Assembly (NCBI RefSeq): GCF_030142155.1
Contig: NZ_CP126247.1
Location: 310,001-374,000, forward strand
DNA length: 64,000 bases
Reading direction: 5' to 3'
Source: Arthrobacter sp. zg-Y820
GTDB lineage: Bacteria; Actinomycetota; Actinomycetes; Actinomycetales; Micrococcaceae
Shown here: in pieces, positions 1 to 64,000 of the stretch
Layout of the letters: every line of letters starts with the position of its first letter
Numbering within the stretch: position 1 is the stretch's first letter
Notes under the pieces: generated by a model
Databases searched by the model: none
The model's input: the letters and a program-made list of their open reading frames with translations, nothing else
Told to the model about the DNA's origin: nothing
Made by a program: the position numbers and the translations under genes

Positions 1-2171
1 TCGAGCCCGACGGCGGCGAGGCGCTCCCGGGCTTTCGCATCGTCGCTGCCGGACATCTCCCGGACGAAGGCGCCGAGGGCCCGGCCCAACTCGACCGGCC
101 GGCCCAGGGAATCTCCGCGCCAGAAGGGCAGCTTTCCGGGCTGCCCGAAGGCGGGGGAGACCAGCACCCGATCATGGGTGATGTCCTCGATCCGCCAGCT
201 CGTGGCGCCCAGGGCGAAAATGTCGCCGACCCGGGATTCGTAGACCATTTCCTCGTCGAGCTCTCCGACGCGCCGGCTGTTTTTGCCCTCGGAGTCACCG
301 ACCAGATAAACGCCGAACAGGCCGCGGTCCGGGATGGTTCCGCCGGAGGTCACCGCCAGCCGCTGCGCTCCGGGGCGTCCGGTGATGGTGCCTTCGGTGC
401 GGTCCCAGACAATGCGCGGTCGCAGTTCCGCGAACTCGTCGGAGGGATACCGTCCGGCCAGCAGATCCAGGGTGGCATCGAAGGCCGAGCGCGGCAGCCC
501 GGCGAAGGGTGCGGACCGGCGGACGACGTCGAACCATTCCTCCACATCGATCGACCCGAGAGCAGCTGCCGCCACGGTCTGCTGGGCGAGGATGTCCAGG
601 GGATTGGAGGGGATCGACAGAGGCTCGATCTGTCCGGCAAGCATGCGTTCGGCAACAACAGCGGAATTGAGCAGGTCTCCGCGGTGCTTCGGAAACATGA
701 CGCCTTGGGATGTTTCTCCCACCTGGTGTCCTGCGCGGCCGACACGCTGCAGCCCGCTGGCCACCGAAGGTGGGGATTCGACCTGGATCACCAGGTCCAC
801 GGCACCCATGTCGATGCCCAGTTCCAGTGAGCTGGTCGCCACCACGCAGCGCAGTCGTCCGGATTTGAGGTCGTCTTCGATCAGGGCGCGCTGGTCTTTC
901 GAAACCGAGCCGTGATGGGCGCGGGCCAGCAGGAGGTTATTCTCATCCGTCTCTGTCTGGGGTTCCGGGTCGCGGTAGCGGATGGACACTCCGGCCTGCG
1001 CCATCAGCTGTGCGGGGGGACGAGTCGCGGATGGTGCCGCGCTCCGGGTGCCGTCATTCCGGTTGGTCCCGGTCATGCCGTCGGTCCCGGTGGCAGCGGC
1101 CGCCGCTTCCGACAGTGCCGCCGCCTCCTTCCGGAACGCGTGAATTTCGTTCAGTCTTGCGGTCAACCGCTCGGCCAGCCGCCGGGAATTGGCGAACACG
1201 ATGGTGGAGCGGTTGGCCTCGACGAGGTCCACGATCTTTTCCTCGACATGGGGCCAGATGCTGGCCTGCGGCGCGTATCCTCCCTCAACGGTGTCTTCGG
1301 CTGCAGGCGCCCCGCCCAGGTCCGACATGTCTTCCACCGGAACAGTCACGGTCAGGTTCCACGATTTCGTGGAGGACGGTGCGACGATGTGGACCGGTGC
1401 ATTTCCGCCCAGGAAGCGGGCGACGGTTTCGTGGGGTTCCACCGTCGCGGACAGTCCGATGCGCTGGACCGGTTTGTCCAGCATTGCGTCCAGCCGGGCG
1501 AGAGTTACCGCCAGATGTGCGCCCCGCTTGGTTCCGGCGACGGCATGCACCTCGTCGACGATGACGGTCTCCACTTCCGCCAGCGTTTCCCGTGCCCGTG
1601 ATGTCAGCATAAGGAACAGGGATTCCGGAGTGGTGATGAGGATGTCCGGCGGGCGGGTCAGCAGGGTCCTGCGTTCGTTCTGGGGGGTGTCTCCGGAACG
1701 GACTCCCACGGTGATGCCCGGTGTGGGCAGGCCCAGACGTTTGGCGGTTTGGGTGATGCCGATCAGGGGAGAGCGCAGGTTCCGTTCCACGTCGACGCCA
1801 AGCGCCTTCAACGGCGAGATGTACAGAACCTTGGTCTTGCGCTTGGGCTCAGCAGTTCTTTTGCGTCCGGGTACTTTCGCGGACTTTCCGTCTGGAGCTG
1901 GAGCCGTTGTTGTAGCGGTAACTGCTGTCGCATCAGCCGCGGCGGCGGTTCCGGCGGCTGATGCAATGAAACTGTCCAGGGCCCAGAGAAATGCCGCCAG
2001 CGTCTTTCCCGAACCTGTCGGTGCAACGACCAGCGCATTCGACCCCTCGGAGATGGCCTCCCACGCTCCGGTTTGCGCAGGTGTGGGCGCATCAAAAGCA
2101 CCCTCGAACCACTCCCTGGTGGCGGGGGTGAACTTCTGCAGCACCGAAGCTCCCGATGTCATGAGAACCAT
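1..2171 (-). CDS. lhr: Lhr-type large ATP-dependent helicase, C-terminus beyond window
   Basis: About 723 N-terminal residues of a superfamily 2 helicase that unwinds nucleic acid using ATP; the gene runs off the left edge. Visible motifs are Walker A APTGSGKT near residues 50-57, motif II VDEVHAV near residue 204, motif III GLSATV near 239, and VGRAGHQVGETSQG near 477. The last is characteristic of Lhr rather than of other DEAD/H helicases. Lhr proteins are usually about 1500 residues or more, so roughly half is present. The ATG at 2171 is chosen; an in-frame ATG at 2162 is the alternative and neither has a strong ribosome site. Actinobacterial Lhr homologues are linked to DNA repair (family knowledge). 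The gene stands alone, 98 bp from the DUF222 gene. Confidence 0.93.
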   Translation of the reverse strand, partial: MVLMTSGASVLQKFTPATREWFEGAFDAPTPAQTGAWEAISEGSNALVVAPTGSGKTLAAFLWALDSFIASAAGTAAAADATAVTATTTAPAPDGKSAKVPGRKRTAEPKRKTKVLYISPLKALGVDVERNLRSPLIGITQTAKRLGLPTPGITVGVRSGDTPQNERRTLLTRPPDILITTPESLFLMLTSRARETLAEVETVIVDEVHAVAGTKRGAHLAVTLARLDAMLDKPVQRIGLSATVEPHETVARFLGGNAPVHIVAPSSTKSWNLTVTVPVEDMSDLGGAPAAEDTVEGGYAPQASIWPHVEEKIVDLVEANRSTIVFANSRRLAERLTARLNEIHAFRKEAAALSEAAAAATGTDGMTGTNRNDGTRSAAPSATRPPAQLMAQAGVSIRYRDPEPQTETDENNLLLARAHHGSVSKDQRALIEDDLKSGRLRCVVATSSLELGIDMGAVDLVIQVESPPSVASGLQRVGRAGHQVGETSQGVMFPKHRGDLLNSAVVAERMLAGQIEPLSIPSNPLDILAQQTVAAAALGSIDVEEWFDVVRRSAPFAGLPRSAFDATLDLLAGRYPSDEFAELRPRIVWDRTEGTITGRPGAQRLAVTSGGTIPDRGLFGVYLVGDSEGKNSRRVGELDEEMVYESRVGDIFALGATSWRIEDITHDRVLVSPAFGQPGKLPFWRGDSLGRPVELGRALGAFVREMSGSDDAKARERLAAVGL

Positions 2172-2269
2172 TGTTCCGCACGGCCCTGACACTTTTGACC
2201 CATGGGCGCGAGGTTTGGCTGGAGGCCGAATCCCGGAGGGCTGATCCCCGCAGTTACCTGATCCCGCAG

Positions 2270-4057
2270 TTAGAGGGCCGGCCCTCGAGATATCCGGGCC
2301 GTGTCCATCCGCCGTTGCATGGAGCCCGAGCCGGAGCCTGGGTCAGCACGGAAAAAGGTGTTCCGCAGGGGAATCCGATCCGGGTCCACGTACGACGGCG
2401 GGACGAACCATGGCACGCCCGACTTCACCTCGATGCGCCAGTTCTCCTTATGCACCTCGTGGTGGTGATGTGAGCACAGCAGTACCCCGTTGTCTGCTGA
2501 TGTCGGTCCGCCGACATTCCAGTAACGAATATGGTGTGCTTCTGTCCATGGTCCGGGAATTGTGCAGCCCGGAAAAGCACAGCCCCCGTCTCTGGCGTGG
2601 AGGGCTTTTCGCAGGTGCGGCGGGAAGAGCCGCTGTGCCCGGCCAATGTCCAGAATTCTGCCTTCACCGGACAGGACGACGGGCAACAGGTCAGCATCAC
2701 AAGCGAGTTTTCGGACGGCAGCTGCCGGAACAGGTCCGGAGAACGCAAAGTTTCCCGGCCGCACTGAATGACTGGCGGGCTCCGGGCCGTCCATGGGTTT
2801 GAGTACCGATCCGAAATCGAATTTCTGCAACAGAGATGCCGAATCGATCGTGACCAGCACCTGCGGCCGGGTTCCTCCGGAGGCGGGGACGCCGCCGGTC
2901 GAGAGGGCAGCTTTCGCTGCGTCCACGAGCCCTCCGAGCAGGCGCTGCGGCCGGGTACTACGGTTCAAGCGGGAAGCAGTGGCCGGGTCAGGTGGTGTTC
3001 CATCCCCGCGTTCGGCAGACCCGGCGATTGCTGGGTCCGGTGCAGAGCCATCCGCTGCCCGCGGCCCTGCAGCGGCATTCATCACGGTCAGCAGCGTTTC
3101 GTGCTGGTCATCGGTGCAGTAGATATTCAGATGGTTGAGTCCGTTCTTCTTCCGTCCGGAAAATACCCCTTGGAAGCGGCGCAATTCCTCGTCCGTGGGT
3201 TCGGCGCCGTCCTGGTCAACCAGCAGCACCCATCGGCGGGCCGCCCGGACAAGGAAGTCTCCGTCTTGGCGGGCAGCCAGGGCAGAGAGGTCCGCCTCAA
3301 TGGCTGAGGCGACAGAGGCCTCCGTGCGATGCCGGATCTCATCAACGGCATTCGCGACAACCATGGCGCCGGCTGAGGAGATAACGCCGCAGGCCGTGGC
3401 TTCCGCGAGCGCCGGCAGAGCGGCTGGAACAGGTTGCCCGCTGGCGCTGACCGACGGCAAGAGACTGGCAGCCAGCCTCAGGCGCCTTTGGGCTTCGGCG
3501 CGGTTGATGCGGAGGCGGCACCGCATGTAGTCGGCAGTACTGCGGAACTCCCTGCGGACTTTTCCGGCCGCCTGCTCCGTACCGGATTCCGCGCAGAAGT
3601 CCGCCGGCTGTGCCCAGGTGTTGTTCCATGCGGGCTGGCCAGGGGCGGGTGCGGGCATAACCGGGCTGTTGGCACCGAAGGCTTCGGTAACCCGGTGTGT
3701 CTCCAAGGCTTGGGCGCAAACAATCTGCAGATAGTCCACCGTGCGCGACATCGCTTCAACATCTGCAGCCAGGGCGGCTGCTTGTCCGGTGCTTATCAGC
3801 GCGGTCGCCCGTAGGGCATGGCGGCGAAGATCATCGAGGTGCTCGCTGGCTTTCGCTACGGAAGCAAGGAAGCCACCGACACTGGTGAAGTTACTGGCTG
3901 CAGATGTGCCGGCGGAGGCGGCATCGACTGCTCCCAAGGCTCGGTCTGTCTCGGCAACGCCGGCTGCCTGCGTAACGTCTCCGAAGGCAGTGTTAAGGGG
4001 AACCGCACCGGCTGATCTCGGTTCGGCGGATGCTTTCATCCCGGCAACTGTCTCCAT
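2270..4057 (-). CDS. DUF222 domain protein with C-terminal HNH endonuclease motif
   Basis: A 595-residue member of the DUF222/13E12-repeat family that is multicopy in many actinobacteria. The N-terminal two thirds is the helical DUF222 region. The C-terminus carries an HNH nuclease fold with the paired cysteines of CAFPGC, then TEAHHIRYW and LLCSHHHHEVH. The conserved His, Asn and Cys pattern suggests a metal-dependent nuclease. The biological role of the family is not established. The start at 4057 has a weak ribosome site; an internal ATG at 4039 (MKASAE) lies downstream of a GGAG and could be used instead. Ala- and Pro-rich stretches fall between the two domains. No partner gene is evident. 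Confidence 0.9.
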   Translation of the reverse strand: METVAGMKASAEPRSAGAVPLNTAFGDVTQAAGVAETDRALGAVDAASAGTSAASNFTSVGGFLASVAKASEHLDDLRRHALRATALISTGQAAALAADVEAMSRTVDYLQIVCAQALETHRVTEAFGANSPVMPAPAPGQPAWNNTWAQPADFCAESGTEQAAGKVRREFRSTADYMRCRLRINRAEAQRRLRLAASLLPSVSASGQPVPAALPALAEATACGVISSAGAMVVANAVDEIRHRTEASVASAIEADLSALAARQDGDFLVRAARRWVLLVDQDGAEPTDEELRRFQGVFSGRKKNGLNHLNIYCTDDQHETLLTVMNAAAGPRAADGSAPDPAIAGSAERGDGTPPDPATASRLNRSTRPQRLLGGLVDAAKAALSTGGVPASGGTRPQVLVTIDSASLLQKFDFGSVLKPMDGPEPASHSVRPGNFAFSGPVPAAAVRKLACDADLLPVVLSGEGRILDIGRAQRLFPPHLRKALHARDGGCAFPGCTIPGPWTEAHHIRYWNVGGPTSADNGVLLCSHHHHEVHKENWRIEVKSGVPWFVPPSYVDPDRIPLRNTFFRADPGSGSGSMQRRMDTARISRGPAL

Positions 4058-4207
4058 GAACCAATTATTTCGGAATCGATGGGTTCAGTCTGGAAGACCT
4101 TTTCATTTGTGGAGAAGTATCTTCGCGAAGGCAGCTGTGGAGGAATGGACGGAGTCATCAGCGGGCAGAGGAGCCATTCCGGCCACTGCCCAACCAGCCC
4201 GCGCCCG

Positions 4208-4260
4208 AACCCAGTGGGCCTGACGCCAATCCGATCAAAAAACCCAGCGGGCCTGACGCC
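4208..4260. repeat. Pair of 20-bp direct repeats
   Basis: Two 20-bp copies at 4208-4227 and 4241-4260 differ at one base (AACCCAGTGGGC versus AACCCAGCGGGC, both continuing CTGACGCC). They lie in the 270-bp gene-free stretch between the DUF222 gene and the lipoprotein gene. No function is evident. Confidence 0.6.
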
Positions 4261-4327
4261 TTCGGCGCAGAACCAACGCCAGCCGGCGCCCGGCCCAACC
4301 TCTGCCAGCGCAAGCCCGCGCCTGAAC

Positions 4328-5023
4328 TTACCGCTTCTGCAGAGGACCGACGCTCAGCAGCTCAACATTGGGGTTTTCGCAGGCGACAACCTCGTGCTGG
4401 ATGCTCACCGATTCAAGATCCTCCGGCGGATATACGAGCAGCTGTGTTGCCGGATGCGCCACACAATCTGCGCCGTAGTTTTCCGCGCGGGTCTCGCGCA
4501 GTTCCGCAACAGCTGACTGGCCCGGCTCCAGGACCTGCGCACCTCCGACAACAGCTCCGCCGGCAGATCCGTCTGCCCGGACAGCTGCTGCTCCGATTTG
4601 CTCACCCGCTGCATCGAGGTAGGAAACACCCGGATAACCGGGCGCGGCAGTGCACGCTGCCTCAGACATGTTGGTCAGCACCAGCGTGCGGTAAACACTG
4701 CCGGCAGCTCCACCCCCAATAGTGTCTTCGATTGACCCCGCCAGATCAGCGGCGGCACACGAGCCGGGACCGGCAGGGGATTCCGGAACCGCAGCAGCCG
4801 ACGACGCCGTCGGCGCCGCAGTGCCGGGGGCGGAGCTTTCCGGGGCGCTCGGGGCGGTGGAGGCGCTGGCGGGGGCGCTCGGCGAGGTGCTGGCGGGCGC
4901 GGACGACGACGGCGACACAGACGCCGCGCTCTCCTCCCCGCCGGAGCCACAGCCGGTGAGGGCCAAGATGGCACCAAGGGCCAACGCTGATACTGACGAG
5001 GACTTCCACGGCTGCATGTTCAT
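4328..5023 (-). CDS. DUF4232-domain lipoprotein
   Basis: A 231-residue predicted lipoprotein. The signal peptide ends in the lipobox LTGC around residue 26, so lipid attachment to Cys and display outside the membrane are expected. A low-complexity Ser/Ala/Pro linker of about 60 residues follows. The C-terminal domain matches the DUF4232 pattern, with GSCAAADL, TLVLTNMSEAACT, GYPGVSYLDAAG and a late DCV...VACENPNV cysteine pair. The ATG at 5023 is preferred over the longer frame because GAGGGTGAGG lies just upstream and it places the signal peptide at the N-terminus. It is 75 bp downstream of the ycnI-like gene and probably co-transcribed. Its function is unknown; homologues are common actinobacterial surface lipoproteins. 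Confidence 0.85.
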   Translation of the reverse strand: MNMQPWKSSSVSALALGAILALTGCGSGGEESAASVSPSSSAPASTSPSAPASASTAPSAPESSAPGTAAPTASSAAAVPESPAGPGSCAAADLAGSIEDTIGGGAAGSVYRTLVLTNMSEAACTAAPGYPGVSYLDAAGEQIGAAAVRADGSAGGAVVGGAQVLEPGQSAVAELRETRAENYGADCVAHPATQLLVYPPEDLESVSIQHEVVACENPNVELLSVGPLQKR

Positions 5024-5098
5024 AGCCTCACCCTCGCGGCAACGGTGGGCAGAAGCAATTTCGCCCCGCCAGCGGCACGCCAAATGACGCCGCAAACG

Positions 5099-5860
5099 TT
5101 ACGCTTTCCGCGTGCGGAACAGCGCCACCGCCCCCAGGATCAGTCCGAGAACTCCGGCACCCAGACCTGCGAAGCCGGCGATTGCCGCAGTTTCCACATC
5201 GTCCTCATCCACGGCATCGTCCCGGTCGTCGACGTCAGAGGTGCTGTCCTCGCCGCCCTGGGAACCGCCCGAGGAGCCTTCAGCGCCAGAATCCCCGGAT
5301 TCGCCATGCGCCCCGGATCCGCCGGATTCCCCGGAGACGGTGAGCATCGGAGCCGGCGACTCGAGGTCGGCGTCGGACTGGCCCTCTGCCGGAAGCTGGG
5401 CCCAATCCGTTTCACCCTCCGCGCAGGACTGGAGCACGGGGAAGGCCAGTGTTTCTCCCGCAGCATCCGGAAGCTTGACGGTCAGCTGGAAGGTGTCCCG
5501 GACTCCGTCGGGCAGGGGTTCAACCGCGGTGAAGACCACTTGGCTCGTCCGTGAAGCGATGCTCGTGCCGTTGTCCAGCACCCGCGGTTCGGCGAAGTCC
5601 TCGGTGACCTTGCTGATCTTCCACCCGGGATGGGCGGTGGGGGTTGCATCGGTGATCTGATCCGGGAGGGTGACGGTGATCGCCGTCGTCGGCGAACCCT
5701 TGCAGCCGTGGGAGGTCTCAAAGGTGAGCAGCGCAGACTCGCCGGCCTCCGTGGAATCCGGATGAACGTGGACGTGGGCGGATGCCGTACCAATGCCGGC
5801 AGCCATAAGGGCGGCGGTGGCCCCGGCAGCAGTCAGGGAACGGACGAAGCGCTGACGCAT
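5099..5860 (-). CDS. YcnI-family (DUF1775) exported copper-associated protein
   Basis: A 253-residue exported protein. A signal peptide (residues 1-28) ends in TASA and leaves a mature N-terminus beginning His-Val-His-Val-His. In YcnI proteins an N-terminal His contributes to copper binding (family knowledge). The DUF1775 beta-sandwich covers about residues 29-165 and includes FETSHGCKGSPTTAI and HPGWKISKV. A Gly/Ser/Asp-rich linker (about 170-215) leads to one C-terminal membrane helix and a short basic tail (FRTRKA), so the domain is tethered outside the cell. YcnI genes often sit with copC/copD, but here the neighbour is a DUF4232 lipoprotein. The probable role is copper handling at the surface; substrate and partners are inferred. 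Confidence 0.9.
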   Translation of the reverse strand: MRQRFVRSLTAAGATAALMAAGIGTASAHVHVHPDSTEAGESALLTFETSHGCKGSPTTAITVTLPDQITDATPTAHPGWKISKVTEDFAEPRVLDNGTSIASRTSQVVFTAVEPLPDGVRDTFQLTVKLPDAAGETLAFPVLQSCAEGETDWAQLPAEGQSDADLESPAPMLTVSGESGGSGAHGESGDSGAEGSSGGSQGGEDSTSDVDDRDDAVDEDDVETAAIAGFAGLGAGVLGLILGAVALFRTRKA

Positions 5861-5995
5861 GGTGTTGGACCTTTCGGGCGCAAAAGCGCGGAAACAGTGC
5901 GGGGGCCAGGCCCGCAGCCAAGGGTTTGGGGGGTCAAAAGGGTAAAGACAGCGCTTCCACTGTACCGGGGAAGGGCGCTTCTCCCGTGCCGGCTG

Positions 5996-6451
5996 CTACT
6001 CGTGGTGGTAGGGGCGTCCGCCGGCGATTTCCTGCGCCCGGTAGATCTGTTCGGCAAGAATCAGACGCACCAGCTGATGCGGGAAAACCAAAGGGGACAG
6101 CGACCAGATGAAATCGGCGCGGGCATGCACGCTCTCATCCACGCCGTAGGCGCCGCCAATGATCAGCGTGACATTGCGGGAGTTGTCCAGGGGTTTCTGC
6201 AGCGTTTTCGCCAAGGCCGGAGAGGTAATTGCCTTGCCCCGTTCATCAAGCAGAATGACGTAGTCGCTGCCGAGCTTCGCCAGCAAACGTTCGGATTCCT
6301 CCTTGCGGGCGGCGTCTCCCTCGCGGGCAGAATGAGGAATCGAGACCCAGGTCAGGTCGAAGGGTTTTTTCAGCCTCTTCTCATAGCGGCGGATACCGTC
6401 AACGACCCAGTCTTCGTGCTTCCGGCCAACCATCAATACGCGCAATGCCAT
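5996..6451 (-). CDS. rlmH: 23S rRNA (pseudouridine-1915-N3)-methyltransferase
   Basis: A 151-residue SPOUT-class methyltransferase of usual RlmH length. It methylates pseudouridine 1915 in helix 69 of 23S rRNA using S-adenosylmethionine. Visible motifs are the start ALRVLMVGR, the central LLDERGKAITS, the SAM-binding knot IIGGAYGVDE and the C-terminal LILAEQIYRAQEIAGGRPYHHE region, of which AEQIYRA and YHH are diagnostic. It functions in the cytoplasm on assembled ribosomes. It stands alone, divergent from the patatin-like gene with 61 bp between starts. Identification is firm. Confidence 0.97.
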   Translation of the reverse strand: MALRVLMVGRKHEDWVVDGIRRYEKRLKKPFDLTWVSIPHSAREGDAARKEESERLLAKLGSDYVILLDERGKAITSPALAKTLQKPLDNSRNVTLIIGGAYGVDESVHARADFIWSLSPLVFPHQLVRLILAEQIYRAQEIAGGRPYHHE

Positions 6452-6512
6452 GCCTCCATTGAATACCCCCGCCCCGGAACCCGGAAAACCGGCTCAGGTT
6501 TAGACTGCCGGC

Positions 6513-7391
6513 ATGACAAAGACGAATGAGACGCGTGCAGTGGTTCTTGGCGGCGGGGGAGTGGCGGGCATCGCCTGGGAGATGGGGGTCCTCACTGCCC
6601 TGCTCGAGCACGGCATCGACCTGAACGACGCCGATCTGGTGATCGGCACTTCCGCTGGATCCGTCGTCGGGACTGTGCTGCGGTTCGGCGTCGTGCGGCA
6701 CATGCTGGAAGCCCAGCTGCGGAAGGATGATCCGGCGGAAACCGATATGGAGCAGGGGGAGCTTTCCCATTTCAGCACTGAGCAGTTTCTGAACATGATG
6801 GCCGACGCCGCCCGCGGACCCGGAGGGGAACAGGAGGCGAGAGCGAGGCTGGGCAAGGAAGCACGTACCGCAGGCAAGGGGCTTTCCGAGGAAGCCTGGG
6901 TGCGCACCATTCGGTCGCTGCTTCCGTCTCAGGACTGGCCTTCCAAGGCGCTGAAGGTGACGGCAGTCAACGCCGACGACGGCGCGTTCACGATTTTCGA
7001 CGCCTCGTCCCGTGCCGAACTGGCCCTGGCCGTGGCGGCCAGCTGCAGTGTTCCGGGCGCATGGCCGCCGGTCACCATCGCCGGCGCCCCTTATATGGAT
7101 GGCGGCATGCGCTCCGCCACCAACGCGGACCTGGCCGCCGACTGCGGCAAGGTTCTGGTTCTTTCCTGCGCTCCGGAGGCTCCGGAGAGTCCGTTCGGGC
7201 CCACGCTGCCCCAGGTGCTGGCAAGCCTGGAGGGCCGCACAGACACGTTCCTGATCGAGGCCGACGACGCCAGCCTGGCGGCCTTCGGAACCAACATGCT
7301 GCTCCGGTCCACACGACGTCCCGCGGCTCTGGCCGGACAGGAACAGGGGAGGAGCCTGGCTGACGCGGTTAAGCGTTTCTGGGGTTCCTAG
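6513..7391 (+). CDS. Patatin-like phospholipase family protein
   Basis: A 292-residue patatin-fold acyl hydrolase with a Ser-Asp dyad. The glycine-rich oxyanion loop GGGGVAG is at residues 11-17, the nucleophile elbow GTSAGS near 45 and the catalytic Asp in MDGGMRSATNADLA near 196. No signal peptide or membrane helix is seen, so it is probably cytoplasmic. The family cleaves acyl chains from phospholipids or related esters; the substrate here is unknown. The gene is single and is followed 75 bp later by a DsrE-like gene in the same direction. Confidence 0.9.
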   Translation: MTKTNETRAVVLGGGGVAGIAWEMGVLTALLEHGIDLNDADLVIGTSAGSVVGTVLRFGVVRHMLEAQLRKDDPAETDMEQGELSHFSTEQFLNMMADAARGPGGEQEARARLGKEARTAGKGLSEEAWVRTIRSLLPSQDWPSKALKVTAVNADDGAFTIFDASSRAELALAVAASCSVPGAWPPVTIAGAPYMDGGMRSATNADLAADCGKVLVLSCAPEAPESPFGPTLPQVLASLEGRTDTFLIEADDASLAAFGTNMLLRSTRRPAALAGQEQGRSLADAVKRFWGS

Positions 7392-7466
7392 GGACTTCGC
7401 CGACGACGGCGGCGGCCGGCCGCGTCCGCCCTGTCACCTGCCGGCGGGCAGGGGGAAACTGGACGG

Positions 7467-7901
7467 ATGGAACCAAAAGATGCGCACAGTCAGAACTCCC
7501 GGCCGGAGGCTCCCCTGCCCAACCAGGGGGCGCTGAACCAGGGGCCGCCGAACCCGGGACTGCCGGGCCTGGTAATCCACGGCTCCGGTCCGGACAGCGG
7601 AACCTGGCTGGCCGGGCTGCTGCGCAGCGCAGTTCGTGCCCGCAGTGCCCTGGGGTCCGAACGGCCCCTCGAAGTGGTGGTTCAAGGATTCGGAGTTCGG
7701 CTGCTGCGGCTGGGGATCGGAGACCCGAGTGTTCTGGATGCTGCCCTGTCGGGCGACATTCACGTCCTCGCCTGTGAAAACAGCATGAGCCGTGCCGACG
7801 TCCACAAAGATGAACTGCACCGCGGCGTGGAAACAGTGGATGCCGCCGTCGCACATCTGGCCCGCAGACAGTGGGAAGGCTGGGCCTACGTCCGGCTGTG
7901 A
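7467..7901 (+). CDS. DsrE-family-like small protein
   Basis: A 144-residue soluble protein. After a Pro/Asn/Gly-rich N-terminal 35 residues it shows a DsrE/DsrF-like pattern: PLEVVVQGFGVRLL, then HVLACENSMSR with a single Cys, then a helix ending LARRQWEGWAYVRL. Comparable proteins form small oligomers, some of them sulfur carriers. No other sulfur-relay gene is nearby, so a sulfur role is not supported by context. The ATG at 7467 is the only clear start, but the low-complexity N-terminus leaves it uncertain. Confidence 0.7.
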   Translation: MEPKDAHSQNSRPEAPLPNQGALNQGPPNPGLPGLVIHGSGPDSGTWLAGLLRSAVRARSALGSERPLEVVVQGFGVRLLRLGIGDPSVLDAALSGDIHVLACENSMSRADVHKDELHRGVETVDAAVAHLARRQWEGWAYVRL

Positions 7902-7906
7902 CTTGG

Positions 7907-7962
7907 CTGCGACCCGGTTGCGAGCCGGCGGTTGCGACCCGGCTGCGACCCGGTTGCGAGCC
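7907..7962. repeat. Two identical 20-bp repeats downstream of the DsrE-like gene
   Basis: Perfect copies of CTGCGACCCGGTTGCGAGCC lie at 7907-7926 and 7943-7962, with a degenerate GTTGCGACCCGG between them. They sit in the short convergent gap before the next minus-strand gene. The function is unknown; repeat expansion or a multi-arm transcription stop are both possible. Confidence 0.65.
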
Positions 7963-7986
7963 GCGCGCTGCCGAATTGAAACCGGA

Positions 7987-8262
7987 TTAGACCCGCTGCG
8001 GCGGGAGCTTGGTCTTGGGCCGCCCCTCAGCTTTTCCGCCTTCGACCCCGCCCACAATTCCGGTGTCCCCGATGTATCTCCGTCCGGATACCTCGTTCCA
8101 TCGCCAGGCCGATATTTCCTTCCGAACCAGCCAGCGGTTCTCATCCACCGCTTCAAGAACGACCAGAGTTCCGCCCTGGGTCACCTGATAGCAGTACCTC
8201 AGCTCTTCGTTGTCGTCGAGCTCTTCAGCGGGTCCATCGGCTCTGAGTATGCGCACAGACAT
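7987..8262 (-). CDS. Small conserved-looking protein of unknown function
   Basis: A 91-residue soluble protein starting MSVRILRADG. The ATG at 8262 is preferred because GGAGG lies 5 bases upstream, whereas the longer frame has no such site. The sequence looks coding, with balanced composition and alternating beta pattern in RYCYQVTQGGTLVVLEAVDENRWLV, and a Trp-rich centre (NRWLVRKEISAWRWNEV). No catalytic motif, signal or membrane helix is visible. It may be a small beta-barrel or SH3-like domain, which is a guess. It converges with the DsrE-like gene and diverges from the membrane protein at 8561. I do not recognise the family. Confidence 0.65.
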   Translation of the reverse strand: MSVRILRADGPAEELDDNEELRYCYQVTQGGTLVVLEAVDENRWLVRKEISAWRWNEVSGRRYIGDTGIVGGVEGGKAEGRPKTKLPPQRV

Positions 8263-8560
8263 TGCGGCCTCCGTCGCTTGCGCCGGCAATCCGTGGTTGC
8301 CGGTCTGCGGCCCAGAATAAGCCCCGGAGCCGATACTGGGAACAGGATTCTAGGCGCAATCCGGTCCGGTGCTCCGCGGATCGGTGTGGGCCGGCATCGC
8401 GGCGCAGCGGGGCTGGGCGGGGGCGGAACTCCACCCTGCCGTTCCTGCGCCGGAATTGCCGGAGATAATGTCATCTATTGCGCCAACACAAAGCCCAAGC
8501 TTCCCGAGTCCAGCATTTACCCGAGTCCAGCATGCAGCCACGATAGGCAGACCAACACCA

Positions 8561-9112
8561 ATGTCTCCAGCGCTCCTCCTGCGAATTATTCTGACGACAG
8601 TCACGACGCTTGCCATTGCAGCGGTTGCCCGGTGGGCACGGAAGCACCCCAACCGGTCCAGGGAGCACCCGGAACGGGTCCGGATGCCCAAGGTGGTGGC
8701 ATTTGTCGGGTGGCTCTTTGTCTGCGTGGGTCTCCTCATGGGTCTGGTGGGCTTCGCCTCGCCCGAGGGCCCCCTGGGGGCTGGGATTGCTTCGGTGGCA
8801 ATAATTGCCGGCGGAATGGCCTTCGTGGCGATGTACCGCAACTTTTACGTGGTCACCTACGCCTATGAAGTGGTTTTTCGCAGCGTGCTCGGCAAGGAAC
8901 GCAAAATCCCCTACAGCGAAATCCAGCACTATCATTTGCAGACGCTGAAAGGGCAGCGGTTCTTGACGGTTAAATCCATTCACGGCGTCAAGCTCAGCCT
9001 GAATATCGATGCTTATGACATGAAGCCATTACTGCGGGCCATCGATTATCACCAAGCCACAGGCTGCTGGCCGGTCCGCGTCGAAGCCGCGACGCCGGAC
9101 TTCGGTTACTGA
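8561..9112 (+). CDS. Membrane protein with bacterial PH-like C-terminal domain
   Basis: A 183-residue protein with three predicted membrane helices (about residues 4-24, 44-66 and 72-92). A soluble tail follows with the pattern FYVVTYAYEVVFRSVLGKE, IPYSEIQHYHLQ and FLTVKSIHGVKLSLNIDAYD. This alternation resembles bacterial pleckstrin-homology-like domains attached to membrane helices. The ATG at 8561 is chosen because the open frame upstream is Pro/Ala-rich and unlike protein; the ribosome site is weak. Function is unknown. The preceding 298 bp (8263-8560) contain no recognisable gene. Confidence 0.7.
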   Translation: MSPALLLRIILTTVTTLAIAAVARWARKHPNRSREHPERVRMPKVVAFVGWLFVCVGLLMGLVGFASPEGPLGAGIASVAIIAGGMAFVAMYRNFYVVTYAYEVVFRSVLGKERKIPYSEIQHYHLQTLKGQRFLTVKSIHGVKLSLNIDAYDMKPLLRAIDYHQATGCWPVRVEAATPDFGY

Positions 9113-9161
9113 CGTTCAGTGCAAGGAATGACTGCACCACCCGGGGTCGGGGGTTCAGCGG

Positions 9162-9758
9162 CTAAGGATGTGACCCGCGACGGGACGCCAGTGGAATGAA
9201 TACCGCGTAGAACGCACCCCAGCAGATCCAGAACACGGTCGAGATGCGCCGTTCAGAGACGCCAGGGAACCTGCGGCGAACCATAGCGGCAATCCCGGAT
9301 ACTGCCACCGTCACCACCATGAACCGGATCATCCGGCCGGGCACACTCCAGGCGAGGAACGCCACGAGCGAGGTCCGCTGCAGCCCGGCAGCCCGCGCGT
9401 AGAGCTTGTACGGAACTCCGCGGGTGGGGCCCCGCAGCAAAGAAGCGGCCCCGGACTCGGCGATCTCCTGCTCCACCTCGCTGATCATGGCATCCGTGAC
9501 CGCCGGAACTTTCACCAACGCCTTACGCGAGGTATTTGCGGCTACCTTGAGGCCCCACCAGTACGTCGCTGCCCCTCCGGCCAGTGCGCCGCCGAGGGCT
9601 GAGACCGTGGTGCCGAGCGCGCGTTTCGGTCGGCGCAGCCCCACCCAGGATGTCCACACATCGGGGACCACAAAGAAGAACGTCGCTTCTGCGAAGCCCC
9701 AGGCGCCGGCGATTCCGTGGTCCCGCAGGGCGTTCCTGAAGGGTGATTTGCGCCTCAT
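9162..9758 (-). CDS. Integral membrane protein, possibly VTT/DedA-like
   Basis: A 198-residue protein with several hydrophobic segments. The early motif AWGFAEATFFFVVPDVW resembles the entry loop of VTT-domain (DedA/YqaA-type) membrane proteins, in which an acidic residue precedes a Phe- and Pro-rich turn. Later segments include ALGGALAGGAATYWWG, MIRFMVVTVAVSGIAAM and STVFWICWGAFYAVFIPLA. A soluble stretch (about 75-115) lies between helices. The VTT assignment is tentative. It is divergent from the lipid operon starting at 9858, about 100 bp away, so a related membrane-lipid role is possible but unproven. Confidence 0.65.
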   Translation of the reverse strand: MRRKSPFRNALRDHGIAGAWGFAEATFFFVVPDVWTSWVGLRRPKRALGTTVSALGGALAGGAATYWWGLKVAANTSRKALVKVPAVTDAMISEVEQEIAESGAASLLRGPTRGVPYKLYARAAGLQRTSLVAFLAWSVPGRMIRFMVVTVAVSGIAAMVRRRFPGVSERRISTVFWICWGAFYAVFIPLASRRGSHP

Positions 9759-9857
9759 GCTTACACTGTAATTGATCGCGGGTTACTGCCATTTCCGCCG
9801 CTCGGCTCGCACTAGCGTATGAGTTGCACCAAAGGGCCAAATGAACGGACATTCCAT

Positions 9858-10553
9858 ATGAGCCACGGAACGGACAGGCGGGAAATTCCGCAGCGCGGCA
9901 GCCGGTGGGCGGCAAAATCTGCAGATATGCTTGCGGCGGCGAAACTCACCCCCAATCAGATCTCGGTCGGTTCAGTGGTGTTCGCCGCAGTGGGCGCCGC
10001 TGCGCTGATCTGGTCGGCGCATACCGACGACGCCATAATTCGTGCTGTCCTTCTGGCCGCGGCTGCTGCCTGTATACCGCTGCGTTTGTTGTTGAACATG
10101 CTCGACGGAATGCTGGCCGTAGAAAAGGGTATGAGCTCACCGGTGGGTGATATCTACAATGAATTGCCTGATCGGATCTCCGATGTTCTGTTCCTGGGGG
10201 CAGCAGGCATCGCCACCGCCGGGCTGGTGACCGCCGACCGAGTCGATTTCGGGATGACGCTGGGATTCCTTGCGGCGATACTCGCCGTCCTCACTGCCTA
10301 CATCCGCTGCCTCGGAGCAGCCCTCGGCACGGGATACTTCTTTGACGGGCCCTTGGCCAAACCGCACCGCATGTGGTTGCTGATGATCGGCGTCCTGGTG
10401 GCCATCGCCGAACCATGGCTTCCCTGGTCGGAAGGGTGGGCGCTGTTCGGCACGCTGGCGCTCATCGCGTTGGGCTCCCTGCTCACCTGTACTCGCCGAT
10501 TGCGCCGTGTCAGCGCTGCGCTGCATGCCCGCAGCAAGGACTTGCCATCATGA
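9858..10553 (+). CDS. CDP-alcohol phosphatidyltransferase family, variant active site
   Basis: A 231-residue integral membrane enzyme of the CDP-OH-P family, which transfers a phosphatidyl group from CDP-diacylglycerol to an alcohol. The signature region reads NMLDGMLAVEKG then GDIYNELPDR. Against the consensus D-x2-D-G-x2-A-R-x8-G-x3-D-x3-D, the first and third Asp are Asn and Arg is Val, while the second and fourth Asp and the glycines remain. Five or six membrane helices surround it. The ATG at 9858 is chosen over 9819; ribosome sites are weak for both. Its stop overlaps the next start (ATGA at 10550), so it is translationally coupled to an acyltransferase and a CdsA-like enzyme. The acceptor alcohol is unknown. 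Confidence 0.85.
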   Translation: MSHGTDRREIPQRGSRWAAKSADMLAAAKLTPNQISVGSVVFAAVGAAALIWSAHTDDAIIRAVLLAAAAACIPLRLLLNMLDGMLAVEKGMSSPVGDIYNELPDRISDVLFLGAAGIATAGLVTADRVDFGMTLGFLAAILAVLTAYIRCLGAALGTGYFFDGPLAKPHRMWLLMIGVLVAIAEPWLPWSEGWALFGTLALIALGSLLTCTRRLRRVSAALHARSKDLPS

Positions 10554-11290
10554 ACGTCGGCAGGGCGTCCCGGCGCAGCCTCGCGAAACTTATCAGCGCC
10601 TTCGCCGGTGTGCGCGTGGTGACTGCAGCCGGAGAATCTGAACTGGATTTACCCGAGCAGGCCATCTATTACGCGAACCATTCGAGCCATCTGGACTTCC
10701 TCACCATTTGGGCCGCACTGCCGGCAGAGCTTCAGCAACGCGCCCGCCCGGTGGCTGCCAAGGACTACTGGGGCTCCGGGGTGCGTAAGGCTTTTGCCGA
10801 AAAGATCTTCAACGCCTATTTGGTCGAACGCCACGGCTCCAGCAGCCGCCGGCAGCGCACGTCGGACTCGGGGGTCAGCCCCAAGGGCCAGGTGGAGGGC
10901 ATGGCCGAGGTGCTGGCCGCCGGTGATTCGCTGATTATCTTCCCTGAAGGCACCCGCGGCGACGGCGAAACGATCGCCCAGTTTCACGGCGGACTGTACA
11001 AACTGGCGCGTCTCCACCCTGAGGTACCCGTAGTCCCCGTGACGCTCGCCAACCTCGGACGGATCCTCCCCAAAGGTGAGGTGATCCCGGTGCCTCACCT
11101 CTCGACTGTCATCTTCTGCGAGCCCCTCCATCTGGATCCCGATGAGGACAGGCAGACCTTCCTGGCCCGCGCCCGGCAGGTTCTCGTGGAAGGCCTGACT
11201 GAGCATCCAGACCCGCAATCTGCAGATATCCCCGGACAGGACGACGGCGTCCCGGCCCCTCGTTGCCAGGACCGGCAGGACAACCTGTGA
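10550..11290 (+). CDS. 1-acyl-glycerol-3-phosphate acyltransferase-like (PlsC family)
   Basis: A 246-residue member of the LPLAT superfamily, which acylates lysophospholipids or similar acceptors at the membrane. Motif I is NHSSHLDF (H-x4-D) around residue 43 and motif III is FPEGTRGDG near residue 128; VPVVPVTLANLG forms the later block. The start is ATG 10550 because it overlaps the upstream stop as ATGA and AAGGA precedes it. The C-terminal 30 residues (after EGLTEHPDP) are polar and probably disordered. Middle gene of the three-gene lipid operon; its stop overlaps the next GTG start by the same 4-base arrangement. Confidence 0.9.
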   Translation: MNVGRASRRSLAKLISAFAGVRVVTAAGESELDLPEQAIYYANHSSHLDFLTIWAALPAELQQRARPVAAKDYWGSGVRKAFAEKIFNAYLVERHGSSSRRQRTSDSGVSPKGQVEGMAEVLAAGDSLIIFPEGTRGDGETIAQFHGGLYKLARLHPEVPVVPVTLANLGRILPKGEVIPVPHLSTVIFCEPLHLDPDEDRQTFLARARQVLVEGLTEHPDPQSADIPGQDDGVPAPRCQDRQDNL

Positions 11291-12279
11291 GCGACTGGGA
11301 ACTGGGTTTGTTGGACGCGTCGTCCCTGAAACTCCTCGGCGGCGTCGTCGTTGTTCTAGCCTTAGCCACCGTGATCGCGTGGCTTCTGGGCCGCCGATTG
11401 GGCCCCACGAGCACCATTGTGAACCTGAAGCAGCGCATCAACGCCTGGTGGTTGATGGTCGCACTGATAGGTGCTGTCCTGGCAGCCGGCGAGACGGTGA
11501 CAATTTTGCTGTTTCTGCTGCTGTCACTTCTGGCACTGCGCGAGTTCATCACCATCTCGCCGACCGGGCGCGGAGATCACAAAGTGCTCGTGTGGCTGGT
11601 GTTCATCATCCCCGCGGCGCACTACTGGTTCTTGTGGGAGCACTGGTACGGCATGTTCAGCGTGTTCATCCCGGTGTACGCCTTCCTCTTCCTGCCGGCG
11701 CGCAACGCACTCGCCGGGCAGACCACCGGGTTCCTGCAGCGAACCGCGGCCATTCAGTGGGCGCTGATGGTATGCGTCTACGCCATCAGTTACGCCCCGG
11801 CGCTCCTGCAACTTCCGTTAGCCATGGAGGCAGGCCGGGATGCGGCCGAAGGCTCGGCGCCTGGGACCGGTGGGGCAACCGGCGCGCATCTGCTGCTGTT
11901 CCTGCTGATCGTGGTGCAGGGCTCCGATGTGCTGCAGTATGTGTGGGGCAAGACGCTCGGGAAGCACCCGATCGCGCCGAGCGTGAGTCCCAACAAGACG
12001 TGGGAAGGGTTCATCGGGGGAGTGCTTTCGGCCACCGCCCTGGGGGCTGCCCTGTGGTGGGTCACGCCGTTCACCCCGTTGATGGCCGCGCTCCTGGCCT
12101 TCATCTCCTGTGTGATGGGTTTCGCCGGAGGGCTGGTGATGTCTGCCATTAAGCGCGACCGCGGCATCAAGGACTTCGGCTCCACCATCCCCGGTCACGG
12201 CGGCATCATGGACCGCCTGGACTCGCTCTGCTTTGCGGCACCGGTCTTCTTTCACGCCGTGCGATTCTTCTACACCTGA
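11287..12279 (+). CDS. CdsA-like phosphatidate cytidylyltransferase
   Basis: A 330-residue membrane enzyme that would make CDP-diacylglycerol from phosphatidate and CTP. The CdsA signature is clear near the C-terminus: SAIKRDRGIKDFGSTIPGHGG followed by IMDRLDS. About eight hydrophobic segments are present. The start is GTG 11287, which overlaps the acyltransferase stop (GTGA), rather than the ATG at 11263. The genes upstream supply an acyltransferase and a CDP-alcohol transferase. Together they form a self-contained route from lysophosphatidate to a phospholipid. It is probably a second copy beside a housekeeping cdsA elsewhere, which is inference. Confidence 0.9.
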   Translation: MSDWELGLLDASSLKLLGGVVVVLALATVIAWLLGRRLGPTSTIVNLKQRINAWWLMVALIGAVLAAGETVTILLFLLLSLLALREFITISPTGRGDHKVLVWLVFIIPAAHYWFLWEHWYGMFSVFIPVYAFLFLPARNALAGQTTGFLQRTAAIQWALMVCVYAISYAPALLQLPLAMEAGRDAAEGSAPGTGGATGAHLLLFLLIVVQGSDVLQYVWGKTLGKHPIAPSVSPNKTWEGFIGGVLSATALGAALWWVTPFTPLMAALLAFISCVMGFAGGLVMSAIKRDRGIKDFGSTIPGHGGIMDRLDSLCFAAPVFFHAVRFFYT

Positions 12280-12432
12280 CGGTGGGCGGCCCGGGGCGTT
12301 CGGTGCGCCCGCACCCGGCCTCGTCGGGCCGGATCGAAGCGCAGTAGCCCGAGGCCCTTGTCCATCATCCCTGAGCAACAGGCGCTCGCTGCGCCGAAAC
12401 CCAGTGACCCTGCCAGCCGCTGGCGAAGAGGC

Positions 12433-12576
12433 CTAATCGAGAATCTTGGCTACTGCCCGGAATGCTTCGGGGTCCGCTAAGCCGAGGGGTTGGGCGGCAA
12501 ACTTCCCCACCTCGGCGAACCTCTTCAACCGACTGTCTTCCAGGCGGGCTCCGTTCACTCCTGAAACCAAGCGGCT
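12433..12576 (-). pseudogene. Possible C-terminal gene fragment
   Basis: A 47-codon open stretch on the minus strand ends in TAG at 12433 and is bounded upstream by an in-frame TGA. The translation, which includes RLKRFAEVGKFAAQPL and ends DPEAFRAVAKILD, reads like the end of a real protein, but there is no room for a start. I do not recognise the family. It may be a relic left when the neighbouring cluster arrived; chance cannot be excluded. Confidence 0.3.
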
Positions 12577-12697
12577 TCAACCACGCCTACACCCTTAAAT
12601 GCGACGAGCCTTGAAACCGCTTCCTTGTGATGCTATTTTTGGCACCTGCTAGTAATCGAAGCTTTCTCCAGCAGCGCGATTACTGTCCAGTGTTTAT

Positions 12698-12708
12698 GTC
12701 ACTGTGAC
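12698..12708. promoter_or_regulatory. Palindrome upstream of the copper-oxidase cluster
   Basis: GTCAC-T-GTGAC is an 11-bp perfect inverted repeat about 88 bp upstream of the first gene of the cluster, in an AT-richer stretch. Position and symmetry fit an operator, but no regulator gene is nearby and no clear -35/-10 pair was found. Confidence 0.3.
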
Positions 12709-12795
12709 TGCGTTACAGCAGGTCACGGGCCGTACTCACTCTATGTTTATTTGCATATACCTCTTGTAGATTCTTGTGCGATCGTGGGGTGTGCG

Positions 12796-13989
12796 GTGCC
12801 GGGGAATGTGCAGCGTTTAAGTGATGTAGGACCTATTGATCCCCGGACGGGCTATCCACTGTGGTACGAAGACGTTACGGGTACGCGTCTGGATCTGGCC
12901 TGGCAGCGCGATGACCCGAGAACCCCGATCATCGCTGACCTGAATGAAAGCGGAACTCTGCGAGGCATCGCTAACTTCCCAGGCGAATCCTTCTACATGA
13001 CGGCGGAGGCGGAGCTACCTCTGGGCGGAGGAGGGCAGGACGGGGAAGTGAGGGTGGTCCTCGCCTTGGAGGCTACTTTTGCTACGGAAGACGTGGTGGA
13101 CGGCGAGCAGATCGTCTTCGGACGCATCCGGTTCCGGGTCCGCGACGGACGCCCGGAGACGACGTACACGCTCACGCACCCGTACGGCACGGTTCAGGTC
13201 ACCACCGATGAGCGGGGTCGAGTGACTGCGACGGAGGACATCGGCCTGGCACCGTTGGATTTTACCGGGGCTCTGGGCGGGCAGATCGCCCCCTTCCTGC
13301 AGTGGATGCCCGATCCCGCTCTGCCCGAGGGCTACATCGGTGACGGCGCCACAGAGCACACGATCACGGGCAGCCCGTTCAACACTAACTTCGTCCTGGT
13401 GGAAGGCCCCGGGGCGGGGACAGCTGGGGCTGATCCAGATCCGAATGATCCTGGGAACCCGGACAAGGTCTATACGGACCAATTCGTGCTGCAGGGCCGG
13501 ATCGCCACGATCCATGGGGTGGAGATCACCCGCGCGGTCTACCGCCGAGCGGCGGATGGGGTGGTGATGGTGGAGGTGTTCGCCCGATCCGTTCCCGGAC
13601 AGCAGCTCGGAGTATCACTTGGAGGTGGTCCGGAGACGCCCCTGCAGGGTGGGAATACCCCCAACTACCTCTCCCGCATATCTGCGGGCAGCACGGTTCC
13701 GACGCAGGTCACCGTGACCAACCGGACTGATCCTGTTGCTCTGCCGGTAACCGTGGGGGTCACCGATGCGGTGGCGATCACGCAGGCCGACTATGACAGC
13801 ACCAACCAGACGCTCACCGTGAGTGCAATCTCCAGTGATCAGAGCGGCGCCCCGGCACTAACTGTCACAGGGCGTGGCGGGCTGTCCGGCCCGGTCGGAG
13901 TCTTTGCTCTCGATGCACCGCCGTCCACGGTCACGGTCGTCTCCGCCGCTGGCGGCACCAGCACAGCGATTGTCCGGATCGTGGCCTGA
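12796..13989 (+). CDS. Beta-rich protein of unknown function opening the copper-oxidase cluster
   Basis: About 397 residues with no signal peptide or membrane helix in the frame as read. The N-terminal region contains VGPIDPRTGYPLWYEDVTGT, an opening I associate with uncharacterised bacterial proteins that begin GPI-(D/N)-P-x-(T/N)-G-(F/Y)-P. The rest alternates beta strands and Gly/Thr-rich turns, with a central Pro/Asp-rich linker (AGADPDPNDPGNPDK) and a C-terminal Ig-like pattern (STVPTQVTVTNRTDP). The start is uncertain: GTG at 12796 is preferred, while the frame stays open to a TTG at 12751. No catalytic residues are recognisable. Its stop lies 49 bp before the DUF1326 gene, so it probably belongs to the same transcript. 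Confidence 0.7.
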   Translation: MPGNVQRLSDVGPIDPRTGYPLWYEDVTGTRLDLAWQRDDPRTPIIADLNESGTLRGIANFPGESFYMTAEAELPLGGGGQDGEVRVVLALEATFATEDVVDGEQIVFGRIRFRVRDGRPETTYTLTHPYGTVQVTTDERGRVTATEDIGLAPLDFTGALGGQIAPFLQWMPDPALPEGYIGDGATEHTITGSPFNTNFVLVEGPGAGTAGADPDPNDPGNPDKVYTDQFVLQGRIATIHGVEITRAVYRRAADGVVMVEVFARSVPGQQLGVSLGGGPETPLQGGNTPNYLSRISAGSTVPTQVTVTNRTDPVALPVTVGVTDAVAITQADYDSTNQTLTVSAISSDQSGAPALTVTGRGGLSGPVGVFALDAPPSTVTVVSAAGGTSTAIVRIVA

Positions 13990-14038
13990 CCGGATCCTGC
14001 CGGGCGCTGTCTCAACATCCAAGAATCAGAGGACCGTC

Positions 14039-14860
14039 ATGGAATACACACTGACAGGTAACTTTCTTGAGGCCTGCGACTGCACTGTCATCTGCCCCTG
14101 CTGGGTGGACGACGACCCTGTGGAGGGACACTGCACCGGGTTCGTCTTGTGGGAGTTTACCGGGGACGGCACCGAGTCGGAGATCGATGGCCTCGTCGTC
14201 ACTGGGTGCAAGGTCGTCAGTGTCGCGATCCACGCGGGCAACCGTCGCGGCAGTTCAGCACCGGCCACTTCGATGATCTACATCGACGTTTCGAAGTGCA
14301 AGAACACGGAAACCACGGATGAGGAGCTTTTTAAGGCCTTGCGGGGCACCTTCGCCGAACACCCCACCAAGAAGGGAGGGGGCATAGGCCCGCTGGCTGA
14401 GCTGGCCGAGATGAGCGGAACGGTGGTCGGGGCCGAGCGGGCCAGTATCTCCTTCAAGTTCGATAAGGACGGCCGCGCGGACAAGGACGAACACCGCTGG
14501 ACGGCTACAGTCACCCGTACCCGAATAAACCCGCAGGAACCGCAAGCGGAACCCCTTCAAGACCTGTTGATTCACGCGACAGGGCAGCCGGAGCGGTTTG
14601 ACGCGGCCGAGAACGCTAAGAGTCAGCCGCTGGAGCTGTCCAACACCGCGCTCACCTACGAGCTACAGGCCCAGAACCCGGTGACTGCCCAGGCGGGGGA
14701 TGAGCTAATCATCAACGTCGGTGCCCTGCCCGGAGGCAACATCAACGTCAAGGGCCGCTCGGGCATGCGCGGCACCTTTCACTACCGCCACCCCGCAGCC
14801 CAGCAAGCTCCCGCGGGCGTGCGCACCGGCATGCCTGGTGAAGAAGCACCAGCATCATGA
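14039..14860 (+). CDS. DUF1326 domain protein
   Basis: A 273-residue soluble protein. The DUF1326 signature is at the extreme N-terminus: Cys13-x-Cys15-x3-Cys19-x-Cys21, in EACDCTVICPCW, followed by a fifth Cys in GHCTGF. The paired CxC motifs look suited to metal or redox chemistry, but no biochemical role is firmly established for the family. The C-terminal third carries NVGALPGGNINVKGRSGMRG. The start is ATG 14039 with GAGGA five bases upstream. Its stop overlaps the next start (ATGA at 14857), giving translational coupling to DUF2182. The two families frequently occur together (from memory), consistent with a complex or relay. Confidence 0.88.
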   Translation: MEYTLTGNFLEACDCTVICPCWVDDDPVEGHCTGFVLWEFTGDGTESEIDGLVVTGCKVVSVAIHAGNRRGSSAPATSMIYIDVSKCKNTETTDEELFKALRGTFAEHPTKKGGGIGPLAELAEMSGTVVGAERASISFKFDKDGRADKDEHRWTATVTRTRINPQEPQAEPLQDLLIHATGQPERFDAAENAKSQPLELSNTALTYELQAQNPVTAQAGDELIINVGALPGGNINVKGRSGMRGTFHYRHPAAQQAPAGVRTGMPGEEAPAS

Positions 14861-15726
14861 CCCCTACCTCCCCGGCGGCGCCCCACCAGTCCGGGGCGAG
14901 CCGCCCCCTCGACATGAACCTCCTTGTTTTGAGCACGATCGTGATGGCGGCGATGGCCTGGGGGGTCCTGCTGTTGACCCACGGGCCCGGGGGCCACGGG
15001 CCGGAAGGCCACACGGTGACCTCTGAAGTGCTCGCCCCTGGGCTAGCCGCGGAAACACACGCTCAGCATGGTGGTACGGCCGCGTTCGTGATTCCTCCTG
15101 CTCTGGTGGGTGGTGCAGTAGCCCTGGGCGGCTGGGGATTCATGGTGGTTGCCATGATGCTTCCGCCAGCACTCCCGCTGCTGCAGACGGTGCGACGACT
15201 GGTCTCGCACCGTCCGGATCCGTGGCGTCTGACCATCTGGAGCGCCATGACCTTTATCGGGGCGTGGATGGTCATCGGGGCGGTTCTCGTCGCAGGCGAT
15301 TTGGGTGTCCGGGCGTTGGCTTCCAGCGGATGGCTGGCGATCGATCCCCGTTGGGTAACAGGGGCCGTGCTGATCGGGGCCGGTGGCTATCAGTTCACCC
15401 CGCTGAAAGATTTGTGCCTGCGCGGCTGCCGGAGCCCGCGCAGCTTCGTGCTGGCGCACTGGCAGGGTCGGCGCTCTTCCAGCGCGGAGATTTTCGCCCT
15501 GTCCGGTGCATACGCGCTGTCATGCATCGGGTGCTGTTGGGCGCTGATGCTCATCTGCTTCACCGTCGGCACCGCAGCACTGCCTGCGATGGTCGCGTTG
15601 AGCGTAGTCATGGCCGCAGAACGCCTCGTCTCGTGGGGTCGGCGCTTGGTATGGCCTACCGGTTTCGCCCTCATCGCTCTGGGAGCCGCTACGGCGCTGC
15701 TTCCCGCCTTTCATGGTCCCATTTGA
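14857..15726 (+). CDS. DUF2182 integral membrane protein, predicted metal-binding
   Basis: A 289-residue membrane protein with about six helices. Family-typical elements are FMVVAMMLPPALPLL after a His/Gly-rich outer loop, YQFTPLKDLCLRGCRSP with paired Cys, and SCIGCCWALMLICF, a Cys-rich helix. His residues cluster in the first loop (THGPGGHGPEGH, ETHAQHGG). DUF2182 is annotated in databases as a predicted metal-binding membrane protein; the transported or sensed species is not known. It overlaps the DUF1326 gene by 4 bases and precedes the giant oxidase by 44 bp. In this context it may deliver or export copper or the oxidase's metal substrate, which is inference. Confidence 0.88.
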   Translation: MTPTSPAAPHQSGASRPLDMNLLVLSTIVMAAMAWGVLLLTHGPGGHGPEGHTVTSEVLAPGLAAETHAQHGGTAAFVIPPALVGGAVALGGWGFMVVAMMLPPALPLLQTVRRLVSHRPDPWRLTIWSAMTFIGAWMVIGAVLVAGDLGVRALASSGWLAIDPRWVTGAVLIGAGGYQFTPLKDLCLRGCRSPRSFVLAHWQGRRSSSAEIFALSGAYALSCIGCCWALMLICFTVGTAALPAMVALSVVMAAERLVSWGRRLVWPTGFALIALGAATALLPAFHGPI

Positions 15727-15770
15727 TGTGACCTTTTCTGCCGCTGAGCGGCTCGATCACGGAGTTCAAC

Positions 15771-18700
15771 ATGTCGTCTACCCAATTCCGCACGTACCAC
15801 GTTGTGGCCATGTCCTTCCCGATCGTCTACTCGCTCGAGGGCGACCACGATCCCAACGGTCTGCTCTACACCTTGCGCGTGTACCAGCCCCTCCTGGATT
15901 GGGTGAAGGAACAACGGGAGAAAAACGGCGACTACCTGACCAAGATGCACCGCAAGACCCAGCTCATGGAAACCGTGGTGTACGCAGTGCCGCGGCTCCT
16001 TAAGATGCGCCGGATCCTGTCCGAAGGACCGGAGAAGAATAAGTATCTGTTGAAGGACTTCGGCGGCGAGTCCGAGGTTCTTGACCGGGAAGACCGGGAC
16101 GCCCGCGGTCTCCGGTTGGATCCGGATGATCGTGCGATACGCCAGAACTACCGTGCCACGGTGGACGAACTGGTTGCCGCTTTGCGGGAGCTGACTGATG
16201 GGCGGATTACCAGCCTCTCCTCGAAGGCCCCGCCGGATCCGGAGCGGCTAGAGGAGCAACAGGCGGAGAATGAACATGATGTTTTCGAACATGGCCTGAG
16301 GAAAACCATGGGGGAGTGGCTGGCGCAGCTCGAGGAGGCCGAGCGGGCTATCGAAGGGCAATTGGAAAGGATCCGCCAGGGGTGGCCGGAGATGTTGGCT
16401 TGGTATCGGAGGCAGCGTCCCGGGTCTCAGCTGCGGGACGAGGACATCGAACGGTTGATGTTCAACGATCACAGCCCTGACCTGATCGGCAAAGGTGAAC
16501 AAACCCTGGCCTACAACCGGTGCAACCCGCTTAAGCCCATCCCACTGGTGCGTCCGCTGGTGTTGCGGGCGTGCCGGGGAGAGCAGCTTAAGGTGCGTTT
16601 CGAGAACAGCATCCGCGGCCGCGAAGTGGGCATGCACGTGCAAGGAGACGGGCTCGGGGGCACCGTCCCGGGACGCGGCACCGGCTCAGGCGTCCAGTAC
16701 GGAGATGGGGCGCGCGTAGGCGACAACGACCCCACCACTGTTCCCTACCAATCTAAAATGACGTACCGCTGGCTGTGCGCCCGGGAGGGCGTGTGGCCGA
16801 TCAACGATCTGGGCGACATCCGCGGAACCGACCGTGGCACCAACAACCACGGATTGTTCGCCGCTCTGGTCGTCGAGCCCGATGGGGCGAGGTGGTACGA
16901 CCCTGAGACGGGGGAACGGCTCGACGGCACAGATCACCCCGATGGGCTCTACGCCGACGTCGTGCCCCGCGACGAACACCGCCTCAAGGACGGGAAAGTG
17001 GTGGCTCTCCAAAAGGGCTGCCGCGACGAGCAGCATGAGGACTGCCAGGCGGGCAACCGGTGCCGGAAATGGCGGGAGGACAATTTCGTCGACTTCCACC
17101 ATGCCAAGGACAATCCGGAACAATTCGCCGGCAACTGCAGTTTCCGCGAGTTCACCGTCTTCATGCACGACGAACCCGAGACGCATAACGGCATCCCCCA
17201 CCCCCTGCCCCACTCGGCCATGCCCCTGTCCTACCGCGCTGAACCCATGCACAACCGCCTTCCCTATCGGCTGCACCGGCGCCTGCGTAAAGGCGCGCCG
17301 AAGGCAGAACCCGATAAGAACAGGATCGACCACTCAGCCGTTGAAATCAGGATCGATGAGGAAACCCTCGGAGAAGAGTTCTGGGTGGCCAAAGACAAGA
17401 ACGGCGATTTCCTCGAACGCGTCTCCGGCGAGGAGCAGCATCACAGCTCCTGGCTGTTCGGCGAACCGGTGACGCCGATTCTGCGCACCTACCGCGGGGA
17501 CCCCAGCCGGGTGCGGCTGGTGCACGCCGGGGTCAAAGAGACCCATGTCTTCCACCTGCACGTCCATCAGTGGCGAGCCGTCGCCCAGGACACCGCTGAG
17601 CCTTCCGTGTGGAAGATGGGCGAGCACCACGGTTCCCAGCTGCTGGATTCGGTGTCCATCGGTCCGCAGACCGCCATGACCATCGACCCGCTCTACGGCT
17701 CGGGCAGCCGCCAGCATGCGGTGGGCGACATCATCTGGCACTGCCACCTCTACCCCCACTTCCACCACGGCATGTGGGGACTGTGGCGCAGCTTCGACCG
17801 GCTGGTCGACGGGGAGCGGGCCTACCCCGACGGCACTCCCTGTCCCGAACTGAAGCCATTGCCCGGACGTGACCCCAACCCCTCGACCGCCGAACAACCC
17901 GGATTTCCGTGGTTCATCGACGCCACCTACCCCCGCAAATCTCCGCCGCCGCCCTCACCCCACGAGGAAGACGTAGAGGCGGGGAAGGACCCGGAGAGGA
18001 ACGTCCCGGTCAACGGGCGACGCCAGCTGCTGCAGATGCCGCATTGTTCCGACAAGGAACGGGCGGCCTTCGCACCCAACTGCCGGTCGGGTGATCAACC
18101 CGGTGCTCTTTTCGTCGATCTGGACGGCCTCGCCCGGGACTGGAACACCAAGGCGAAGGTTCCCGAGCGACGGATTATCCACTACGAGATCGACATGGCG
18201 GAACGGGGGATGATCTACAACTCCGCCGGCTGGTACGACCCGCACGTACACCACTATCAGCTCAAAGAAATCACCGTCACCCGTCTCGACGACGACGGGC
18301 ACCGGCTTGGGGATCCAGTGCCCTTCAAACCCCCGGCAACCGAAGACGCAGGCGGGGCCGACGCGTTCTTCCCGCGGGCCAATCACGGCGACATCGTGGA
18401 ACTGCGCCTGCGCAACATGGTGGGCACCGTCGAGGGCGACCACTTCGACTTTCCCGGCCACCCAGTTGAATGTGGTCTGCACGTGCACCTGGTGAAGTTC
18501 GATGTGCTCGCTGCCGACGGCTCGGCCACCGGCTGGAACTACCTCTCCGGCGCCAGTTCCCTCGAAGCCATCCCGGACGGCAAGATCAACAATCCCCCTG
18601 CAAATGTTTCCTTGCACCGGTGGGTGGTGGATGAGGAGTTCGGCCCCTGCTTTTTCCACGACCACCTGCTGGCGAACTTCCGGCAGAAGCGCGGTCTGTT

Positions 18701-21125
18701 CGCAGCCCTGATCGCCGAACCCAACGGCACCCGCTGGTACCTACCGGACCGGCACACCCCCGCATGGGTTGGCTCCCAGGCCGTGATCATACCGCGAACT
18801 TCAAACGGGGATGGGGACGTAGCTTTAAAGGACCCCTTCCGGGAAGCTGGATTGGCCCTTGGGGACTTTGTGCCGCTGAACCGTCCGAAGGACGATCGTC
18901 CTCCGAACCCCATCCCTGCTCAACCTCAATCGGAGGATGATCCGCTGAATGAGCCGAACCTGCTGGGCGGTGATGACGATCCCGGTGTTATGGGCGTCAA
19001 TTACCGGTGCACCCCCATGCGATACCGCGGCAAGGACCCCTCCGAGTGGTTCAGCTCCAGCCGCTCCTCGCTGAAGAACGAGGACGAGGAGCAGCGAAAG
19101 GTCCTCGACGTGCAGGCTCCGCACATGTCGCCGCCACTGCCTGTGCCGCCGAAGCACAAGGGTGACCCCGACACACCGGTGATCTACACCTATCCAGGAG
19201 AACGACTGCGCATCCGGATTTTCCAGGGCTCCCACGAAGAGCAGCACAGTTTCATGCTCAACGGCATGCGATGGCGCAAGGACTGGCAGAACCCACAGTC
19301 GCCGTGGGTGAACCAGCAGACGCTGGGCATCTCCGAGGCCTTCACCATGGACATCAACCCGCCGGAAATCGGAGCTGACGGAAAGCCTCTGGCGACGAGC
19401 CCGTACGGGGTCGGTGACCACCTGTGGCAGTTCACTGTCATGGACGACCTGTGGCTGGGATGCTGGGGACTGATCCGTTCGCTCCAGCCCAGCTCGGAGA
19501 ACTTCCGTGAACTTCCCCCGTTGCCGCGCATCACCAAGGTCGTCCCCGGGACGGAGGACGGCGGCGGGCGCGTTGCACCTCCGACCGACCAGGAACTGAA
19601 GGAGGCACTGGATCAGTTCCGCCTCTCCCAGTCCAACGGATTCCTGCCCACACGTCCCTTCCGGGTGCCCGGAGGAACGTGGTCGGCTGGGAAGGTGCGG
19701 GAGTACGTGGTAGTCGCCCAGCGCCACGAGCACCAGTACGCTGGCCAAGCACTGACCGACCCGTGGGGCCTGATCTACCGTACGGCCGAAGAGTTCGTCG
19801 CTGAGACCAGGGACGATGGAAGCGAGACGGGCAATCTCCGGGCGGTGGATGTGGACGGTTCCGACCAGCCGCTGGTCCTGCGGGCACATCCCGGGGAATG
19901 GATCAGGATCACCCTCATCAACGAGCTCCTGCTGCCGCAGGAGAACCTCCCTGACGAAGACTTCGCCACGAAAGATCCTCGGCTCCCGGACTTCGGACCG
20001 GAAGTGAGCCCGCCGCGGCTGCCCGTGGAGCACCGTGACCACCTGGGTTACCCGGACCGTCGAACGGTCAGTCCTCGAGTCTCCCTGCACCCCAACTTGC
20101 TGCTTTACGACGTGCAGAGCGACGACGGCGCGTACGTGGGGCTGAACCAGGACAGCACCGTAGCCGCCCTGGACGTGGACGATGCTGCTCATGTCGTGCA
20201 CGGCGGACACGACGCAGTCAATGTGGTGGTGCACCGCACTGACCATGGCATAGGGCACCGGGACGCGAACTGGCGGGAGTATTGGTGGTACGCGGATCCG
20301 GCCCTAGCTTTCGACACATATCAGGACGGGCGCGAACGAGGCCAAACCTGCTACCTGTTCGATATGGGTGACATCCGCAATCACCGGCACCACGGCTTAA
20401 TCGGAGCTGTCGTGATCGAGCCCAGCGACATTACCCCGGTCGACCCGCAGAACGAGGACAAGCCGAAGTGGACAGGCGCCCACGTTCACCTGGAGAGCGG
20501 TGACGAAGTCATCGCCCAAGAATTTGTTTTCTTCCTACAGGACGGGCTGCGTCACTTCCTAAACGGCAATATCGACCAGCCACTTCCTGACATCTCTCCG
20601 AGCGACCCTCCCGTGGATGCCGGGCAGAAGGCCATCAGCTACCGGTCTCCGCTGACTCCACACCAGAATCCCATGGCGCTGCCCAACCCCACCGCCCCAA
20701 TCCAGCACGCGAGCAGGGACCTGCCCATCTGGTGGCGCCTGGTCTGCGCCGGCGACAAGCCCCGCAATCACACCTTCACCGTGCACAACTTCGCCTGGGA
20801 CGTCGCCCCCTGGGTGCGGAAGGCAAAGAAGAGCAGTCCCGAAGCCGGATCGGTTACCGCCATCGCAGCCGGCTTCACCCAGGACCTGGTGATGCTGCCC
20901 GAAGGACGCTGGGATCCAGGAGACCACGCCTACCGCAGCGGTTCCTTCCGCTGGGCTGTCAGTCAGGGGATGTGGGGCATCGTCCGGATGGGTGATCAAA
21001 ACGCCAAATCTCGAAGGGAAACGCAAAAAATATCATTGCAGCTGCTGTGGCCACGCTGGGCCCAAAGATTATCCAAGTTGGCCGGGTCACAACGGCGGAG
21101 ACCCCGGACAAATGGACTCTCGTGA
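15771..21125 (+). CDS. Giant multicopper oxidase with permuted copper-ligand order
   Basis: A 1784-residue protein with several cupredoxin-like domains after a helical N-terminal region (about 1-240, charged and coiled-coil-like at 150-215). Copper ligands are clear. TH592-VF-H595-L-H597-V-H599 and H657-C658-H659-x3-H663-x4-M668 supply the type 1 site and half the trinuclear centre. H904-V-H906 and H963-D-H965 supply the other half. In usual three-domain oxidases these last two motifs come first. Further cupredoxin-like segments at about 1150-1260 and 1350-1735 lack full ligand sets (for example NHRHHG at 1537-1542). No signal peptide is seen and a stop lies 15 codons upstream of the ATG. GGAG precedes the start. 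The last 45 residues are basic and unlike the rest. Large bacterial multicopper oxidases include Mn(II) oxidases such as MnxG, but the substrate here is unknown. Confidence 0.9.
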   Translation: MSSTQFRTYHVVAMSFPIVYSLEGDHDPNGLLYTLRVYQPLLDWVKEQREKNGDYLTKMHRKTQLMETVVYAVPRLLKMRRILSEGPEKNKYLLKDFGGESEVLDREDRDARGLRLDPDDRAIRQNYRATVDELVAALRELTDGRITSLSSKAPPDPERLEEQQAENEHDVFEHGLRKTMGEWLAQLEEAERAIEGQLERIRQGWPEMLAWYRRQRPGSQLRDEDIERLMFNDHSPDLIGKGEQTLAYNRCNPLKPIPLVRPLVLRACRGEQLKVRFENSIRGREVGMHVQGDGLGGTVPGRGTGSGVQYGDGARVGDNDPTTVPYQSKMTYRWLCAREGVWPINDLGDIRGTDRGTNNHGLFAALVVEPDGARWYDPETGERLDGTDHPDGLYADVVPRDEHRLKDGKVVALQKGCRDEQHEDCQAGNRCRKWREDNFVDFHHAKDNPEQFAGNCSFREFTVFMHDEPETHNGIPHPLPHSAMPLSYRAEPMHNRLPYRLHRRLRKGAPKAEPDKNRIDHSAVEIRIDEETLGEEFWVAKDKNGDFLERVSGEEQHHSSWLFGEPVTPILRTYRGDPSRVRLVHAGVKETHVFHLHVHQWRAVAQDTAEPSVWKMGEHHGSQLLDSVSIGPQTAMTIDPLYGSGSRQHAVGDIIWHCHLYPHFHHGMWGLWRSFDRLVDGERAYPDGTPCPELKPLPGRDPNPSTAEQPGFPWFIDATYPRKSPPPPSPHEEDVEAGKDPERNVPVNGRRQLLQMPHCSDKERAAFAPNCRSGDQPGALFVDLDGLARDWNTKAKVPERRIIHYEIDMAERGMIYNSAGWYDPHVHHYQLKEITVTRLDDDGHRLGDPVPFKPPATEDAGGADAFFPRANHGDIVELRLRNMVGTVEGDHFDFPGHPVECGLHVHLVKFDVLAADGSATGWNYLSGASSLEAIPDGKINNPPANVSLHRWVVDEEFGPCFFHDHLLANFRQKRGLFAALIAEPNGTRWYLPDRHTPAWVGSQAVIIPRTSNGDGDVALKDPFREAGLALGDFVPLNRPKDDRPPNPIPAQPQSEDDPLNEPNLLGGDDDPGVMGVNYRCTPMRYRGKDPSEWFSSSRSSLKNEDEEQRKVLDVQAPHMSPPLPVPPKHKGDPDTPVIYTYPGERLRIRIFQGSHEEQHSFMLNGMRWRKDWQNPQSPWVNQQTLGISEAFTMDINPPEIGADGKPLATSPYGVGDHLWQFTVMDDLWLGCWGLIRSLQPSSENFRELPPLPRITKVVPGTEDGGGRVAPPTDQELKEALDQFRLSQSNGFLPTRPFRVPGGTWSAGKVREYVVVAQRHEHQYAGQALTDPWGLIYRTAEEFVAETRDDGSETGNLRAVDVDGSDQPLVLRAHPGEWIRITLINELLLPQENLPDEDFATKDPRLPDFGPEVSPPRLPVEHRDHLGYPDRRTVSPRVSLHPNLLLYDVQSDDGAYVGLNQDSTVAALDVDDAAHVVHGGHDAVNVVVHRTDHGIGHRDANWREYWWYADPALAFDTYQDGRERGQTCYLFDMGDIRNHRHHGLIGAVVIEPSDITPVDPQNEDKPKWTGAHVHLESGDEVIAQEFVFFLQDGLRHFLNGNIDQPLPDISPSDPPVDAGQKAISYRSPLTPHQNPMALPNPTAPIQHASRDLPIWWRLVCAGDKPRNHTFTVHNFAWDVAPWVRKAKKSSPEAGSVTAIAAGFTQDLVMLPEGRWDPGDHAYRSGSFRWAVSQGMWGIVRMGDQNAKSRRETQKISLQLLWPRWAQRLSKLAGSQRRRPRTNGLS

Positions 21126-21965
21126 CATTCGAGGAGGCCTTGGACGGACTGCTGTCGCGAGGAGTTGAGGGGCCTTCTCCGGCAAGCAGCCTGAGCTCCT
21201 GTTCACGATGATCCGGGCCCAGGAGAACTAATTGATCAGTTCCGGCCCACCGGGCGGGTCGCGGCCAAATTCTGCCCGGGCCTGAGTGCCCGCCTTCGAC
21301 GAAGCCCCTTTTCAGCCCGCATCCGAGTTGGAAGTGGGCTTTTTGGGCTGGTTCCGACCAGCCAGATACCCACTGGGCAGATACTGGCCGGTTGTGGGCC
21401 GTAGTCGGGCTAATTCAGGCCGGATTGGGGCCAATGCCGAACTCGACGGCAAGCCCGAGCCAGGCTCATCGAGCCCTACGCACTCAAATTACGCACGCTT
21501 CGCGTGCCCTTCTGGTCGCATTCCAGATATTGACCCATTCCAGATATTGACCAGAGTTGTCATGCGTACATGTTTCAGCTTGCGGTAACGATGGGATCGA
21601 CTGGACCCACCGTCACCGCCGCATCACCAATGGTCCACTAACATCTGGGTCGTGATGACGGCCTGGCCATGCACCTACTCATTTCGAGACTGTCACCGAA
21701 CCCTGCATCTACTCCGCGCATTCGCTAGTAACCGGTGCCAGCTCGTCGAAGGGCAAAGCAGCCGGAACCAACGAGGACTGAGGCTGCTGACAGCCCGCAC
21801 AAACCCCTTTAAGGCCCATGCTCCTACTCGAAAAACTTCTCTGACCGCTGAGTGCTCGGTGCCTGCAGATACTGACGCAGTCCGGGCGGCCGAGGCGCGA
21901 CGTCAAGGGCCGCTCTGAGAATCCTGTTGCTGGTGCGTTACCGCCGGACTTACTCACGACAAGGA
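21126..21965. other. Gene-free right margin of the island-like region
   Basis: The 840 bp between the oxidase stop and the tRNA terminator have no open frame I can support. A frame continuing from about 21030 to 21211 reads NIIAAAVATLGPKIIQVG and may be a frameshifted end of the oxidase or a gene remnant. A 17-bp tandem duplication sits at 21520-21553. Composition shifts between GC-rich and more balanced stretches, consistent with decayed sequence. Confidence 0.6.
21520..21553. repeat. 17-bp tandem duplication
   Basis: ATTCCAGATATTGACC is followed by C in the first copy (21520-21536) and by A in the second (21537-21553). The repeat lies in the decayed stretch between the oxidase and tRNA-Ser and may mark a past rearrangement. 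No function is seen. Confidence 0.7.
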
Positions 21966-22010
21966 AAAAGACCCCGCTTCCCTTGGATTGCAAGGGAAGC
22001 GGGGTCTTTT
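21966..22010 (-). terminator. Intrinsic terminator downstream of tRNA-Ser(CGA)
   Basis: A 20-bp perfect inverted repeat (arms 21966-21985 and 21991-22010, loop GATTG) whose GC-rich core GACCCCGCTTCCCTTG ends in a T run on either strand. It lies directly beyond the tRNA 3' end on the minus strand. Confidence 0.9.
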
Positions 22011-22015
22011 CCATG

Positions 22016-22103
22016 TGGCGGTGACGGTGGGATTTGAACCCACGTTGGCTTTCACCAAACAACATTTCGAGTGTTGCACCTTCGGCCGCTCGGACACGTC
22101 ACC
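22016..22103 (-). tRNA. tRNA-Ser (anticodon CGA)
   Basis: An 88-nt class II tRNA read on the minus strand. Acceptor arms GGTGACG and CGTCACC pair, followed by discriminator G and an encoded CCA. The anticodon loop CTCGAAA gives CGA, which reads UCG. The long variable arm (TTTGGTGAAAGCCAA) and the T arm GTGGGTTCAAATCCCAC are present. It borders the island-like region, and tRNA-Ser genes are frequent integration sites. Confidence 0.97.
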
Positions 22104-22179
22104 AACGCGTCAACCTTACCGGCTAAAACGCCCTGCCCCAAAACGGGCGGATCCACGCCCGCTGCGGTGGCGGAGATGA

Positions 22180-22665
22180 CTAGAGATCGACGACGTCGTT
22201 CTTGCCGATGTTGGGCGTATCGCCGGTGACGGCGCTCTTGGCAATCTTGAAGGCCGTTGCCACCCGCGGCTCGTCCGTTGCCCAGTATTCAGCGGTGTCC
22301 GAGTCCACCTTGATCAGCGCAATGGACGGGTCTTCCCGCCCCGCCTCGAACCAGGCAGCAGCGGTGGACTTCCATAGTTCTTCGATCTTGCCTTCATCCT
22401 TGGTGATGGACGCCGTTCCGCTGATGGAGAGGTACCCCTTGGAATCATGGATGGAGACGTTCACGTTGGGGTTGGTCCGAATCTCGTCCGCCTTGGGCGA
22501 GGGATCCTGGGTGAAGAACCACAGGTTGCCGTCCGAATCCGTTTCCTGCAGCTCCAGCGGACGGCTCACCAGATGGCCCTGAAGATCCACGGTCGTCAGC
22601 TGGGCAATCTTGGCGTGCTCAAGGATTTTGACGACTGTATCCAGCCCTGCCTGATCTGCACTCAT
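22180..22665 (-). CDS. Pyridoxamine 5'-phosphate oxidase-fold stress protein
   Basis: A 161-residue split-barrel flavin-binding-type protein of the general stress protein 26-like group. Characteristic segments are AQLTTVDLQGHLVSRPLE, GNLWFFTQDPSPKADEI, NPNVNVSIHDSKGYLSISG and a C-terminal WATDEPRVATAFKIAKSAVTG. Family members bind FMN, F420 or similar cofactors, and several are induced by stress; catalysis by this one is not shown. It is single, on the same strand as tadA 62 bp upstream, and downstream of it lies tRNA-Ser. No unusual features. Confidence 0.9.
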   Translation of the reverse strand: MSADQAGLDTVVKILEHAKIAQLTTVDLQGHLVSRPLELQETDSDGNLWFFTQDPSPKADEIRTNPNVNVSIHDSKGYLSISGTASITKDEGKIEELWKSTAAAWFEAGREDPSIALIKVDSDTAEYWATDEPRVATAFKIAKSAVTGDTPNIGKNDVVDL

Positions 22666-22727
22666 TGGTGAACTCCTTGGGGTATCGGGTTCTGAGTTAG
22701 TAAGCCTACGTACGGAACCCGCCCGTG

Positions 22728-23198
22728 TCAGCCCGATCGCCGAGAGCCGAAAAAATCAGTGAGCAGCTTCGCGCACTCCGCTTTCCGGACCTCGGGAAAA
22801 ACTTCCACCCAGTGATTCAGCCTGCGCTCACGGAGAATGTCGAACACCGATCCGGAGGCTCCGGCCTTCTCGTCCCAGGCGCCGAAGACCACCCGTGGAA
22901 TGCGGGCCAGCACAATCGCCCCGGCACACATGGCACAGGGCTCCAGGGTCACCACCAGAGTGCACCCCTCGAGCCGCCACTCACCGATGGCCGCTGCGGC
23001 TTCGCGGATGGCTACCACTTCGGCGTGGGCCGTGGGGTCGCCGGTGGCTTCGCGCTCATTGCGTCCGGTGCCGATTATCGTTCCGTCCGGACCAACGACG
23101 ACGGCGCCGATCGGCACGTCTTGGGTCGCCAAGGCTCCGCGGGCCTCGATAAGCGCAAGATCCATCCACGCCTCATGCTGCGCTGTAGGGGGCTTCAT
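22728..23198 (-). CDS. tadA: tRNA adenosine(34) deaminase
   Basis: A 156-residue zinc deaminase converting A34 to inosine in tRNA-Arg(ACG). The zinc site and proton shuttle are visible as TAHAE near residue 59 and the PCAMC motif in TLEPCAMCAGA near 90. The C-terminal region GSVFDILRERRLNHWVEV is typical of TadA rather than of cytosine deaminases. The ATG at 23198 follows AGGAG and gives the usual length; the longer frame lacks that support. A matching substrate, tRNA-Arg(ACG), is encoded at 28831-28906 in this window. The gene diverges from upp. Confidence 0.95.
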   Translation of the reverse strand: MKPPTAQHEAWMDLALIEARGALATQDVPIGAVVVGPDGTIIGTGRNEREATGDPTAHAEVVAIREAAAAIGEWRLEGCTLVVTLEPCAMCAGAIVLARIPRVVFGAWDEKAGASGSVFDILRERRLNHWVEVFPEVRKAECAKLLTDFFGSRRSG

Positions 23199-23282
23199 GC
23201 TCCTATCTTCCCGCAGTTCAACCGGGCCGCAGGGCAGCCGTGCCGCAGAGGGAGTCCCAGCATGGAATGGTACTTTTGAAGC

Positions 23283-23918
23283 ATGCGCGTACTTGTAGTG
23301 GATCACCCCCTTGTTGCCCACAAACTCACCGTTCTCCGCGACAAAGACACCCCTTCACCGGTGTTTCGCCAGCTCACGGAAGAACTCGTCACCCTTTTGG
23401 CTTATGAAGCCACCCGCAACGTCCGCGTTGAGCCCGTACAGATCGAGACTCCGGTCACGTCCACTGTCGGGACCGGCCTGGTAAAGCCCACCCCGCTGGT
23501 GGTGCCGATCCTCCGTGCCGGACTCGGAATGCTTGAAGGAATGACCCGGCTGGTCCCCACGGCGGAGGTTGGATTCCTGGGCATGGCCCGCAATGAGGAA
23601 ACCCTCGAAGCAATCACCTATGCGGAGAGGCTTCCGGACGACCTCACCGGACGTCAGGTCTTTGTCCTGGACCCGATGCTGGCCACCGGCGGAACCCTCC
23701 GGGAGGCCATCAAGTTCCTGTTCAAGCGCGGAGCCGCAGACATCACGTGCATCTGCCTGCTGGCCGCCCCCGAGGGCCTCGAGGTGCTGAAGCACGAACT
23801 GGCTGATGCCAATGTGACCATCGTGCTGGCCTCCATCGATGAGCGCCTGGATGAAAAGTCCTACATCGTCCCGGGACTGGGTGATGCCGGCGATCGACTG
23901 TACGGCGTCGTCGACTAA
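23283..23918 (+). CDS. upp: Uracil phosphoribosyltransferase
   Basis: A 211-residue cytoplasmic enzyme that salvages uracil by joining it to PRPP to give UMP. Length and sequence match bacterial Upp throughout: [20 protein letters not shown] at the start, [11 protein letters not shown] in the middle, the PRPP loop [15 protein letters not shown] near residue 130 and the uracil-binding C-terminus [15 protein letters not shown]. It diverges from tadA (84 bp between starts). About 500 bp without a gene follow it. Confidence 0.98.
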
Positions 23919-24107
23919 ACAGGCTCCGCCCTCAATACCTACTGTCCAGCATGTGGACACCTCTCGCATGCTTGACTCGCACCCGTCTGTAAGTTCGCTT
24001 ATGGGCGGGTGCTCTCTTTTTCCCATTCGGCCGCCGTGTGCGGCCAGCGGGCCGCCCGGAGCATGGGGCGGCAGTGGGTGCCAAAAGCCGGATTCCGGGG
24101 TAGGGAA

Positions 24108-24123
24108 TGTGAACTGCATCACA
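24108..24123. promoter_or_regulatory. Perfect CRP/GlxR-type site
   Basis: TGTGA-ACTGCA-TCACA matches the CRP-family consensus TGTGA-N6-TCACA exactly. It is 295 bp upstream of the winged-helix regulator. In corynebacteria and relatives this consensus is bound by the cAMP receptor GlxR; the binder here is inferred. Confidence 0.55.
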
Positions 24124-24207
24124 AATAGCCAACAATCGTCCACATAGTGAGACGTGGGACGCATTGTTACTTGCGCGTACGCCTTTGTTACATGCAATAA
24201 TCCGTAA

Positions 24208-24223
24208 TGTGAACATCCACACA
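24208..24223. promoter_or_regulatory. Second CRP/GlxR-like site, one mismatch
   Basis: TGTGA-ACATCC-ACACA differs from TGTGA-N6-TCACA at one position and starts exactly 100 bp after the perfect site. The even spacing suggests paired sites for the same regulator, but this copy alone would be weak evidence. Confidence 0.35.
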
Positions 24224-24418
24224 GCAGCACCTGTCGCAGCGCTTCTCATCGGCTCCGCCGGCGAGAAGCCGTGCTGTTGTCGAATGCACGCCTGAGTTAC
24301 CCACCCCCATTTCTCAGGCACCACTCAGGCCCAATGACGGGCGAAACTGCGCCATCTCGACCCGGGCACACCCCCAGCATTCGAGCGTGATGACGGTCAT
24401 TCACATTGAGGTTGCAAC

Positions 24419-25276
24419 ATGTCAGTAGCATCAGGGTACGTACACATCTCACTGCGCAACGCGCAGAATCGCGCCGGAGCCGTCCGCCAGGGTGCGGCCG
24501 CGGAATTCCGCCAGTACGGCGGGCAGGCCTACTCCCCGCAATACGGCGTTCAGGGCTTTGGCCAGCCGGCCCGCCCGCTTCAAGCGGTGGCTCCGGGAAA
24601 CGATGCTTCACCCATGACGGCGCCCACCCCCGTCGTGACGCCCAACGGAATTCCCGGCCCCCAGTCGGTCAGCAACGACACGGTGGCCCGCGGGTTCGTT
24701 ATTTATGTCGGCCTCGATGAGGACACGGCCGCCGCCAATGGAACGTCCCTGACCAAGTTGGCCCAGGAAGTGCGCGCCTACATTCAGACGCTGTGCCCGG
24801 GCGCCCAGAGCCATGCCGCCGTGGCCCTGGCGCCGGCGGAGGCCGCCGGCGCCGATATCGACGTCGTACGCCAGGCGCTGGGGGACCCGACGGCGCAGCG
24901 CCGCCCCCGCCAGGAGGCCGCACCGCTGGCGCCGACCCAGAGCGCACCGCGTCCGTCCGGAGTCCTGATCGACCTGTCGCGGCGCGAAGTGCACCTGGAC
25001 GGGGACACCCTGAACCTGACCTTCAAGGAATTCGAGCTGCTCAACTACCTGGTGGAGAACGCCACCCGGACGGTCGGGCGCGAGGAACTGCTGGCGGGAC
25101 TGTGGCGCAATGCCGAGGAAGTGCCCAACGAGCGCACCATCGATGTGCACATCCGGCGGCTCCGCTCCAAGCTCGGCCGGTTGGCAAACACCGTCCGGAC
25201 TGTCCGCGGCCAAGGCTACCGCTTCTACGAGCACCCCGAAGTTGTGGTCTGGGCGGCACCCGAATACAGCATCTGA
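24419..25276 (+). CDS. Winged-helix (OmpR/PhoB-type) transcriptional regulator with non-receiver N-terminus
   Basis: A 285-residue protein whose C-terminal 95 residues form an OmpR-type winged helix: IDLSRREVHLDGDTLNLTF, EFELLNYLVENATRTVGREE, ERTIDVHIRRLRSKLG and VRTVRGQGYRFYEHP. The N-terminus is not a phospho-receiver. It has a Gln/Tyr/Gly/Pro-rich disordered stretch (about 20-85), then a small domain, RGFVIYVGLDEDTAAANGTS to DIDVVRQALGDP (about 88-155), then an Ala/Pro linker. The ATG at 24419 follows GAGG. Similar proteins appear to be conserved in Micrococcales (from memory). It probably binds DNA as a dimer independently of a kinase. Two CRP/GlxR-like sites lie upstream. Confidence 0.85.
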   Translation: MSVASGYVHISLRNAQNRAGAVRQGAAAEFRQYGGQAYSPQYGVQGFGQPARPLQAVAPGNDASPMTAPTPVVTPNGIPGPQSVSNDTVARGFVIYVGLDEDTAAANGTSLTKLAQEVRAYIQTLCPGAQSHAAVALAPAEAAGADIDVVRQALGDPTAQRRPRQEAAPLAPTQSAPRPSGVLIDLSRREVHLDGDTLNLTFKEFELLNYLVENATRTVGREELLAGLWRNAEEVPNERTIDVHIRRLRSKLGRLANTVRTVRGQGYRFYEHPEVVVWAAPEYSI

Positions 25277-25282
25277 TCCAGG

Positions 25283-25320
25283 GGCGGTGCCGGTTCCGGA
25301 ATTCCGGCACCGGCACCGCC
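25283..25320. terminator. GC-rich hairpin after the winged-helix gene
   Basis: An 11-bp perfect inverted repeat, GGCGGTGCCGG (25283-25293) and CCGGCACCGCC (25310-25320), begins seven bases after the stop codon. It has no T run, so it may attenuate rather than fully terminate before the SixA-like gene 14 bp later. Confidence 0.45.
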
Positions 25321-25334
25321 GATAGACTGGGCGA

Positions 25335-25859
25335 ATGAGCGGCCACCACCTGAAAAAACTGATGCTCCTGCGGCATGCGAAGGCGGCATGGCCCCGGGAC
25401 GTGTCCGACCACGAACGGCCCCTCTCCAGCCGGGGGCACTTGGACGCGCCGCTGGCCGGCCGCTGGATGGTGGAAAACGACTCCATTCCCGACTTCATCC
25501 TGTGCTCGTCTGCGCTGCGCACCCGGCAAACGTGCACTTGGATCTGTGAGGAACTCGGAGACAAAGGGCCCACACCCAAGCTCGAAGACGGCCTCTACAG
25601 CGCCACGGCCGCGCAGATCCTCAGCGTCATCAACAGTGTGCCGGAGACGGTGACCAGCCTGCTGGTCATTTCCCACCTCCCCGGAGTGCAGGACCTCGCG
25701 ATGCGGCTGGCCTCAGTGGAGTCCAACGAAGATGCAGTAATGGAGATGGCGATGGACTATCCGACCGCCGGGTTGACCGTCATGGAATCGGACAAGCCGT
25801 GGGCTGAGCTGGACGGGCGCGATGCCCGGGTCACTGACTTCGTGGTTCGCCGGGCCTGA
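25335..25859 (+). CDS. SixA-like histidine phosphatase family protein
   Basis: A 174-residue member of the histidine phosphatase (phosphoglycerate mutase-like) superfamily. The catalytic His is in LMLLRHAKAAW (RHG-type motif, here RHA), with further core residues in CSSALRTRQTC and LVISHLPGVQDL. This RHA-K version and short length match SixA-type phosphohistidine phosphatases. The substrate of this copy is unknown. It sits 58 bp after the winged-helix regulator on the same strand and may be co-transcribed, but a hairpin separates them. It converges with the FAD oxidoreductase at 25890. Confidence 0.88.
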   Translation: MSGHHLKKLMLLRHAKAAWPRDVSDHERPLSSRGHLDAPLAGRWMVENDSIPDFILCSSALRTRQTCTWICEELGDKGPTPKLEDGLYSATAAQILSVINSVPETVTSLLVISHLPGVQDLAMRLASVESNEDAVMEMAMDYPTAGLTVMESDKPWAELDGRDARVTDFVVRRA

Positions 25860-25889
25860 CCGCTCCCGCGTCGGCGTAACCGGCGCACC

Positions 25890-27362
25890 CTAGAGCCCGT
25901 ACTTTTCCAGCAGCCTCAGCCAGACCTCGCTGATGGTGGGATACGAGGGGACGGCATGCCACAGCCGATCCAGGGGCACCTCTCCCGTGATCGCTATGGT
26001 GGCAGCGTGCAGCAGTTCGGACACGTCGGGGCCGGCAAATGTCATGCCGACGAGCACCTTGCGGTCTTCGTCCACCACCATCTGCGCCCAGCCCCGGTAG
26101 TCGTCGGCATGCAGCGCCGATCCGGCCACCGACAGCTCAAGTGACGTTTCCGAAGCATTGATGCCGTCGGTCCGGGCCTGCTCCAGAGTCCGGCCGACCA
26201 TGGCGATTTCCGGATCCGTGAACACCACCTGCGGCACCGCAACATGATTGGCAGTCGAGACTTCCCGGCTCCAGGCGGGCGGTGCGCCGGTTCCGGCCAG
26301 CTCGCCGCGGGCCCGGGCGGTGATCGCGGCTCCGGCGGCACGGGCCTCATATTTGCCCTGATGGGTCAGCAGCACCTTTCCGGCGGCATCGCCCACCACG
26401 TAGAGCCAGTCGCTGCCCTTCACCAGCCCCGTGTCGTCTGAGTCCAAGCGCGCAGCGTCAAAGCCGAGCCCTTCCAGACCCAGATGCGCCAGCGCAGGCG
26501 CCCGGCCCGTGGCCACGAGCAGCCGGTCAGCCGCCAGCACCGAACCGTCCGCCAGCCCCATTTCCACGCCGCCGCCTGCAGCGCTGCGCACAAAATCCGT
26601 TCCGGTAAAGGTGCGGACATCCACGCCGTCTGCAGCAAGGCCGGCCTTGACCAGTTCGCGCGCCGGCTCCGGATAGGAGTCCAGGATGTCGTGCCGGGCC
26701 ACCAGGGTGGCCCGGGAGCCGAGCCGCGCCCAGGCCTGCGAAAGCTCAGTGCCGGCAACCCCGCCGCCGAGCACGATCAGCCGGCCAGGCACCTCCTGCG
26801 CCGAGGTTGCCTCGCGGGTGCCCCAATACTCAACCTGGTCCAGTCCCTTCACCGGGGGTGGAGTGGGCACGGAGCCGGTGGCCAGGACGACGGCATGGCG
26901 GGCCGCGATGGTGATCATGCCGCCGTCGTCGCCTCGGACACTGACCTCGCGCGGCCCGGTAAGCCGTCCGTGTCCGCGCACCAGCCCGATTCCGGTGTCC
27001 CTTACCCACTCCTCCTGCCCGGAATCGTTCCAATGCGAGGTGAAGCTGTCGCGGCGGTCCAGTACGGCCCGGGCGTCCAGGGAACCGGTTACGGCTTCAC
27101 GGGATCCGGCCACGGATCGAGCGGCGTGCAGCGCGGTTCCCGGCCGCAGCAGCGCTTTGGAGGGCATGCAGGCCCAGTAGGAACACTCCCCGCCGATCAG
27201 GGCCGGCTCCACGAGAATGGCGTCCAGCCCACCCTGAGCCACCCGGGCGGCAGCGTTCTCCCCCACCGCTCCGGCGCCGAGCACGACGACGTCGGTGTCC
27301 CTGTGCCGCGACCGCTGGGACTCGTCCGAACCGCTGTATCCCGTGCCGCTCTGATCCGTCAT
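25890..27362 (-). CDS. Dihydrolipoamide dehydrogenase/mercuric reductase-type FAD oxidoreductase
   Basis: A 490-residue class I pyridine nucleotide-disulfide oxidoreductase. The N-terminal FAD site is VVVLGAGAVGENAAARVAQ, the redox disulfide lies in GGECSYWACMPSK (C-x4-C), the NAD(P) fold begins LIVLGGGVAGTELSQAWAR and the second FAD motif is LYVVGDAAG. The C-terminal dimerisation domain carries HAVPSYPTISE, the equivalent of the catalytic HPT motif of lipoamide dehydrogenases. The disulfide loop differs from the usual GGTCLNVGCIPSK. The ATG at 27362 gives normal length; the frame upstream of it is not protein-like. No 2-oxo-acid dehydrogenase genes are nearby, so the electron acceptor is unknown. 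Confidence 0.88.
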   Translation of the reverse strand: MTDQSGTGYSGSDESQRSRHRDTDVVVLGAGAVGENAAARVAQGGLDAILVEPALIGGECSYWACMPSKALLRPGTALHAARSVAGSREAVTGSLDARAVLDRRDSFTSHWNDSGQEEWVRDTGIGLVRGHGRLTGPREVSVRGDDGGMITIAARHAVVLATGSVPTPPPVKGLDQVEYWGTREATSAQEVPGRLIVLGGGVAGTELSQAWARLGSRATLVARHDILDSYPEPARELVKAGLAADGVDVRTFTGTDFVRSAAGGGVEMGLADGSVLAADRLLVATGRAPALAHLGLEGLGFDAARLDSDDTGLVKGSDWLYVVGDAAGKVLLTHQGKYEARAAGAAITARARGELAGTGAPPAWSREVSTANHVAVPQVVFTDPEIAMVGRTLEQARTDGINASETSLELSVAGSALHADDYRGWAQMVVDEDRKVLVGMTFAGPDVSELLHAATIAITGEVPLDRLWHAVPSYPTISEVWLRLLEKYGL

Positions 27363-27511
27363 GCACAGAGCTTGGCACGCGGCGGCCCCCGGGAAAAGGC
27401 TGCCTTGCGAAAGGCTGTTCCGCCGGAAGCGAGGAACGCGTGGCGAGAGATTTCCGCTCGGCACGCCTAGGCTGGAAGCACCGCTCCCGTTCTTCAGCAA
27501 GGAAAACAAAC

Positions 27512-28723
27512 ATGGCCCTGGAATCCGTCCTCATCGCAGGCGGCGGCATGGCAGGCTTCGCAGCGGCCCGCGAGCTGCGCTCCCGCGGCTTCGGCGGCCG
27601 GGTGACCATCATCGACCCCGAAGGGCTGCCCTACGACCGTCCGCCGCTGAGCAAGGAGTATCTGCTCGGGACGCGCAGCAGCGAACAGATTCTGCTCGCC
27701 GGGGAAGCCTGGTATCAGGAACAGGGGATCGCGATCCTGGCCGGCAAAGCTGCAGGCCTGAAGCCCGACGAGGGCATCGTGCTGCTTGAGGACGGCCGGG
27801 AGCTGGCCGCCGACAAAATTGTGCTGGCTACCGGTGCGGCAGCCCGCCGGCTGGAGATCCCGGGCGGGGAGCTGGAAACAGTGCTTGGACTGCGGAACCG
27901 CACCGACGCAGACCGGCTGCGCTCCCGGCTGCATCCGGGCGTGCGGCTGGTAATTATCGGCGCAGGCCTGATCGGCGCCGAGACCGCATCAACAGCACTG
28001 GCGGTCGGTGCGGAGGTGACGCTGATCGACCCGGTTGATCCGCCGCTGGTGCCGGCGGTGGGACATGCTTTGGCGCAGCGCCTGCACCGGATGCATGCCG
28101 CCCGCGGCATCCGTGCGGTTACCGCAGTTCCCGCGGCCATCGTCGGGGACGGTACCGGATATCGGGTTGAGGTCGAGGGCAGCACGGCCATCCACGCCGA
28201 CGTGATACTGGTTGGCATCGGAATCGTTCCGGAGACTGCGCTGGCCTCCTCTGCCGGTCTGGACATCGACAACGGCATCCTGGTGGATGACCGCCAGCGC
28301 ACCAGCCACCCCAACGTTTATGCCGTCGGAGACGCAGCCCGCACCAGGCACTCCGACGGGACCCTCCTGCGCCGGGCCGAGCACTGGGAACATGCGCGAA
28401 ACACCGGCGCCACCGCTGCCGCTGCCCTCCTCGGGCAGGACCTGCCGGTCCACGGTGCTTCTTGGTTCTGGTCCGACCGCCACGGAGTCCACGTTGAAGG
28501 GGTCGGCTCGATGGTGGGGGAGGGGCACACCGTGACCCGCGAAATAGACGGGGTGCCCGTAGCGAGTTTCCGGCTGGCTGCAGATGGCCGCGTGGAAGGC
28601 TGCGCCGCCATCGACGGCGGCTTCACGGTGCGGGCCGCCCGCCGCATCATCGACCGCCGCATCCTGGTGGATCCCGCCAGATTGGCGGACCCCGGCGTCG
28701 ACCTCCGGAAACTGGCCCGCTGA
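27512..28723 (+). CDS. Ferredoxin/rubredoxin reductase-type FAD oxidoreductase
   Basis: A 403-residue NAD(P)H-dependent reductase of the family that passes electrons to ferredoxins or rubredoxins of oxygenase systems. Visible are FAD motif LIAGGGMAGFAAARELR at residue 7, PYDRPPLSKEYLLG, the NAD-binding IIGAGLIGAETASTAL near 148, VYAVGDAAR near 270 and a C-terminal reductase domain (WFWSDRHGVHVEGVG). The ATG at 27512 follows AAGGA; the frame upstream is not protein-like. No oxygenase or ferredoxin gene is adjacent, so the partner must lie elsewhere. It is divergent from the disulfide oxidoreductase, with 149 bp between starts. Confidence 0.9.
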   Translation: MALESVLIAGGGMAGFAAARELRSRGFGGRVTIIDPEGLPYDRPPLSKEYLLGTRSSEQILLAGEAWYQEQGIAILAGKAAGLKPDEGIVLLEDGRELAADKIVLATGAAARRLEIPGGELETVLGLRNRTDADRLRSRLHPGVRLVIIGAGLIGAETASTALAVGAEVTLIDPVDPPLVPAVGHALAQRLHRMHAARGIRAVTAVPAAIVGDGTGYRVEVEGSTAIHADVILVGIGIVPETALASSAGLDIDNGILVDDRQRTSHPNVYAVGDAARTRHSDGTLLRRAEHWEHARNTGATAAAALLGQDLPVHGASWFWSDRHGVHVEGVGSMVGEGHTVTREIDGVPVASFRLAADGRVEGCAAIDGGFTVRAARRIIDRRILVDPARLADPGVDLRKLAR

Positions 28724-28782
28724 TCCGAGCTGCGCCGCCGGCCCGGGAATTCCGGGTCTTTGCCGGCTGTCTTCAGACAAAG

Positions 28783-28827
28783 AAAAAACCCGGTCTGACC
28801 AGTATTTCTACTGGTCAGACCGGGTTT
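28783..28827 (-). terminator. Intrinsic terminator shared by tRNA-Arg and the FAD reductase
   Basis: A 19-bp perfect hairpin (arms 28786-28804 and 28809-28827, loop TTTC). On the minus strand it runs into TTTTTTCTTT, a good termination tract just past the tRNA-Arg 3' end. It also lies 62 bp beyond the reductase stop on the plus strand. Confidence 0.9.
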
Positions 28828-28830
28828 CAC

Positions 28831-28906
28831 TGGTGCGCGCGAAGGGATTCGAACCCCCAACCTTCTGATCCGTAGTCAGATGCTCTATCCGTTGAGCTAC
28901 GCACGC
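28831..28906 (-). tRNA. tRNA-Arg (anticodon ACG)
   Basis: A 76-nt cloverleaf read on the minus strand. The acceptor GCGTGCG pairs with CGCGCGC (one G-U), with discriminator A and an encoded CCA. The anticodon loop CTACGGA gives ACG, whose A34 is the substrate of TadA, encoded at 22728-23198. The T arm GGGGGTTCGAATCCC is canonical. Confidence 0.98.
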
Positions 28907-29213
28907 ATTTAGGATTATTCTGAACTTCAGGCCCCGTTGAGGCCTTCCTTCAAAGTTTGTCCGTGGCTGTTTGGCCGTAAACAACTATAGCCCAGTTTCT
29001 GAGAGCCGCCTAATCCGTCAGTGTGACCTCCGACAACTAGACCGGTCTATATGACGTTCGTCACATCGACGTATGCTGGCCACCACAAGTTTGTTGAATT
29101 CTAGGCAAACATTGCATGACCGCCATTATAGGTACTACCTTTCCCGCGGGAGTCATCGGCATGCCGACAACTAGCATCAAAAACACACCACTGACCCAAC
29201 GAAGGGAAGAGTC
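28907..29213. other. Upstream region of pckG
   Basis: The 307 bp have no gene. They hold the control region of pckG and, on the other strand, the promoter of tRNA-Arg. Two adjacent palindromes at 29038-29063 are the clearest signals. TATAGG at about 29128 may be part of a -10 element, but I could not pair it with a convincing -35. Confidence 0.6.
29038..29063. promoter_or_regulatory. Adjacent palindromes upstream of pckG
   Basis: TAGACCGGTCTA (29038-29049) is a perfect 12-bp palindrome of the kind bound by TetR-family repressors. Two bases later TGACG-TT-CGTCA (29052-29063) forms a second dyad. Both lie about 150-175 bp before the pckG start. The regulator is not identified. Confidence 0.45.
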
Positions 29214-31106
29214 ATGGGCGATGACGCGCGTCAGCTAGTTCTCGATGAGAGCGGCGATAACGTTGCTCCGAGCCATTTGGACAGCAACACACCGGGGGCT
29301 TCTGCGGAAGCACCCACCACCCACGAGGCTCTGCTGGCTTGGGTTCAGCAAGTAGCCGAGCTGACGCAGCCCGATCGCGTGTATTGGGTCGATGGGTCTG
29401 AGGCGGAAAACAAGGCCCTGACCGATGAACTGGTCGACGCCGGAACGCTGGTTCGGCTGAACCCGGAGGAGTTCCCGAACTCCTTCGCTGCGTTCTCCGA
29501 CCCCAAGGACGTGGCGCGTGTCGAGGAACAGACTTTCATCTGCTCCGAGAACAAGCACGACGCTGGGTTCACCAACAACTGGATGGAACCGTCGCAGATG
29601 CGGGCCAAGCTGGACGGCCTGTTCTCCGGTTCCATGCGCGGACGCACCATGTACGTCATTCCCTTTGTCATGGGACATCTCGAAGCAGAAGATCCCAAGT
29701 TCGGCGTCGAAATCACCGACAGCGCCTACGTGGTTGCCTCCATGCGGATCATGGCGCGCATCGGCACCGACGTGCTGCGCAAGATGGAGGAGCTGGATGC
29801 GTTCTTCGTGCCCGCCCTGCACTCCGTCGGCGCTCCGCTGGCCGAGGGCGAGGCGGACGTGGCCTGGCCCTGCAGCGACGACAAGTGGATTGTGCACTTC
29901 CCCGAAGACCGTTCCATCTGGTCCTACGGTTCCGGCTACGGCGGCAACGCCCTCCTGGGCAAGAAATGCTATGCCCTGCGCATCGCGTCGATCATGGCCC
30001 GGGACGAAGGCTGGCTCGCCGAGCACATGCTCATCCTGAAGCTCACCAGTCCGGAGAAGAAGGACTACTTCGTGGCGGCGGCCTTCCCCTCCGCTTGCGG
30101 CAAGACGAACCTCGCGCTGCTGGATCCCACGATCGAGGGCTGGAAGGTCGAGACCCTCGGCGATGACATCACCTGGATGCGCTTTGGGCACGACGGCGAG
30201 CTGCGCGCCACCAATCCGGAGGCCGGCCTGTTCGGCGTCGCTCCCGGTACCGGCTGGAGCACCAACCCCAACGCCATGCGCGCCATCGCCAAGGGCAACT
30301 CCATCTTCACCAACGTTGCGCTGACCGACACCGGCGGCGTCTGGTGGGAGGGCATGACGGACGAGGCTCCGGCACACCTGACCGACTGGCTGGGCAACGA
30401 ATGGACGCCGGAGGCCGGCCACCCCGCCGCCCATCCGAACTCCCGCTTCTGCACGCCGATCGACCAGATCGACATGCTCGCCGAGGAATACCATTCCCCG
30501 AACGGCGTGCCGGTGTCGGCCATCCTCTTCGGCGGCCGCCGCAAGACCACGGTCCCGCTGGTGACCCAGTCCCGCGACTGGACCAACGGCATCTTCATGG
30601 GCTCCACCCTGTCCTCCGAAACCACAGCGGCCGCCGCAGGCCAAGTGGGCGTGGTCCGCCGCGATCCGATGGCCATGCTGCCGTTCATGGGTTACGACGC
30701 CGGAGACTACCTGCGCCACTGGATCACCCTCAGCGGCAAGGCCAACCAGGAAACCCTGCCCAAGATCTTCCTGGTCAACTGGTTCCGCCGCACGGCCGAC
30801 GGCGGGTTCGCCTGGCCCGGCTTCGGCGACAACTCACGGGTGCTCAAGTGGGTTATCGAGCGGATCGAAGGAACCGCCGACGCGGTGGAAACTCCGATCG
30901 GCTTTGTGCCCACCGGAGAATCCCTGGACCTCACCGGCCTGGACATGACTCCGGCCGACGTCGAGGCCGCCGTGCGCGTGGACCCCGAGGAATGGAAGAA
31001 GGAGCTCGCAGGGATCGAGGAGTGGTACTCCCGTTTCGGCGAGTCACTGCCCGAGGATCTCGTCGCTGAGTTGCAGACCCTCAAGGAGCGTTTCGCTTCG
31101 GCGTAG
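29214..31106 (+). CDS. pckG: Phosphoenolpyruvate carboxykinase (GTP)
   Basis: A 630-residue cytoplasmic enzyme converting oxaloacetate and GTP to phosphoenolpyruvate, CO2 and GDP, the entry to gluconeogenesis from the citric acid cycle. The length and motifs match the GTP class: the kinase loop [11 protein letters not shown] near residue 292 with its conserved reactive Cys, [13 protein letters not shown] with metal-binding Asp, the guanine-site region, and TSNP-equivalent [11 protein letters not shown]. The ATG at 29214 follows GAAGGGAAGAG. It is monocistronic, bounded by a 15-bp-stem hairpin at 31140. Palindromes upstream suggest repression by a TetR-type protein. Confidence 0.98.
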
Positions 31107-31139
31107 CCTTCCCTGAGCCCTCGCCGGCTCAGTCTTGAT

Positions 31140-31176
31140 CCGATGGCCCCGTCCCCTTTGCGGACGGGGCCATCGG
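31140..31176 (+). terminator. Hairpin after pckG
   Basis: A 15-bp perfect stem, CCGATGGCCCCGTCC (31140-31154) and its complement (31162-31176), with a 7-base loop, 33 bp after the pckG stop. There is no T run, as is common for actinobacterial terminators. Confidence 0.7.
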
Positions 31177-31343
31177 CGTCTCCGGCGCCGGACGGTTCAG
31201 GCCGGAGGGTTCAGAAGGGAATGGGGTGACGGGGCGACGGGTTGAACGGGTCAAAGTTCCGGGAGATGCCTCCGCGGCCGGCCGCCCGGGAGTAGCATTT
31301 TCCTTGCCCAGCCGTGCTTCATTTTCAGGCCAGGAGTGGTCCC

Positions 31344-32882
31344 ATGAGCAGCAGCGTGCAGACCGGCAGTGCCCCGCCCCGATCCTTCCTTCCCGCGCCG
31401 GCGGGCGGTACCGGAGCCGACGGACCCACGGGCGTTGCTTTCGCCGTCGCCCGTGCCGCTGAAGCCGCCCGGTGGTGGCAGGAGCAGGGGTTCCGCGGCA
31501 GGAAAAAGCTGCTGCGGACGTGGAAGCAGGTTATCGCCGACGACGCCGATGAGCTCGCGGCGGTGATGGCCGCCGAAACCGGCAAGCCGGAGGGCGACGC
31601 ACTGCTGGAAATTCTGCTCGCCCTGGGCCACCTGGAGTGGGCCGCCAAACATGCGGAAAAGGTGCTGCGCCGGCGCAAAGTGCCGTCCGGCCTCGCGGCG
31701 CTGAACCAGAAGGCCACCCTCGGCTACGAACCGTACGGAGTGGTGGGCGTGATCGGGCCGTGGAACTATCCGGTGTACACCCCGATGGGGTCCGTCTCCT
31801 TTGCCCTGGCGGCAGGAAACGCGGTGGTCCTCAAGCCCAGCGACCTGACGCCCGGCACCGCCCTGTGGATCGGGCGCAAATGGGAACAGATCAGCGGCGG
31901 GCACCCGGTTTTCCAGGTGGTGACCGGAGGAGCGGACACCGGCGCAGCCCTGGTCCGCTCCGGATGCGGCAAAATCGCCTTCACCGGGTCCACCGAAACC
32001 GCCAAAAAGGTGATGGCCGCCTGCGCTGAATCGCTCACGCCGATGGTGGCCGAATGCGGGGGCAAGGACGCCATGCTCGTTGCGGCCGACGCGGACCTGC
32101 CGGCGGCTGCCGCCGCCGCGGTGTTCGGCGGCATGGTGAACGCCGGGCAGACCTGTGCCGGCGTGGAACGGGTGTACGTGGACCGGGCCGTGTACGAGCC
32201 GTTCCTGTCGCTGATGGTGGAGGAGGGCCGGGCCCTGGTGGCCGGAACGGAAAACGGAGCCGACTACGGGCCGCTGACCCTCCCGGGCCAGGTGAACGTG
32301 GTGGCGGCGCATATCGACGCCGCCCTCGCCGCGGGCGGCCGGGCGGCGCTGGGCGGGCCCGGCTCCGTCCGGGAGGGCAGGAGGATTGACGCCGTGGTGC
32401 TCACCGACGTCCCCGAGAACAACGAGGCGGTGCAGCGCGAGACCTTCGGACCCGTCGTCGTCGTGAATCCGGTGGACTCCATGGAGGAGGCAGTGGACCG
32501 CGCCAACGGAACCGGTTACGGACTGGGTGCCTCAGTCTTCAGCGGAAGCAGGGCGAATGCCCGGGAGCTGGCGGAGCGGCTTGAAGCCGGTGTGGTGACA
32601 GTGAATTCGGTATTGGGCTTCGCGGCCGTCGGTGCGTTGCCCTTTGGCGGCGTCAAGGATTCCGGTTTCGGGCGGACCCACGGTGCGGATGGCCTGCGCG
32701 AGTTCAGCTCGCCCAAGGCCATGACCGAGCAGCGTTTCGCACCGCCGCTGGACCTGCTGCGGATGCGCCGGTCCGAACGGGATATGAGGCTGGCCCGCGC
32801 CGCGCTGGGGATTCTGCACGGAACCGGGCAGGAGCGCCGGTCCGTGGTTCGCCGGTCCTTCGGCCGGCAAAAGGCCGGCTGA
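31344..32882 (+). CDS. Aldehyde dehydrogenase family protein
   Basis: A 512-residue NAD(P)-dependent aldehyde dehydrogenase. The cofactor segment GVVGVIGPWNYPVYTP, the FTGST loop (IAFTGSTETAKKV), the general base in VAECGGKD and the nucleophile in NAGQTCAG are all present, so it should be active. The closest relatives by pattern are succinate-semialdehyde or long-chain aldehyde dehydrogenases; the substrate is not determined. The C-terminal 50 residues (LLRMRRSERDMRLARAALG) are basic and could be membrane-associated. The ATG at 31344 follows AGGAG. It is monocistronic and converges on the acidic protein at 32954. Confidence 0.9.
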   Translation: MSSSVQTGSAPPRSFLPAPAGGTGADGPTGVAFAVARAAEAARWWQEQGFRGRKKLLRTWKQVIADDADELAAVMAAETGKPEGDALLEILLALGHLEWAAKHAEKVLRRRKVPSGLAALNQKATLGYEPYGVVGVIGPWNYPVYTPMGSVSFALAAGNAVVLKPSDLTPGTALWIGRKWEQISGGHPVFQVVTGGADTGAALVRSGCGKIAFTGSTETAKKVMAACAESLTPMVAECGGKDAMLVAADADLPAAAAAAVFGGMVNAGQTCAGVERVYVDRAVYEPFLSLMVEEGRALVAGTENGADYGPLTLPGQVNVVAAHIDAALAAGGRAALGGPGSVREGRRIDAVVLTDVPENNEAVQRETFGPVVVVNPVDSMEEAVDRANGTGYGLGASVFSGSRANARELAERLEAGVVTVNSVLGFAAVGALPFGGVKDSGFGRTHGADGLREFSSPKAMTEQRFAPPLDLLRMRRSERDMRLARAALGILHGTGQERRSVVRRSFGRQKAG

Positions 32883-32890
32883 CAGCGAAA

Positions 32891-32928
32891 GGCCGGCGGC
32901 ACCATGCAACCGCACGGCGCCGCCGGCC
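32891..32928. terminator. Convergent-gap hairpin
   Basis: GGCCGGCGGC (32891-32900) and GCCGCCGGCC (32919-32928) form a 10-bp perfect stem in the gap between the convergent aldehyde dehydrogenase gene and the acidic-protein gene. It may terminate both; no T run. Confidence 0.5.
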
Positions 32929-32953
32929 CGGCGGCTCAGGCGAAAGCTGAGGC

Positions 32954-33430
32954 TTAGGCCTCGTCGGTGCCCGCTGCGGTTTCTTCGGTGCCCCAGATGA
33001 GCTGGTCGCCCGACTCCCACTGCGGTTCGCCGAACGTCCACTCGCCGTCGACCTCGGAGTACGTCTGGATCGCGGAGATGCAGACACCCTCGGAGTGCTC
33101 AGCCACCACGTGGATGGCATCCGTGGCTTCATCCGGCAGGTGGATGTCGGAGAAGACGGCAGCGGCGCGGTTGTCGCCCTTCTGCTCGGTCAGCACCTGG
33201 TAGATGTCATCGATCATGGCATCGGCGTCGAGGTCTTCGTCGCTTTCCTCGGGAGCCACGGCAATCATCCGCAGCTCGCCGTCGTTCTGGACAACCAGTG
33301 CGGCGGGCAGGAAGGCGCCCTGCGCCTCCAGCTGCTCCTGAGCCACGCCCAGAGCGGTGCCCAGCAGGGAATTCAGGTCCTCCTGGACCTGGGCGGAGGG
33401 CTCTTCGCCGTTCAGTTCAACATCAGCCAT
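32954..33430 (-). CDS. Acidic protein of unknown function downstream of manB
   Basis: A 158-residue soluble, strongly acidic protein without signal peptide or membrane helix. Patterns such as FLPAALVVQNDGELRMIAV and DAIHVVAEHSEGVCISAIQ alternate strands and suggest a compact alpha/beta fold. No catalytic motif is recognisable. It begins 5 bp after the phosphomannomutase stop, so the two are almost certainly co-transcribed, and its role may be tied to sugar-phosphate metabolism; that is inference from position only. Conserved-looking but not recognised. Confidence 0.8.
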   Translation of the reverse strand: MADVELNGEEPSAQVQEDLNSLLGTALGVAQEQLEAQGAFLPAALVVQNDGELRMIAVAPEESDEDLDADAMIDDIYQVLTEQKGDNRAAAVFSDIHLPDEATDAIHVVAEHSEGVCISAIQTYSEVDGEWTFGEPQWESGDQLIWGTEETAAGTDEA

Positions 33431-33435
33431 TGGGT

Positions 33436-34842
33436 TTAGTTCCTAACTAGTTCAAGTACGCGGTCACGGACCCGCACCATGGTGGGGAGGTCTTCGGCCT
33501 CGGCATTCAGCCGAAGGAAGGGTTCGGTGTTCGACGCGCGGAGGTTGAACCACCACTGTCCGTCATCTGAGGTGAAAGTCAATCCGTCGAGGGTGTCCAC
33601 GGTGACGCCGTCGCGCTCAAATTCGCTGCGGACACGGGCAACCGCCGCCGGAACGTCGGAGAGCTCGGAGTTGATCTCGCCGGAGGAAAAATACGGCTCG
33701 TATTCACGGGCCAGGTCCGAGAGCGGCAGGGTCTGCTCACCCAGCGCGGCGAGGACATGCATGGCCGCCAGCATGCCGGTGTCGGCGTTGTAGAAGTCGC
33801 GGAAGTAGTAGTGGGCGGAGTGCTCACCGCCGAAGACGGCGCCTTCCTCGGCCATCAGGGCCTTGATGAAGGAATGGCCCACGCGGGTGCGGACGGCACG
33901 GCCGCCGTCGGCCTCCACCAGCTCGGGAACCGCACGGGAGGTGATGAGGTTGTGGATGATCACCGGCGTCGTCTCGCCGGCTGCCTTGGCGCGGGCGATC
34001 TCGCGGCGGGCCACGAGCGCGGTGACGGCCGAGGGGCTGACCGGGTCGCCCTTTTCGTCGATCACGAAGCAGCGGTCTGCATCGCCGTCGAAGGCCAGGC
34101 CCAGGTCAGCGCCGTGCTCGACGACGGCGGCCTGCAGGTCCCTCAGGTTCTCCGGCTCCAGCGGGTTGGCCGGATGGTTCGGGAAGGATCCGTCCAGCTC
34201 GAAGTAGAGGTCGATGATCTCCAGCGGAAGCGCCGGCAGCAGGCTGTCGCCAATGACGGCGGGGGTGGTCAGGCCTGCCATGCCGTTGCCGGCATCGACA
34301 ACCACCTTCAGCGGGCGGATGTCCGTCAGGTCCACCAGGCTGCGCAGGTACTCGGAATAGTCCCGCAGGATGTCGCGGACACTGATCCGGCCGGGGTTCT
34401 CGACGGCGGGAATGGTGCCGGCGTTCAGGTACTGCTCGGCCATGGCCTGGATCTCACGCAAGCCGGTCTCGGACGAGATCGGCACGGCTCCTGCCTTGGC
34501 CATCTTGATGCCGTTGTACTGCGCCGGATTGTGGCTGGCAGTGAAGGTGGCGCCGGCCGCATCCAGGGCACCGCAGGCGTAGTAGAGCTCATCGGTGGAG
34601 ATGAGGTCCAGCAGCAGCACATGGGCACCGCGCATGGTGGCGCCGGCAGCGAAGTCCTTGATGAACTCGGGGGAGGACGGACGCATGTCTCCGCCCACCA
34701 GAACCGTCTGGCCGGAGAGGTCAAGCACGTCCACAAAAGCGGCACCGACGGCCTTGACTATCTGCGGAGTGATGGTCTCGCCTACGACGCCGCGGACATC
34801 GTAGGCCTTAAAGGACGCGGAAAGATCGAATGCACTAGTCAC
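33436..34842 (-). CDS. manB: Phosphomannomutase/phosphoglucomutase
   Basis: A 468-residue alpha-D-phosphohexomutase that interconverts mannose (or glucose) 6- and 1-phosphates, feeding GDP-mannose for glycans. The phospho-Ser loop is in TFTASHNPAQYNGIK near residue 100, the metal loop DGDADRCF near 250, the sugar-binding GGEHSAHYYF near 330 and the phosphate-binding RASNTEPFLRLNAEA near the C-terminus. All four catalytic regions are intact. Length is normal. It heads a two-gene operon with the acidic protein (5 bp gap) and is divergent from recQ, with 126 bp between starts. Confidence 0.95.
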   Translation of the reverse strand: MTSAFDLSASFKAYDVRGVVGETITPQIVKAVGAAFVDVLDLSGQTVLVGGDMRPSSPEFIKDFAAGATMRGAHVLLLDLISTDELYYACGALDAAGATFTASHNPAQYNGIKMAKAGAVPISSETGLREIQAMAEQYLNAGTIPAVENPGRISVRDILRDYSEYLRSLVDLTDIRPLKVVVDAGNGMAGLTTPAVIGDSLLPALPLEIIDLYFELDGSFPNHPANPLEPENLRDLQAAVVEHGADLGLAFDGDADRCFVIDEKGDPVSPSAVTALVARREIARAKAAGETTPVIIHNLITSRAVPELVEADGGRAVRTRVGHSFIKALMAEEGAVFGGEHSAHYYFRDFYNADTGMLAAMHVLAALGEQTLPLSDLAREYEPYFSSGEINSELSDVPAAVARVRSEFERDGVTVDTLDGLTFTSDDGQWWFNLRASNTEPFLRLNAEAEDLPTMVRVRDRVLELVRN

Positions 34843-34968
34843 CCGGACAGTCTATAGGCCAGCGTTCCATCCTTCGGTGCTTGTCCACAGGGGCTGGACA
34901 CAGCTTCCGGTATCCACGCCGGTTTCCGGCTGGAGGAAATCGTCAGCCCCGGCTGGAATAGTGGAGGT

Positions 34969-37188
34969 ATGGAATTCCAGCAAGAAACCCAAAACCCAGA
35001 CCCGCAGAACGGTTCGAACGCCGAGCGGGACGCCGCGCCGCAGGATGCCGCCGGCATCGTCGGGGAAGGCTCCGCAGCCGCCGATCCGGCGCTTCGGACC
35101 GAAGCCACCCGCCTGCTCCGGGCCCTGGTCGGCAACGACACCGCTGAGTTCCATGAGGGCCAGTACGAGGCCATTGAGGCACTCGTCGCCGGCGGACGGA
35201 GGGCCCTGGTGGTCCAGCGCACCGGGTGGGGCAAGTCCGCGGTGTATTTCGTGGCGAGCCTGCTGCTGCGTGCCCGCGGGGCGGGACCGACGCTGATCGT
35301 GTCCCCGCTGCTGGCGCTCATGCGCGACCAGGTGTCGGCAGCAGCCCGTGCCGGTGTCCGGGCCGTGGCCATCAACTCCGCCAACCAGCTGGAATGGCAG
35401 GATATCTCCGCCAAGCTGCAGGCGGACGAGGTGGACGTGCTGCTGGTGTCACCGGAGCGCCTGAACAACCCGGGTTTCCGGGAGACCCATCTGCCCGAGC
35501 TGATCCGCCGCTCCGGGCTGCTGGTGATCGATGAAGCGCACTGCATTTCGGACTGGGGCCATGACTTCCGGCCGGACTACCGGCGCATCCGCAGCCTGAT
35601 CGAGCAGCTGCCGGCCTCGGTGCCGGTGCTGGCCACCACCGCAACGGCCAACTCCCGGGTCGTGAAGGACGTGGAGGAGCAGCTGGCTTCCGGCGGTGAG
35701 GACGTCTTCACCATCCGCGGGGCGCTGGCCCGCCGGTCCCTGCGCCTGGGAGTGCTGCGGCTGCCCACCCCGAAAGCGCGGCTGGGCTGGCTCCTGACCC
35801 ACATCGACGAGCTGCCGGGCTCGGGCATCATCTATGCCCTCACGGTGTCCGCGGCCGAGGACACCGCCCGGCTGCTGCAGAAGGCCGGCCATCCCGTCGT
35901 CGCGTACACCGGACGCACGGACCCGGCCGACCGGGAGCAGGCCGAAGCGGCGCTGAAGAACAACGAGGTCAAGGCGCTGGTGGCCACCAGCGCGCTAGGC
36001 ATGGGCTTCGACAAGCCGGACCTGGGGTTCGTTGTCCATCTGGGCGCACCTTCTTCCCCCGTGGCGTACTACCAGCAGGTGGGCCGCGCCGGGCGTGGTA
36101 CCCCCAGCGCCGACGTCCTGCTGCTGCCGGGGACGGAGGACAAGGACATCTGGGAGTACTTCGCCACCTCCTCCATGCCGGCGGAGGGGCCGGCCAACGC
36201 CGTGCTGACGGAGCTGGCCTCGGGCGCCGTGATGTCCACCGGAGCTCTGGAAACGCGGGTCAACCTGAAACGCTCGCCGCTGGAGCTGCTGTTGAAGGTC
36301 CTGGCGGTGGACGGCGCGGTGGAGCGGGTGTCCGGCGGCTGGCGCGGCACCGGACAGCCCTGGAGTTATGACCGGGAGCGGTACGAGCGGATCTCCGCGG
36401 CGCGCGTGAAGGAACAGCAGGCCATGCTGGATTACGAAAGCACCACGGGCTGCCGCATGGAATTCCTGTCCGTCCAGCTCGACGATCCGGCCGCGGCCCC
36501 GTGCGGACGCTGCGACAATTGCGCCGGCCGCTGGTTCTCCGGCGAGGTGGCCGCCGAAGCCACCGATCACGCCGATCAGGCCCTGAGCCGGGTGGGCGTG
36601 GATGTGGACCCGCGCGGCATGTATCCCTCCGGCATGGACCGTCTGGGGGTGCCGGTAAAGGGAAAGATCAAGCCGGACCTGGCGCTGTCCACCGGACGGG
36701 CGCTGGCCCGCCTGACCGACTTGGGATGGGGCGGACGGCTGCGCGAGATTTTCGCTCCGGAGGCCGGCGACACCGTGGCGGATGAAGCCCTGTTGAAGGG
36801 CTGCGTGCAGGTGTTGGCGCAGTGGGGCTGGGAGGAGCGGCCGGTGGCCGTTGTCAGCATTCCGTCGCGGTCGCGTCCGCAGCTGGTCGGTTCCCTGGCA
36901 CACGGCATCTCCAGCCTGGGCCGCATCCCGTATCTGGGTGCCCTGCAGCTCCCGCACGGCGGTCCCACCGGCGGGTCGGGCGGCAACAGCGCCTTCCGGT
37001 TGGCTTCCGTCTGGGACCAGTTTGCCGTTCCCGAAGAAGGAGCGGCCTGGTTTGCGGCCAATCCCGGACCTGTCCTGCTGGTGGACGACTTTGCTGACAG
37101 CCGCTGGACCCTGACCGAAGCCGGCCGGGTGCTCAGGCAGGCCGGCGCGGCTTCCGTGCTGCCTTTTGTGCTGGCGCTGAAGGCATAG
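34969..37188 (+). CDS. recQ: RecQ-family ATP-dependent DNA helicase
   Basis: A 739-residue 3'-5' DNA helicase. Motif 0/I reads FHEGQYEAIEAL then QRTGWGKSAVYF (Walker A, about residue 85); motif II is VIDEAHCISDWGHDFRPDY near 190; later come ATTATANSRV, ALGMGFDKPDLGFVVH and QQVGRAGRG. The Cys set CGRCDNC near 512 is a short form of the RecQ zinc region. The C-terminal 220 residues are not a standard HRDC domain and may be specific to actinobacterial RecQ-like helicases. The first 45 residues are acidic and disordered. The 3' end overlaps the convergent GntR gene by 56 bp. Confidence 0.92.
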   Translation: MEFQQETQNPDPQNGSNAERDAAPQDAAGIVGEGSAAADPALRTEATRLLRALVGNDTAEFHEGQYEAIEALVAGGRRALVVQRTGWGKSAVYFVASLLLRARGAGPTLIVSPLLALMRDQVSAAARAGVRAVAINSANQLEWQDISAKLQADEVDVLLVSPERLNNPGFRETHLPELIRRSGLLVIDEAHCISDWGHDFRPDYRRIRSLIEQLPASVPVLATTATANSRVVKDVEEQLASGGEDVFTIRGALARRSLRLGVLRLPTPKARLGWLLTHIDELPGSGIIYALTVSAAEDTARLLQKAGHPVVAYTGRTDPADREQAEAALKNNEVKALVATSALGMGFDKPDLGFVVHLGAPSSPVAYYQQVGRAGRGTPSADVLLLPGTEDKDIWEYFATSSMPAEGPANAVLTELASGAVMSTGALETRVNLKRSPLELLLKVLAVDGAVERVSGGWRGTGQPWSYDRERYERISAARVKEQQAMLDYESTTGCRMEFLSVQLDDPAAAPCGRCDNCAGRWFSGEVAAEATDHADQALSRVGVDVDPRGMYPSGMDRLGVPVKGKIKPDLALSTGRALARLTDLGWGGRLREIFAPEAGDTVADEALLKGCVQVLAQWGWEERPVAVVSIPSRSRPQLVGSLAHGISSLGRIPYLGALQLPHGGPTGGSGGNSAFRLASVWDQFAVPEEGAAWFAANPGPVLLVDDFADSRWTLTEAGRVLRQAGAASVLPFVLALKA

Positions 37189-38218
37189 CGAACAGCTCGT
37201 ACAACGCCGGCTCGGGCGCGATCCGCGCAATCTGGGGAGCGGGAGCTGGAATGGGAGCGGGAGTGGGAGTGGGCCGGTTTGTCTGCGGCGGAACGGCCAC
37301 TTCCTCCCGGGGTTCGGGCATCCCGGAAGGAAGCGGTGCCGCCGCCTGCGTCCGAACCTTGGTGCGCACCGAAGCGGGCGCGCGAGCCGGCTTCGCCGGG
37401 GCCGGGGCCGGAACATTAACCGCCGGGGCCGGAACATTAACCGGGGCAGCGACTGCTGCCGGCTCCGGCGGCACCGGTACTGCTGCGACTGCTGCGCCTG
37501 CTGCCGGTTCCGGGCGGAACGCGGGAGTCTGGACCGCCCTGGTTTCTTCCGGCTGCCGGCGCAGCCACCGCTCGGTGGCCGCCACATGGACGGTCATGAG
37601 GGAACGGGCCAGCTCGGCGTCGCCCAGTGTCAGCGCCTCGAGAATGGCGGCATGCTCGCCGAGGACAGCGGACACCGCGCCGGCTTCTATAATCCGCTGC
37701 CAGGCCCGCAGCCGCAGCGCGCTGCCGGTCAGCGAATCCAGCAGCCCCGCCAGATAGGGGTTGCCCGAGGCGCGGGCAATCCGGGAATGGAACGTGAAGT
37801 CGTGGGCAGCCAGCTGGGCAGCGGTTGCCTGCGGTGGCACCGAATCCAGGCAGGTCCGCAGCGCTGCAAGCCCCCGGGCATCAATCCGAGCGGCGGCGTG
37901 GGCCGCGGCACCGGGTTCGAGGATGCGCCGAACCTCCAGAAGTTCCGGCGCGGAGGTTTCCTGATGGATCTCCACCATGAAGCCCATGGTTTCGGTCAGC
38001 AGACCGGGTTCCAGGCTGGTGACGTAGGTGCCGTCACCGCGCCGGACATCGAGGACGCGGATCAGCTCAAGCGCTTTGACCGCCTCCCGCAGCGAGCTTC
38101 GGGACAGGCCCAGCTGGTCGCTCAGCTCGTTCTCCGGAGGAAGCCGGTCACCAGCCTTGAGCCGCCCACTGATGAGCATTTCCTTGATCTTGGTAATCGC
38201 TTCATCGGTAACAGCCAC
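37133..38218 (-). CDS. GntR/FadR-type regulator with long Pro/Ala-rich tail
   Basis: A 361-residue transcription factor. Residues 1-70 are a GntR winged helix (LPPENELSDQLGLSRSSLRE, VRRGDGTYVT). Residues 80-215 are an FCD ligand domain with metal-type residues spread over EVRRILEPGA, AHDFTFHSRIARASGN and LGEHAAILEAL. FadR-type regulators normally end near residue 230. Here a further 125 or so residues are Pro/Ala/Val-rich (VNVPAPAVNVPAPAP) and end in a basic stretch (KAARKPRRPA). The tail coding sequence overlaps the 3' end of recQ by 56 bp on the other strand. The ligand is unknown; the crotonase gene lies upstream on the same strand. Confidence 0.88.
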   Translation of the reverse strand: MAVTDEAITKIKEMLISGRLKAGDRLPPENELSDQLGLSRSSLREAVKALELIRVLDVRRGDGTYVTSLEPGLLTETMGFMVEIHQETSAPELLEVRRILEPGAAAHAAARIDARGLAALRTCLDSVPPQATAAQLAAHDFTFHSRIARASGNPYLAGLLDSLTGSALRLRAWQRIIEAGAVSAVLGEHAAILEALTLGDAELARSLMTVHVAATERWLRRQPEETRAVQTPAFRPEPAAGAAVAAVPVPPEPAAVAAPVNVPAPAVNVPAPAPAKPARAPASVRTKVRTQAAAPLPSGMPEPREEVAVPPQTNRPTPTPAPIPAPAPQIARIAPEPALYELFAMPSAPAQKAARKPRRPA

Positions 38219-38289
38219 CCGACTATCTTAAGCGCCCGCGGCGGCAGGCTCAGACAGCCGGAGGGCAGGCCTCCGCCGCGGCAGGAACC

Positions 38290-39114
38290 TCAGTTGCCGG
38301 TAAAGACGGGCGGGCGGCGTTCGGCGAATGCGGTGGCTGCTTCATTGAAGTCACGGCTGGCCAGGAACGCCGAATTCCACAGCTGGACATAGTCCAGGCC
38401 CGATTGGACTGCGGCGTGCGGGCCGTGGTTCATGACGTGCTTAACGCCCTGGACCACGAGCGGAGGATTCGCGGCAACCACGGCGGCCAGCTCGCGTCCC
38501 CGGCCGACGACGTCGTCCGCCACTTCCGTGACCAGACCCAGCTGATGGGCGCGGTCGGCGCCGAAGTCCTCACCGGTCAGGGCGAGGTGTCGGGCGGGAC
38601 CTTCGCCGATGATGCCGGGCAGGCGCTGGAGAGAGCCCAAATCAGCAACAATGGCGACCCTCACCTCGCGCACGCTGAACACGGCAGACGGGGAGGCGAT
38701 GCGGATGTCCGCGGCAGCGATGACATCGATGGCGCCCCCGATGCACCACCCGTCCACCGCCGCGATGACCGGCTTGGCGCACCGGGCCAGAGAGCTGACG
38801 GAATCCTGCAGGTCCCTGATCCGGCGCCGGAATTCTTCGCGCCGGCGGGCATCCATGCCATCGGCGGCCAGCATCGGAGCAAAGACCGGTGCCATCGCCG
38901 GCAGATCCAGCCCGTAGCTGAAGTTCCCACCCGAGCCGTAGAGCAGGATGGCACGCACGGTGTCGTCCTCGCTGAGGGCACCAAAAACGTCGGGGAGCTC
39001 CTTCCAAAAATCCGGCCCCATGGCGTTGCCCTTCGAGGGGCCGATGAGCTCGACCTCCGCAATGCCTTCGGCAACATGCACGCGCAGTGAACGCAGGGGA
39101 GTGGTGGGGCTCAT
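38290..39114 (-). CDS. Enoyl-CoA hydratase/isomerase family, dienoyl-CoA isomerase-like
   Basis: A 274-residue crotonase-fold enzyme acting on acyl-CoA thioesters in the cytoplasm. Oxyanion-hole segments are SGGNFSYGLDLPAM and VDGWCIGGAIDVIAAADIR. The following VFSVREVRVAIVADLGSLQR corresponds closely to the active-site stretch of delta3,5-delta2,4-dienoyl-CoA isomerases, with the Glu and the late Asp kept. That favours an isomerase role in oxidation of unsaturated fatty acids over hydration. The ATG at 39114 is used. It lies 71 bp upstream of the GntR/FadR-type gene on the same strand, so that regulator may control it. Confidence 0.88.
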   Translation of the reverse strand: MSPTTPLRSLRVHVAEGIAEVELIGPSKGNAMGPDFWKELPDVFGALSEDDTVRAILLYGSGGNFSYGLDLPAMAPVFAPMLAADGMDARRREEFRRRIRDLQDSVSSLARCAKPVIAAVDGWCIGGAIDVIAAADIRIASPSAVFSVREVRVAIVADLGSLQRLPGIIGEGPARHLALTGEDFGADRAHQLGLVTEVADDVVGRGRELAAVVAANPPLVVQGVKHVMNHGPHAAVQSGLDYVQLWNSAFLASRDFNEAATAFAERRPPVFTGN

Positions 39115-39200
39115 GGCATCTCCGTCGATCGGCGGTCGGTTCGCAGGTCAATATACCGGCCTGAAGGTTCCGGTGCCGTGGGCGAAGCTAGGATCGTTGT

Positions 39201-39992
39201 ATGGAGTTTCTGGTGATTGTTCTGTTTGTCGTGGCCATTGTTGTGGTGAATTTCGTGGTGAGTCGTGCCCAGCGCCGGAAAAAGCAGGTCCACGGAGACG
39301 GGCCGGACGCGAACGGGGCAGAGCAGGAGCAGCCGCGCACCGCGAAGCAGTTCAAGCCTCCCCGCAAAGCAACCGGAGCCAAGGCCGCATCGGCCGGTCC
39401 CCGGACCTCCGTGGAGGCGGCGCGGGAAGCCAACGCCCGGCTCGACGCCGCCCAGCACCAGCAGGTGTACGCCGCCATCGCGCAGGGCCGCCCCATACAG
39501 GCCGTAAAACTCTATGCGCAGTTCACCGGAGTCGGTGTTCGGGCCGCGGGTGCTGCCGTGGAAAACCTGGCCACGCATCCCCAGCCGTTCCAACCTCCGC
39601 GTCCGGCAGCTCCGGTCCAGGAAGCACCGTCAGCACCGGGCGCACCGTCAGCACCGGGCGAGCAGGGGAAAACGGCTGCCGCTCCCGGCAGTGATGTCGA
39701 TGCGCCGGACACCTCCCGTCCTGCGGACCCCGGCGCGGGCCGGGACAGCGCCCATCCGGAAGGCTCCGCCGGCTCGGACCCCGACAGCTCCTCGGCACCG
39801 ACAAATACCCCGACACCGAAAAGTACCCCGGCACCGAAAAGTACCCCGGCACCGAAAAGTACCCCGGCACCGAAAAGTACCCCGGCACCGGCCGGGAAGC
39901 CCCAAGGCGGGCCGGCAGACAAGACGCCCTCCACACCCGAAGAAGATGAAATCAGCAAGTGGGTCAAGGATCTGCGGCCGGAAGACTTCTAA
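39201..39992 (+). CDS. Membrane-anchored protein with L7/L12-like segment and PKSTPA repeats
   Basis: A 263-residue protein. Residues 1-20 (MEFLVIVLFVVAIVVVNFVV) form one membrane helix followed by basic residues (SRAQRRKKQ), so the remainder is probably cytoplasmic. A helical segment near residues 85-120 (VYAAIAQGRPIQAVKLYAQF, TGVGVRAAGAAVENLA) resembles the ribosomal L7/L12 C-terminal pattern found in several small actinobacterial proteins. The following 130 residues are low-complexity, with five 6-residue units encoded by an 18-bp tandem repeat, then an acidic end (SKWVKDLRPEDF). Function unknown. Confidence 0.75.
   Translation: MEFLVIVLFVVAIVVVNFVVSRAQRRKKQVHGDGPDANGAEQEQPRTAKQFKPPRKATGAKAASAGPRTSVEAAREANARLDAAQHQQVYAAIAQGRPIQAVKLYAQFTGVGVRAAGAAVENLATHPQPFQPPRPAAPVQEAPSAPGAPSAPGEQGKTAAAPGSDVDAPDTSRPADPGAGRDSAHPEGSAGSDPDSSSAPTNTPTPKSTPAPKSTPAPKSTPAPKSTPAPAGKPQGGPADKTPSTPEEDEISKWVKDLRPEDF
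39795..39884. repeat. 18-bp tandem repeat inside a coding region
   Basis: Five in-frame 18-bp units of the type GCACCGAAAAGTACCCCG; the last three are identical, the second differs at one base and the first at several. They encode APTNTP, TPKSTP and three APKSTP. The nearly identical copies suggest recent slippage, so the copy number may vary between strains. Confidence 0.9.
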
Positions 39993-40044
39993 CGCCTGCC
40001 CCGCGCCGCCACTGAGTCATTCCATCTGCGTCATTCCACCTGGG

Positions 40045-41067
40045 TCAGTCCAGTTCCCGCGCCCGTTGGTTGCGCCCGTCTGCTCCATACGGGTAGTTGC
40101 CGACTGCGGGTCGGCTGAGATCGGTGAGCCGCTGCAGCTCGCCGGCTGAGAGCTGCAGCGCGGCGGCACCCAGATTATCGGTGAGCTGCTCGACACTGCG
40201 CGCCCCCAGGATCACCGAGGTCACCCCCGGTTGCGCGGCGAGCCAGGCGAGGGAAACCTGCGCCGAACTGGCGCTGTGGGCGGAGGCGATGGTTTTGACC
40301 GCGTCAAGGATCTGCCAGGTCCGGTCGTTGTTGCTGCGCAGATCCCAGCCCTGGAACTGCCGGGTGGGGTTGTCTCCGACGCGGGTCTTGCCGGCGGGGA
40401 CCGTTTCGCGGCGGTACTTTCCGGTGAGCCAGCCGCCGGCCAGCGGTGACCAGGGCAGCAGGCCCAGTCCGGCGTCGACCGCTGCCGGCACCACTTCGGA
40501 CTCGATTTCGCGTTCCAGCAGGTTGTACTGCGGCTGCAGCGTGACCGGTTCGTTCCAGCCGTGCGCCCGCGCGGTGTACACGGCCTTCGTCAGCTGCCAG
40601 CCGGTGAAGTTGGAGAGCCCGTAGTAACTGATTTTTCCGGCGGTAACAACGTCCTGCAGGAAACCGAGGCTTTCCGCCAGCGGGGTCAGCGGATCCCAGG
40701 AGTGCAGCTGGTACAGGTCGATGTGGTCCACTCCCAGCCGTTTGAGCGAGGCGTCCAGCGCCTGGCGCAGGTGCCGGCGCGAGGTGCCCAGGTCATTGGG
40801 CCCGGCCCCCATCGGAAACCGGCCCTTGGTGGCGAGCACAACGTTCCGCGCCGCCTCGGGCCGGGCCGAGAGCCAGTGGCCGATGATCTCCTCGGAAGCG
40901 CCGGTGGTGTAGACGTCGGCGGTGTCGATGAAGTTTCCGCCGGCTTCCACATACGTGTTCAACAGGTTGTGGGACACCCGCTGGTCGGATTCGTTGCCAA
41001 AGGTCATGGTGCCGAGGGCGTAGCTGCTGACGACGGTGCCGCTGCGGCCCAGGAGGCGCATTTCCAT
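40045..41067 (-). CDS. Aldo/keto reductase
   Basis: A 340-residue NADPH-dependent reductase of the AKR superfamily (TIM barrel). Visible: GTMTFGNE near residue 18; FIDTADVYTTGASEEIIG with catalytic Asp and Tyr near 50; LATKGRF with catalytic Lys near 80; DLYQLHSWDP with catalytic His near 120; and the C-terminal cofactor site SVILGARSVEQL. The catalytic tetrad is complete. The substrate is unknown and is typically an aldehyde, ketone or sugar. The ATG at 41067 follows AAGGA at good spacing, better than the frame start further upstream. Single gene. Confidence 0.93.
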   Translation of the reverse strand: MEMRLLGRSGTVVSSYALGTMTFGNESDQRVSHNLLNTYVEAGGNFIDTADVYTTGASEEIIGHWLSARPEAARNVVLATKGRFPMGAGPNDLGTSRRHLRQALDASLKRLGVDHIDLYQLHSWDPLTPLAESLGFLQDVVTAGKISYYGLSNFTGWQLTKAVYTARAHGWNEPVTLQPQYNLLEREIESEVVPAAVDAGLGLLPWSPLAGGWLTGKYRRETVPAGKTRVGDNPTRQFQGWDLRSNNDRTWQILDAVKTIASAHSASSAQVSLAWLAAQPGVTSVILGARSVEQLTDNLGAAALQLSAGELQRLTDLSRPAVGNYPYGADGRNQRARELD

Positions 41068-41164
41068 GGAGAGTCCTTTGACTGGCAGGTGACGGGCAGG
41101 TGACGGGCAGAGCTTCACGACCGGGATGCCATACTATCCGCGGCCGGACTCCCTGTCCGCAGCC

Positions 41165-42361
41165 TCACCCGTTGGATTGAAGGATGACCCCCATTCTTGC
41201 GTACTCAGCAATCTCTTGGGCGGTGTAGCCGTACTGGGACAAGATTTCACCGGTGTGTTCCCCAAGCACAGGCGGCGCGGAGATCAGCCACTCGTCATCT
41301 CCGGTATCTGCCGGCCGCCCCAGCACCCGCATCTCACCCAACGTGAGGTGGTTGACCGTTCCGGTGAGTTCCAGTTCGGCCGCCAGCGGATGGCGAAAGA
41401 CTTCGTCGACACCCAACACCGGTCCGCAGGGAACACCGGCGTCATTTATCGCTTTGATCCAGGTGGCCGAATCGTCGAGGGCGAGTTGCTCCTCCATCAG
41501 TCCCCGCAATACGACCCGATGCGCCAAGCGGAGCTCGTTCGTGCCGAACCTGGGGTCTTTCACCAGATGCCCCAGGTCCAGTGCATCGGCGAGCTTCTCC
41601 CACATTCGCTGGTTGCCCGACGCAATGGTGACGTATCCGTCCCCGGTCTTGAAGGTGCCCTGAGGAAAAATCAGCGGGTGGTCATTCCCTTCCCTGGACG
41701 CGACCATTCCCAGACTGAGGAACTTCTGGGCCTGGTACGTCATCAGGAAGGTCATGGACTGCATCAGGGAGGTGGAAACCATTCCCCCGGAGCCGGTCTT
41801 GTCCCGTTCGAGGAGCTTGGCCAGAACGGCGAACCCTGCAATCAGTCCGGTACTGGTATCCGCTACGGGAATGCCAGCCCTCAGCGGCCCGGTGGCATCG
41901 GTGCCGGTAACGCTCATGAAACCGCTCATTCCCTGGGCGTTCTGATCAAAACCGGCCATGGAGGACCCTGCGGGCCCGCTGCCAAATCCACTGATGGAGC
42001 AGTAAACCAAACGCGGGTTTGTTGTGGAAAGGGCCTCGAAGGAAAGGCCCATCCGTGCCATGGTCCCCGGTTTAAAGTTCTCGATGACGACGTCGCAGGT
42101 CGCCGCGATCCTTTTCACCGCTGCCAGTCCTTCAGCAGACCGGAGGTCCACGGCGAGGGACCGCTTGTTGCGGTTGGCGGACATGAAGTAGACGCTCTCT
42201 CCGCCATCGACAAACGGGCCGGACTGCCGCGAAGGGTCGCCGTCCGGCAGCGCCTCGACCTTGATGACTTCAGCCCCCTGGTCGGCAAGCATCATGCTGG
42301 CAGTCGGACCGGCAATGTAGCGCGAAAGATCGAGGACAACCAATCCCTCGAGGGGCCTCAT
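41165..42361 (-). CDS. CaiB/BaiF family (type III) CoA-transferase
   Basis: A 398-residue family III CoA-transferase, which moves CoA between carboxylic acids through an Asp anhydride intermediate. Family elements are LVVLDLSRYIAGPTASMMLA, GAEVIKVEAL, ANRNKRSLAVDL and VVIENFKPGTMARMG, then FDQNAQGMSGFMSVTG near residue 140 and GDGYVTIASGNQRMWEKLA. Length is normal. It overlaps the upstream enoyl-CoA hydratase by 4 bases (ATGA), and a dicarboxylate transporter heads the same strand. It therefore probably activates an imported carboxylate to its CoA ester for the hydratase. The actual acid is unknown. Confidence 0.92.
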   Translation of the reverse strand: MRPLEGLVVLDLSRYIAGPTASMMLADQGAEVIKVEALPDGDPSRQSGPFVDGGESVYFMSANRNKRSLAVDLRSAEGLAAVKRIAATCDVVIENFKPGTMARMGLSFEALSTTNPRLVYCSISGFGSGPAGSSMAGFDQNAQGMSGFMSVTGTDATGPLRAGIPVADTSTGLIAGFAVLAKLLERDKTGSGGMVSTSLMQSMTFLMTYQAQKFLSLGMVASREGNDHPLIFPQGTFKTGDGYVTIASGNQRMWEKLADALDLGHLVKDPRFGTNELRLAHRVVLRGLMEEQLALDDSATWIKAINDAGVPCGPVLGVDEVFRHPLAAELELTGTVNHLTLGEMRVLGRPADTGDDEWLISAPPVLGEHTGEILSQYGYTAQEIAEYARMGVILQSNG

Positions 42362-43248
42362 TTCACTGAATCCGCGCTGTGGACAACGTCGCCGAAAGCC
42401 GGAGGCCGTTTACCGAGAAAAGCAGCAACGCCCTCCCTGAGATCGGCACCGTCGTAGGCCCGCAGCATGAGGTCCTGCACTCTTTCCGCCGCCAGGTCGT
42501 TGACCTCCCCAGCCAAATCGGTGACCACCTTCGCCGCTGTCATGGTGGTCGCGGAGGAAGACGTTATCGCAGCCACGAGTGTGGAAATACTCGCTGTGAG
42601 TTCCCCGGCCGGCACCACTTTGTCGACCAAACCCATCCTCAAGGCCTCCTCCGCGGAAAGCAGCTCTCCGCTGAAAAGAAGGCGCTTGAGTCCGTTCACG
42701 CCGATATGGCGGACCAACAGCCGTGACTCCGTCAGCCCGAGGATGACGCCGAGCCTGCCCACAGGGATTCCAATGGACAGGTTGTCGGCGGCGATCCGAA
42801 GGTCGCAGGCCGAGGCCAACTCGCAGCCGCCGCCCACCGCGAAGCCCTGAAGCATGGCCAGTGTGGGAATCTCGGTGCCTGCTATGACACGCAGGGTCCG
42901 GGAGAGCTGGGCGTTGTAGGAGGCTGCCTGCGCGGCGGTGGACCGGACCGCCGGGAACTCGCTGATGTCGGCCCCGGCGGCAAAGGCCGCGGTGCCCGCG
43001 CCCCGCAGCACGATGGCTCGCAGCCGGGGATTTGCGGACAGACTGGTGAACACCTCTTCGAGCTCCCGCCACATCCCAAGAGAGAGCGCATTGCGTGAGC
43101 GGCCGCTCGTGATGGCCACCACGGCCACCTCTTCCTCGGTTCGGCATAAGATTCCAGCCGGCACATTGCCGTCGGGCGAATCGAAGGACGATAGCAGGTT
43201 GTCGATCAAAGGAGATCCTGACTCTTCAAGGTTGGGTGTTCGCGGCAT
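42358..43248 (-). CDS. Enoyl-CoA hydratase/isomerase family protein
   Basis: A 296-residue crotonase-fold enzyme. The oxyanion-hole segments are AAFAAGADISEF and LQGFAVGGGCELASACDLR. The following region IGIPVGRLGVILGLTES has Gly/Val where hydratases usually have their catalytic Glu residues, so isomerase, hydrolase or lyase chemistry is possible. The first 35 residues extend beyond the usual start and contain polar sequence (EESGSPLIDNLLSSF). The gene overlaps the CoA-transferase by 4 bases and begins 33 bp after the transporter stop, making a three-gene operon for an imported acid. Confidence 0.9.
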   Translation of the reverse strand: MPRTPNLEESGSPLIDNLLSSFDSPDGNVPAGILCRTEEEVAVVAITSGRSRNALSLGMWRELEEVFTSLSANPRLRAIVLRGAGTAAFAAGADISEFPAVRSTAAQAASYNAQLSRTLRVIAGTEIPTLAMLQGFAVGGGCELASACDLRIAADNLSIGIPVGRLGVILGLTESRLLVRHIGVNGLKRLLFSGELLSAEEALRMGLVDKVVPAGELTASISTLVAAITSSSATTMTAAKVVTDLAGEVNDLAAERVQDLMLRAYDGADLREGVAAFLGKRPPAFGDVVHSADSVK

Positions 43249-43281
43249 TGGTGGATATTCGACTGACGGGTGCAGCCACGC

Positions 43282-44649
43282 CTAGCTCCACCCGGGAACG
43301 ATGAAGATCAGCCAAGTGGCAATCGGCGCGACCACCACCATGGAAAAACCCCAGACCATGAGTTGACGGAAGACGGCGTCGCGCTGCGCCTCCGGCGAGT
43401 TGGCCACTACCAGGGCGCCGGATGTCGAAAACGGGCTGGAGTCGACCACCGAGGAGGAGATGGACAAAGCGATGATCATCCCGACGGCACCGACATCACC
43501 GGTGAGAAGGAACGGAACGGCAAGCGGGATAAGCGCGCCGAGTATCCCTGTCGTCGAGGCGAAGGCCGATACCACGGCACCGATGAAGCAGATCAGGATG
43601 GCTGCGAACAGCGGTGTGCCGATGTTCGCGACACCGTTGCCGAGCCAGTCGATGGTTCCGATTCGCTCCATCAGCGCCACATAGGTGACGATCCCACAGA
43701 GCAGCAGGACGGTGGGCCAGGCGATGGCGCTCACGGCACCTTTGTTGCTTTCAGGGGAAAGCAGCGACAGGACGACTGCGATCGTGACTGCGGTGAAACC
43801 GACGTCGAATCCGAAACCGAGGACAGCAACGGCCAGTGTCCCTATGCCAAGGAGCGTGAAGACCTTATGCCGGTCCAACTGCACGTCTGTCACAAGGGCT
43901 TCCCCGGTGGAGGGCGTCATGGTCTGGACGGTCGCATTGGCGGCTCGGGTGGTTCTGGAGCCTTTGCCTGCCGGGCGGGGCCCGTCCCCTTCGTCTGCGG
44001 TTCCTCCGGCCGCCCGCGCAGTTCCGTCACCAAGGTCCCGCTGCCCCAAGAGGCTGCGTCCGCCAAACATGAAGAAGACAACTATGCCGAGCGCGACGTT
44101 GAAGAGCAGCGAGGACAGGAACAGAAGCGCCGGGTTGCCGGGCAGATCGCTCCGGACGACCACTCCGTTGACAATGCTGCCGAAGACGCTGATCGGTGAG
44201 AACCCGCCCGCACTCGCGCCGTTGATAACCATCAGGCCCATAAGGATGGGACGGATGTTGTAGCGGACAGCGAAGCCCATTGCGACGGGGGCGATAATTG
44301 CTACGGCGGCAGGGACCACGGCGCCAACGGACGTTATCAGGGCGGTAATAATGAACATTACCCATGGAATCAGCGCGATTCGTCCGCCCACCATCTTTAC
44401 GGATTTGACCACAACCCAGTCGATGGTGCCGTTCGCCTTTGCCAGCGCAAAAAGATAGGTAACGCCGACAAGAATTACGAAGAGATCTGCCGGGAAACCC
44501 AGCAGGACGGTGTCAACGTCCTCACCGATGACCATGGTTCCCATGATGAATGCTGCAACCAGCGCCAAGGCACCCATGTGAACGGGGCGGACGGTTGCGA
44601 TCAAGAATAAGGCGGCCAGCACCAGGATCGATAAGAGTTCAATACTCAT
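43282..44649 (-). CDS. MatC-type dicarboxylate transporter
   Basis: A 455-residue membrane permease with about 12 helices. The N-terminal segment IELLSILVLAALFLIATVRP matches the MatC N-terminal pattern of malonate/dicarboxylate carriers in the ion-transporter superfamily. Two repeated transport cores are visible: SVGAVVPAAVAIIAPVAMGF with NGASAGGFSPISVFG, and ASTTGILGALIPLAVPFL with SSSVVDSSPFSTSGALVVA. A charged central loop (about 205-255) separates them. The ATG at 44649 follows GGGAG; the longer frame is not protein-like. First gene of the operon with the enoyl-CoA hydratase and CoA-transferase, so its cargo is probably their substrate. Confidence 0.88.
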   Translation of the reverse strand: MSIELLSILVLAALFLIATVRPVHMGALALVAAFIMGTMVIGEDVDTVLLGFPADLFVILVGVTYLFALAKANGTIDWVVVKSVKMVGGRIALIPWVMFIITALITSVGAVVPAAVAIIAPVAMGFAVRYNIRPILMGLMVINGASAGGFSPISVFGSIVNGVVVRSDLPGNPALLFLSSLLFNVALGIVVFFMFGGRSLLGQRDLGDGTARAAGGTADEGDGPRPAGKGSRTTRAANATVQTMTPSTGEALVTDVQLDRHKVFTLLGIGTLAVAVLGFGFDVGFTAVTIAVVLSLLSPESNKGAVSAIAWPTVLLLCGIVTYVALMERIGTIDWLGNGVANIGTPLFAAILICFIGAVVSAFASTTGILGALIPLAVPFLLTGDVGAVGMIIALSISSSVVDSSPFSTSGALVVANSPEAQRDAVFRQLMVWGFSMVVVAPIATWLIFIVPGWS

Positions 44650-44957
44650 TTCGGTCTCCCACATCTTTGAGGGTCGTATGATCCGTGAGCCGGTACAGAT
44701 CGGCCCCGCCGTCCAACGGGCGGAACTCTTGTCCGTGATCGGAGATGCATACCGTTGGGGAGAGTATGTTGCGCAGAAGAACACCCGTCAACCTCCTTTT
44801 GGTAACTCCGAAAAGTTGGGCAGCACTGCTTCGCGCGGGGCTGAAAGCAGTGCTGGACGGGCCTGCACGCCGGTGCTAGCGTTCCGTGCGGTAATGGAAT
44901 TCCATTTCGCAGCTTTGTGCCGACGCTGTGCTGATGCCCCCTCTGGGAGGACGAAAT
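44650..44957. other. Divergent control region of the catabolic cluster
   Basis: The 308 bp separate the transporter operon (minus) from the aminotransferase operon (plus) and contain no gene. The most notable element is a 14-bp palindrome at 44893-44906. No regulator gene is present within the cluster. Confidence 0.6.
44893..44906. promoter_or_regulatory. Palindromic operator candidate
   Basis: AATGGAATTCCATT is a perfect 14-bp palindrome 51 bp before the aminotransferase start. TGGAA...TTCCA half-sites recall IclR-family operators, though the spacer is shorter. It is placed to control the rightward operon and possibly both. Confidence 0.5.
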
Positions 44958-46139
44958 ATGGGAATGTCTCGAGCAGCAACCACAAGCGGACGCCACTATT
45001 TACAGATTCCCGGACCGACGAACTGCCCGGACGAAGTCCTCAGGGCCATAGCCGCTCCAACCATCGACCACAGGGGGCCTGAGTTTCAAGAACTTGGGCA
45101 CCACATTCTCCAAGCCATCCGCCCGGTCTTTGGCACCAGCGGCCCCGTCATCATCTATCCGGCTTCCGGCACCGGGGCCTGGGAAGCTGCGCTCGTAAAC
45201 ACGTTGAGCCCGGGAGACCGGGTGCTCTGTTTCGAAACCGGGCACTTCTCCGCTCTTTGGATGAAGATGGCAGAGGATCTCGGGCTGCAAGTCGACATGG
45301 TGCCGGGTGACTGGAGGCATGGCATTGACCCAGCCGTGGTTGAGGAAAAACTGTCCGCTGACTCCGGTCAGGAAATCAAAGCTGTTTGCTGCGTTCACAA
45401 CGAGACTTCCACCGGAGTCACCAGCCGCATCAGTGAAATTCGCGAGGCGATGAACGCTGCGTCGCATCCCGCGCTGTTGCTTGTGGACACCATTTCCTCA
45501 TTGGGTGCGATTGAGTACCACCACGACAAATGGGGGGTTGACGTAACGGTTTCCGGTTCCCAGAAAGGGCTGATGCTGCCCCCCGGACTCAGCTTCAACG
45601 CGGTCAGTGAAAAGGCCCTGGCAGCTTCGGAAAAAGCGCGCCTGCCCAAATCCTTCTGGGACTGGCGTCCCATCCTCGCTGCCAACAAAAACGGCTTCTG
45701 GCCGTATACGCCGTCGACGAACCTGCTTTACGGGCTCAAAGTGGCACTTCGGATGCTGGAGGAAGAGGGCTTGGAGAATGTTTTTACCCGCCACCAGCGC
45801 CACGCCCGTGCGACCCGGGCCGCAGTCGAGGCGTGGGGACTGGAGGTCCTGTGCCAAGATCCGCGGGAGTATTCAGGATCTCTGACAGCAGTGCTGATGC
45901 CGGAGGCCTTCAACGCGGACGATGTCCGCGCCACGATACTGGAGCGGTTCGATATGTCCCTCGGAGCCGGGCTGTCAAAGCTCGCTGGAAGGGTTTTCCG
46001 GATTGGGCATCTGGGTGCCTTTGAGGATCTGACACTGGTGGGAACACTGGGCGGAGTGCAGATGGGCCTGAATCTCAGCGGGGTTCCGATCAAACAGGAT
46101 GGGCTGGAGGCAGCGATGGCCGTGCTGGAGAAGGGCTAG
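44958..46139 (+). CDS. Class V aminotransferase, serine/alanine-glyoxylate type
   Basis: A 393-residue pyridoxal-phosphate enzyme. The fold and motifs match serine- or alanine-glyoxylate aminotransferases: QIPGPTNCPDEVL at the start, YPASGTGAWEAALVNTL for the cofactor phosphate, LLLVDTISSLGAI with the Asp facing the pyridine ring, SGSQKGLMLPPG with the Schiff-base Lys, and the C-terminal FRIGHLGAF. It would transfer an amino group to glyoxylate or a related oxo acid. The ATG at 44958 follows GGGAGGA. First gene of the rightward operon, followed after 67 bp by an FAD/Fe-S hydroxyacid dehydrogenase, which could supply or remove such an oxo acid. Confidence 0.92.
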   Translation: MGMSRAATTSGRHYLQIPGPTNCPDEVLRAIAAPTIDHRGPEFQELGHHILQAIRPVFGTSGPVIIYPASGTGAWEAALVNTLSPGDRVLCFETGHFSALWMKMAEDLGLQVDMVPGDWRHGIDPAVVEEKLSADSGQEIKAVCCVHNETSTGVTSRISEIREAMNAASHPALLLVDTISSLGAIEYHHDKWGVDVTVSGSQKGLMLPPGLSFNAVSEKALAASEKARLPKSFWDWRPILAANKNGFWPYTPSTNLLYGLKVALRMLEEEGLENVFTRHQRHARATRAAVEAWGLEVLCQDPREYSGSLTAVLMPEAFNADDVRATILERFDMSLGAGLSKLAGRVFRIGHLGAFEDLTLVGTLGGVQMGLNLSGVPIKQDGLEAAMAVLEKG

Positions 46140-46206
46140 AGGCGGCGCAGGGAACGGGCAGGCCCGGTATCAGCGGCACCGACGCCACTAAGCGAGGGAG
46201 ACAAGC

Positions 46207-49164
46207 ATGACCGCAATGGATGTTTCGTCAGAGGAAACAACAATTCCTGCGGGGTTTGTTGAAGAACTCGAGCAGGCACTCGAGGGCGAGGTCGCGTTCG
46301 ATGACTACAGCAGGCATCTGTTTGCCCGTGACGCCAGCATGTACACAATGCGTCCGATGGGTGTGGTCTTTCCCCTGCACAGCGCTGACGTGGCCCAAGC
46401 GGTTCGAATCTGCGGGAACTTCGGCGTACACGTCACTCCGCGGGGTGCAGGTACCAGTCTCGCGGGACAAACCGTGGGAGCCGGAATTGTCCTGGACTTC
46501 TCGCGCCATATGAACCGGATCCTGAACGTTGATCCTGTGGCCCGGACAGCCCGGGTTGAAGTCGGAGTTGTCCAAGACGAACTTAACCGAGCGGCAGAAC
46601 CGTTCGGTCTGATGTTTGGCCCCGACACGTCAACCAGCAACAGGGCAACCATCGGAGGCATGCTGGGAAACAACTCTGCCGGCAGCGGTTCACTGCGTTA
46701 TGGAATGACGATCGATCATATCCGCGCATTGGAAGTGGTGCTGGCCGACGGATCCACTGCCCGCTTGGAACCGGTGGATGAAGATGAACGGAAGCGCCGA
46801 GCCGAAGCCGATACCCTGGAAGGCCGGATCTACCGGCACATGCCGGTTCTGCTGACTGAAAAGGCAGAGGCCATAGCCAGCGGCTTTCCTCCGTTTTGGC
46901 GGCGGGCGAGCGGTTACCGGCTGGACAGGCTGGCTGAATCGGTATTCGACTTGGCGAAATTCGTGGTGGGCTCCGAAGGCACACTTGTGATTGCCACCCA
47001 CGCCGAGGTTGACCTCGTGCCCAAGCCCCGGCATACCGTCTACGCTGTCGGCCATTTCTCCACGACTCAGCAGGCAATTGAAGCGACCGCGGACTCTTTG
47101 AGCTGTGAACCTGCTCAGGTGGAGCTCATGGACAAGACGATTCTGGATCTGTCCCGGCAGAAGATCGAGTATGCGAACCTGGGCCATACCTTGCAAGGGG
47201 ACCCCGCAGCTCTGCTCTTCGTGTCCTTCACGGGGGATGACCGGGACGAGGTCCTGAAGAGCCTGGACACGCTGGTATCCCTCTGGGAGAAAAACGGGCG
47301 GGGCTACGCCACTTTGAAGTTGTCCACGGCAGCGGAACAGGCTGACCTGCTCAAGGTCCGAAAATCGAGTCTTGGACTCCTGATGGCCGCAAGCGAAGGC
47401 TCCAACCGTCCGCTCGCGTTCGTGGAAGATACGGCTGTCCCGCCTGAACGGTTGGCTGAATACACGGCCCGATTCGCCGGCATCCTGGACCGGCACCAGA
47501 TGCGGGCCGGATTTTACGGGCACTGTTCCGTGGGCTGTCTGCACATTCGGCCTTTCGTTGACTTGTCCAAGCCAGATGAAGTGGCCCGCATGCGAGCGGT
47601 CGCTGAAGAGGTCAAAGACCTCGTTACGGAATTCGGGGGCGTGAACTCAAGCGAACACGGGGACGGACTGGCCCGCAGCGAGTTCAACCGGGAGATTTTC
47701 GGGGACGAGCTTTATGAGGCCATGCGTGAAGTCAAGCGAATTTTTGACCCTGGCAACATCATGAATCCCGGCAAAATCGTTGATGCCCCCAGCATGACCG
47801 AGAATCTGCGGGATGCGATGCTGCCGGCTGCCGTCGGTTTTCGAACCCGCCTCGACTTTGACGTCGTCGGGGGCATGCGCGGCGCCGCCGACCGCTGCAT
47901 GAACATCGGCCTGTGCCGCAAGAGCACAACAGGAGCGATGTGTCCCTCCTACATCGCCACCCGGGAGGAAGAACACTCGACCCGGGGCAGGGCCAACGCC
48001 TTGGTCAAGGCACTTTCAGAGCCCGATCCCCAGGCGGCGCTCGGCGACGAGCGGCTGCACGAGATTCTGGATCTGTGCCTCATGTGCAAGGCGTGCAAAG
48101 CTGAATGCCCGTTGGGTGTTGATATGGCCAAACTGAAGAGCGAGACGCTGTCTCACTATCACGAGATTCATGGAGTTCCGCTGCGGACCAGAATCTTTGG
48201 GGCCATTCGAACCTTGAACAAGCTCGGGTCCGCATTCGCTCCACTGTCAAACATTCCGGGCCGGATTCCGCTGCTGCGGAAAATCGGTGAACGGACCATC
48301 GGCATATCGGCGGCGCGGCCACTGCCGCATTACCGTTTCATGAATCTCGTCCGCTGGTATCGGCACAGCGAGGCCTCCACCACTCCGGCCAGCCAAGGAA
48401 CCATCAACTTTCTGGCCGACTCCTTCACGACCTACGCCGAACCGCACATAGGGCAAACCGCAATACGGCTGCTGCAACGGTCGGGGTGGGATGTGGAGCT
48501 GGCCAGCACCGGATGCTGTGGCCGGTCCGCGCTGTCCAAGGGCCTCGTCGACGAGGCTAAGGGGAAGGCCGCAGCGATGGCGCGGGACCTCAACACTCGG
48601 ACGTCCGCGGGGTCACCCATCGTCGGCTGCGAGCCTTCATGCTTGTACACGCTGAGGGACGAGCACGTAACCCTGCTCCCGGAGGATGAAAACGTCAAGG
48701 CTGTGGCCCAAAGAGTCCAGCAGATTGAGACGCTGCTGACGGAAGCCATTGATGAGGGCCGGTTGACGCTCGCGGAACACTCCTGGCTGTCAGGACGGAC
48801 CATTCTGTACCAAGGCCATTGCCATCAGAAGGCTGAGGTGGGGACAGCGGCCACCATGGCGTTGCTGCGCCGCATCCCCGGGGTGAAGGTTGTCGATCTT
48901 GACGCCGGATGCTGCGGAATGGCGGGGTCTTTCGGCTATGAGGCGGAGCACTACGAAATCTCCATGAAGGTTGGCGCTGACCGCCTGTTTCCCGCCATTG
49001 AAGAAGCCGGTAAAGAGACAGTGATCGCGGCCACCGGAACTTCCTGCCGCGAGCAGATTTTCCACGGGACCCGCAGGTCTGCCTGGCATCCGCTGGAGCT
49101 TATCCAAGAGGCATTGACCGAAACCAGCGGGGAGGCGCGAAGTGCGGATCATTCGGTTCGTTGA
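46207..49164 (+). CDS. FAD-linked 2-hydroxyacid dehydrogenase fused to Fe-S/CCG domain
   Basis: A 985-residue fusion. The FAD-binding-4 domain (about 40-240) has TPRGAGTSLAGQT and MLGNNSAGSGSLRYG; the FAD oxidase C domain covers about 275-535 (GHCSVGCLHIRPF, SSEHGDGLARSEF). A ferredoxin-like part follows with CRKSTTGAMCPSY and the 4Fe-4S set CLMCKACKAECP. Two CCG motifs, STGCCGRSA and DAGCCGMAGSFGYE, end the protein. Such fusions oxidise D-lactate, glycolate or D-2-hydroxyglutarate and pass electrons to the respiratory chain. Substrate unknown; the neighbouring glyoxylate-type aminotransferase makes glycolate worth testing. The ATG at 46207 follows GAGGGAG. Its end overlaps the next gene by 23 bp. 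Confidence 0.92.
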   Translation: MTAMDVSSEETTIPAGFVEELEQALEGEVAFDDYSRHLFARDASMYTMRPMGVVFPLHSADVAQAVRICGNFGVHVTPRGAGTSLAGQTVGAGIVLDFSRHMNRILNVDPVARTARVEVGVVQDELNRAAEPFGLMFGPDTSTSNRATIGGMLGNNSAGSGSLRYGMTIDHIRALEVVLADGSTARLEPVDEDERKRRAEADTLEGRIYRHMPVLLTEKAEAIASGFPPFWRRASGYRLDRLAESVFDLAKFVVGSEGTLVIATHAEVDLVPKPRHTVYAVGHFSTTQQAIEATADSLSCEPAQVELMDKTILDLSRQKIEYANLGHTLQGDPAALLFVSFTGDDRDEVLKSLDTLVSLWEKNGRGYATLKLSTAAEQADLLKVRKSSLGLLMAASEGSNRPLAFVEDTAVPPERLAEYTARFAGILDRHQMRAGFYGHCSVGCLHIRPFVDLSKPDEVARMRAVAEEVKDLVTEFGGVNSSEHGDGLARSEFNREIFGDELYEAMREVKRIFDPGNIMNPGKIVDAPSMTENLRDAMLPAAVGFRTRLDFDVVGGMRGAADRCMNIGLCRKSTTGAMCPSYIATREEEHSTRGRANALVKALSEPDPQAALGDERLHEILDLCLMCKACKAECPLGVDMAKLKSETLSHYHEIHGVPLRTRIFGAIRTLNKLGSAFAPLSNIPGRIPLLRKIGERTIGISAARPLPHYRFMNLVRWYRHSEASTTPASQGTINFLADSFTTYAEPHIGQTAIRLLQRSGWDVELASTGCCGRSALSKGLVDEAKGKAAAMARDLNTRTSAGSPIVGCEPSCLYTLRDEHVTLLPEDENVKAVAQRVQQIETLLTEAIDEGRLTLAEHSWLSGRTILYQGHCHQKAEVGTAATMALLRRIPGVKVVDLDAGCCGMAGSFGYEAEHYEISMKVGADRLFPAIEEAGKETVIAATGTSCREQIFHGTRRSAWHPLELIQEALTETSGEARSADHSVR

Positions 49165-49933
49165 GAAAGCCGTTGCAGCAAAAGGACGGCAGCCGATGTT
49201 TGGCATATTGGAAGGGTCCCGGATTTATGAGCTCGCCGGCGGCTGGGAGAACCCTTCGCGCGGGACGGAACTGACGAATCTTGCCGACGTCATGCTGCTG
49301 AATCCCTGTGATCCGTCAGTGATTGTCTGTGCCGGAGGCAATTACCACAGCCAGCTGGCGGAACTGGGAAAGCCTGTCCCTGCAGAACCCGTCATTTTCC
49401 TGAAGGGGCGCAATTCCCTGGCTGGCCCGGGAGATGTCATTCAACACCCGCTGGGCCTGGAGCGGCTGGAATATGAGGGCGAACTCGCCGTTGTTATCAG
49501 CCGCGTGGCAAGGAACGTGAAACCAGAATCTTTTGACGACTACGTCCTTGGCTACACCTGCGCCAACGATGTCACTGCCAGCGATTGGCGCGCCGACGGG
49601 CAATGGACCAGAGCCAAAAGCCTCGACACGTTCTGTCCCATGGGCCCGTGGATTGAAACCAGCGTTGCGCCGGAGTCGCTGCGGCTGCAGACGCGGCTTA
49701 ACTCCGAGACGGTTCAGGACTGTGAAACATCCGACATGGTGTTCGGGGTTGGTGAACTTCTGGCTTGGATTACCCAATGGATCACTCTGCAGCCCGGGGA
49801 TGTTCTGCTGACGGCCAGCCCGGCGGGTGTGGGTCAGATGAAGCCGGGGGACTCAATCGAGGTGGAGATTAGCGGCATCGGGGTGCTGTCGAACACGGTC
49901 CAGTGGCCTTCCTCAGGTTCCGCAAGCGACTAG
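49142..49933 (+). CDS. Fumarylacetoacetate hydrolase (FAH) family protein
   Basis: A 263-residue enzyme of the FAH fold, which cleaves or hydrates 1,3-dioxo or 2-oxo acids with a divalent metal. The metal ligands lie in LEYEGELAVVISRVAR; the active-site stretch YTCANDVTASDW, with KSLDTFCPMGPWI after it, and the C-terminal PGDVLLTASPAGVG are typical. The GTG at 49142 follows GGGGAGG and overlaps the dehydrogenase gene by 23 bp, so translation is coupled. Candidate reactions are acylpyruvate hydrolysis or oxaloacetate decarboxylation; the substrate is not defined. Last gene of the rightward operon, before a terminator and tRNA-Ser(GCU). Confidence 0.92.
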   Translation: MRIIRFVEKAVAAKGRQPMFGILEGSRIYELAGGWENPSRGTELTNLADVMLLNPCDPSVIVCAGGNYHSQLAELGKPVPAEPVIFLKGRNSLAGPGDVIQHPLGLERLEYEGELAVVISRVARNVKPESFDDYVLGYTCANDVTASDWRADGQWTRAKSLDTFCPMGPWIETSVAPESLRLQTRLNSETVQDCETSDMVFGVGELLAWITQWITLQPGDVLLTASPAGVGQMKPGDSIEVEISGIGVLSNTVQWPSSGSASD

Positions 49934-49952
49934 TGGACGTCTCTCCGGGCAC

Positions 49953-49978
49953 AAAAAAACCCCCGGTTGCCCGGGGGT
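49953..49978 (-). terminator. Intrinsic terminator after tRNA-Ser(GCU)
   Basis: ACCCCCGG (49959-49966) and CCGGGGGT (49971-49978) with loop TTGC, followed on the minus strand by seven T. It ends the tRNA transcript and may also stop the FAH operon on the plus strand. Confidence 0.9.
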
Positions 49979-49985
49979 CTTAGCG

Positions 49986-50073
49986 CGGAGACGGGGAGAT
50001 TTGAACTCCCGGTGGGCTTTAGGCCCACACTTCATTAGCAGTGAAGCCCATTCGGCCGCTCTGGCACGTCTCC
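49986..50073 (-). tRNA. tRNA-Ser (anticodon GCU)
   Basis: An 88-nt class II tRNA on the minus strand. The acceptor GGAGACG pairs with CGTCTCC, discriminator G, and CCA is not encoded. The anticodon loop CTGCTAA gives GCU, which reads AGC/AGU. The variable arm (TGTGGGCCTAAAGCCCAC) is long as expected for Ser. The T arm CGGGAGTTCAAATCTCC is canonical. Confidence 0.97.
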
Positions 50074-50253
50074 AAAATGCTCTCTGATAGCTTCCGCTGC
50101 CAGCCTGACAAGACTACCCATAAGGGGAGGGTAAGAGCAAAACGTCGCGGAATTGTCCGGGGAGTAGCGTCCACCCGGACCGGTCAAAGCCTCCGGTTAG
50201 GCGATACGCACGCCCCGGGGCAAACCGGCATCCGGCGCCCCGGGCAGACGACG

Positions 50254-52377
50254 TTACTTCAGCCGCCCGGTCAGCGCTTCCCAGAGAAACTCGTAGGACA
50301 TGGCGTACATCCGGGCGGCCTGGCGGTTGTCCGATGCTCCGGCATGTCCGCCCTCCAGCGCCTCATGGAACCAGACGTTCTCCACGCCCAGAGCCTTCAT
50401 CCGCGCTGCCATCTTCCGCGCCTGGACCGGGCCGACGCGGTCATCGCTGGTGGCCGTCCAAATCAGCGTGGGCGGATAATCGGCATCCGCCTTCAGCAGG
50501 TGGTACGGCGAGAAGGTCCGCACGAATTCCCACTGCTGCGGGTCGTCAGGATCGCCGTATTCGGCAATCCACGAGTAACCGGCGGACAGCTTGGTGTAGC
50601 GGCGCATGTCCAGCAGGGGCACCCCGCAGGACACGGCGCCGAACAGGTGCGGATAGGTGGTGAGCATGTTGCCGACCAGCAGTCCGCCGTTGCTGCGGCC
50701 GGTGCAGCCCAGGTGCTGCCGTGACGTGACTCCGCGGTCCGTCAGGTCCTGCGCCACTGCGGCGAAATCTTCATAGGCCCGGTGCCGGTTTTCCTGCAGC
50801 GCAGCCCGGTGCCAGTCGGGTCCGTATTCCCCGCCGCCGCGAATGTTGGCAAGCACGTACACCCCCGAACGCTGCGCCCCGCCGTCGTCGGTAAAGCTCC
50901 GCTCCAGCCAGCCGCGGCCCACCACTCCGCTGTAGGTCGGGGTCAGCGCCTGCTCGAAGCCGCCGTAACCGTTCAGCAGCGTGGGATTGCCGCCGTCGAG
51001 CACCAGGTCCTTCGGTCCCACCTGGAAGTAGGGCACCCGGGTGCCGTCGGCGGACACGGCAAAGTGCTGCTCCACGGTGCAGGAGGACGCGTCAAAGAAC
51101 GACGGCGACTCCTTCACCACTGCGGCGCCCCCGCCGGAGGAGCTCCCCAGGGTTCCGCGGGACAGCGTGGACGGCGTCAGGAAGCCGGTGCTGATGAGCC
51201 AGTAGTCGTTGCCGGACTCCTCGTCCTCGTCATCCACGGCATAGGCGTCCACGGTATGCAGGGGCGGGCAGGCATCCAGGACCGTGGACGTCCAGCCGCC
51301 GGCCGGATCCAGCACCGAAATCTCGGACGAGACATCCCGCAGCAGGTTCAGCAGCAGCTGGTCGCGGGTCCAGCTCCAGGACTGCAGCGAGGTCGCGGGG
51401 TCCGGGGTGAAGAGCGTCGCCAGCTCCCGGCTGCCGGCCAGGAACGCGTCCAGATCCGCGGCGAGCAGGGATCCGGCAGCATGCACGGTGCCGTTGAGTT
51501 CCCAATCGGTGCGGGGGCGCAGCACCAGCCACTGCCGGTGGATGTCCACATTCATGTCCAGCGGAACGTCCAAGCGGACCCACGAATCGTTGGAGCGCAG
51601 GAACGTGGAGCTGTTGTAAAAGTCCACGATGTCCACGGCGATGTCACGTTCAAAGCCCGGCGTCTGGTCGCGCGCCACCACTGCCATCATGTGGTCTTCG
51701 GGGACCTCGAAATACGGTGCGGCGTCCGCCAGCAGCATGCCGCGGCGCAGGATCCTGCTGGTGCGCGGATAGGAGGATGTCGTCATGGAGCCGGGACCGA
51801 AATCCGTGCCAACGTACAGCTCGTCCGGCCCGGCCCAGCTGATCCGGTTTTTCGCCGCTGGAATGTCAAAGCCGCCGGGCACAAAGGCGCGCTCGACGAC
51901 GTCGAACTCCCGGTAGCGGGCGGCGTCGCCGCCGTCGGGGGAGAGGACCACCAGGGCCCGCCGGTAGGACACGCCGTCGGCCGGACGAAGGAACGCGGAG
52001 CCGCCCCAGACCCACTCGATGCCCTCGGTGCGGCTGAGCTCGTCCAGGTCCAGCAGGATTTCCCACTGCGGGTCGTCGGAGAGGTAGCTCTCCCAGGTGG
52101 TGCGGCGCCACAGGCCCTTGGGATGCTCGGCGTCGCGCCAGAAATTGTAGTACTGCCCGCCCCGCTTGGCCGCCATGGGAATGCGGTCGGTGGAGTCCAG
52201 GACCTCGAGCAGGCGCTTTTCGGTCTGCTCGAAGCCGGTCTCGGCCAGCAGGTCCTCGGTGACCTTGTTCTCGGCGCGGACCCAGTCCAGCTGCTTGTGC
52301 CCGTAGATGTCCTCCAGCCAGAGGAACTCGTCGTCTGCATAGGGGCCGGCGGGCAGGTCGGAAGTCGAGGAAGTCAT
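50254..52377 (-). CDS. Prolyl oligopeptidase family serine peptidase
   Basis: A 707-residue peptidase of the S9A type. An N-terminal beta-propeller region (about 70-430) begins after DEFLWLEDIYGHKQLDWVRA. The C-terminal alpha/beta hydrolase domain holds ANIRGGGEYGPDWHRAAL, the nucleophile in GRSNGGLLVGN, the Asp in TSDDRVGPVQARK and the His in EGGHAGASDN. The triad is complete. No signal peptide is evident, so it is probably cytoplasmic and degrades short Pro-containing peptides. It is single; the TfoX-like gene lies 98 bp upstream on the same strand. Confidence 0.93.
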   Translation of the reverse strand: MTSSTSDLPAGPYADDEFLWLEDIYGHKQLDWVRAENKVTEDLLAETGFEQTEKRLLEVLDSTDRIPMAAKRGGQYYNFWRDAEHPKGLWRRTTWESYLSDDPQWEILLDLDELSRTEGIEWVWGGSAFLRPADGVSYRRALVVLSPDGGDAARYREFDVVERAFVPGGFDIPAAKNRISWAGPDELYVGTDFGPGSMTTSSYPRTSRILRRGMLLADAAPYFEVPEDHMMAVVARDQTPGFERDIAVDIVDFYNSSTFLRSNDSWVRLDVPLDMNVDIHRQWLVLRPRTDWELNGTVHAAGSLLAADLDAFLAGSRELATLFTPDPATSLQSWSWTRDQLLLNLLRDVSSEISVLDPAGGWTSTVLDACPPLHTVDAYAVDDEDEESGNDYWLISTGFLTPSTLSRGTLGSSSGGGAAVVKESPSFFDASSCTVEQHFAVSADGTRVPYFQVGPKDLVLDGGNPTLLNGYGGFEQALTPTYSGVVGRGWLERSFTDDGGAQRSGVYVLANIRGGGEYGPDWHRAALQENRHRAYEDFAAVAQDLTDRGVTSRQHLGCTGRSNGGLLVGNMLTTYPHLFGAVSCGVPLLDMRRYTKLSAGYSWIAEYGDPDDPQQWEFVRTFSPYHLLKADADYPPTLIWTATSDDRVGPVQARKMAARMKALGVENVWFHEALEGGHAGASDNRQAARMYAMSYEFLWEALTGRLK

Positions 52378-52474
52378 GTGCCCATCCTAGGGCGGCGGCC
52401 GGGGGAGGCCGGTCGATTGCGGGTTCCCTGCGCGCTTCCCCCGCGCGGTTCCCCTGCGGCTGGGAAAAGGTGCG

Positions 52475-52816
52475 TCAGGCGGTGCCGCGCACGAAGCTGA
52501 ATGCTTCCCGGGCATAGTCCGTCCACGCGGTGCGCGTGGCGTCGGGGTCCGTCTGTGTCGGGATTTCGACCCATTCCCGCATGGTGCGGCTGCCCATGGT
52601 GACGGGTTCGGCGGAGCCTTCCGCCACCAGGGCCGCGGCCCGCGTGCGGGGGAGCTTAACCAGCAGAACGTCACCGGAGCCGAGGAAGGCCACGATTTTC
52701 TTCCCGGACCGCAGCCCGGGGCTTCGGAACATGGTTCCCACCGCTATCGGCCCGTCGTCCCGCAGCACCGCCGCAATCTCGTGCAACAGATCCACCGCTT
52801 CCTGGGAGGGGGACAT
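52475..52816 (-). CDS. TfoX N-terminal-like small protein
   Basis: A 113-residue protein with the pattern of the TfoX/Sxy N-terminal domain: VGTMFRSPGLRSGKKIVAFL, a strand LLVKLPRTRAAALVAEG, a loop SAEPVTMGSRTMREWVEIP and a C-terminal helix. In proteobacteria TfoX acts in competence. Short stand-alone versions such as this are common in actinobacteria and have no assigned job. The ATG at 52816 follows GGAAG and is preferred to a longer frame. The gene lies directly upstream of the prolyl oligopeptidase gene and diverges from the FAD/NAD(P)-binding gene. Confidence 0.8.
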   Translation of the reverse strand: MSPSQEAVDLLHEIAAVLRDDGPIAVGTMFRSPGLRSGKKIVAFLGSGDVLLVKLPRTRAAALVAEGSAEPVTMGSRTMREWVEIPTQTDPDATRTAWTDYAREAFSFVRGTA

Positions 52817-52986
52817 GGGGGTTCTTCCTTCAATCGAGGCGTAGGGCAGAACTCTCTGCAGGCTACGCAATCCTGCGAGGGGACAACAGGGCAGCGCGGG
52901 CTTTGGCTGCCGCGAACTTCCTCTCCGGGCGCCGTCCCGGCCAGGCTCCGACCGTTCAGTCCATACGGGCCGGATACTCTAGAAGC

Positions 52987-55008
52987 ATGACGAATACGCA
53001 GAGCTTCCACGTGGCCGTGATCGGGGCGGGTCCGCGGGGAATCTCTGTCGTGGAGCGCACGCTGGCCGGCTATCTGGCCCTTGCCCCCGACGCCAGGCCG
53101 GCACTGACCATCACCGTCCTTGATCCGTTCAACCCCGGCCCCGGCCATGTCTGGCGCACCGGACAGTCCCGGCTGTTCCTGATGAACACCCCCGCCCTTT
53201 TCCCCACCGTCGTTCCGGCCGGCGCCACGGCCGCCGAGCTGGCGGCATCACCGACCGGGCTGTCTTTCGAGCAGTGGCGGATCCGGATGACTGAATCGGA
53301 CGCCGGCGCGGACCTGCCGGCAGCGGATCGGGAAGAACTTGCCGGGCTGACCCCCGGCGCGTTTGCCAGCCGGGCCGTCTACGGACGCTATTTGGAGTGG
53401 ACCTACGCCCGTCTCCGGGAGGCGGCCTCGGCCGCAGGGGTGCGGCTGGTGCATGTGCGCGCCGAAGTTCTCAGCCTCGCCCGTCCGGAACCGGGTTCGG
53501 GCTGGTCGGTGGAGGTCGCCGGGGAAGGCACCTTGGCCGCTGACGCCGTCGTCCTCGCCCTGGGTCATCTGCCTGCCGCGCTGAGCGCCGACCAGGACCG
53601 GCTGCGTGACGCCGCCGACCGCCACAACCTGCGGTACCTGCCCCCGGCCGTGCCTTCCGACGTGGACCTCTCAGTGCTTCCGGCCGGCGAGCCGGTGCTG
53701 GTGCGCGGCCTCGGGCTCAATTTTTTCGACATCATGATTCAGGTGACCTCCGGCCGCGGCGGCCGCTTTGTGCCCAGCGGAGAACCCGCCGGCCGCGCCC
53801 TGCGGTACGAGCCCAGCGGACGCGAGCCCGTCCTGGTGGCGGCCTCACGCCGGGGCACTCCGTACCGGGCAAAGGCCCGGCTGGAGTCCTACGTGCCGCG
53901 CGGCGTCAAGCTGCGCTACTTCACCGAAGAAACTGCAGCCGCTTTTCGGGAGCAGGGCATTTTGCCCGGCTTTGACCATGATCTGTGGCCCCTGCTGCAC
54001 CGCGACGCCGTCTGGGCCTACTACTCGACGCTGGCCCGGGTGGCCGCTGACGAACTGCTGACGCCGGCGTCGGCCTTCCTCGACGAGCTGCGAGCCGCGC
54101 TGGACCTCCCCGGTCCGGACTGGGACGCAGCCAAGGAAGAGGTCCTGGGCCGCTGTGTTCCCGCCGCCCGGCGCACCAATCTTGAAGCCCTGGCCCAGCC
54201 GCTGGGCCGGCGCCCGTACCGCGGGGCCCGTGAGCTCGACGACGCGGTCCTCGCGTACCTGGAGGACGACGCCGCCGGCTCCGACGCGGGTGAGGACGAT
54301 CCGCTGAAAATGATGATCGGCGCGCTCAACGCCGGGCGCACGGTGCTGAAAGCGATAGTGGCCGACGGCGGACTCGCCGAAGCGTCCTGGCTCACCGAGC
54401 TGCGCGGCTGGTTTGAGCCGCTCGTGGAGGGGCTGGCCAGCGGGCCGCCGCCCGAGCGGATCGAACAGCTGGCCGCCCTGGTGCGGGCCGGCATCGTGCA
54501 CTTCGTGGGCCCCGACCCGCGCTTTGACGTGGATGAAGCGCGCGGTGTCTTCACCGGGGTTTCACCGTGGTCGGGCACCGAATACGCGGCCCGCACCCTG
54601 GTCGAAGCCATGATGCCGGCCAACCGCGTGGACCGGAACATTTCTCCGCTGCTCGGTGGAATGCTGCACTCCGGCCTGGTCCGGCCCAAGGTGATGATGG
54701 CCGGGGACGGCACCGCGGTGGTGACTCCGGGGCTTGACGTCACCCTGCCGCCGTACCGGCCGGTGGGCATCAGCGGCGAACCGCAGCAGGACCTGTACGT
54801 GCTGGGGCTGCAGCTCTCGTCGGTGCAGTGGGGCACCGCGATCGCTGCCGAGGCCGGATCTCCCGCCCGGGCCGGTGCGCGGACCCTGCGGGATGCCGCC
54901 GACATCGCTGACGCCCTGCTGGCCTCGGCCGCCCGCGGCGGCGCGGGAGCCGGAAGCACCGCAGGAAAGCAGCCGCTGGCGAACGCCCAGGCTCTGCCTC
55001 ACCCCTAG
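52987..55008 (+). CDS. FAD/NAD(P)-binding protein (NAD_binding_9 type)
   Basis: A 673-residue flavoprotein-like enzyme. The N-terminal dinucleotide motif is VAVIGAGPRGISVVERTLA, followed by GPGHVWRTGQSRLFLMNTPA. Later blocks are VVLALGHLPA, VRGLGLNFFDIMIQVT and a C-terminal region ending VLGLQLSSVQWGTAIAAEAG. This arrangement fits the FAD-NAD(P)-binding family related to HcgC/adenylate-forming cluster proteins of actinobacteria. Such proteins are thought to be oxidoreductases or N-hydroxylases, but the substrate is unknown. The ATG at 52987 is chosen from the dinucleotide motif placement; its ribosome site is weak. It converges with the alpha/beta hydrolase gene. Confidence 0.85.
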   Translation: MTNTQSFHVAVIGAGPRGISVVERTLAGYLALAPDARPALTITVLDPFNPGPGHVWRTGQSRLFLMNTPALFPTVVPAGATAAELAASPTGLSFEQWRIRMTESDAGADLPAADREELAGLTPGAFASRAVYGRYLEWTYARLREAASAAGVRLVHVRAEVLSLARPEPGSGWSVEVAGEGTLAADAVVLALGHLPAALSADQDRLRDAADRHNLRYLPPAVPSDVDLSVLPAGEPVLVRGLGLNFFDIMIQVTSGRGGRFVPSGEPAGRALRYEPSGREPVLVAASRRGTPYRAKARLESYVPRGVKLRYFTEETAAAFREQGILPGFDHDLWPLLHRDAVWAYYSTLARVAADELLTPASAFLDELRAALDLPGPDWDAAKEEVLGRCVPAARRTNLEALAQPLGRRPYRGARELDDAVLAYLEDDAAGSDAGEDDPLKMMIGALNAGRTVLKAIVADGGLAEASWLTELRGWFEPLVEGLASGPPPERIEQLAALVRAGIVHFVGPDPRFDVDEARGVFTGVSPWSGTEYAARTLVEAMMPANRVDRNISPLLGGMLHSGLVRPKVMMAGDGTAVVTPGLDVTLPPYRPVGISGEPQQDLYVLGLQLSSVQWGTAIAAEAGSPARAGARTLRDAADIADALLASAARGGAGAGSTAGKQPLANAQALPHP

Positions 55009-55024
55009 GATCCCGGCGCGGGCC

Positions 55025-55927
55025 CTACGAGCCGGTGAGCTGCCGGAGCATCCGGCAAAACGCGGCGCTGTTCTCGGCGGGCCACCAGTGTCCGCCGTCC
55101 ACGGCGCTGATCCGCAGGTCCGGGACCTCCGCCGCAAGACCGTCCGTCAACCGCGGCGACAGGAACGGATCATGCAGCGGCACCAGCACATGCACCGGAA
55201 CCTCGACGGGAGGCAGCGGCTCCCGCGCGGAAACGCCGGAACCAAGAAGGTTGGCGCGGTAAAGCTGGAGGCCGCGGACCGCATTGCCGGTTGCTGCTTC
55301 GGCGCTGGTTCCCGCCCGCCGGGCGTACTGCGGCCCGAGCCGGCGGCAGAGCAGTTCAGGCAGCACGGGGAGCTGGAAAAAGGCGACGTACGAGCTTCGC
55401 AGGGCCTGCCCGACGGCGAGAAGCCAGCGGCGCGGACTGCGGAGGCACTGCCGAAACCAGCGGCGCAGATGTCCGAGGTCCGGCCCGGAAATGCTGGTGA
55501 AGCTGAGGACCCGGCCCGCGGCACGGGCATCACGAACCGCTGCCCAGCATTGGATGGAACCCCAGTCATGGCCGACCAAATGAACCGGCCCGCCGGCGTC
55601 CGCCAACACGGCGCAGAGGTCCGCGACGAGCACCGGGAGGCGGTAGGGAGCCAGCGGGCTGCCGGCCGCGATCTCCTCCGGCCCCGTGCCGGTCCCCCCG
55701 CGGAATTCCTTGGTCAGCCGGGATGCCCCGGCGTTGCGGGTGTCGTAGGCGATCACCCGGTGGTCAGCGGCCAGATCCTCGATGACGCCGGCAAACACCG
55801 TGTGGTCATCGGGATAGCCGTGAACCAGCAGGACGGTGGGGGTCGCCGGTGCCGCCGGCTGGCCGTACTCGAACACGGCCAGCCGGGCGCCGTCGGTCTC
55901 CACGGTCCGCTGCCTGTTTGCCTTCAT
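55025..55927 (-). CDS. Alpha/beta hydrolase, epoxide hydrolase-like
   Basis: A 300-residue alpha/beta-fold hydrolase. The oxyanion motif is VLLVHGYPDDHTVF and the nucleophile elbow reads VGHDWGS, with Asp as nucleophile. That is typical of epoxide hydrolases and haloalkane dehalogenases rather than esterases. The catalytic His is in VDGGHWWPAENS near the end and the third acid residue is probably in VPLHDPFLS. The ATG at 55927 follows AAGGA; the longer upstream frame is not protein-like and runs through a tandem repeat. The substrate is unknown. Single gene. Confidence 0.9.
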   Translation of the reverse strand: MKANRQRTVETDGARLAVFEYGQPAAPATPTVLLVHGYPDDHTVFAGVIEDLAADHRVIAYDTRNAGASRLTKEFRGGTGTGPEEIAAGSPLAPYRLPVLVADLCAVLADAGGPVHLVGHDWGSIQCWAAVRDARAAGRVLSFTSISGPDLGHLRRWFRQCLRSPRRWLLAVGQALRSSYVAFFQLPVLPELLCRRLGPQYARRAGTSAEAATGNAVRGLQLYRANLLGSGVSAREPLPPVEVPVHVLVPLHDPFLSPRLTDGLAAEVPDLRISAVDGGHWWPAENSAAFCRMLRQLTGS

Positions 55928-55942
55928 GCGTTTTTCCTTAGG

Positions 55943-55990
55943 TGCGTGGAACAAAACCTGCGTGGAACAAAACCTGCGTGGAACGAAATG
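55943..55990. repeat. Three 16-bp tandem repeats upstream of the hydrolase
   Basis: TGCGTGGAACAAAACC occurs twice exactly (55943-55958 and 55959-55974) and a third time with two changes (55975-55990). The array is 16-63 bp upstream of the hydrolase start on the minus strand, so it covers the likely promoter or 5' leader. A regulator binding to repeated sites or simple slippage are both possible. Confidence 0.8.
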
Positions 55991-56165
55991 CTGCCGCCCG
56001 GCAGCCTCCCGGTCCGCATCCTTCCAGATGCCGGCGCGGGTGGGAACGGGTGCCCGCCGGCCCAGACCTAAACTGGTGGCAGAGGATGCTCGCACGAGCT
56101 GTGCCGACAGAAAGGCGCGCGCAGGGACCTGGTGCCCCTCGATCCGTCAAGAGAGGAAGCCTTCC

Positions 56166-57122
56166 GTGAAAGCTTGGCAGTATGTGGGGGATCGCAAGCC
56201 GATTCAGCTCAACGAAGTTCCGGAGCCGGTTCCGGGTCCCACTCAGGTCATCCTCGACGTTCAGGCGGCGGGCTTGTGCCATTCCGACCTGATGTACATG
56301 GAGGTCGGGGACTCCGCCATGCCGTTCCTGCCGATGACGCAGGGCCACGAAAACGCCGGCGTCATTACCGCGCTCGGATCCGAGGTCACCGGCTTCAAGG
56401 TGGGCGACGTCGTGGGAGTGTGCTCCTCGGGCATCCAGCCCCCGGCCGGCATGTTCACTCCCGGCGGCTTTGCCGACAAACTCGCGGCGGACTACCGCGA
56501 CCTGGCCCGGGTTCCCGACGGATTGGACCTCTCCCTGGCCGCCCTGGCAACCGACGCGGGAATGACGTCCTATCACGCCATGATCAAGGTCGGCCGCGCC
56601 GCCAAGGGCATGAAGGTCGGCGTGATCGGGTTCGGCGGCCTCGGGCAGATCGGTGCCCGCGCCGCGGTGTTGGCCGGCGCCGAGGTGCACGTGGCTGAAA
56701 TGAAGGAAGAAGCCTGGGCGAACGCCCTGGAGGTAGGCGCCGTCTCCTGCGTCAAGGACGCCGCAGAGTGGGTGGATGCCGCGAATCCGCGGGCCGGAGG
56801 AACCTTCGACCTCATCGTGGACTATGCCGGCTTTGATACCACGCAGAAGGCCGTCAACGCCATTAAGCGCGGCGGCAAGGTGGTCCAGGTGGGCCTCGGC
56901 AAGCCCACCTTCACAGTGGCCACCAACACCATCCTGGGCAAGTCCATTGAGGGCTCCCTCGGCGGCACCGTGGCCGACATTGAGGAGGTCTTCGACCTGA
57001 TGCTCCGCGGCGAGATCCAGCCCGGATACGAGGAAATTCCGTTCGACCAGATCGATGCGGGCCTTGAGCGGCTCAAGAACAACCAGATCCTCGGGCGCCT
57101 CGTCGCCCGGTTCGGCAACTAG
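56166..57122 (+). CDS. Zinc-dependent alcohol dehydrogenase
   Basis: A 318-residue member of the medium-chain dehydrogenase/reductase family. The catalytic zinc ligands are Cys in AAGLCHSDLMYM and His in TQGHENAGVI. The NAD(P) fold begins GVIGFGGLGQIGARAAVLAG, and VDYAGFDTTQKAV to GGKVVQVGLG completes it. The four-Cys structural zinc loop is absent, so the protein is slightly shorter than horse-type ADH. The GTG at 56166 follows GAGAGGAAG. It is convergent with the aldehyde dehydrogenase gene and only a long hairpin separates them. Alcohol and aldehyde oxidation could be linked, but they are transcribed in opposite directions. Confidence 0.92.
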   Translation: MKAWQYVGDRKPIQLNEVPEPVPGPTQVILDVQAAGLCHSDLMYMEVGDSAMPFLPMTQGHENAGVITALGSEVTGFKVGDVVGVCSSGIQPPAGMFTPGGFADKLAADYRDLARVPDGLDLSLAALATDAGMTSYHAMIKVGRAAKGMKVGVIGFGGLGQIGARAAVLAGAEVHVAEMKEEAWANALEVGAVSCVKDAAEWVDAANPRAGGTFDLIVDYAGFDTTQKAVNAIKRGGKVVQVGLGKPTFTVATNTILGKSIEGSLGGTVADIEEVFDLMLRGEIQPGYEEIPFDQIDAGLERLKNNQILGRLVARFGN

Positions 57123-57144
57123 CCTTCCGATTTACCGCACTTCC

Positions 57145-57195
57145 AATGCACGACGGCGGCCCGCACCGAAAAGGTGCGGGCCGCCGTCGTGCATT
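57145..57195. terminator. Bidirectional hairpin between alcohol and aldehyde dehydrogenase genes
   Basis: A 23-bp perfect stem (57145-57167 and 57173-57195) with loop GAAAA between two convergent genes. It lacks a T run, but the length and position fit a shared actinobacterial terminator. Confidence 0.85.
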
Positions 57196-57204
57196 GATGT
57201 TGAG

Positions 57205-58698
57205 TTAGAACGGGTACTGCCGGGCTTCGCGCTGCAGCGTGACCGTGTGGTCGGTGGTGAATTCGGCAATCGCCCAGTCACCGTTGAAGCGGCCCAGGCC
57301 CGAATTCTTCTCGCCGCCGAAGGGCACGTGTGCTTCATCCTGGACCGGGATGTCGTTGACGTGCGTCATGCCGGCCTTGATGCTGCGGGCGAAGAGCACG
57401 CCGCGGTCCAGATCGGAGGTGAAGACCGAGCTGGAGAGCCCCAGATCGCTGGCGTTGGCCAGCGACAGTGCATCCTCGGCGTCGGCCGCGCGGGTAATGC
57501 CGGCGATCGGACCGAAGATCTCTTCCTGGAAGAGCTCCATGTCCTTGGTGACGTCGGCGAAGACGTACGGCGAAAGAACCTGGCCGTTGACTTCACCCTC
57601 GACGAGCAGGCGCGCGCCCTGCTCCCGGGCCAGCTCGATCTTCTTCTGCAGGCCTTCGAGCTGCTTGGCATTGATGATCGGGCCCACCGCATTCTGCGGA
57701 TCGCGGGGATCGCCGGACTTCAGCGTCGTGGCGTGGGCCGCAAACTTCTCCACGAATTCATCGTAGACGGCGTCTTCGACGATGATCCGGTTCACCGCCA
57801 TGCAGATCTGTCCCTGATGCAGGAACTTGCCCATGATGGCTGCCTTGACGGCCTGATCCACATCCGCATCGGCGAGGACCACGAACGGACTGTTGCCGCC
57901 GAGCTCCAGGGCCACATGCTTCAGCGTGGGGCCGCTGGCGGCCAGCGCGCCTAGGTTCTTGCCCACCGGGGTGGAGCCGGTGAAGGAGATGAAGCCGGGA
58001 ACCGGATGCTCCACAAAGGCGTCACCGATTTCAGATCCGGCGCCCACGACAACGCTCAGGACACCGGCGGGAAGGCCTGCCTCCTCGAAGATCCGGGCAA
58101 TCATCAGGCCGCCGGTGACGGGGGTGTCGGAAGCGGGCTTGAGGACGACGGCGTTGCCCAGTGCCAGCGCCGGGGCCACGGAGCGCTGGGAAAGGTGCAG
58201 CGGGAAGTTCCAGGGGCTGATGACACCCACGACGCCGAGCGGTCCGCGGTAGACGCGGGACTCCTTGCCCGGAGTGTCGGAGTCCAGGATTTTACCGGAC
58301 ACGCGGTGCGGGAACGTGGCCGATTCCTTGGTGATGGCACGGGCCGAATCGACTTCGATGTTGGCCTTGACCACGGTGCTGCCGGATTCGGCGGCGAGCC
58401 AGGCGAGGATCTCCTCGCGGCGCTCATCGAAAATCTCGGCGGCACGTTCAAGGACCGCACGGCGGGCCGAGGGCGTCCGGGCCGCCCACTCCTGCTGAGC
58501 TGCGGCTGCGGCGGTGTACGCCTCGTCCAGGTCCTCGCGGGAGGCCTGGCGGATGCTCATCAGCTCGGAGCCGTCAAACGGGCTGGTATCGGTCAGAACC
58601 TTCTCGGAACTGCCGTCCCGCCACTGGCCGGCAATGTACTGCTGCGCCGGGATCCAGTCCGTAAGATCCGGGTGCGTCGTTTCAGCCTGCGTTGTCAT
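57205..58698 (-). CDS. Aldehyde dehydrogenase, benzaldehyde/vanillin-type
   Basis: A 497-residue NAD(P)-dependent aldehyde dehydrogenase. The cofactor segment is [20 protein letters not shown], the FTGST loop is [14 protein letters not shown], the base is in [12 protein letters not shown] and the nucleophile in [14 protein letters not shown]. The late block [12 protein letters not shown] is typical of benzaldehyde- and vanillin-type enzymes of this superfamily. All catalytic residues are intact. Substrate inferred only from pattern. It diverges from ctaD (196 bp between starts). The alcohol dehydrogenase on the other side could supply its aldehyde. Confidence 0.92.
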
Positions 58699-58894
58699 GT
58701 GCTTCTCCTTGATGAAATCTAGGCGTTTGTCCCGGGTTCAACCGGTCTCCGTGCTGATTCATTCCCCGCGGCCCTTCGCGGTCAACCCAAACCCTCTGGA
58801 CGGCGGAGAAAGAGGAGACCTACGATACAAGACACGGCGGCTCCGCTTCCGGCAGCACCATGTCCTGGCCGATGTACCCAAGGGATGGCATCCA

Positions 58895-60649
58895 ATGTCG
58901 ACGCTCAAGTACTCCGCAGACGAATCCGGAACGTACGTACCCCCGCGCGTGGTGCCGCTGTCCAAGGGCCGGATTGTCGTCAACTGGATCACCTCGACGG
59001 ACCACAAGACGATCGGCTACATGTATCTGACCGCGTCGTTCGTGTTCTTCTGCGTGGGCGGAGTCATGGCGCTGATCATCCGCGCCGAACTCTTCGAACC
59101 GGGGATGCAGATCCTGCAGACGAAGGAGCAGTACAACCAGCTGTTCACCATGCACGGCACGATCATGCTCCTGATGTTTGCAACGCCGCTGTTCGCCGGA
59201 TTCGCGAACGTCATCATGCCGCTGCAGATCGGCGCTCCGGATGTCGCGTTCGCGAGGCTGAATGCCCTGGCTTTCTGGTTTTTCCTCTTCGGCAGCACCA
59301 TTGCGGTTGCCGGCTTCATCACTCCGCAGGGCGCGGCGTCGTTCGGGTGGACGGCCTACGCGCCGTTGTCCAATACAACGTTCTCGCCGGGGGTGGGAGG
59401 CGACCTCTGGGTTTTCGGCCTGGCCCTGTCCGGTTTTGGAACGATTCTTGGCGCGGTCAACTTTGTCACCACGATCATTTGCCTGCGGGCCCCGGGAATG
59501 ACGATGTGGCGGATGCCCATCTTCACCTGGAACACCCTGGTCACTGCCATCCTGATCCTGATGGCCTTCCCGCCCCTGGCCGCGGCGCTGTTCGCCCTTG
59601 GAGCGGACCGGCGCTTCGGCGCGGACATCTTCAACCCGGAGCGCGGCGGATCCATCCTCTGGCAGCACCTGTTCTGGTTCTTCGGCCATCCGGAGGTCTA
59701 CATCATCGCGCTGCCGTTCTTCGGCATCATTTCCGAGGTGCTGCCGGTCTTCAGCCGGAAACCGATCTTCGGGTACAAGGGGCTGGTGTTTGCCACCCTG
59801 GCCATTGCGGCTCTCTCCGTGACCGTGTGGGCCCACCACATGTACGTCACCGGCGCCGTCATGCAGTCCTTCTTCGCCCTCATGACCATGCTGATTGCTG
59901 TTCCAACCGGGGTGAAGTTCTTCAATTGGATCGGCACCATGTGGCGGGGATCCATTACCTTTGAGACCCCCATGCTCTGGGCCATCGGGTTCCTCATCAC
60001 GTTCCTTTTCGGCGGACTGACCGGCATCATCCTGGCCTCGCCGCCGCTGGACTACCAGGTCTCCGACACCTACTTCGTGGTGGCCCACTTCCACTACGTG
60101 GTCTTCGGAACCGTGGTCTTCGCCATGTTCGCCGGCTTCTATTTCTGGTGGCCGAAGTTCACGGGCAAGATGCTCAACGAGCGGCTGGGCAAGATCCACT
60201 TCTGGATGCTGTTCCTCGGCTTCCACGGAACCTTCATGATCCAGCACTGGCTGGGTGTCTCCGGCATGCCGCGGCGGTACGCCGATTATCTGGTGGAGGA
60301 CAACTTCACGGGCATGAACCAGCTGTCCACCATCGCCTCGATGCTCCTGGGCGTCTCCCTGGTTCCGTTCTTCTGGAACGTGTACATCACCTGGCGGCGC
60401 GGCCGCCGAGTTGAAGTGGACGATCCCTGGGGCTTCGGCTGCTCGCTGGAATGGGCCACGTCCTGCCCGCCGCCGCGCCACAACTTCACCTCGCTGCCGC
60501 GCATCCGGTCCGAGCGCCCGGCGCTGGACCTGCATCACCCGGAACTGCAGCCGCGGGCCAACAAAGAGACGAGCAACCCGGTTGTGAAGATGTTCGGTGC
60601 TGCCGACATGGGCAGCGAAAAGCCCAACGATCCGGATCCCCGCGATTAG
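58895..60649 (+). CDS. ctaD: Cytochrome c oxidase subunit I
   Basis: A 584-residue heme-copper oxidase subunit with 12 helices. It holds heme a, heme a3 and CuB and reduces oxygen at the membrane. Visible ligands and helices: [12 protein letters not shown] (heme a His), [14 protein letters not shown] (CuB His and the cross-linked Tyr), AHHMYVTG (CuB His pair) and [13 protein letters not shown] (heme a3 and heme a His). The C-terminal cytoplasmic tail of about 80 residues is as in actinobacterial CtaD. The ATG at 58895 follows AGGGATG; the longer frame is not protein-like. Subunits II, III and IV are not adjacent, so this is a detached or additional copy. Confidence 0.97.
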
Positions 60650-60674
60650 AAGCCGGAAGCCGGCAGGTTACTGA

Positions 60675-60719
60675 AAGACCGGCGCCGCCGGGAGCGAGGC
60701 TCCCGGCGGCGCCGGTCTT
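60675..60719. terminator. Hairpin after ctaD
   Basis: A 21-bp perfect stem (60675-60695 and 60699-60719) with a 3-base loop, 25 bp after the ctaD stop and 15 bp before the end of the convergent nuclease gene. It probably ends both transcripts. Confidence 0.85.
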
Positions 60720-60734
60720 AGTGTCGAACCGGAG

Positions 60735-63700
60735 TTACCGGCCGCTGAGGCAGACCAGGTACCGGGCCCATTCCAGGGTGTAGCGCAGCCAGCCCCGGAC
60801 ATCCCACCAGTTCTTCGGCGGCACCGGGGCGGTGCACACCGGAGCCGGCGGCGTGGTTGGCGCCTCCACCGTGACCGGCAGGGTCACTGTGGTGCCCGAG
60901 GAATCGGCCGTGAGGACCAGCCGGCCCGAAGCCGCAGCCGATGCCGGGACGGTGACGTTGACCGACGCGGTTCCGGCGGTCACGGCAGAGGTGCCCAGGG
61001 GCGTCGCCGTTCCGGCCGCATCCACCCAGCTGACGGCCAGCCCGGTGTTCACCGGGCTTCCCAGTGAGGTCAGATCCAGACCGGACACGGTGAATGATAC
61101 GGCCGCACCCGGAGCTGCGGCGGCCGGAGCGCCCTGCACCACAACGCCCTGGCGGGCGAAGTCAGGTGAGAGCGGGCTGTTGGCCTCGATGTAACTGATC
61201 CACGCGTCACGGTCGACGAGCCCGGAGTCACGGGTGTCGGTGCCTTCGTTGAAGACCGTGAAATTGTCGCCGCCCTGAGCCAGGAAGCTGAACGTGCCCA
61301 CCCGGTAGGCCCGGGTCGGATCCAGGGCTTCACCGTTGACGGTTACCGTGGAGATCCGGGACCCCGCAGCCTGCGCCGGGTCGAACGTGTAGGTGATGTT
61401 GTCCGACAAACCCAATGCCAGGAACGGCCGCGAACTGCCCGCGGGCTGCCACTGCTGTTCGAGCATGGTTTTCAGCTGGGCCCCGGTGAGCGTGGTGGTC
61501 CAGAGGTTGTTGACGAACGGCAGCACCGCGTTGGCCTCGGCGTAGGTGATCACGCCGTCGTCGCCGTAGTACAGTTCGGCCCGCAGCCCGCCGGGATTGG
61601 TGACGCCGATTTCGGCACCGCCCCGGTCGGCCGTGGACAGGGTGCTGAGCAGGGAATCGGCTACGAGGTTGCCCAGCGTGGATTCGGCGCTGCGGTCATC
61701 GCGGGTGGTGCCGGTAAACGCCGTCGTAATGTCCGCGGTCACCGAACCCACCGGCTCGTTGCCGACCTCGGCGGAGTAGGCCAGCGCCGTGTCAACGATT
61801 GACTTCACCTCGGCCACCGCGGGATAGGCGGACACGAGGGACGCTGCGCTTTCCGTGGTCCGCGGAACGTTGGTGGCCGTGTAGGACACCACCTCATCGG
61901 TGGCCGGGTTGTAATCCAGGTTGATCTGGCCGATGAACTCGCCGTAAGACCCGGTCTGCAGCACGGGACGGGTTTTGCCGTCGCCGCCGGGAACGGGTGC
62001 GTCCCAGGCATACTGCTTGTGGGTGTGGCCGGTGTAGATGGCGTCGACCAGCGCACTCGTGCCGTTGACGATCTCGGCAAAGGTTCCGCCGGCGGCCAGT
62101 TCCTGCTCCAGCGTGGACTCCTCGAGGCTGCCGCTGCCGGCACCCTCGTGGTATTCGGCGACGATGACGTCGGCCAGGCCGGCGGCCTGAAGCTGCTCGG
62201 CCACCCGGTTGACGGCCTCGACCGGATCACCAAAGTCCAGGTCGGCGATGCCGCCGGGGCTGACCAGCGTGGGGGTTTCCTCGGTGATGGCACCGATCAC
62301 GGCAACCGACACACCGTTCACGTCCAGGATCGTGTATTCGTCCAGGGCGGGAGTGGTGGTGCCCTTGAGGTAGACGTTGGCGCCGAGGTACGGGAAATCG
62401 GCGGCCGCAGCAACGCGGTCCGTAAGGTCCGCGAAGCCGGCGTCGAACTCGTGGTTGCCCACCGCAGACGCCTGCAATTCCAGAGCGTTCAGGACATCCA
62501 GCGTGGGCTTGTCCTGCTGGACGGAAGACGCGAACAGGGATGCTCCGATGTTGTCGCCGGCGGAGAGGAACAGCGAACTGCCCTCGGGTGCGGCGGCCTT
62601 GAGCTGCTCAACGGTTCCGGCGAAGTTCACGGTATTGTCGTCGATCCTGCCGTGGAAGTCGTTGATGTTCAGCAGGTTCAGCTCTTCGGTTTCCGCTCCT
62701 GCCGGGCTCAGATCCAAGCCGACGAGGATCGGATCGTGGTCCGAGGACCGGTAGGGGTCCGGCGCGTAGTAGTTGGTGACGTTGGTGTTGAAGCGGCTGT
62801 ATTCCAGCGCCAACGACTCCACTGAGTTGATGTTCCAGATGTCGGCTCCGGTGACGGCCTCTGCCGCCTCCCCGGAGGCCAGGACGTGGTCGAGCGAGCC
62901 GACCAAACCGCTGAACGCGTAGGAGTGCTTGCCGGTGGCCTTGCCCAGGTTCACGTAGCCGGCGTCGGCGAGGACCCTCATCGGGTCTTCGGCGGCGTAG
63001 GAGTTGAAGTCCCCGAGCAGGAAGACCTTTTCGGTGCCTGCGGTCTCGGACGCGGTGTCTGCGAAGCTGACCAGCGCCTGGGCCTGGCGGACGCGGTCAG
63101 CGTTCCAGCCGCCCTGCCCGGTGTCAGCGTTCTCGCCCGAGTCCGGAGCTGAGCCCTTGGACTTGAAGTGGTTGCTGATGGCCAGGAGGGTTTCGCTGTC
63201 CGAACCGCCGGCGGGCTTGAAGGCCTGGGCCAGCGGCTCGCGGGCGTTGGAGAAGATGGCTTCATCGTTGAGGATGACGGACTCGCCCACCGGTTCGGCG
63301 GTGGCCGTGCGGAAGATGAACGCGGTGCGGATGACGTCTTCGGCGTCGGGCAGCGCGGCGGGGGAGCGGACGTAATCCCAGGTGCCGGGCGCCTGTTCGT
63401 TCAGGGCGGCCGTCAGGTGAGCCAGCGCCTCGTCGCGGTCCTTGCCGAACGCTGCCGAATTTTCCACCTCCATCAGCGAGACGACGTCGGCGCCCAGGGC
63501 GTTGATCGCGGCAACGATCTTGGCCTGCTGGCGGTCGAGGTTCTCGGCGTTGGCGGCGCCGCGGGCGTCGCAGCCGCCGCGCACGGTCAGCGGGGCGCCG
63601 GCGCGGTCGGTGTAGTAGGTGCAGCCCGCGAGAGTGTCGCCGGTGGTGCTGAAGTAGTTCAACACGTTGAAGGAGGCGAGTTTCAGGTTTCCGCCGACGC

Positions 63701-64000
63701 TTTCCGGGGCGGCCGTGCGGGTGGCTTCGAACGACGCCGGTGTCGCCTCGGCAGCGTTGGCCGCGGTGAGGGCGGTGAGCGGCTGGAACTTCCAGGCACT
63801 GTTGCGGAAGTCCAGGATCACGCCGGTGGTGAAGGCGGCCGCGGCCCCGATCCGCACCGGGTTCTCCGGGGTCAGGTAGGGCAGGGGGATGCCCTGGTTC
63901 GCAGCGCTCAGGAAGTTGGTGCTGGCGCCGTCGTCGAGCTTCACGGCGCGTGCCGCGTTGTCGGCGACGACGGCGGCGTGTTCCGGGGTGCCGACGGCGG
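60735..64000 (-). CDS. ExeM/NucH-type endonuclease fused to 5'-nucleotidase, N-terminus beyond window
   Basis: At least 1087 residues are read here; the N-terminus lies beyond the right edge. An endonuclease/exonuclease/phosphatase domain comes first (LKLASFNVLNYFSTTG, VVSLMEVENSAAF, FLLGDFNSY, SDHDPILVGL). A UshA-type metallophosphatase follows (LNINDFHGRIDD, LSAGDNIGASL, SAVGNHEFDAGF, YTGHTHKQYAW). Next is a 5'-nucleotidase C-terminal substrate domain (GVTNPGGLRAELYYGDD, LTGAQLKTMLEQQW), then Ig-like repeats and a Trp-rich end (NWWDVRGWLRYTLEWARYL). The enzyme probably degrades extracellular DNA and nucleotides for phosphate. No LPXTG sorting motif is seen at the C-terminus. Confidence 0.93.
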   Translation of the reverse strand, partial: AVGTPEHAAVVADNAARAVKLDDGASTNFLSAANQGIPLPYLTPENPVRIGAAAAFTTGVILDFRNSAWKFQPLTALTAANAAEATPASFEATRTAAPESVGGNLKLASFNVLNYFSTTGDTLAGCTYYTDRAGAPLTVRGGCDARGAANAENLDRQQAKIVAAINALGADVVSLMEVENSAAFGKDRDEALAHLTAALNEQAPGTWDYVRSPAALPDAEDVIRTAFIFRTATAEPVGESVILNDEAIFSNAREPLAQAFKPAGGSDSETLLAISNHFKSKGSAPDSGENADTGQGGWNADRVRQAQALVSFADTASETAGTEKVFLLGDFNSYAAEDPMRVLADAGYVNLGKATGKHSYAFSGLVGSLDHVLASGEAAEAVTGADIWNINSVESLALEYSRFNTNVTNYYAPDPYRSSDHDPILVGLDLSPAGAETEELNLLNINDFHGRIDDNTVNFAGTVEQLKAAAPEGSSLFLSAGDNIGASLFASSVQQDKPTLDVLNALELQASAVGNHEFDAGFADLTDRVAAAADFPYLGANVYLKGTTTPALDEYTILDVNGVSVAVIGAITEETPTLVSPGGIADLDFGDPVEAVNRVAEQLQAAGLADVIVAEYHEGAGSGSLEESTLEQELAAGGTFAEIVNGTSALVDAIYTGHTHKQYAWDAPVPGGDGKTRPVLQTGSYGEFIGQINLDYNPATDEVVSYTATNVPRTTESAASLVSAYPAVAEVKSIVDTALAYSAEVGNEPVGSVTADITTAFTGTTRDDRSAESTLGNLVADSLLSTLSTADRGGAEIGVTNPGGLRAELYYGDDGVITYAEANAVLPFVNNLWTTTLTGAQLKTMLEQQWQPAGSSRPFLALGLSDNITYTFDPAQAAGSRISTVTVNGEALDPTRAYRVGTFSFLAQGGDNFTVFNEGTDTRDSGLVDRDAWISYIEANSPLSPDFARQGVVVQGAPAAAAPGAAVSFTVSGLDLTSLGSPVNTGLAVSWVDAAGTATPLGTSAVTAGTASVNVTVPASAAASGRLVLTADSSGTTVTLPVTVEAPTTPPAPVCTAPVPPKNWWDVRGWLRYTLEWARYLVCLSGR

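Follow-up and report, generated by a model that had tools for sequence, protein, structure and literature searches.

Two described bacterial systems come closest to the locus reported here. In Bacillus, the activity of the Mn(II) oxidase MnxG is reported to require the copper-binding proteins MnxE and MnxF (PMC5622069), and MnxG proteins are given as ~1944 aa long in Pseudomonas and 1217-1227 aa in Bacillus (PMC3600357). In Marinomonas mediterranea, the membrane protein PpoB2 is described as moving copper to the tyrosinase PpoB1 and not to the laccase PpoA (PMC2855505). Besides, cytosolic cuproenzymes have been reported to be nearly absent (PMC7558416); these statements come from the accessible parts of the four papers. 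The sequence-only reading of the present locus had regarded DUF2182 as a family without a firm role. This did not hold, as Pfam names PF09948 PpoB2 and calls it a copper chaperone, and its role for the Marinomonas tyrosinase is in print (PMC2855505, accessible part). For DUF1326, no function is stated in Pfam, nor was one found in a literature search that had most subscription journals beyond its reach.

We analysed a window of 64,000 nucleotides from Arthrobacter sp. zg-Y820 (the whole stretch from 310,001 to 374,000 of contig NZ_CP126247.1), in which four ORFs, all on the + strand, form a single run at 12796-21125 (C1:322796-331125 in the genome). The features concerned are the following, in window positions:

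12796-13989, + strand: G1, 397 aa, GTG start, outside every Pfam and NCBIfam family
14039-14860, + strand: DUF1326 protein, 273 aa, PF07040
14857-15726, + strand: DUF2182 (PpoB2) multi-pass membrane protein, 289 aa, PF09948
15771-21125, + strand: MnxG-like giant multicopper oxidase, 1784 aa, PF07731
12290-21966, strand not applicable: insert of ~9.7 kb, with empty sites in the congeners G003 and G023
22016-22103, - strand: tRNA-Ser(CGA), adjoining the right edge of the insert

The same-direction cluster noted earlier, with intergenic gaps of 49, -4 and 44 bp, was confirmed in these figures. Against Pfam, the DUF1326 protein scored 62 bits with PF07040 (cut-off 25) and the DUF2182 protein 160 bits with PF09948 (cut-off 28.7), which makes them members of the DUF1326 and PpoB2 families, respectively; the oxidase scored 32 bits with PF07731, and G1 had no Pfam family match. 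An alternative TTG start at 12751 would extend G1 to 412 aa, yet we favour the start at 12796 because the nearest full-length homologues measure 393-401 aa. The promoter scan returned a single promoter-like site (12611-12639) against 1.9 expected by chance, and the terminator scan of the operon region was likewise at chance level. That neither a copper regulator nor a P-type ATPase is nearby stood up in a Pfam scan of 30 window ORFs, which are a part of all window ORFs and probably include some that are not genes. The two CsoR-type genes of the genome lie at C1:1493121 and C1:3223309.

The gene-neighbourhood survey for which the sequence-only reading had called used one pattern scan of genome contigs, which yielded 57 MnxG-like loci. 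By identity and a quick tree (L028 and L049 by identity alone), these were split into a clade A of 33 loci, 29 of which have at least 3.4 kb upstream, and 24 others, 14 of them with the same room; the clade A branch had an SH-aLRT of 100% in the quick tree (32 clade A rows). In 27 of the 29 clade A loci with room, the oxidase is immediately preceded on its own strand by DUF1326 and PpoB2, and in 21/29 G1 is upstream as well. At the 24 other MnxG-like loci (14 with room), DUF1326, PpoB2 and G1 were each absent. Because 27/29 clade A loci share DUF1326 and PpoB2, the neighbourhood is not unique to this genome, and its conservation as a unit upholds the earlier proposal of a single operon. Its carriers belong to Actinomycetota, Pseudomonadota, Gemmatimonadota and Cyanobacteriota, the latter two being represented by MAGs that may be misbinned, and this recurrence across phyla argues that the linkage is not due to chance.

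Two Acidimicrobiales MAGs (L023 and L049) are exceptions within clade A, with an oxidase and none of DUF1326, PpoB2 and G1. Six more clade A loci (L011-L015 and L029) are without G1, and no common real gene replaces it there, the ORFs at that place mostly looking, by eye, like shifted-frame or antisense ones. The operon label was attached to 28 of the 32 tree rows, the other four being L023 and the truncated L010 (with a partial PpoB2 at its edge), L016 and L024; this scoring implies five changes of the label. Partner distances correlate with those of the oxidase (DUF1326, r 0.90, 27 loci; PpoB2, r 0.89, 27 loci; G1, r 0.91, 21 loci), with 0/2000 permutations as high. As expected, these correlations would fit a unit, and plain shared descent would give the same. 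When ORFs of at least 90 aa were clustered over 53 loci (32 of clade A including the window, and 21 of the 24 others), no real-gene cluster outside the four families occurred in more than 8/32 clade A loci, the larger clusters being antisense or shifted-frame ORFs of the four genes as judged by the coordinates and strand of their representatives.

The oxidase was found in 3/59 relatives. Two of these, the genome under study and G001, belong to the genus, where they make up 2/29 genomes; the third, a member of the order, gave a weak and fragmented match. Between window positions 12310 and 22008, G003 has only 33 bp, and G023 has only 10 bp between 12287 and 21967. Given these empty sites, the ~9.7 kb carrying the operon are therefore an insert, which holds no ORF of at least 120 aa beyond the four genes, overlapping and antisense ORFs aside. 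Transfer as a cassette is suggested by the comparison with G001, which matches the window at 95-96% over 12551-21022, at 89% over 21132-21270 and at 83% over the right flank (21881-25863), and has no match to the left flank. Judged from its surroundings, the tRNA-Ser(CGA) gene is a probable insertion hot spot. At the edges of the insert, no 11-mers are common to 12201-12650 and 21001-22200, i.e. direct repeats were not found between these two segments. A DUF1326 protein 90% identical to that of the window occurs in Arthrobacter sunyaminii.

Two further observations concern the surroundings of the insert. Two genomes carry the operon at the tRNA-Ser(CGA) site, G006 (L155) has ~1 kb there with a different gene, an ORF that we take to resemble a phosphotransferase, and G003 and G023 have neither. 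To the left, the block at 9171-12310 (VTT-like, acyltransferase and CTP transferase genes, lipid-synthesis-like) is matched in G003, G006 and G023; it is unmatched at that place in G001, and the left flank is therefore variable too.

The oxidase is not an unknown: it aligns with PDB 9bxa MnxG (1227 aa) at E 1.2e-131, in six stretches spanning query positions 6-1744. By this alignment, its kinship with the Bacillus Mn(II) oxidase MnxG extends over the full length of the protein. With the NCBI MnxG equivalog NF041487, it scored 181 bits, below the cut-off of 3100; by its length (1894 positions), this model is closer to the MnxG of Pseudomonas than to that of Bacillus. Its relatives numbered 839 among 8000 scored candidates, and among the matches listed (120 of the 839), the nearest named ones are from Kocuria and several bear the source name 'manganese oxidase'. 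All 12 multicopper-oxidase ligands (H592, H595, H597, H657, C658, H659, H663, M668, H904, H906, H963 and H965) are present and identical in 53/53 aligned rows, comprising 32/32 of clade A, 20/20 others and one Priestia MnxG relative, an identity that for H657-M668 is partly by construction because the locus scan used patterns from within this segment. On this count, the oxidase is catalytically complete, as had been claimed. Our assignment of the ligand residues to copper types presumes the general multicopper-oxidase motifs. In 9bxa, Ala occupies the position of H663, and an H340A variant of MnxG has reportedly been used in spectroscopy. By kinship with MnxG, Mn(II) would be the likely substrate, a proposal to which we give even odds. 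In the congener G001 (L060), the oxidase ends at ~1734 residues, just past the last conserved domain, and its tail differs from that of the window protein.

Export was assessed by hydropathy, a 15-residue mean above 1.8 within residues 1-50 being counted as a leader; this is a rough substitute for a dedicated signal predictor. By this measure, no leader was seen in 119 of the best 120 of the 839 oxidase relatives, in the DUF1326 relatives (n=91) or in the operon G1 proteins (n=22), that of the window reaching 1.74 if started from the TTG at 12751; the soluble operon members (G1, DUF1326 and the oxidase) thus gave zero export signals by hydropathy. Leader loss as a hallmark of the operon oxidase was considered and rejected, as leaders are missing from oxidases of either clade, whether or not partners are present, and from the Priestia relative. 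Because other MnxG-like oxidases are leaderless too, non-classical release of the enzyme may be possible.

Across 296 genomes of the class, DUF1326 is present in 31, PpoB2 in 41 and both in 27. Counted by place, 30/36 DUF1326 have PpoB2 at a distance of at most 2 kb (a second, stop-interrupted match at the same pair accounts for one of these, and one of the six misses sits on a short separate contig), and 30/47 PpoB2 lie near DUF1326, with none nearby for the other 17. Oxidase alignment matches occurred in five of the 296 genomes, a full clade A-type match together with the pair only in the genome under study. Since the pair is habitual across genomes and copper transfer has been reported for Marinomonas, DUF1326-PpoB2 is a portable module that is here joined to an oxidase. 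Twenty free-standing loci, taken from the 30 places and all from the window's class, served as a comparison set; in these, we found no recurrent neighbours besides the pair.

PpoB2 carries an AMM motif (a Met pair) and the Cys motifs CLRGC and SCIGCC, of which the CxxxC and CxGCC patterns are kept in operon and free-standing contexts alike. The loop after its first membrane helix has a median of 4 His in 28 operon rows vs 0 in 19 free-standing ones, whereas Met number 3 in the free-standing and 1 in the operon rows, and a close His pair is found in 25/28 vs 1/19; since the rows are related to each other, the p values of this comparison are only nominal. In DUF1326, C13, C15, C19, C21 and C32 are kept in 28/28 operon and 20/20 free-standing rows, while H31 and H65 occur in 28/28 vs 0/20. 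In their residues, both operon proteins are thus shifted towards His relative to their free-standing kin. Positive charges before the first helix of PpoB2 outnumber those in the loop in 26/28 rows; by the positive-inside rule, this bias leads us to predict that the His-rich loop is extracellular and that the Cys loop faces the cytosol. The predicted model of DUF1326 may resemble an acetoacetate-decarboxylase barrel, and a search by sequence found no solved-structure relatives of DUF1326 or PpoB2.

G1 consists of a conserved N-terminal beta domain (~1-235) followed by two Ig/FnIII-like domains (~238-397). Fold comparison gave no clear match for the N-terminal domain and aligned chiefly the Ig-like part, and by sequence no solved relative was found, the few chains hit by a profile matching only its positions 390-504, where the window protein ends or has already ended. 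Outside the operon, among places with matches stronger than ~1e-40, G1 relatives have a laccase-type multicopper oxidase within ~7 kb at 5/14 loci (motif search) and a hydrophobic leader at 14/14 (12 over the threshold, two at 1.75 and 1.78); the five laccase-type oxidases all bear, by eye, a twin-arginine-like leader. The idea of G1 as a strict compartment marker was weakened: only 17/107 homologues exceed the hydropathy threshold, leaderless Bacillus relatives being among the rest, and the compartment claim is therefore restricted to the 14 loci examined.

The G1 family showed several further contexts. Long relatives that are leaderless and contain a PKD domain occur in Bacillus sp. SG-1 (P0187) and further Bacillaceae, and long ones of 1191-1610 aa with 2-3 domain matches per ORF are found at L147, L148, L149 and L151. 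On an Arthrobacter plasmid (L068, 7061-14517), the G1 relative adjoins two contiguous multicopper-oxidase annotations, perhaps one split gene, with a further oxidase, a metal P-type ATPase, an Nramp transporter and metal regulators close by. An oxidase, a SCO-family protein and a G1 relative are consecutive on a Skermanella plasmid (L069, 5173-9698), i.e. G1 occurs there with a different copper helper. On an Indioceanicola plasmid (L074), a MnxG-like ORF of 1938 aa lies ~17 kb from the G1 relative in an unannotated stretch.

We favour, at a probability of roughly 0.6, the reading of the locus as a mobile operon in which a MnxG-like giant multicopper oxidase would be combined with its own copper-loading pair, PpoB2 and DUF1326, replacing MnxE and MnxF. 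PpoB2 would take up copper via its His-rich outer loop, and its Met and Cys motifs would relay the metal to the cytosolic face. There, DUF1326, with five invariant Cys and two added His, could accept copper from PpoB2 and then load the apo-oxidase, with G1 acting in the oxidase's compartment, either as its partner or as a scaffold. In this way, PpoB2 and DUF1326 would play for clade A the role that the copper-binding MnxE and MnxF play for Bacillus MnxG. The more specific proposal that a bacterial multicopper oxidase is filled in the cytosol, by PpoB2 import, transfer to DUF1326 and loading of the leaderless oxidase, G1 being its partner in the cytosol, is tentative and, in our estimate, rather doubtful. 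Metal delivery and metal export had both been suggested before; delivery would be the best reading, whereas export gained no support, as no efflux part is encoded and the PpoB2 Cys loop is predicted to be cytosolic.

Instead of copper, the pair might supply the oxidase with Mn(II) or another divalent metal, the His changes then reflecting an altered metal preference. Such a role would agree with the His switch in both operon proteins and with an oxidase that is kin of a Mn oxidase, but operon and free-standing proteins alike retain the five Cys of DUF1326 and the CxxxC and CxGCC motifs of PpoB2, soft ligands of the kind that fits Cu(I), and the metal reported for PpoB2 in Marinomonas is copper (PMC2855505, accessible part). 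We consider it unlikely.

The operon could also serve metal detoxification, with the oxidase oxidising Cu(I) or Mn(II) defensively and its partners sequestering or expelling metal. Copper tolerance is a common role of multicopper oxidases, and on the plasmid L068 an exported G1 relative is accompanied by metal regulators and a metal P-type ATPase; however, the four genes include neither an efflux pump nor a CopZ-type chaperone nor a copper regulator, the CsoR-type genes are located far from the operon and the enzyme is leaderless, which makes a defensive role quite improbable. The location of the operon as an insert at a tRNA gene would likewise be explained if functionally unrelated genes had been frozen together on a mobile cassette. 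Such hitchhiking is very hard to reconcile with the same order and strand in 27/29 clade A loci from four phyla, where no other gene is found in more than 8/32 loci, and we hold it to be highly improbable.

If a copper-loading pair is indeed what accompanies the oxidase, copper hand-over with PpoB2 would be the first function for DUF1326, and the operon suggests a route to the metallation of MnxG-type enzymes outside Bacillus that does without MnxE and MnxF. Loading in the cytosol, if true, would be an exception to the rule that bacterial cuproenzymes receive their metal outside this compartment. The main reason for taking the operon to the bench is that a copper oxidase which lacks a leader and has a putative loading pair of its own would go against the near absence of cytosolic cuproenzymes (as stated in the accessible part of PMC7558416), and a mobile cassette that joins the two would allow this potential exception to be tested directly in soil bacteria.

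Compared with known systems, free-standing DUF1326-DUF2182 pairs have the same adjacent families, the same five DUF1326 Cys and the same PpoB2 Cys motifs, yet differ in their Met-rich loop, in lacking H31 and H65 and in having no multicopper-oxidase motif alongside (0/20). The G1 relatives near laccase-type oxidases belong to the same family, but are exported by hydropathy and come without DUF1326 and PpoB2. Like the present locus, Marinomonas mediterranea PpoB1-PpoB2 combines a copper oxidase and a PpoB2-family membrane protein in one operon (PMC2855505, accessible part); here, the enzyme is a MnxG-like multicopper oxidase and not a tyrosinase, and a DUF1326 partner and the His-rich PpoB2 loop are added. 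As far as a literature search lacking most subscription journals goes, the arrangement is undescribed only as a combination and in its His-rich variant. To this extent, the earlier designation as an undescribed metal system stands; it does not extend to DUF2182, which is PpoB2, or to the oxidase, a MnxG relative.

The closest likeness in the oxidase itself is to Bacillus Mnx (MnxEFG), with homology over the whole length and the same copper ligands in the Priestia relative, which is as leaderless as the operon oxidase. Unlike that system, the present one has an oxidase of 1784 aa (Bacillus MnxG, 1217-1227 aa; PMC3600357, accessible part), includes G1 and resides in a host that is not an endospore former. 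At the one Priestia plasmid locus examined, G1, DUF1326 and PpoB2 were unmatched. Conversely, two small Priestia ORFs, taken as MnxE and MnxF from their size and place on one plasmid, gave no phmmer match at 1e-3 among ORFs of at least 40 aa in the window and L002-L058, a search that small diverged proteins could escape. In Bacillus, the accessory copper-binding proteins MnxE and MnxF belong to the same operon as the oxidase (PMC5622069, accessible part), and it is in their place that DUF1326 and PpoB2 stand here.
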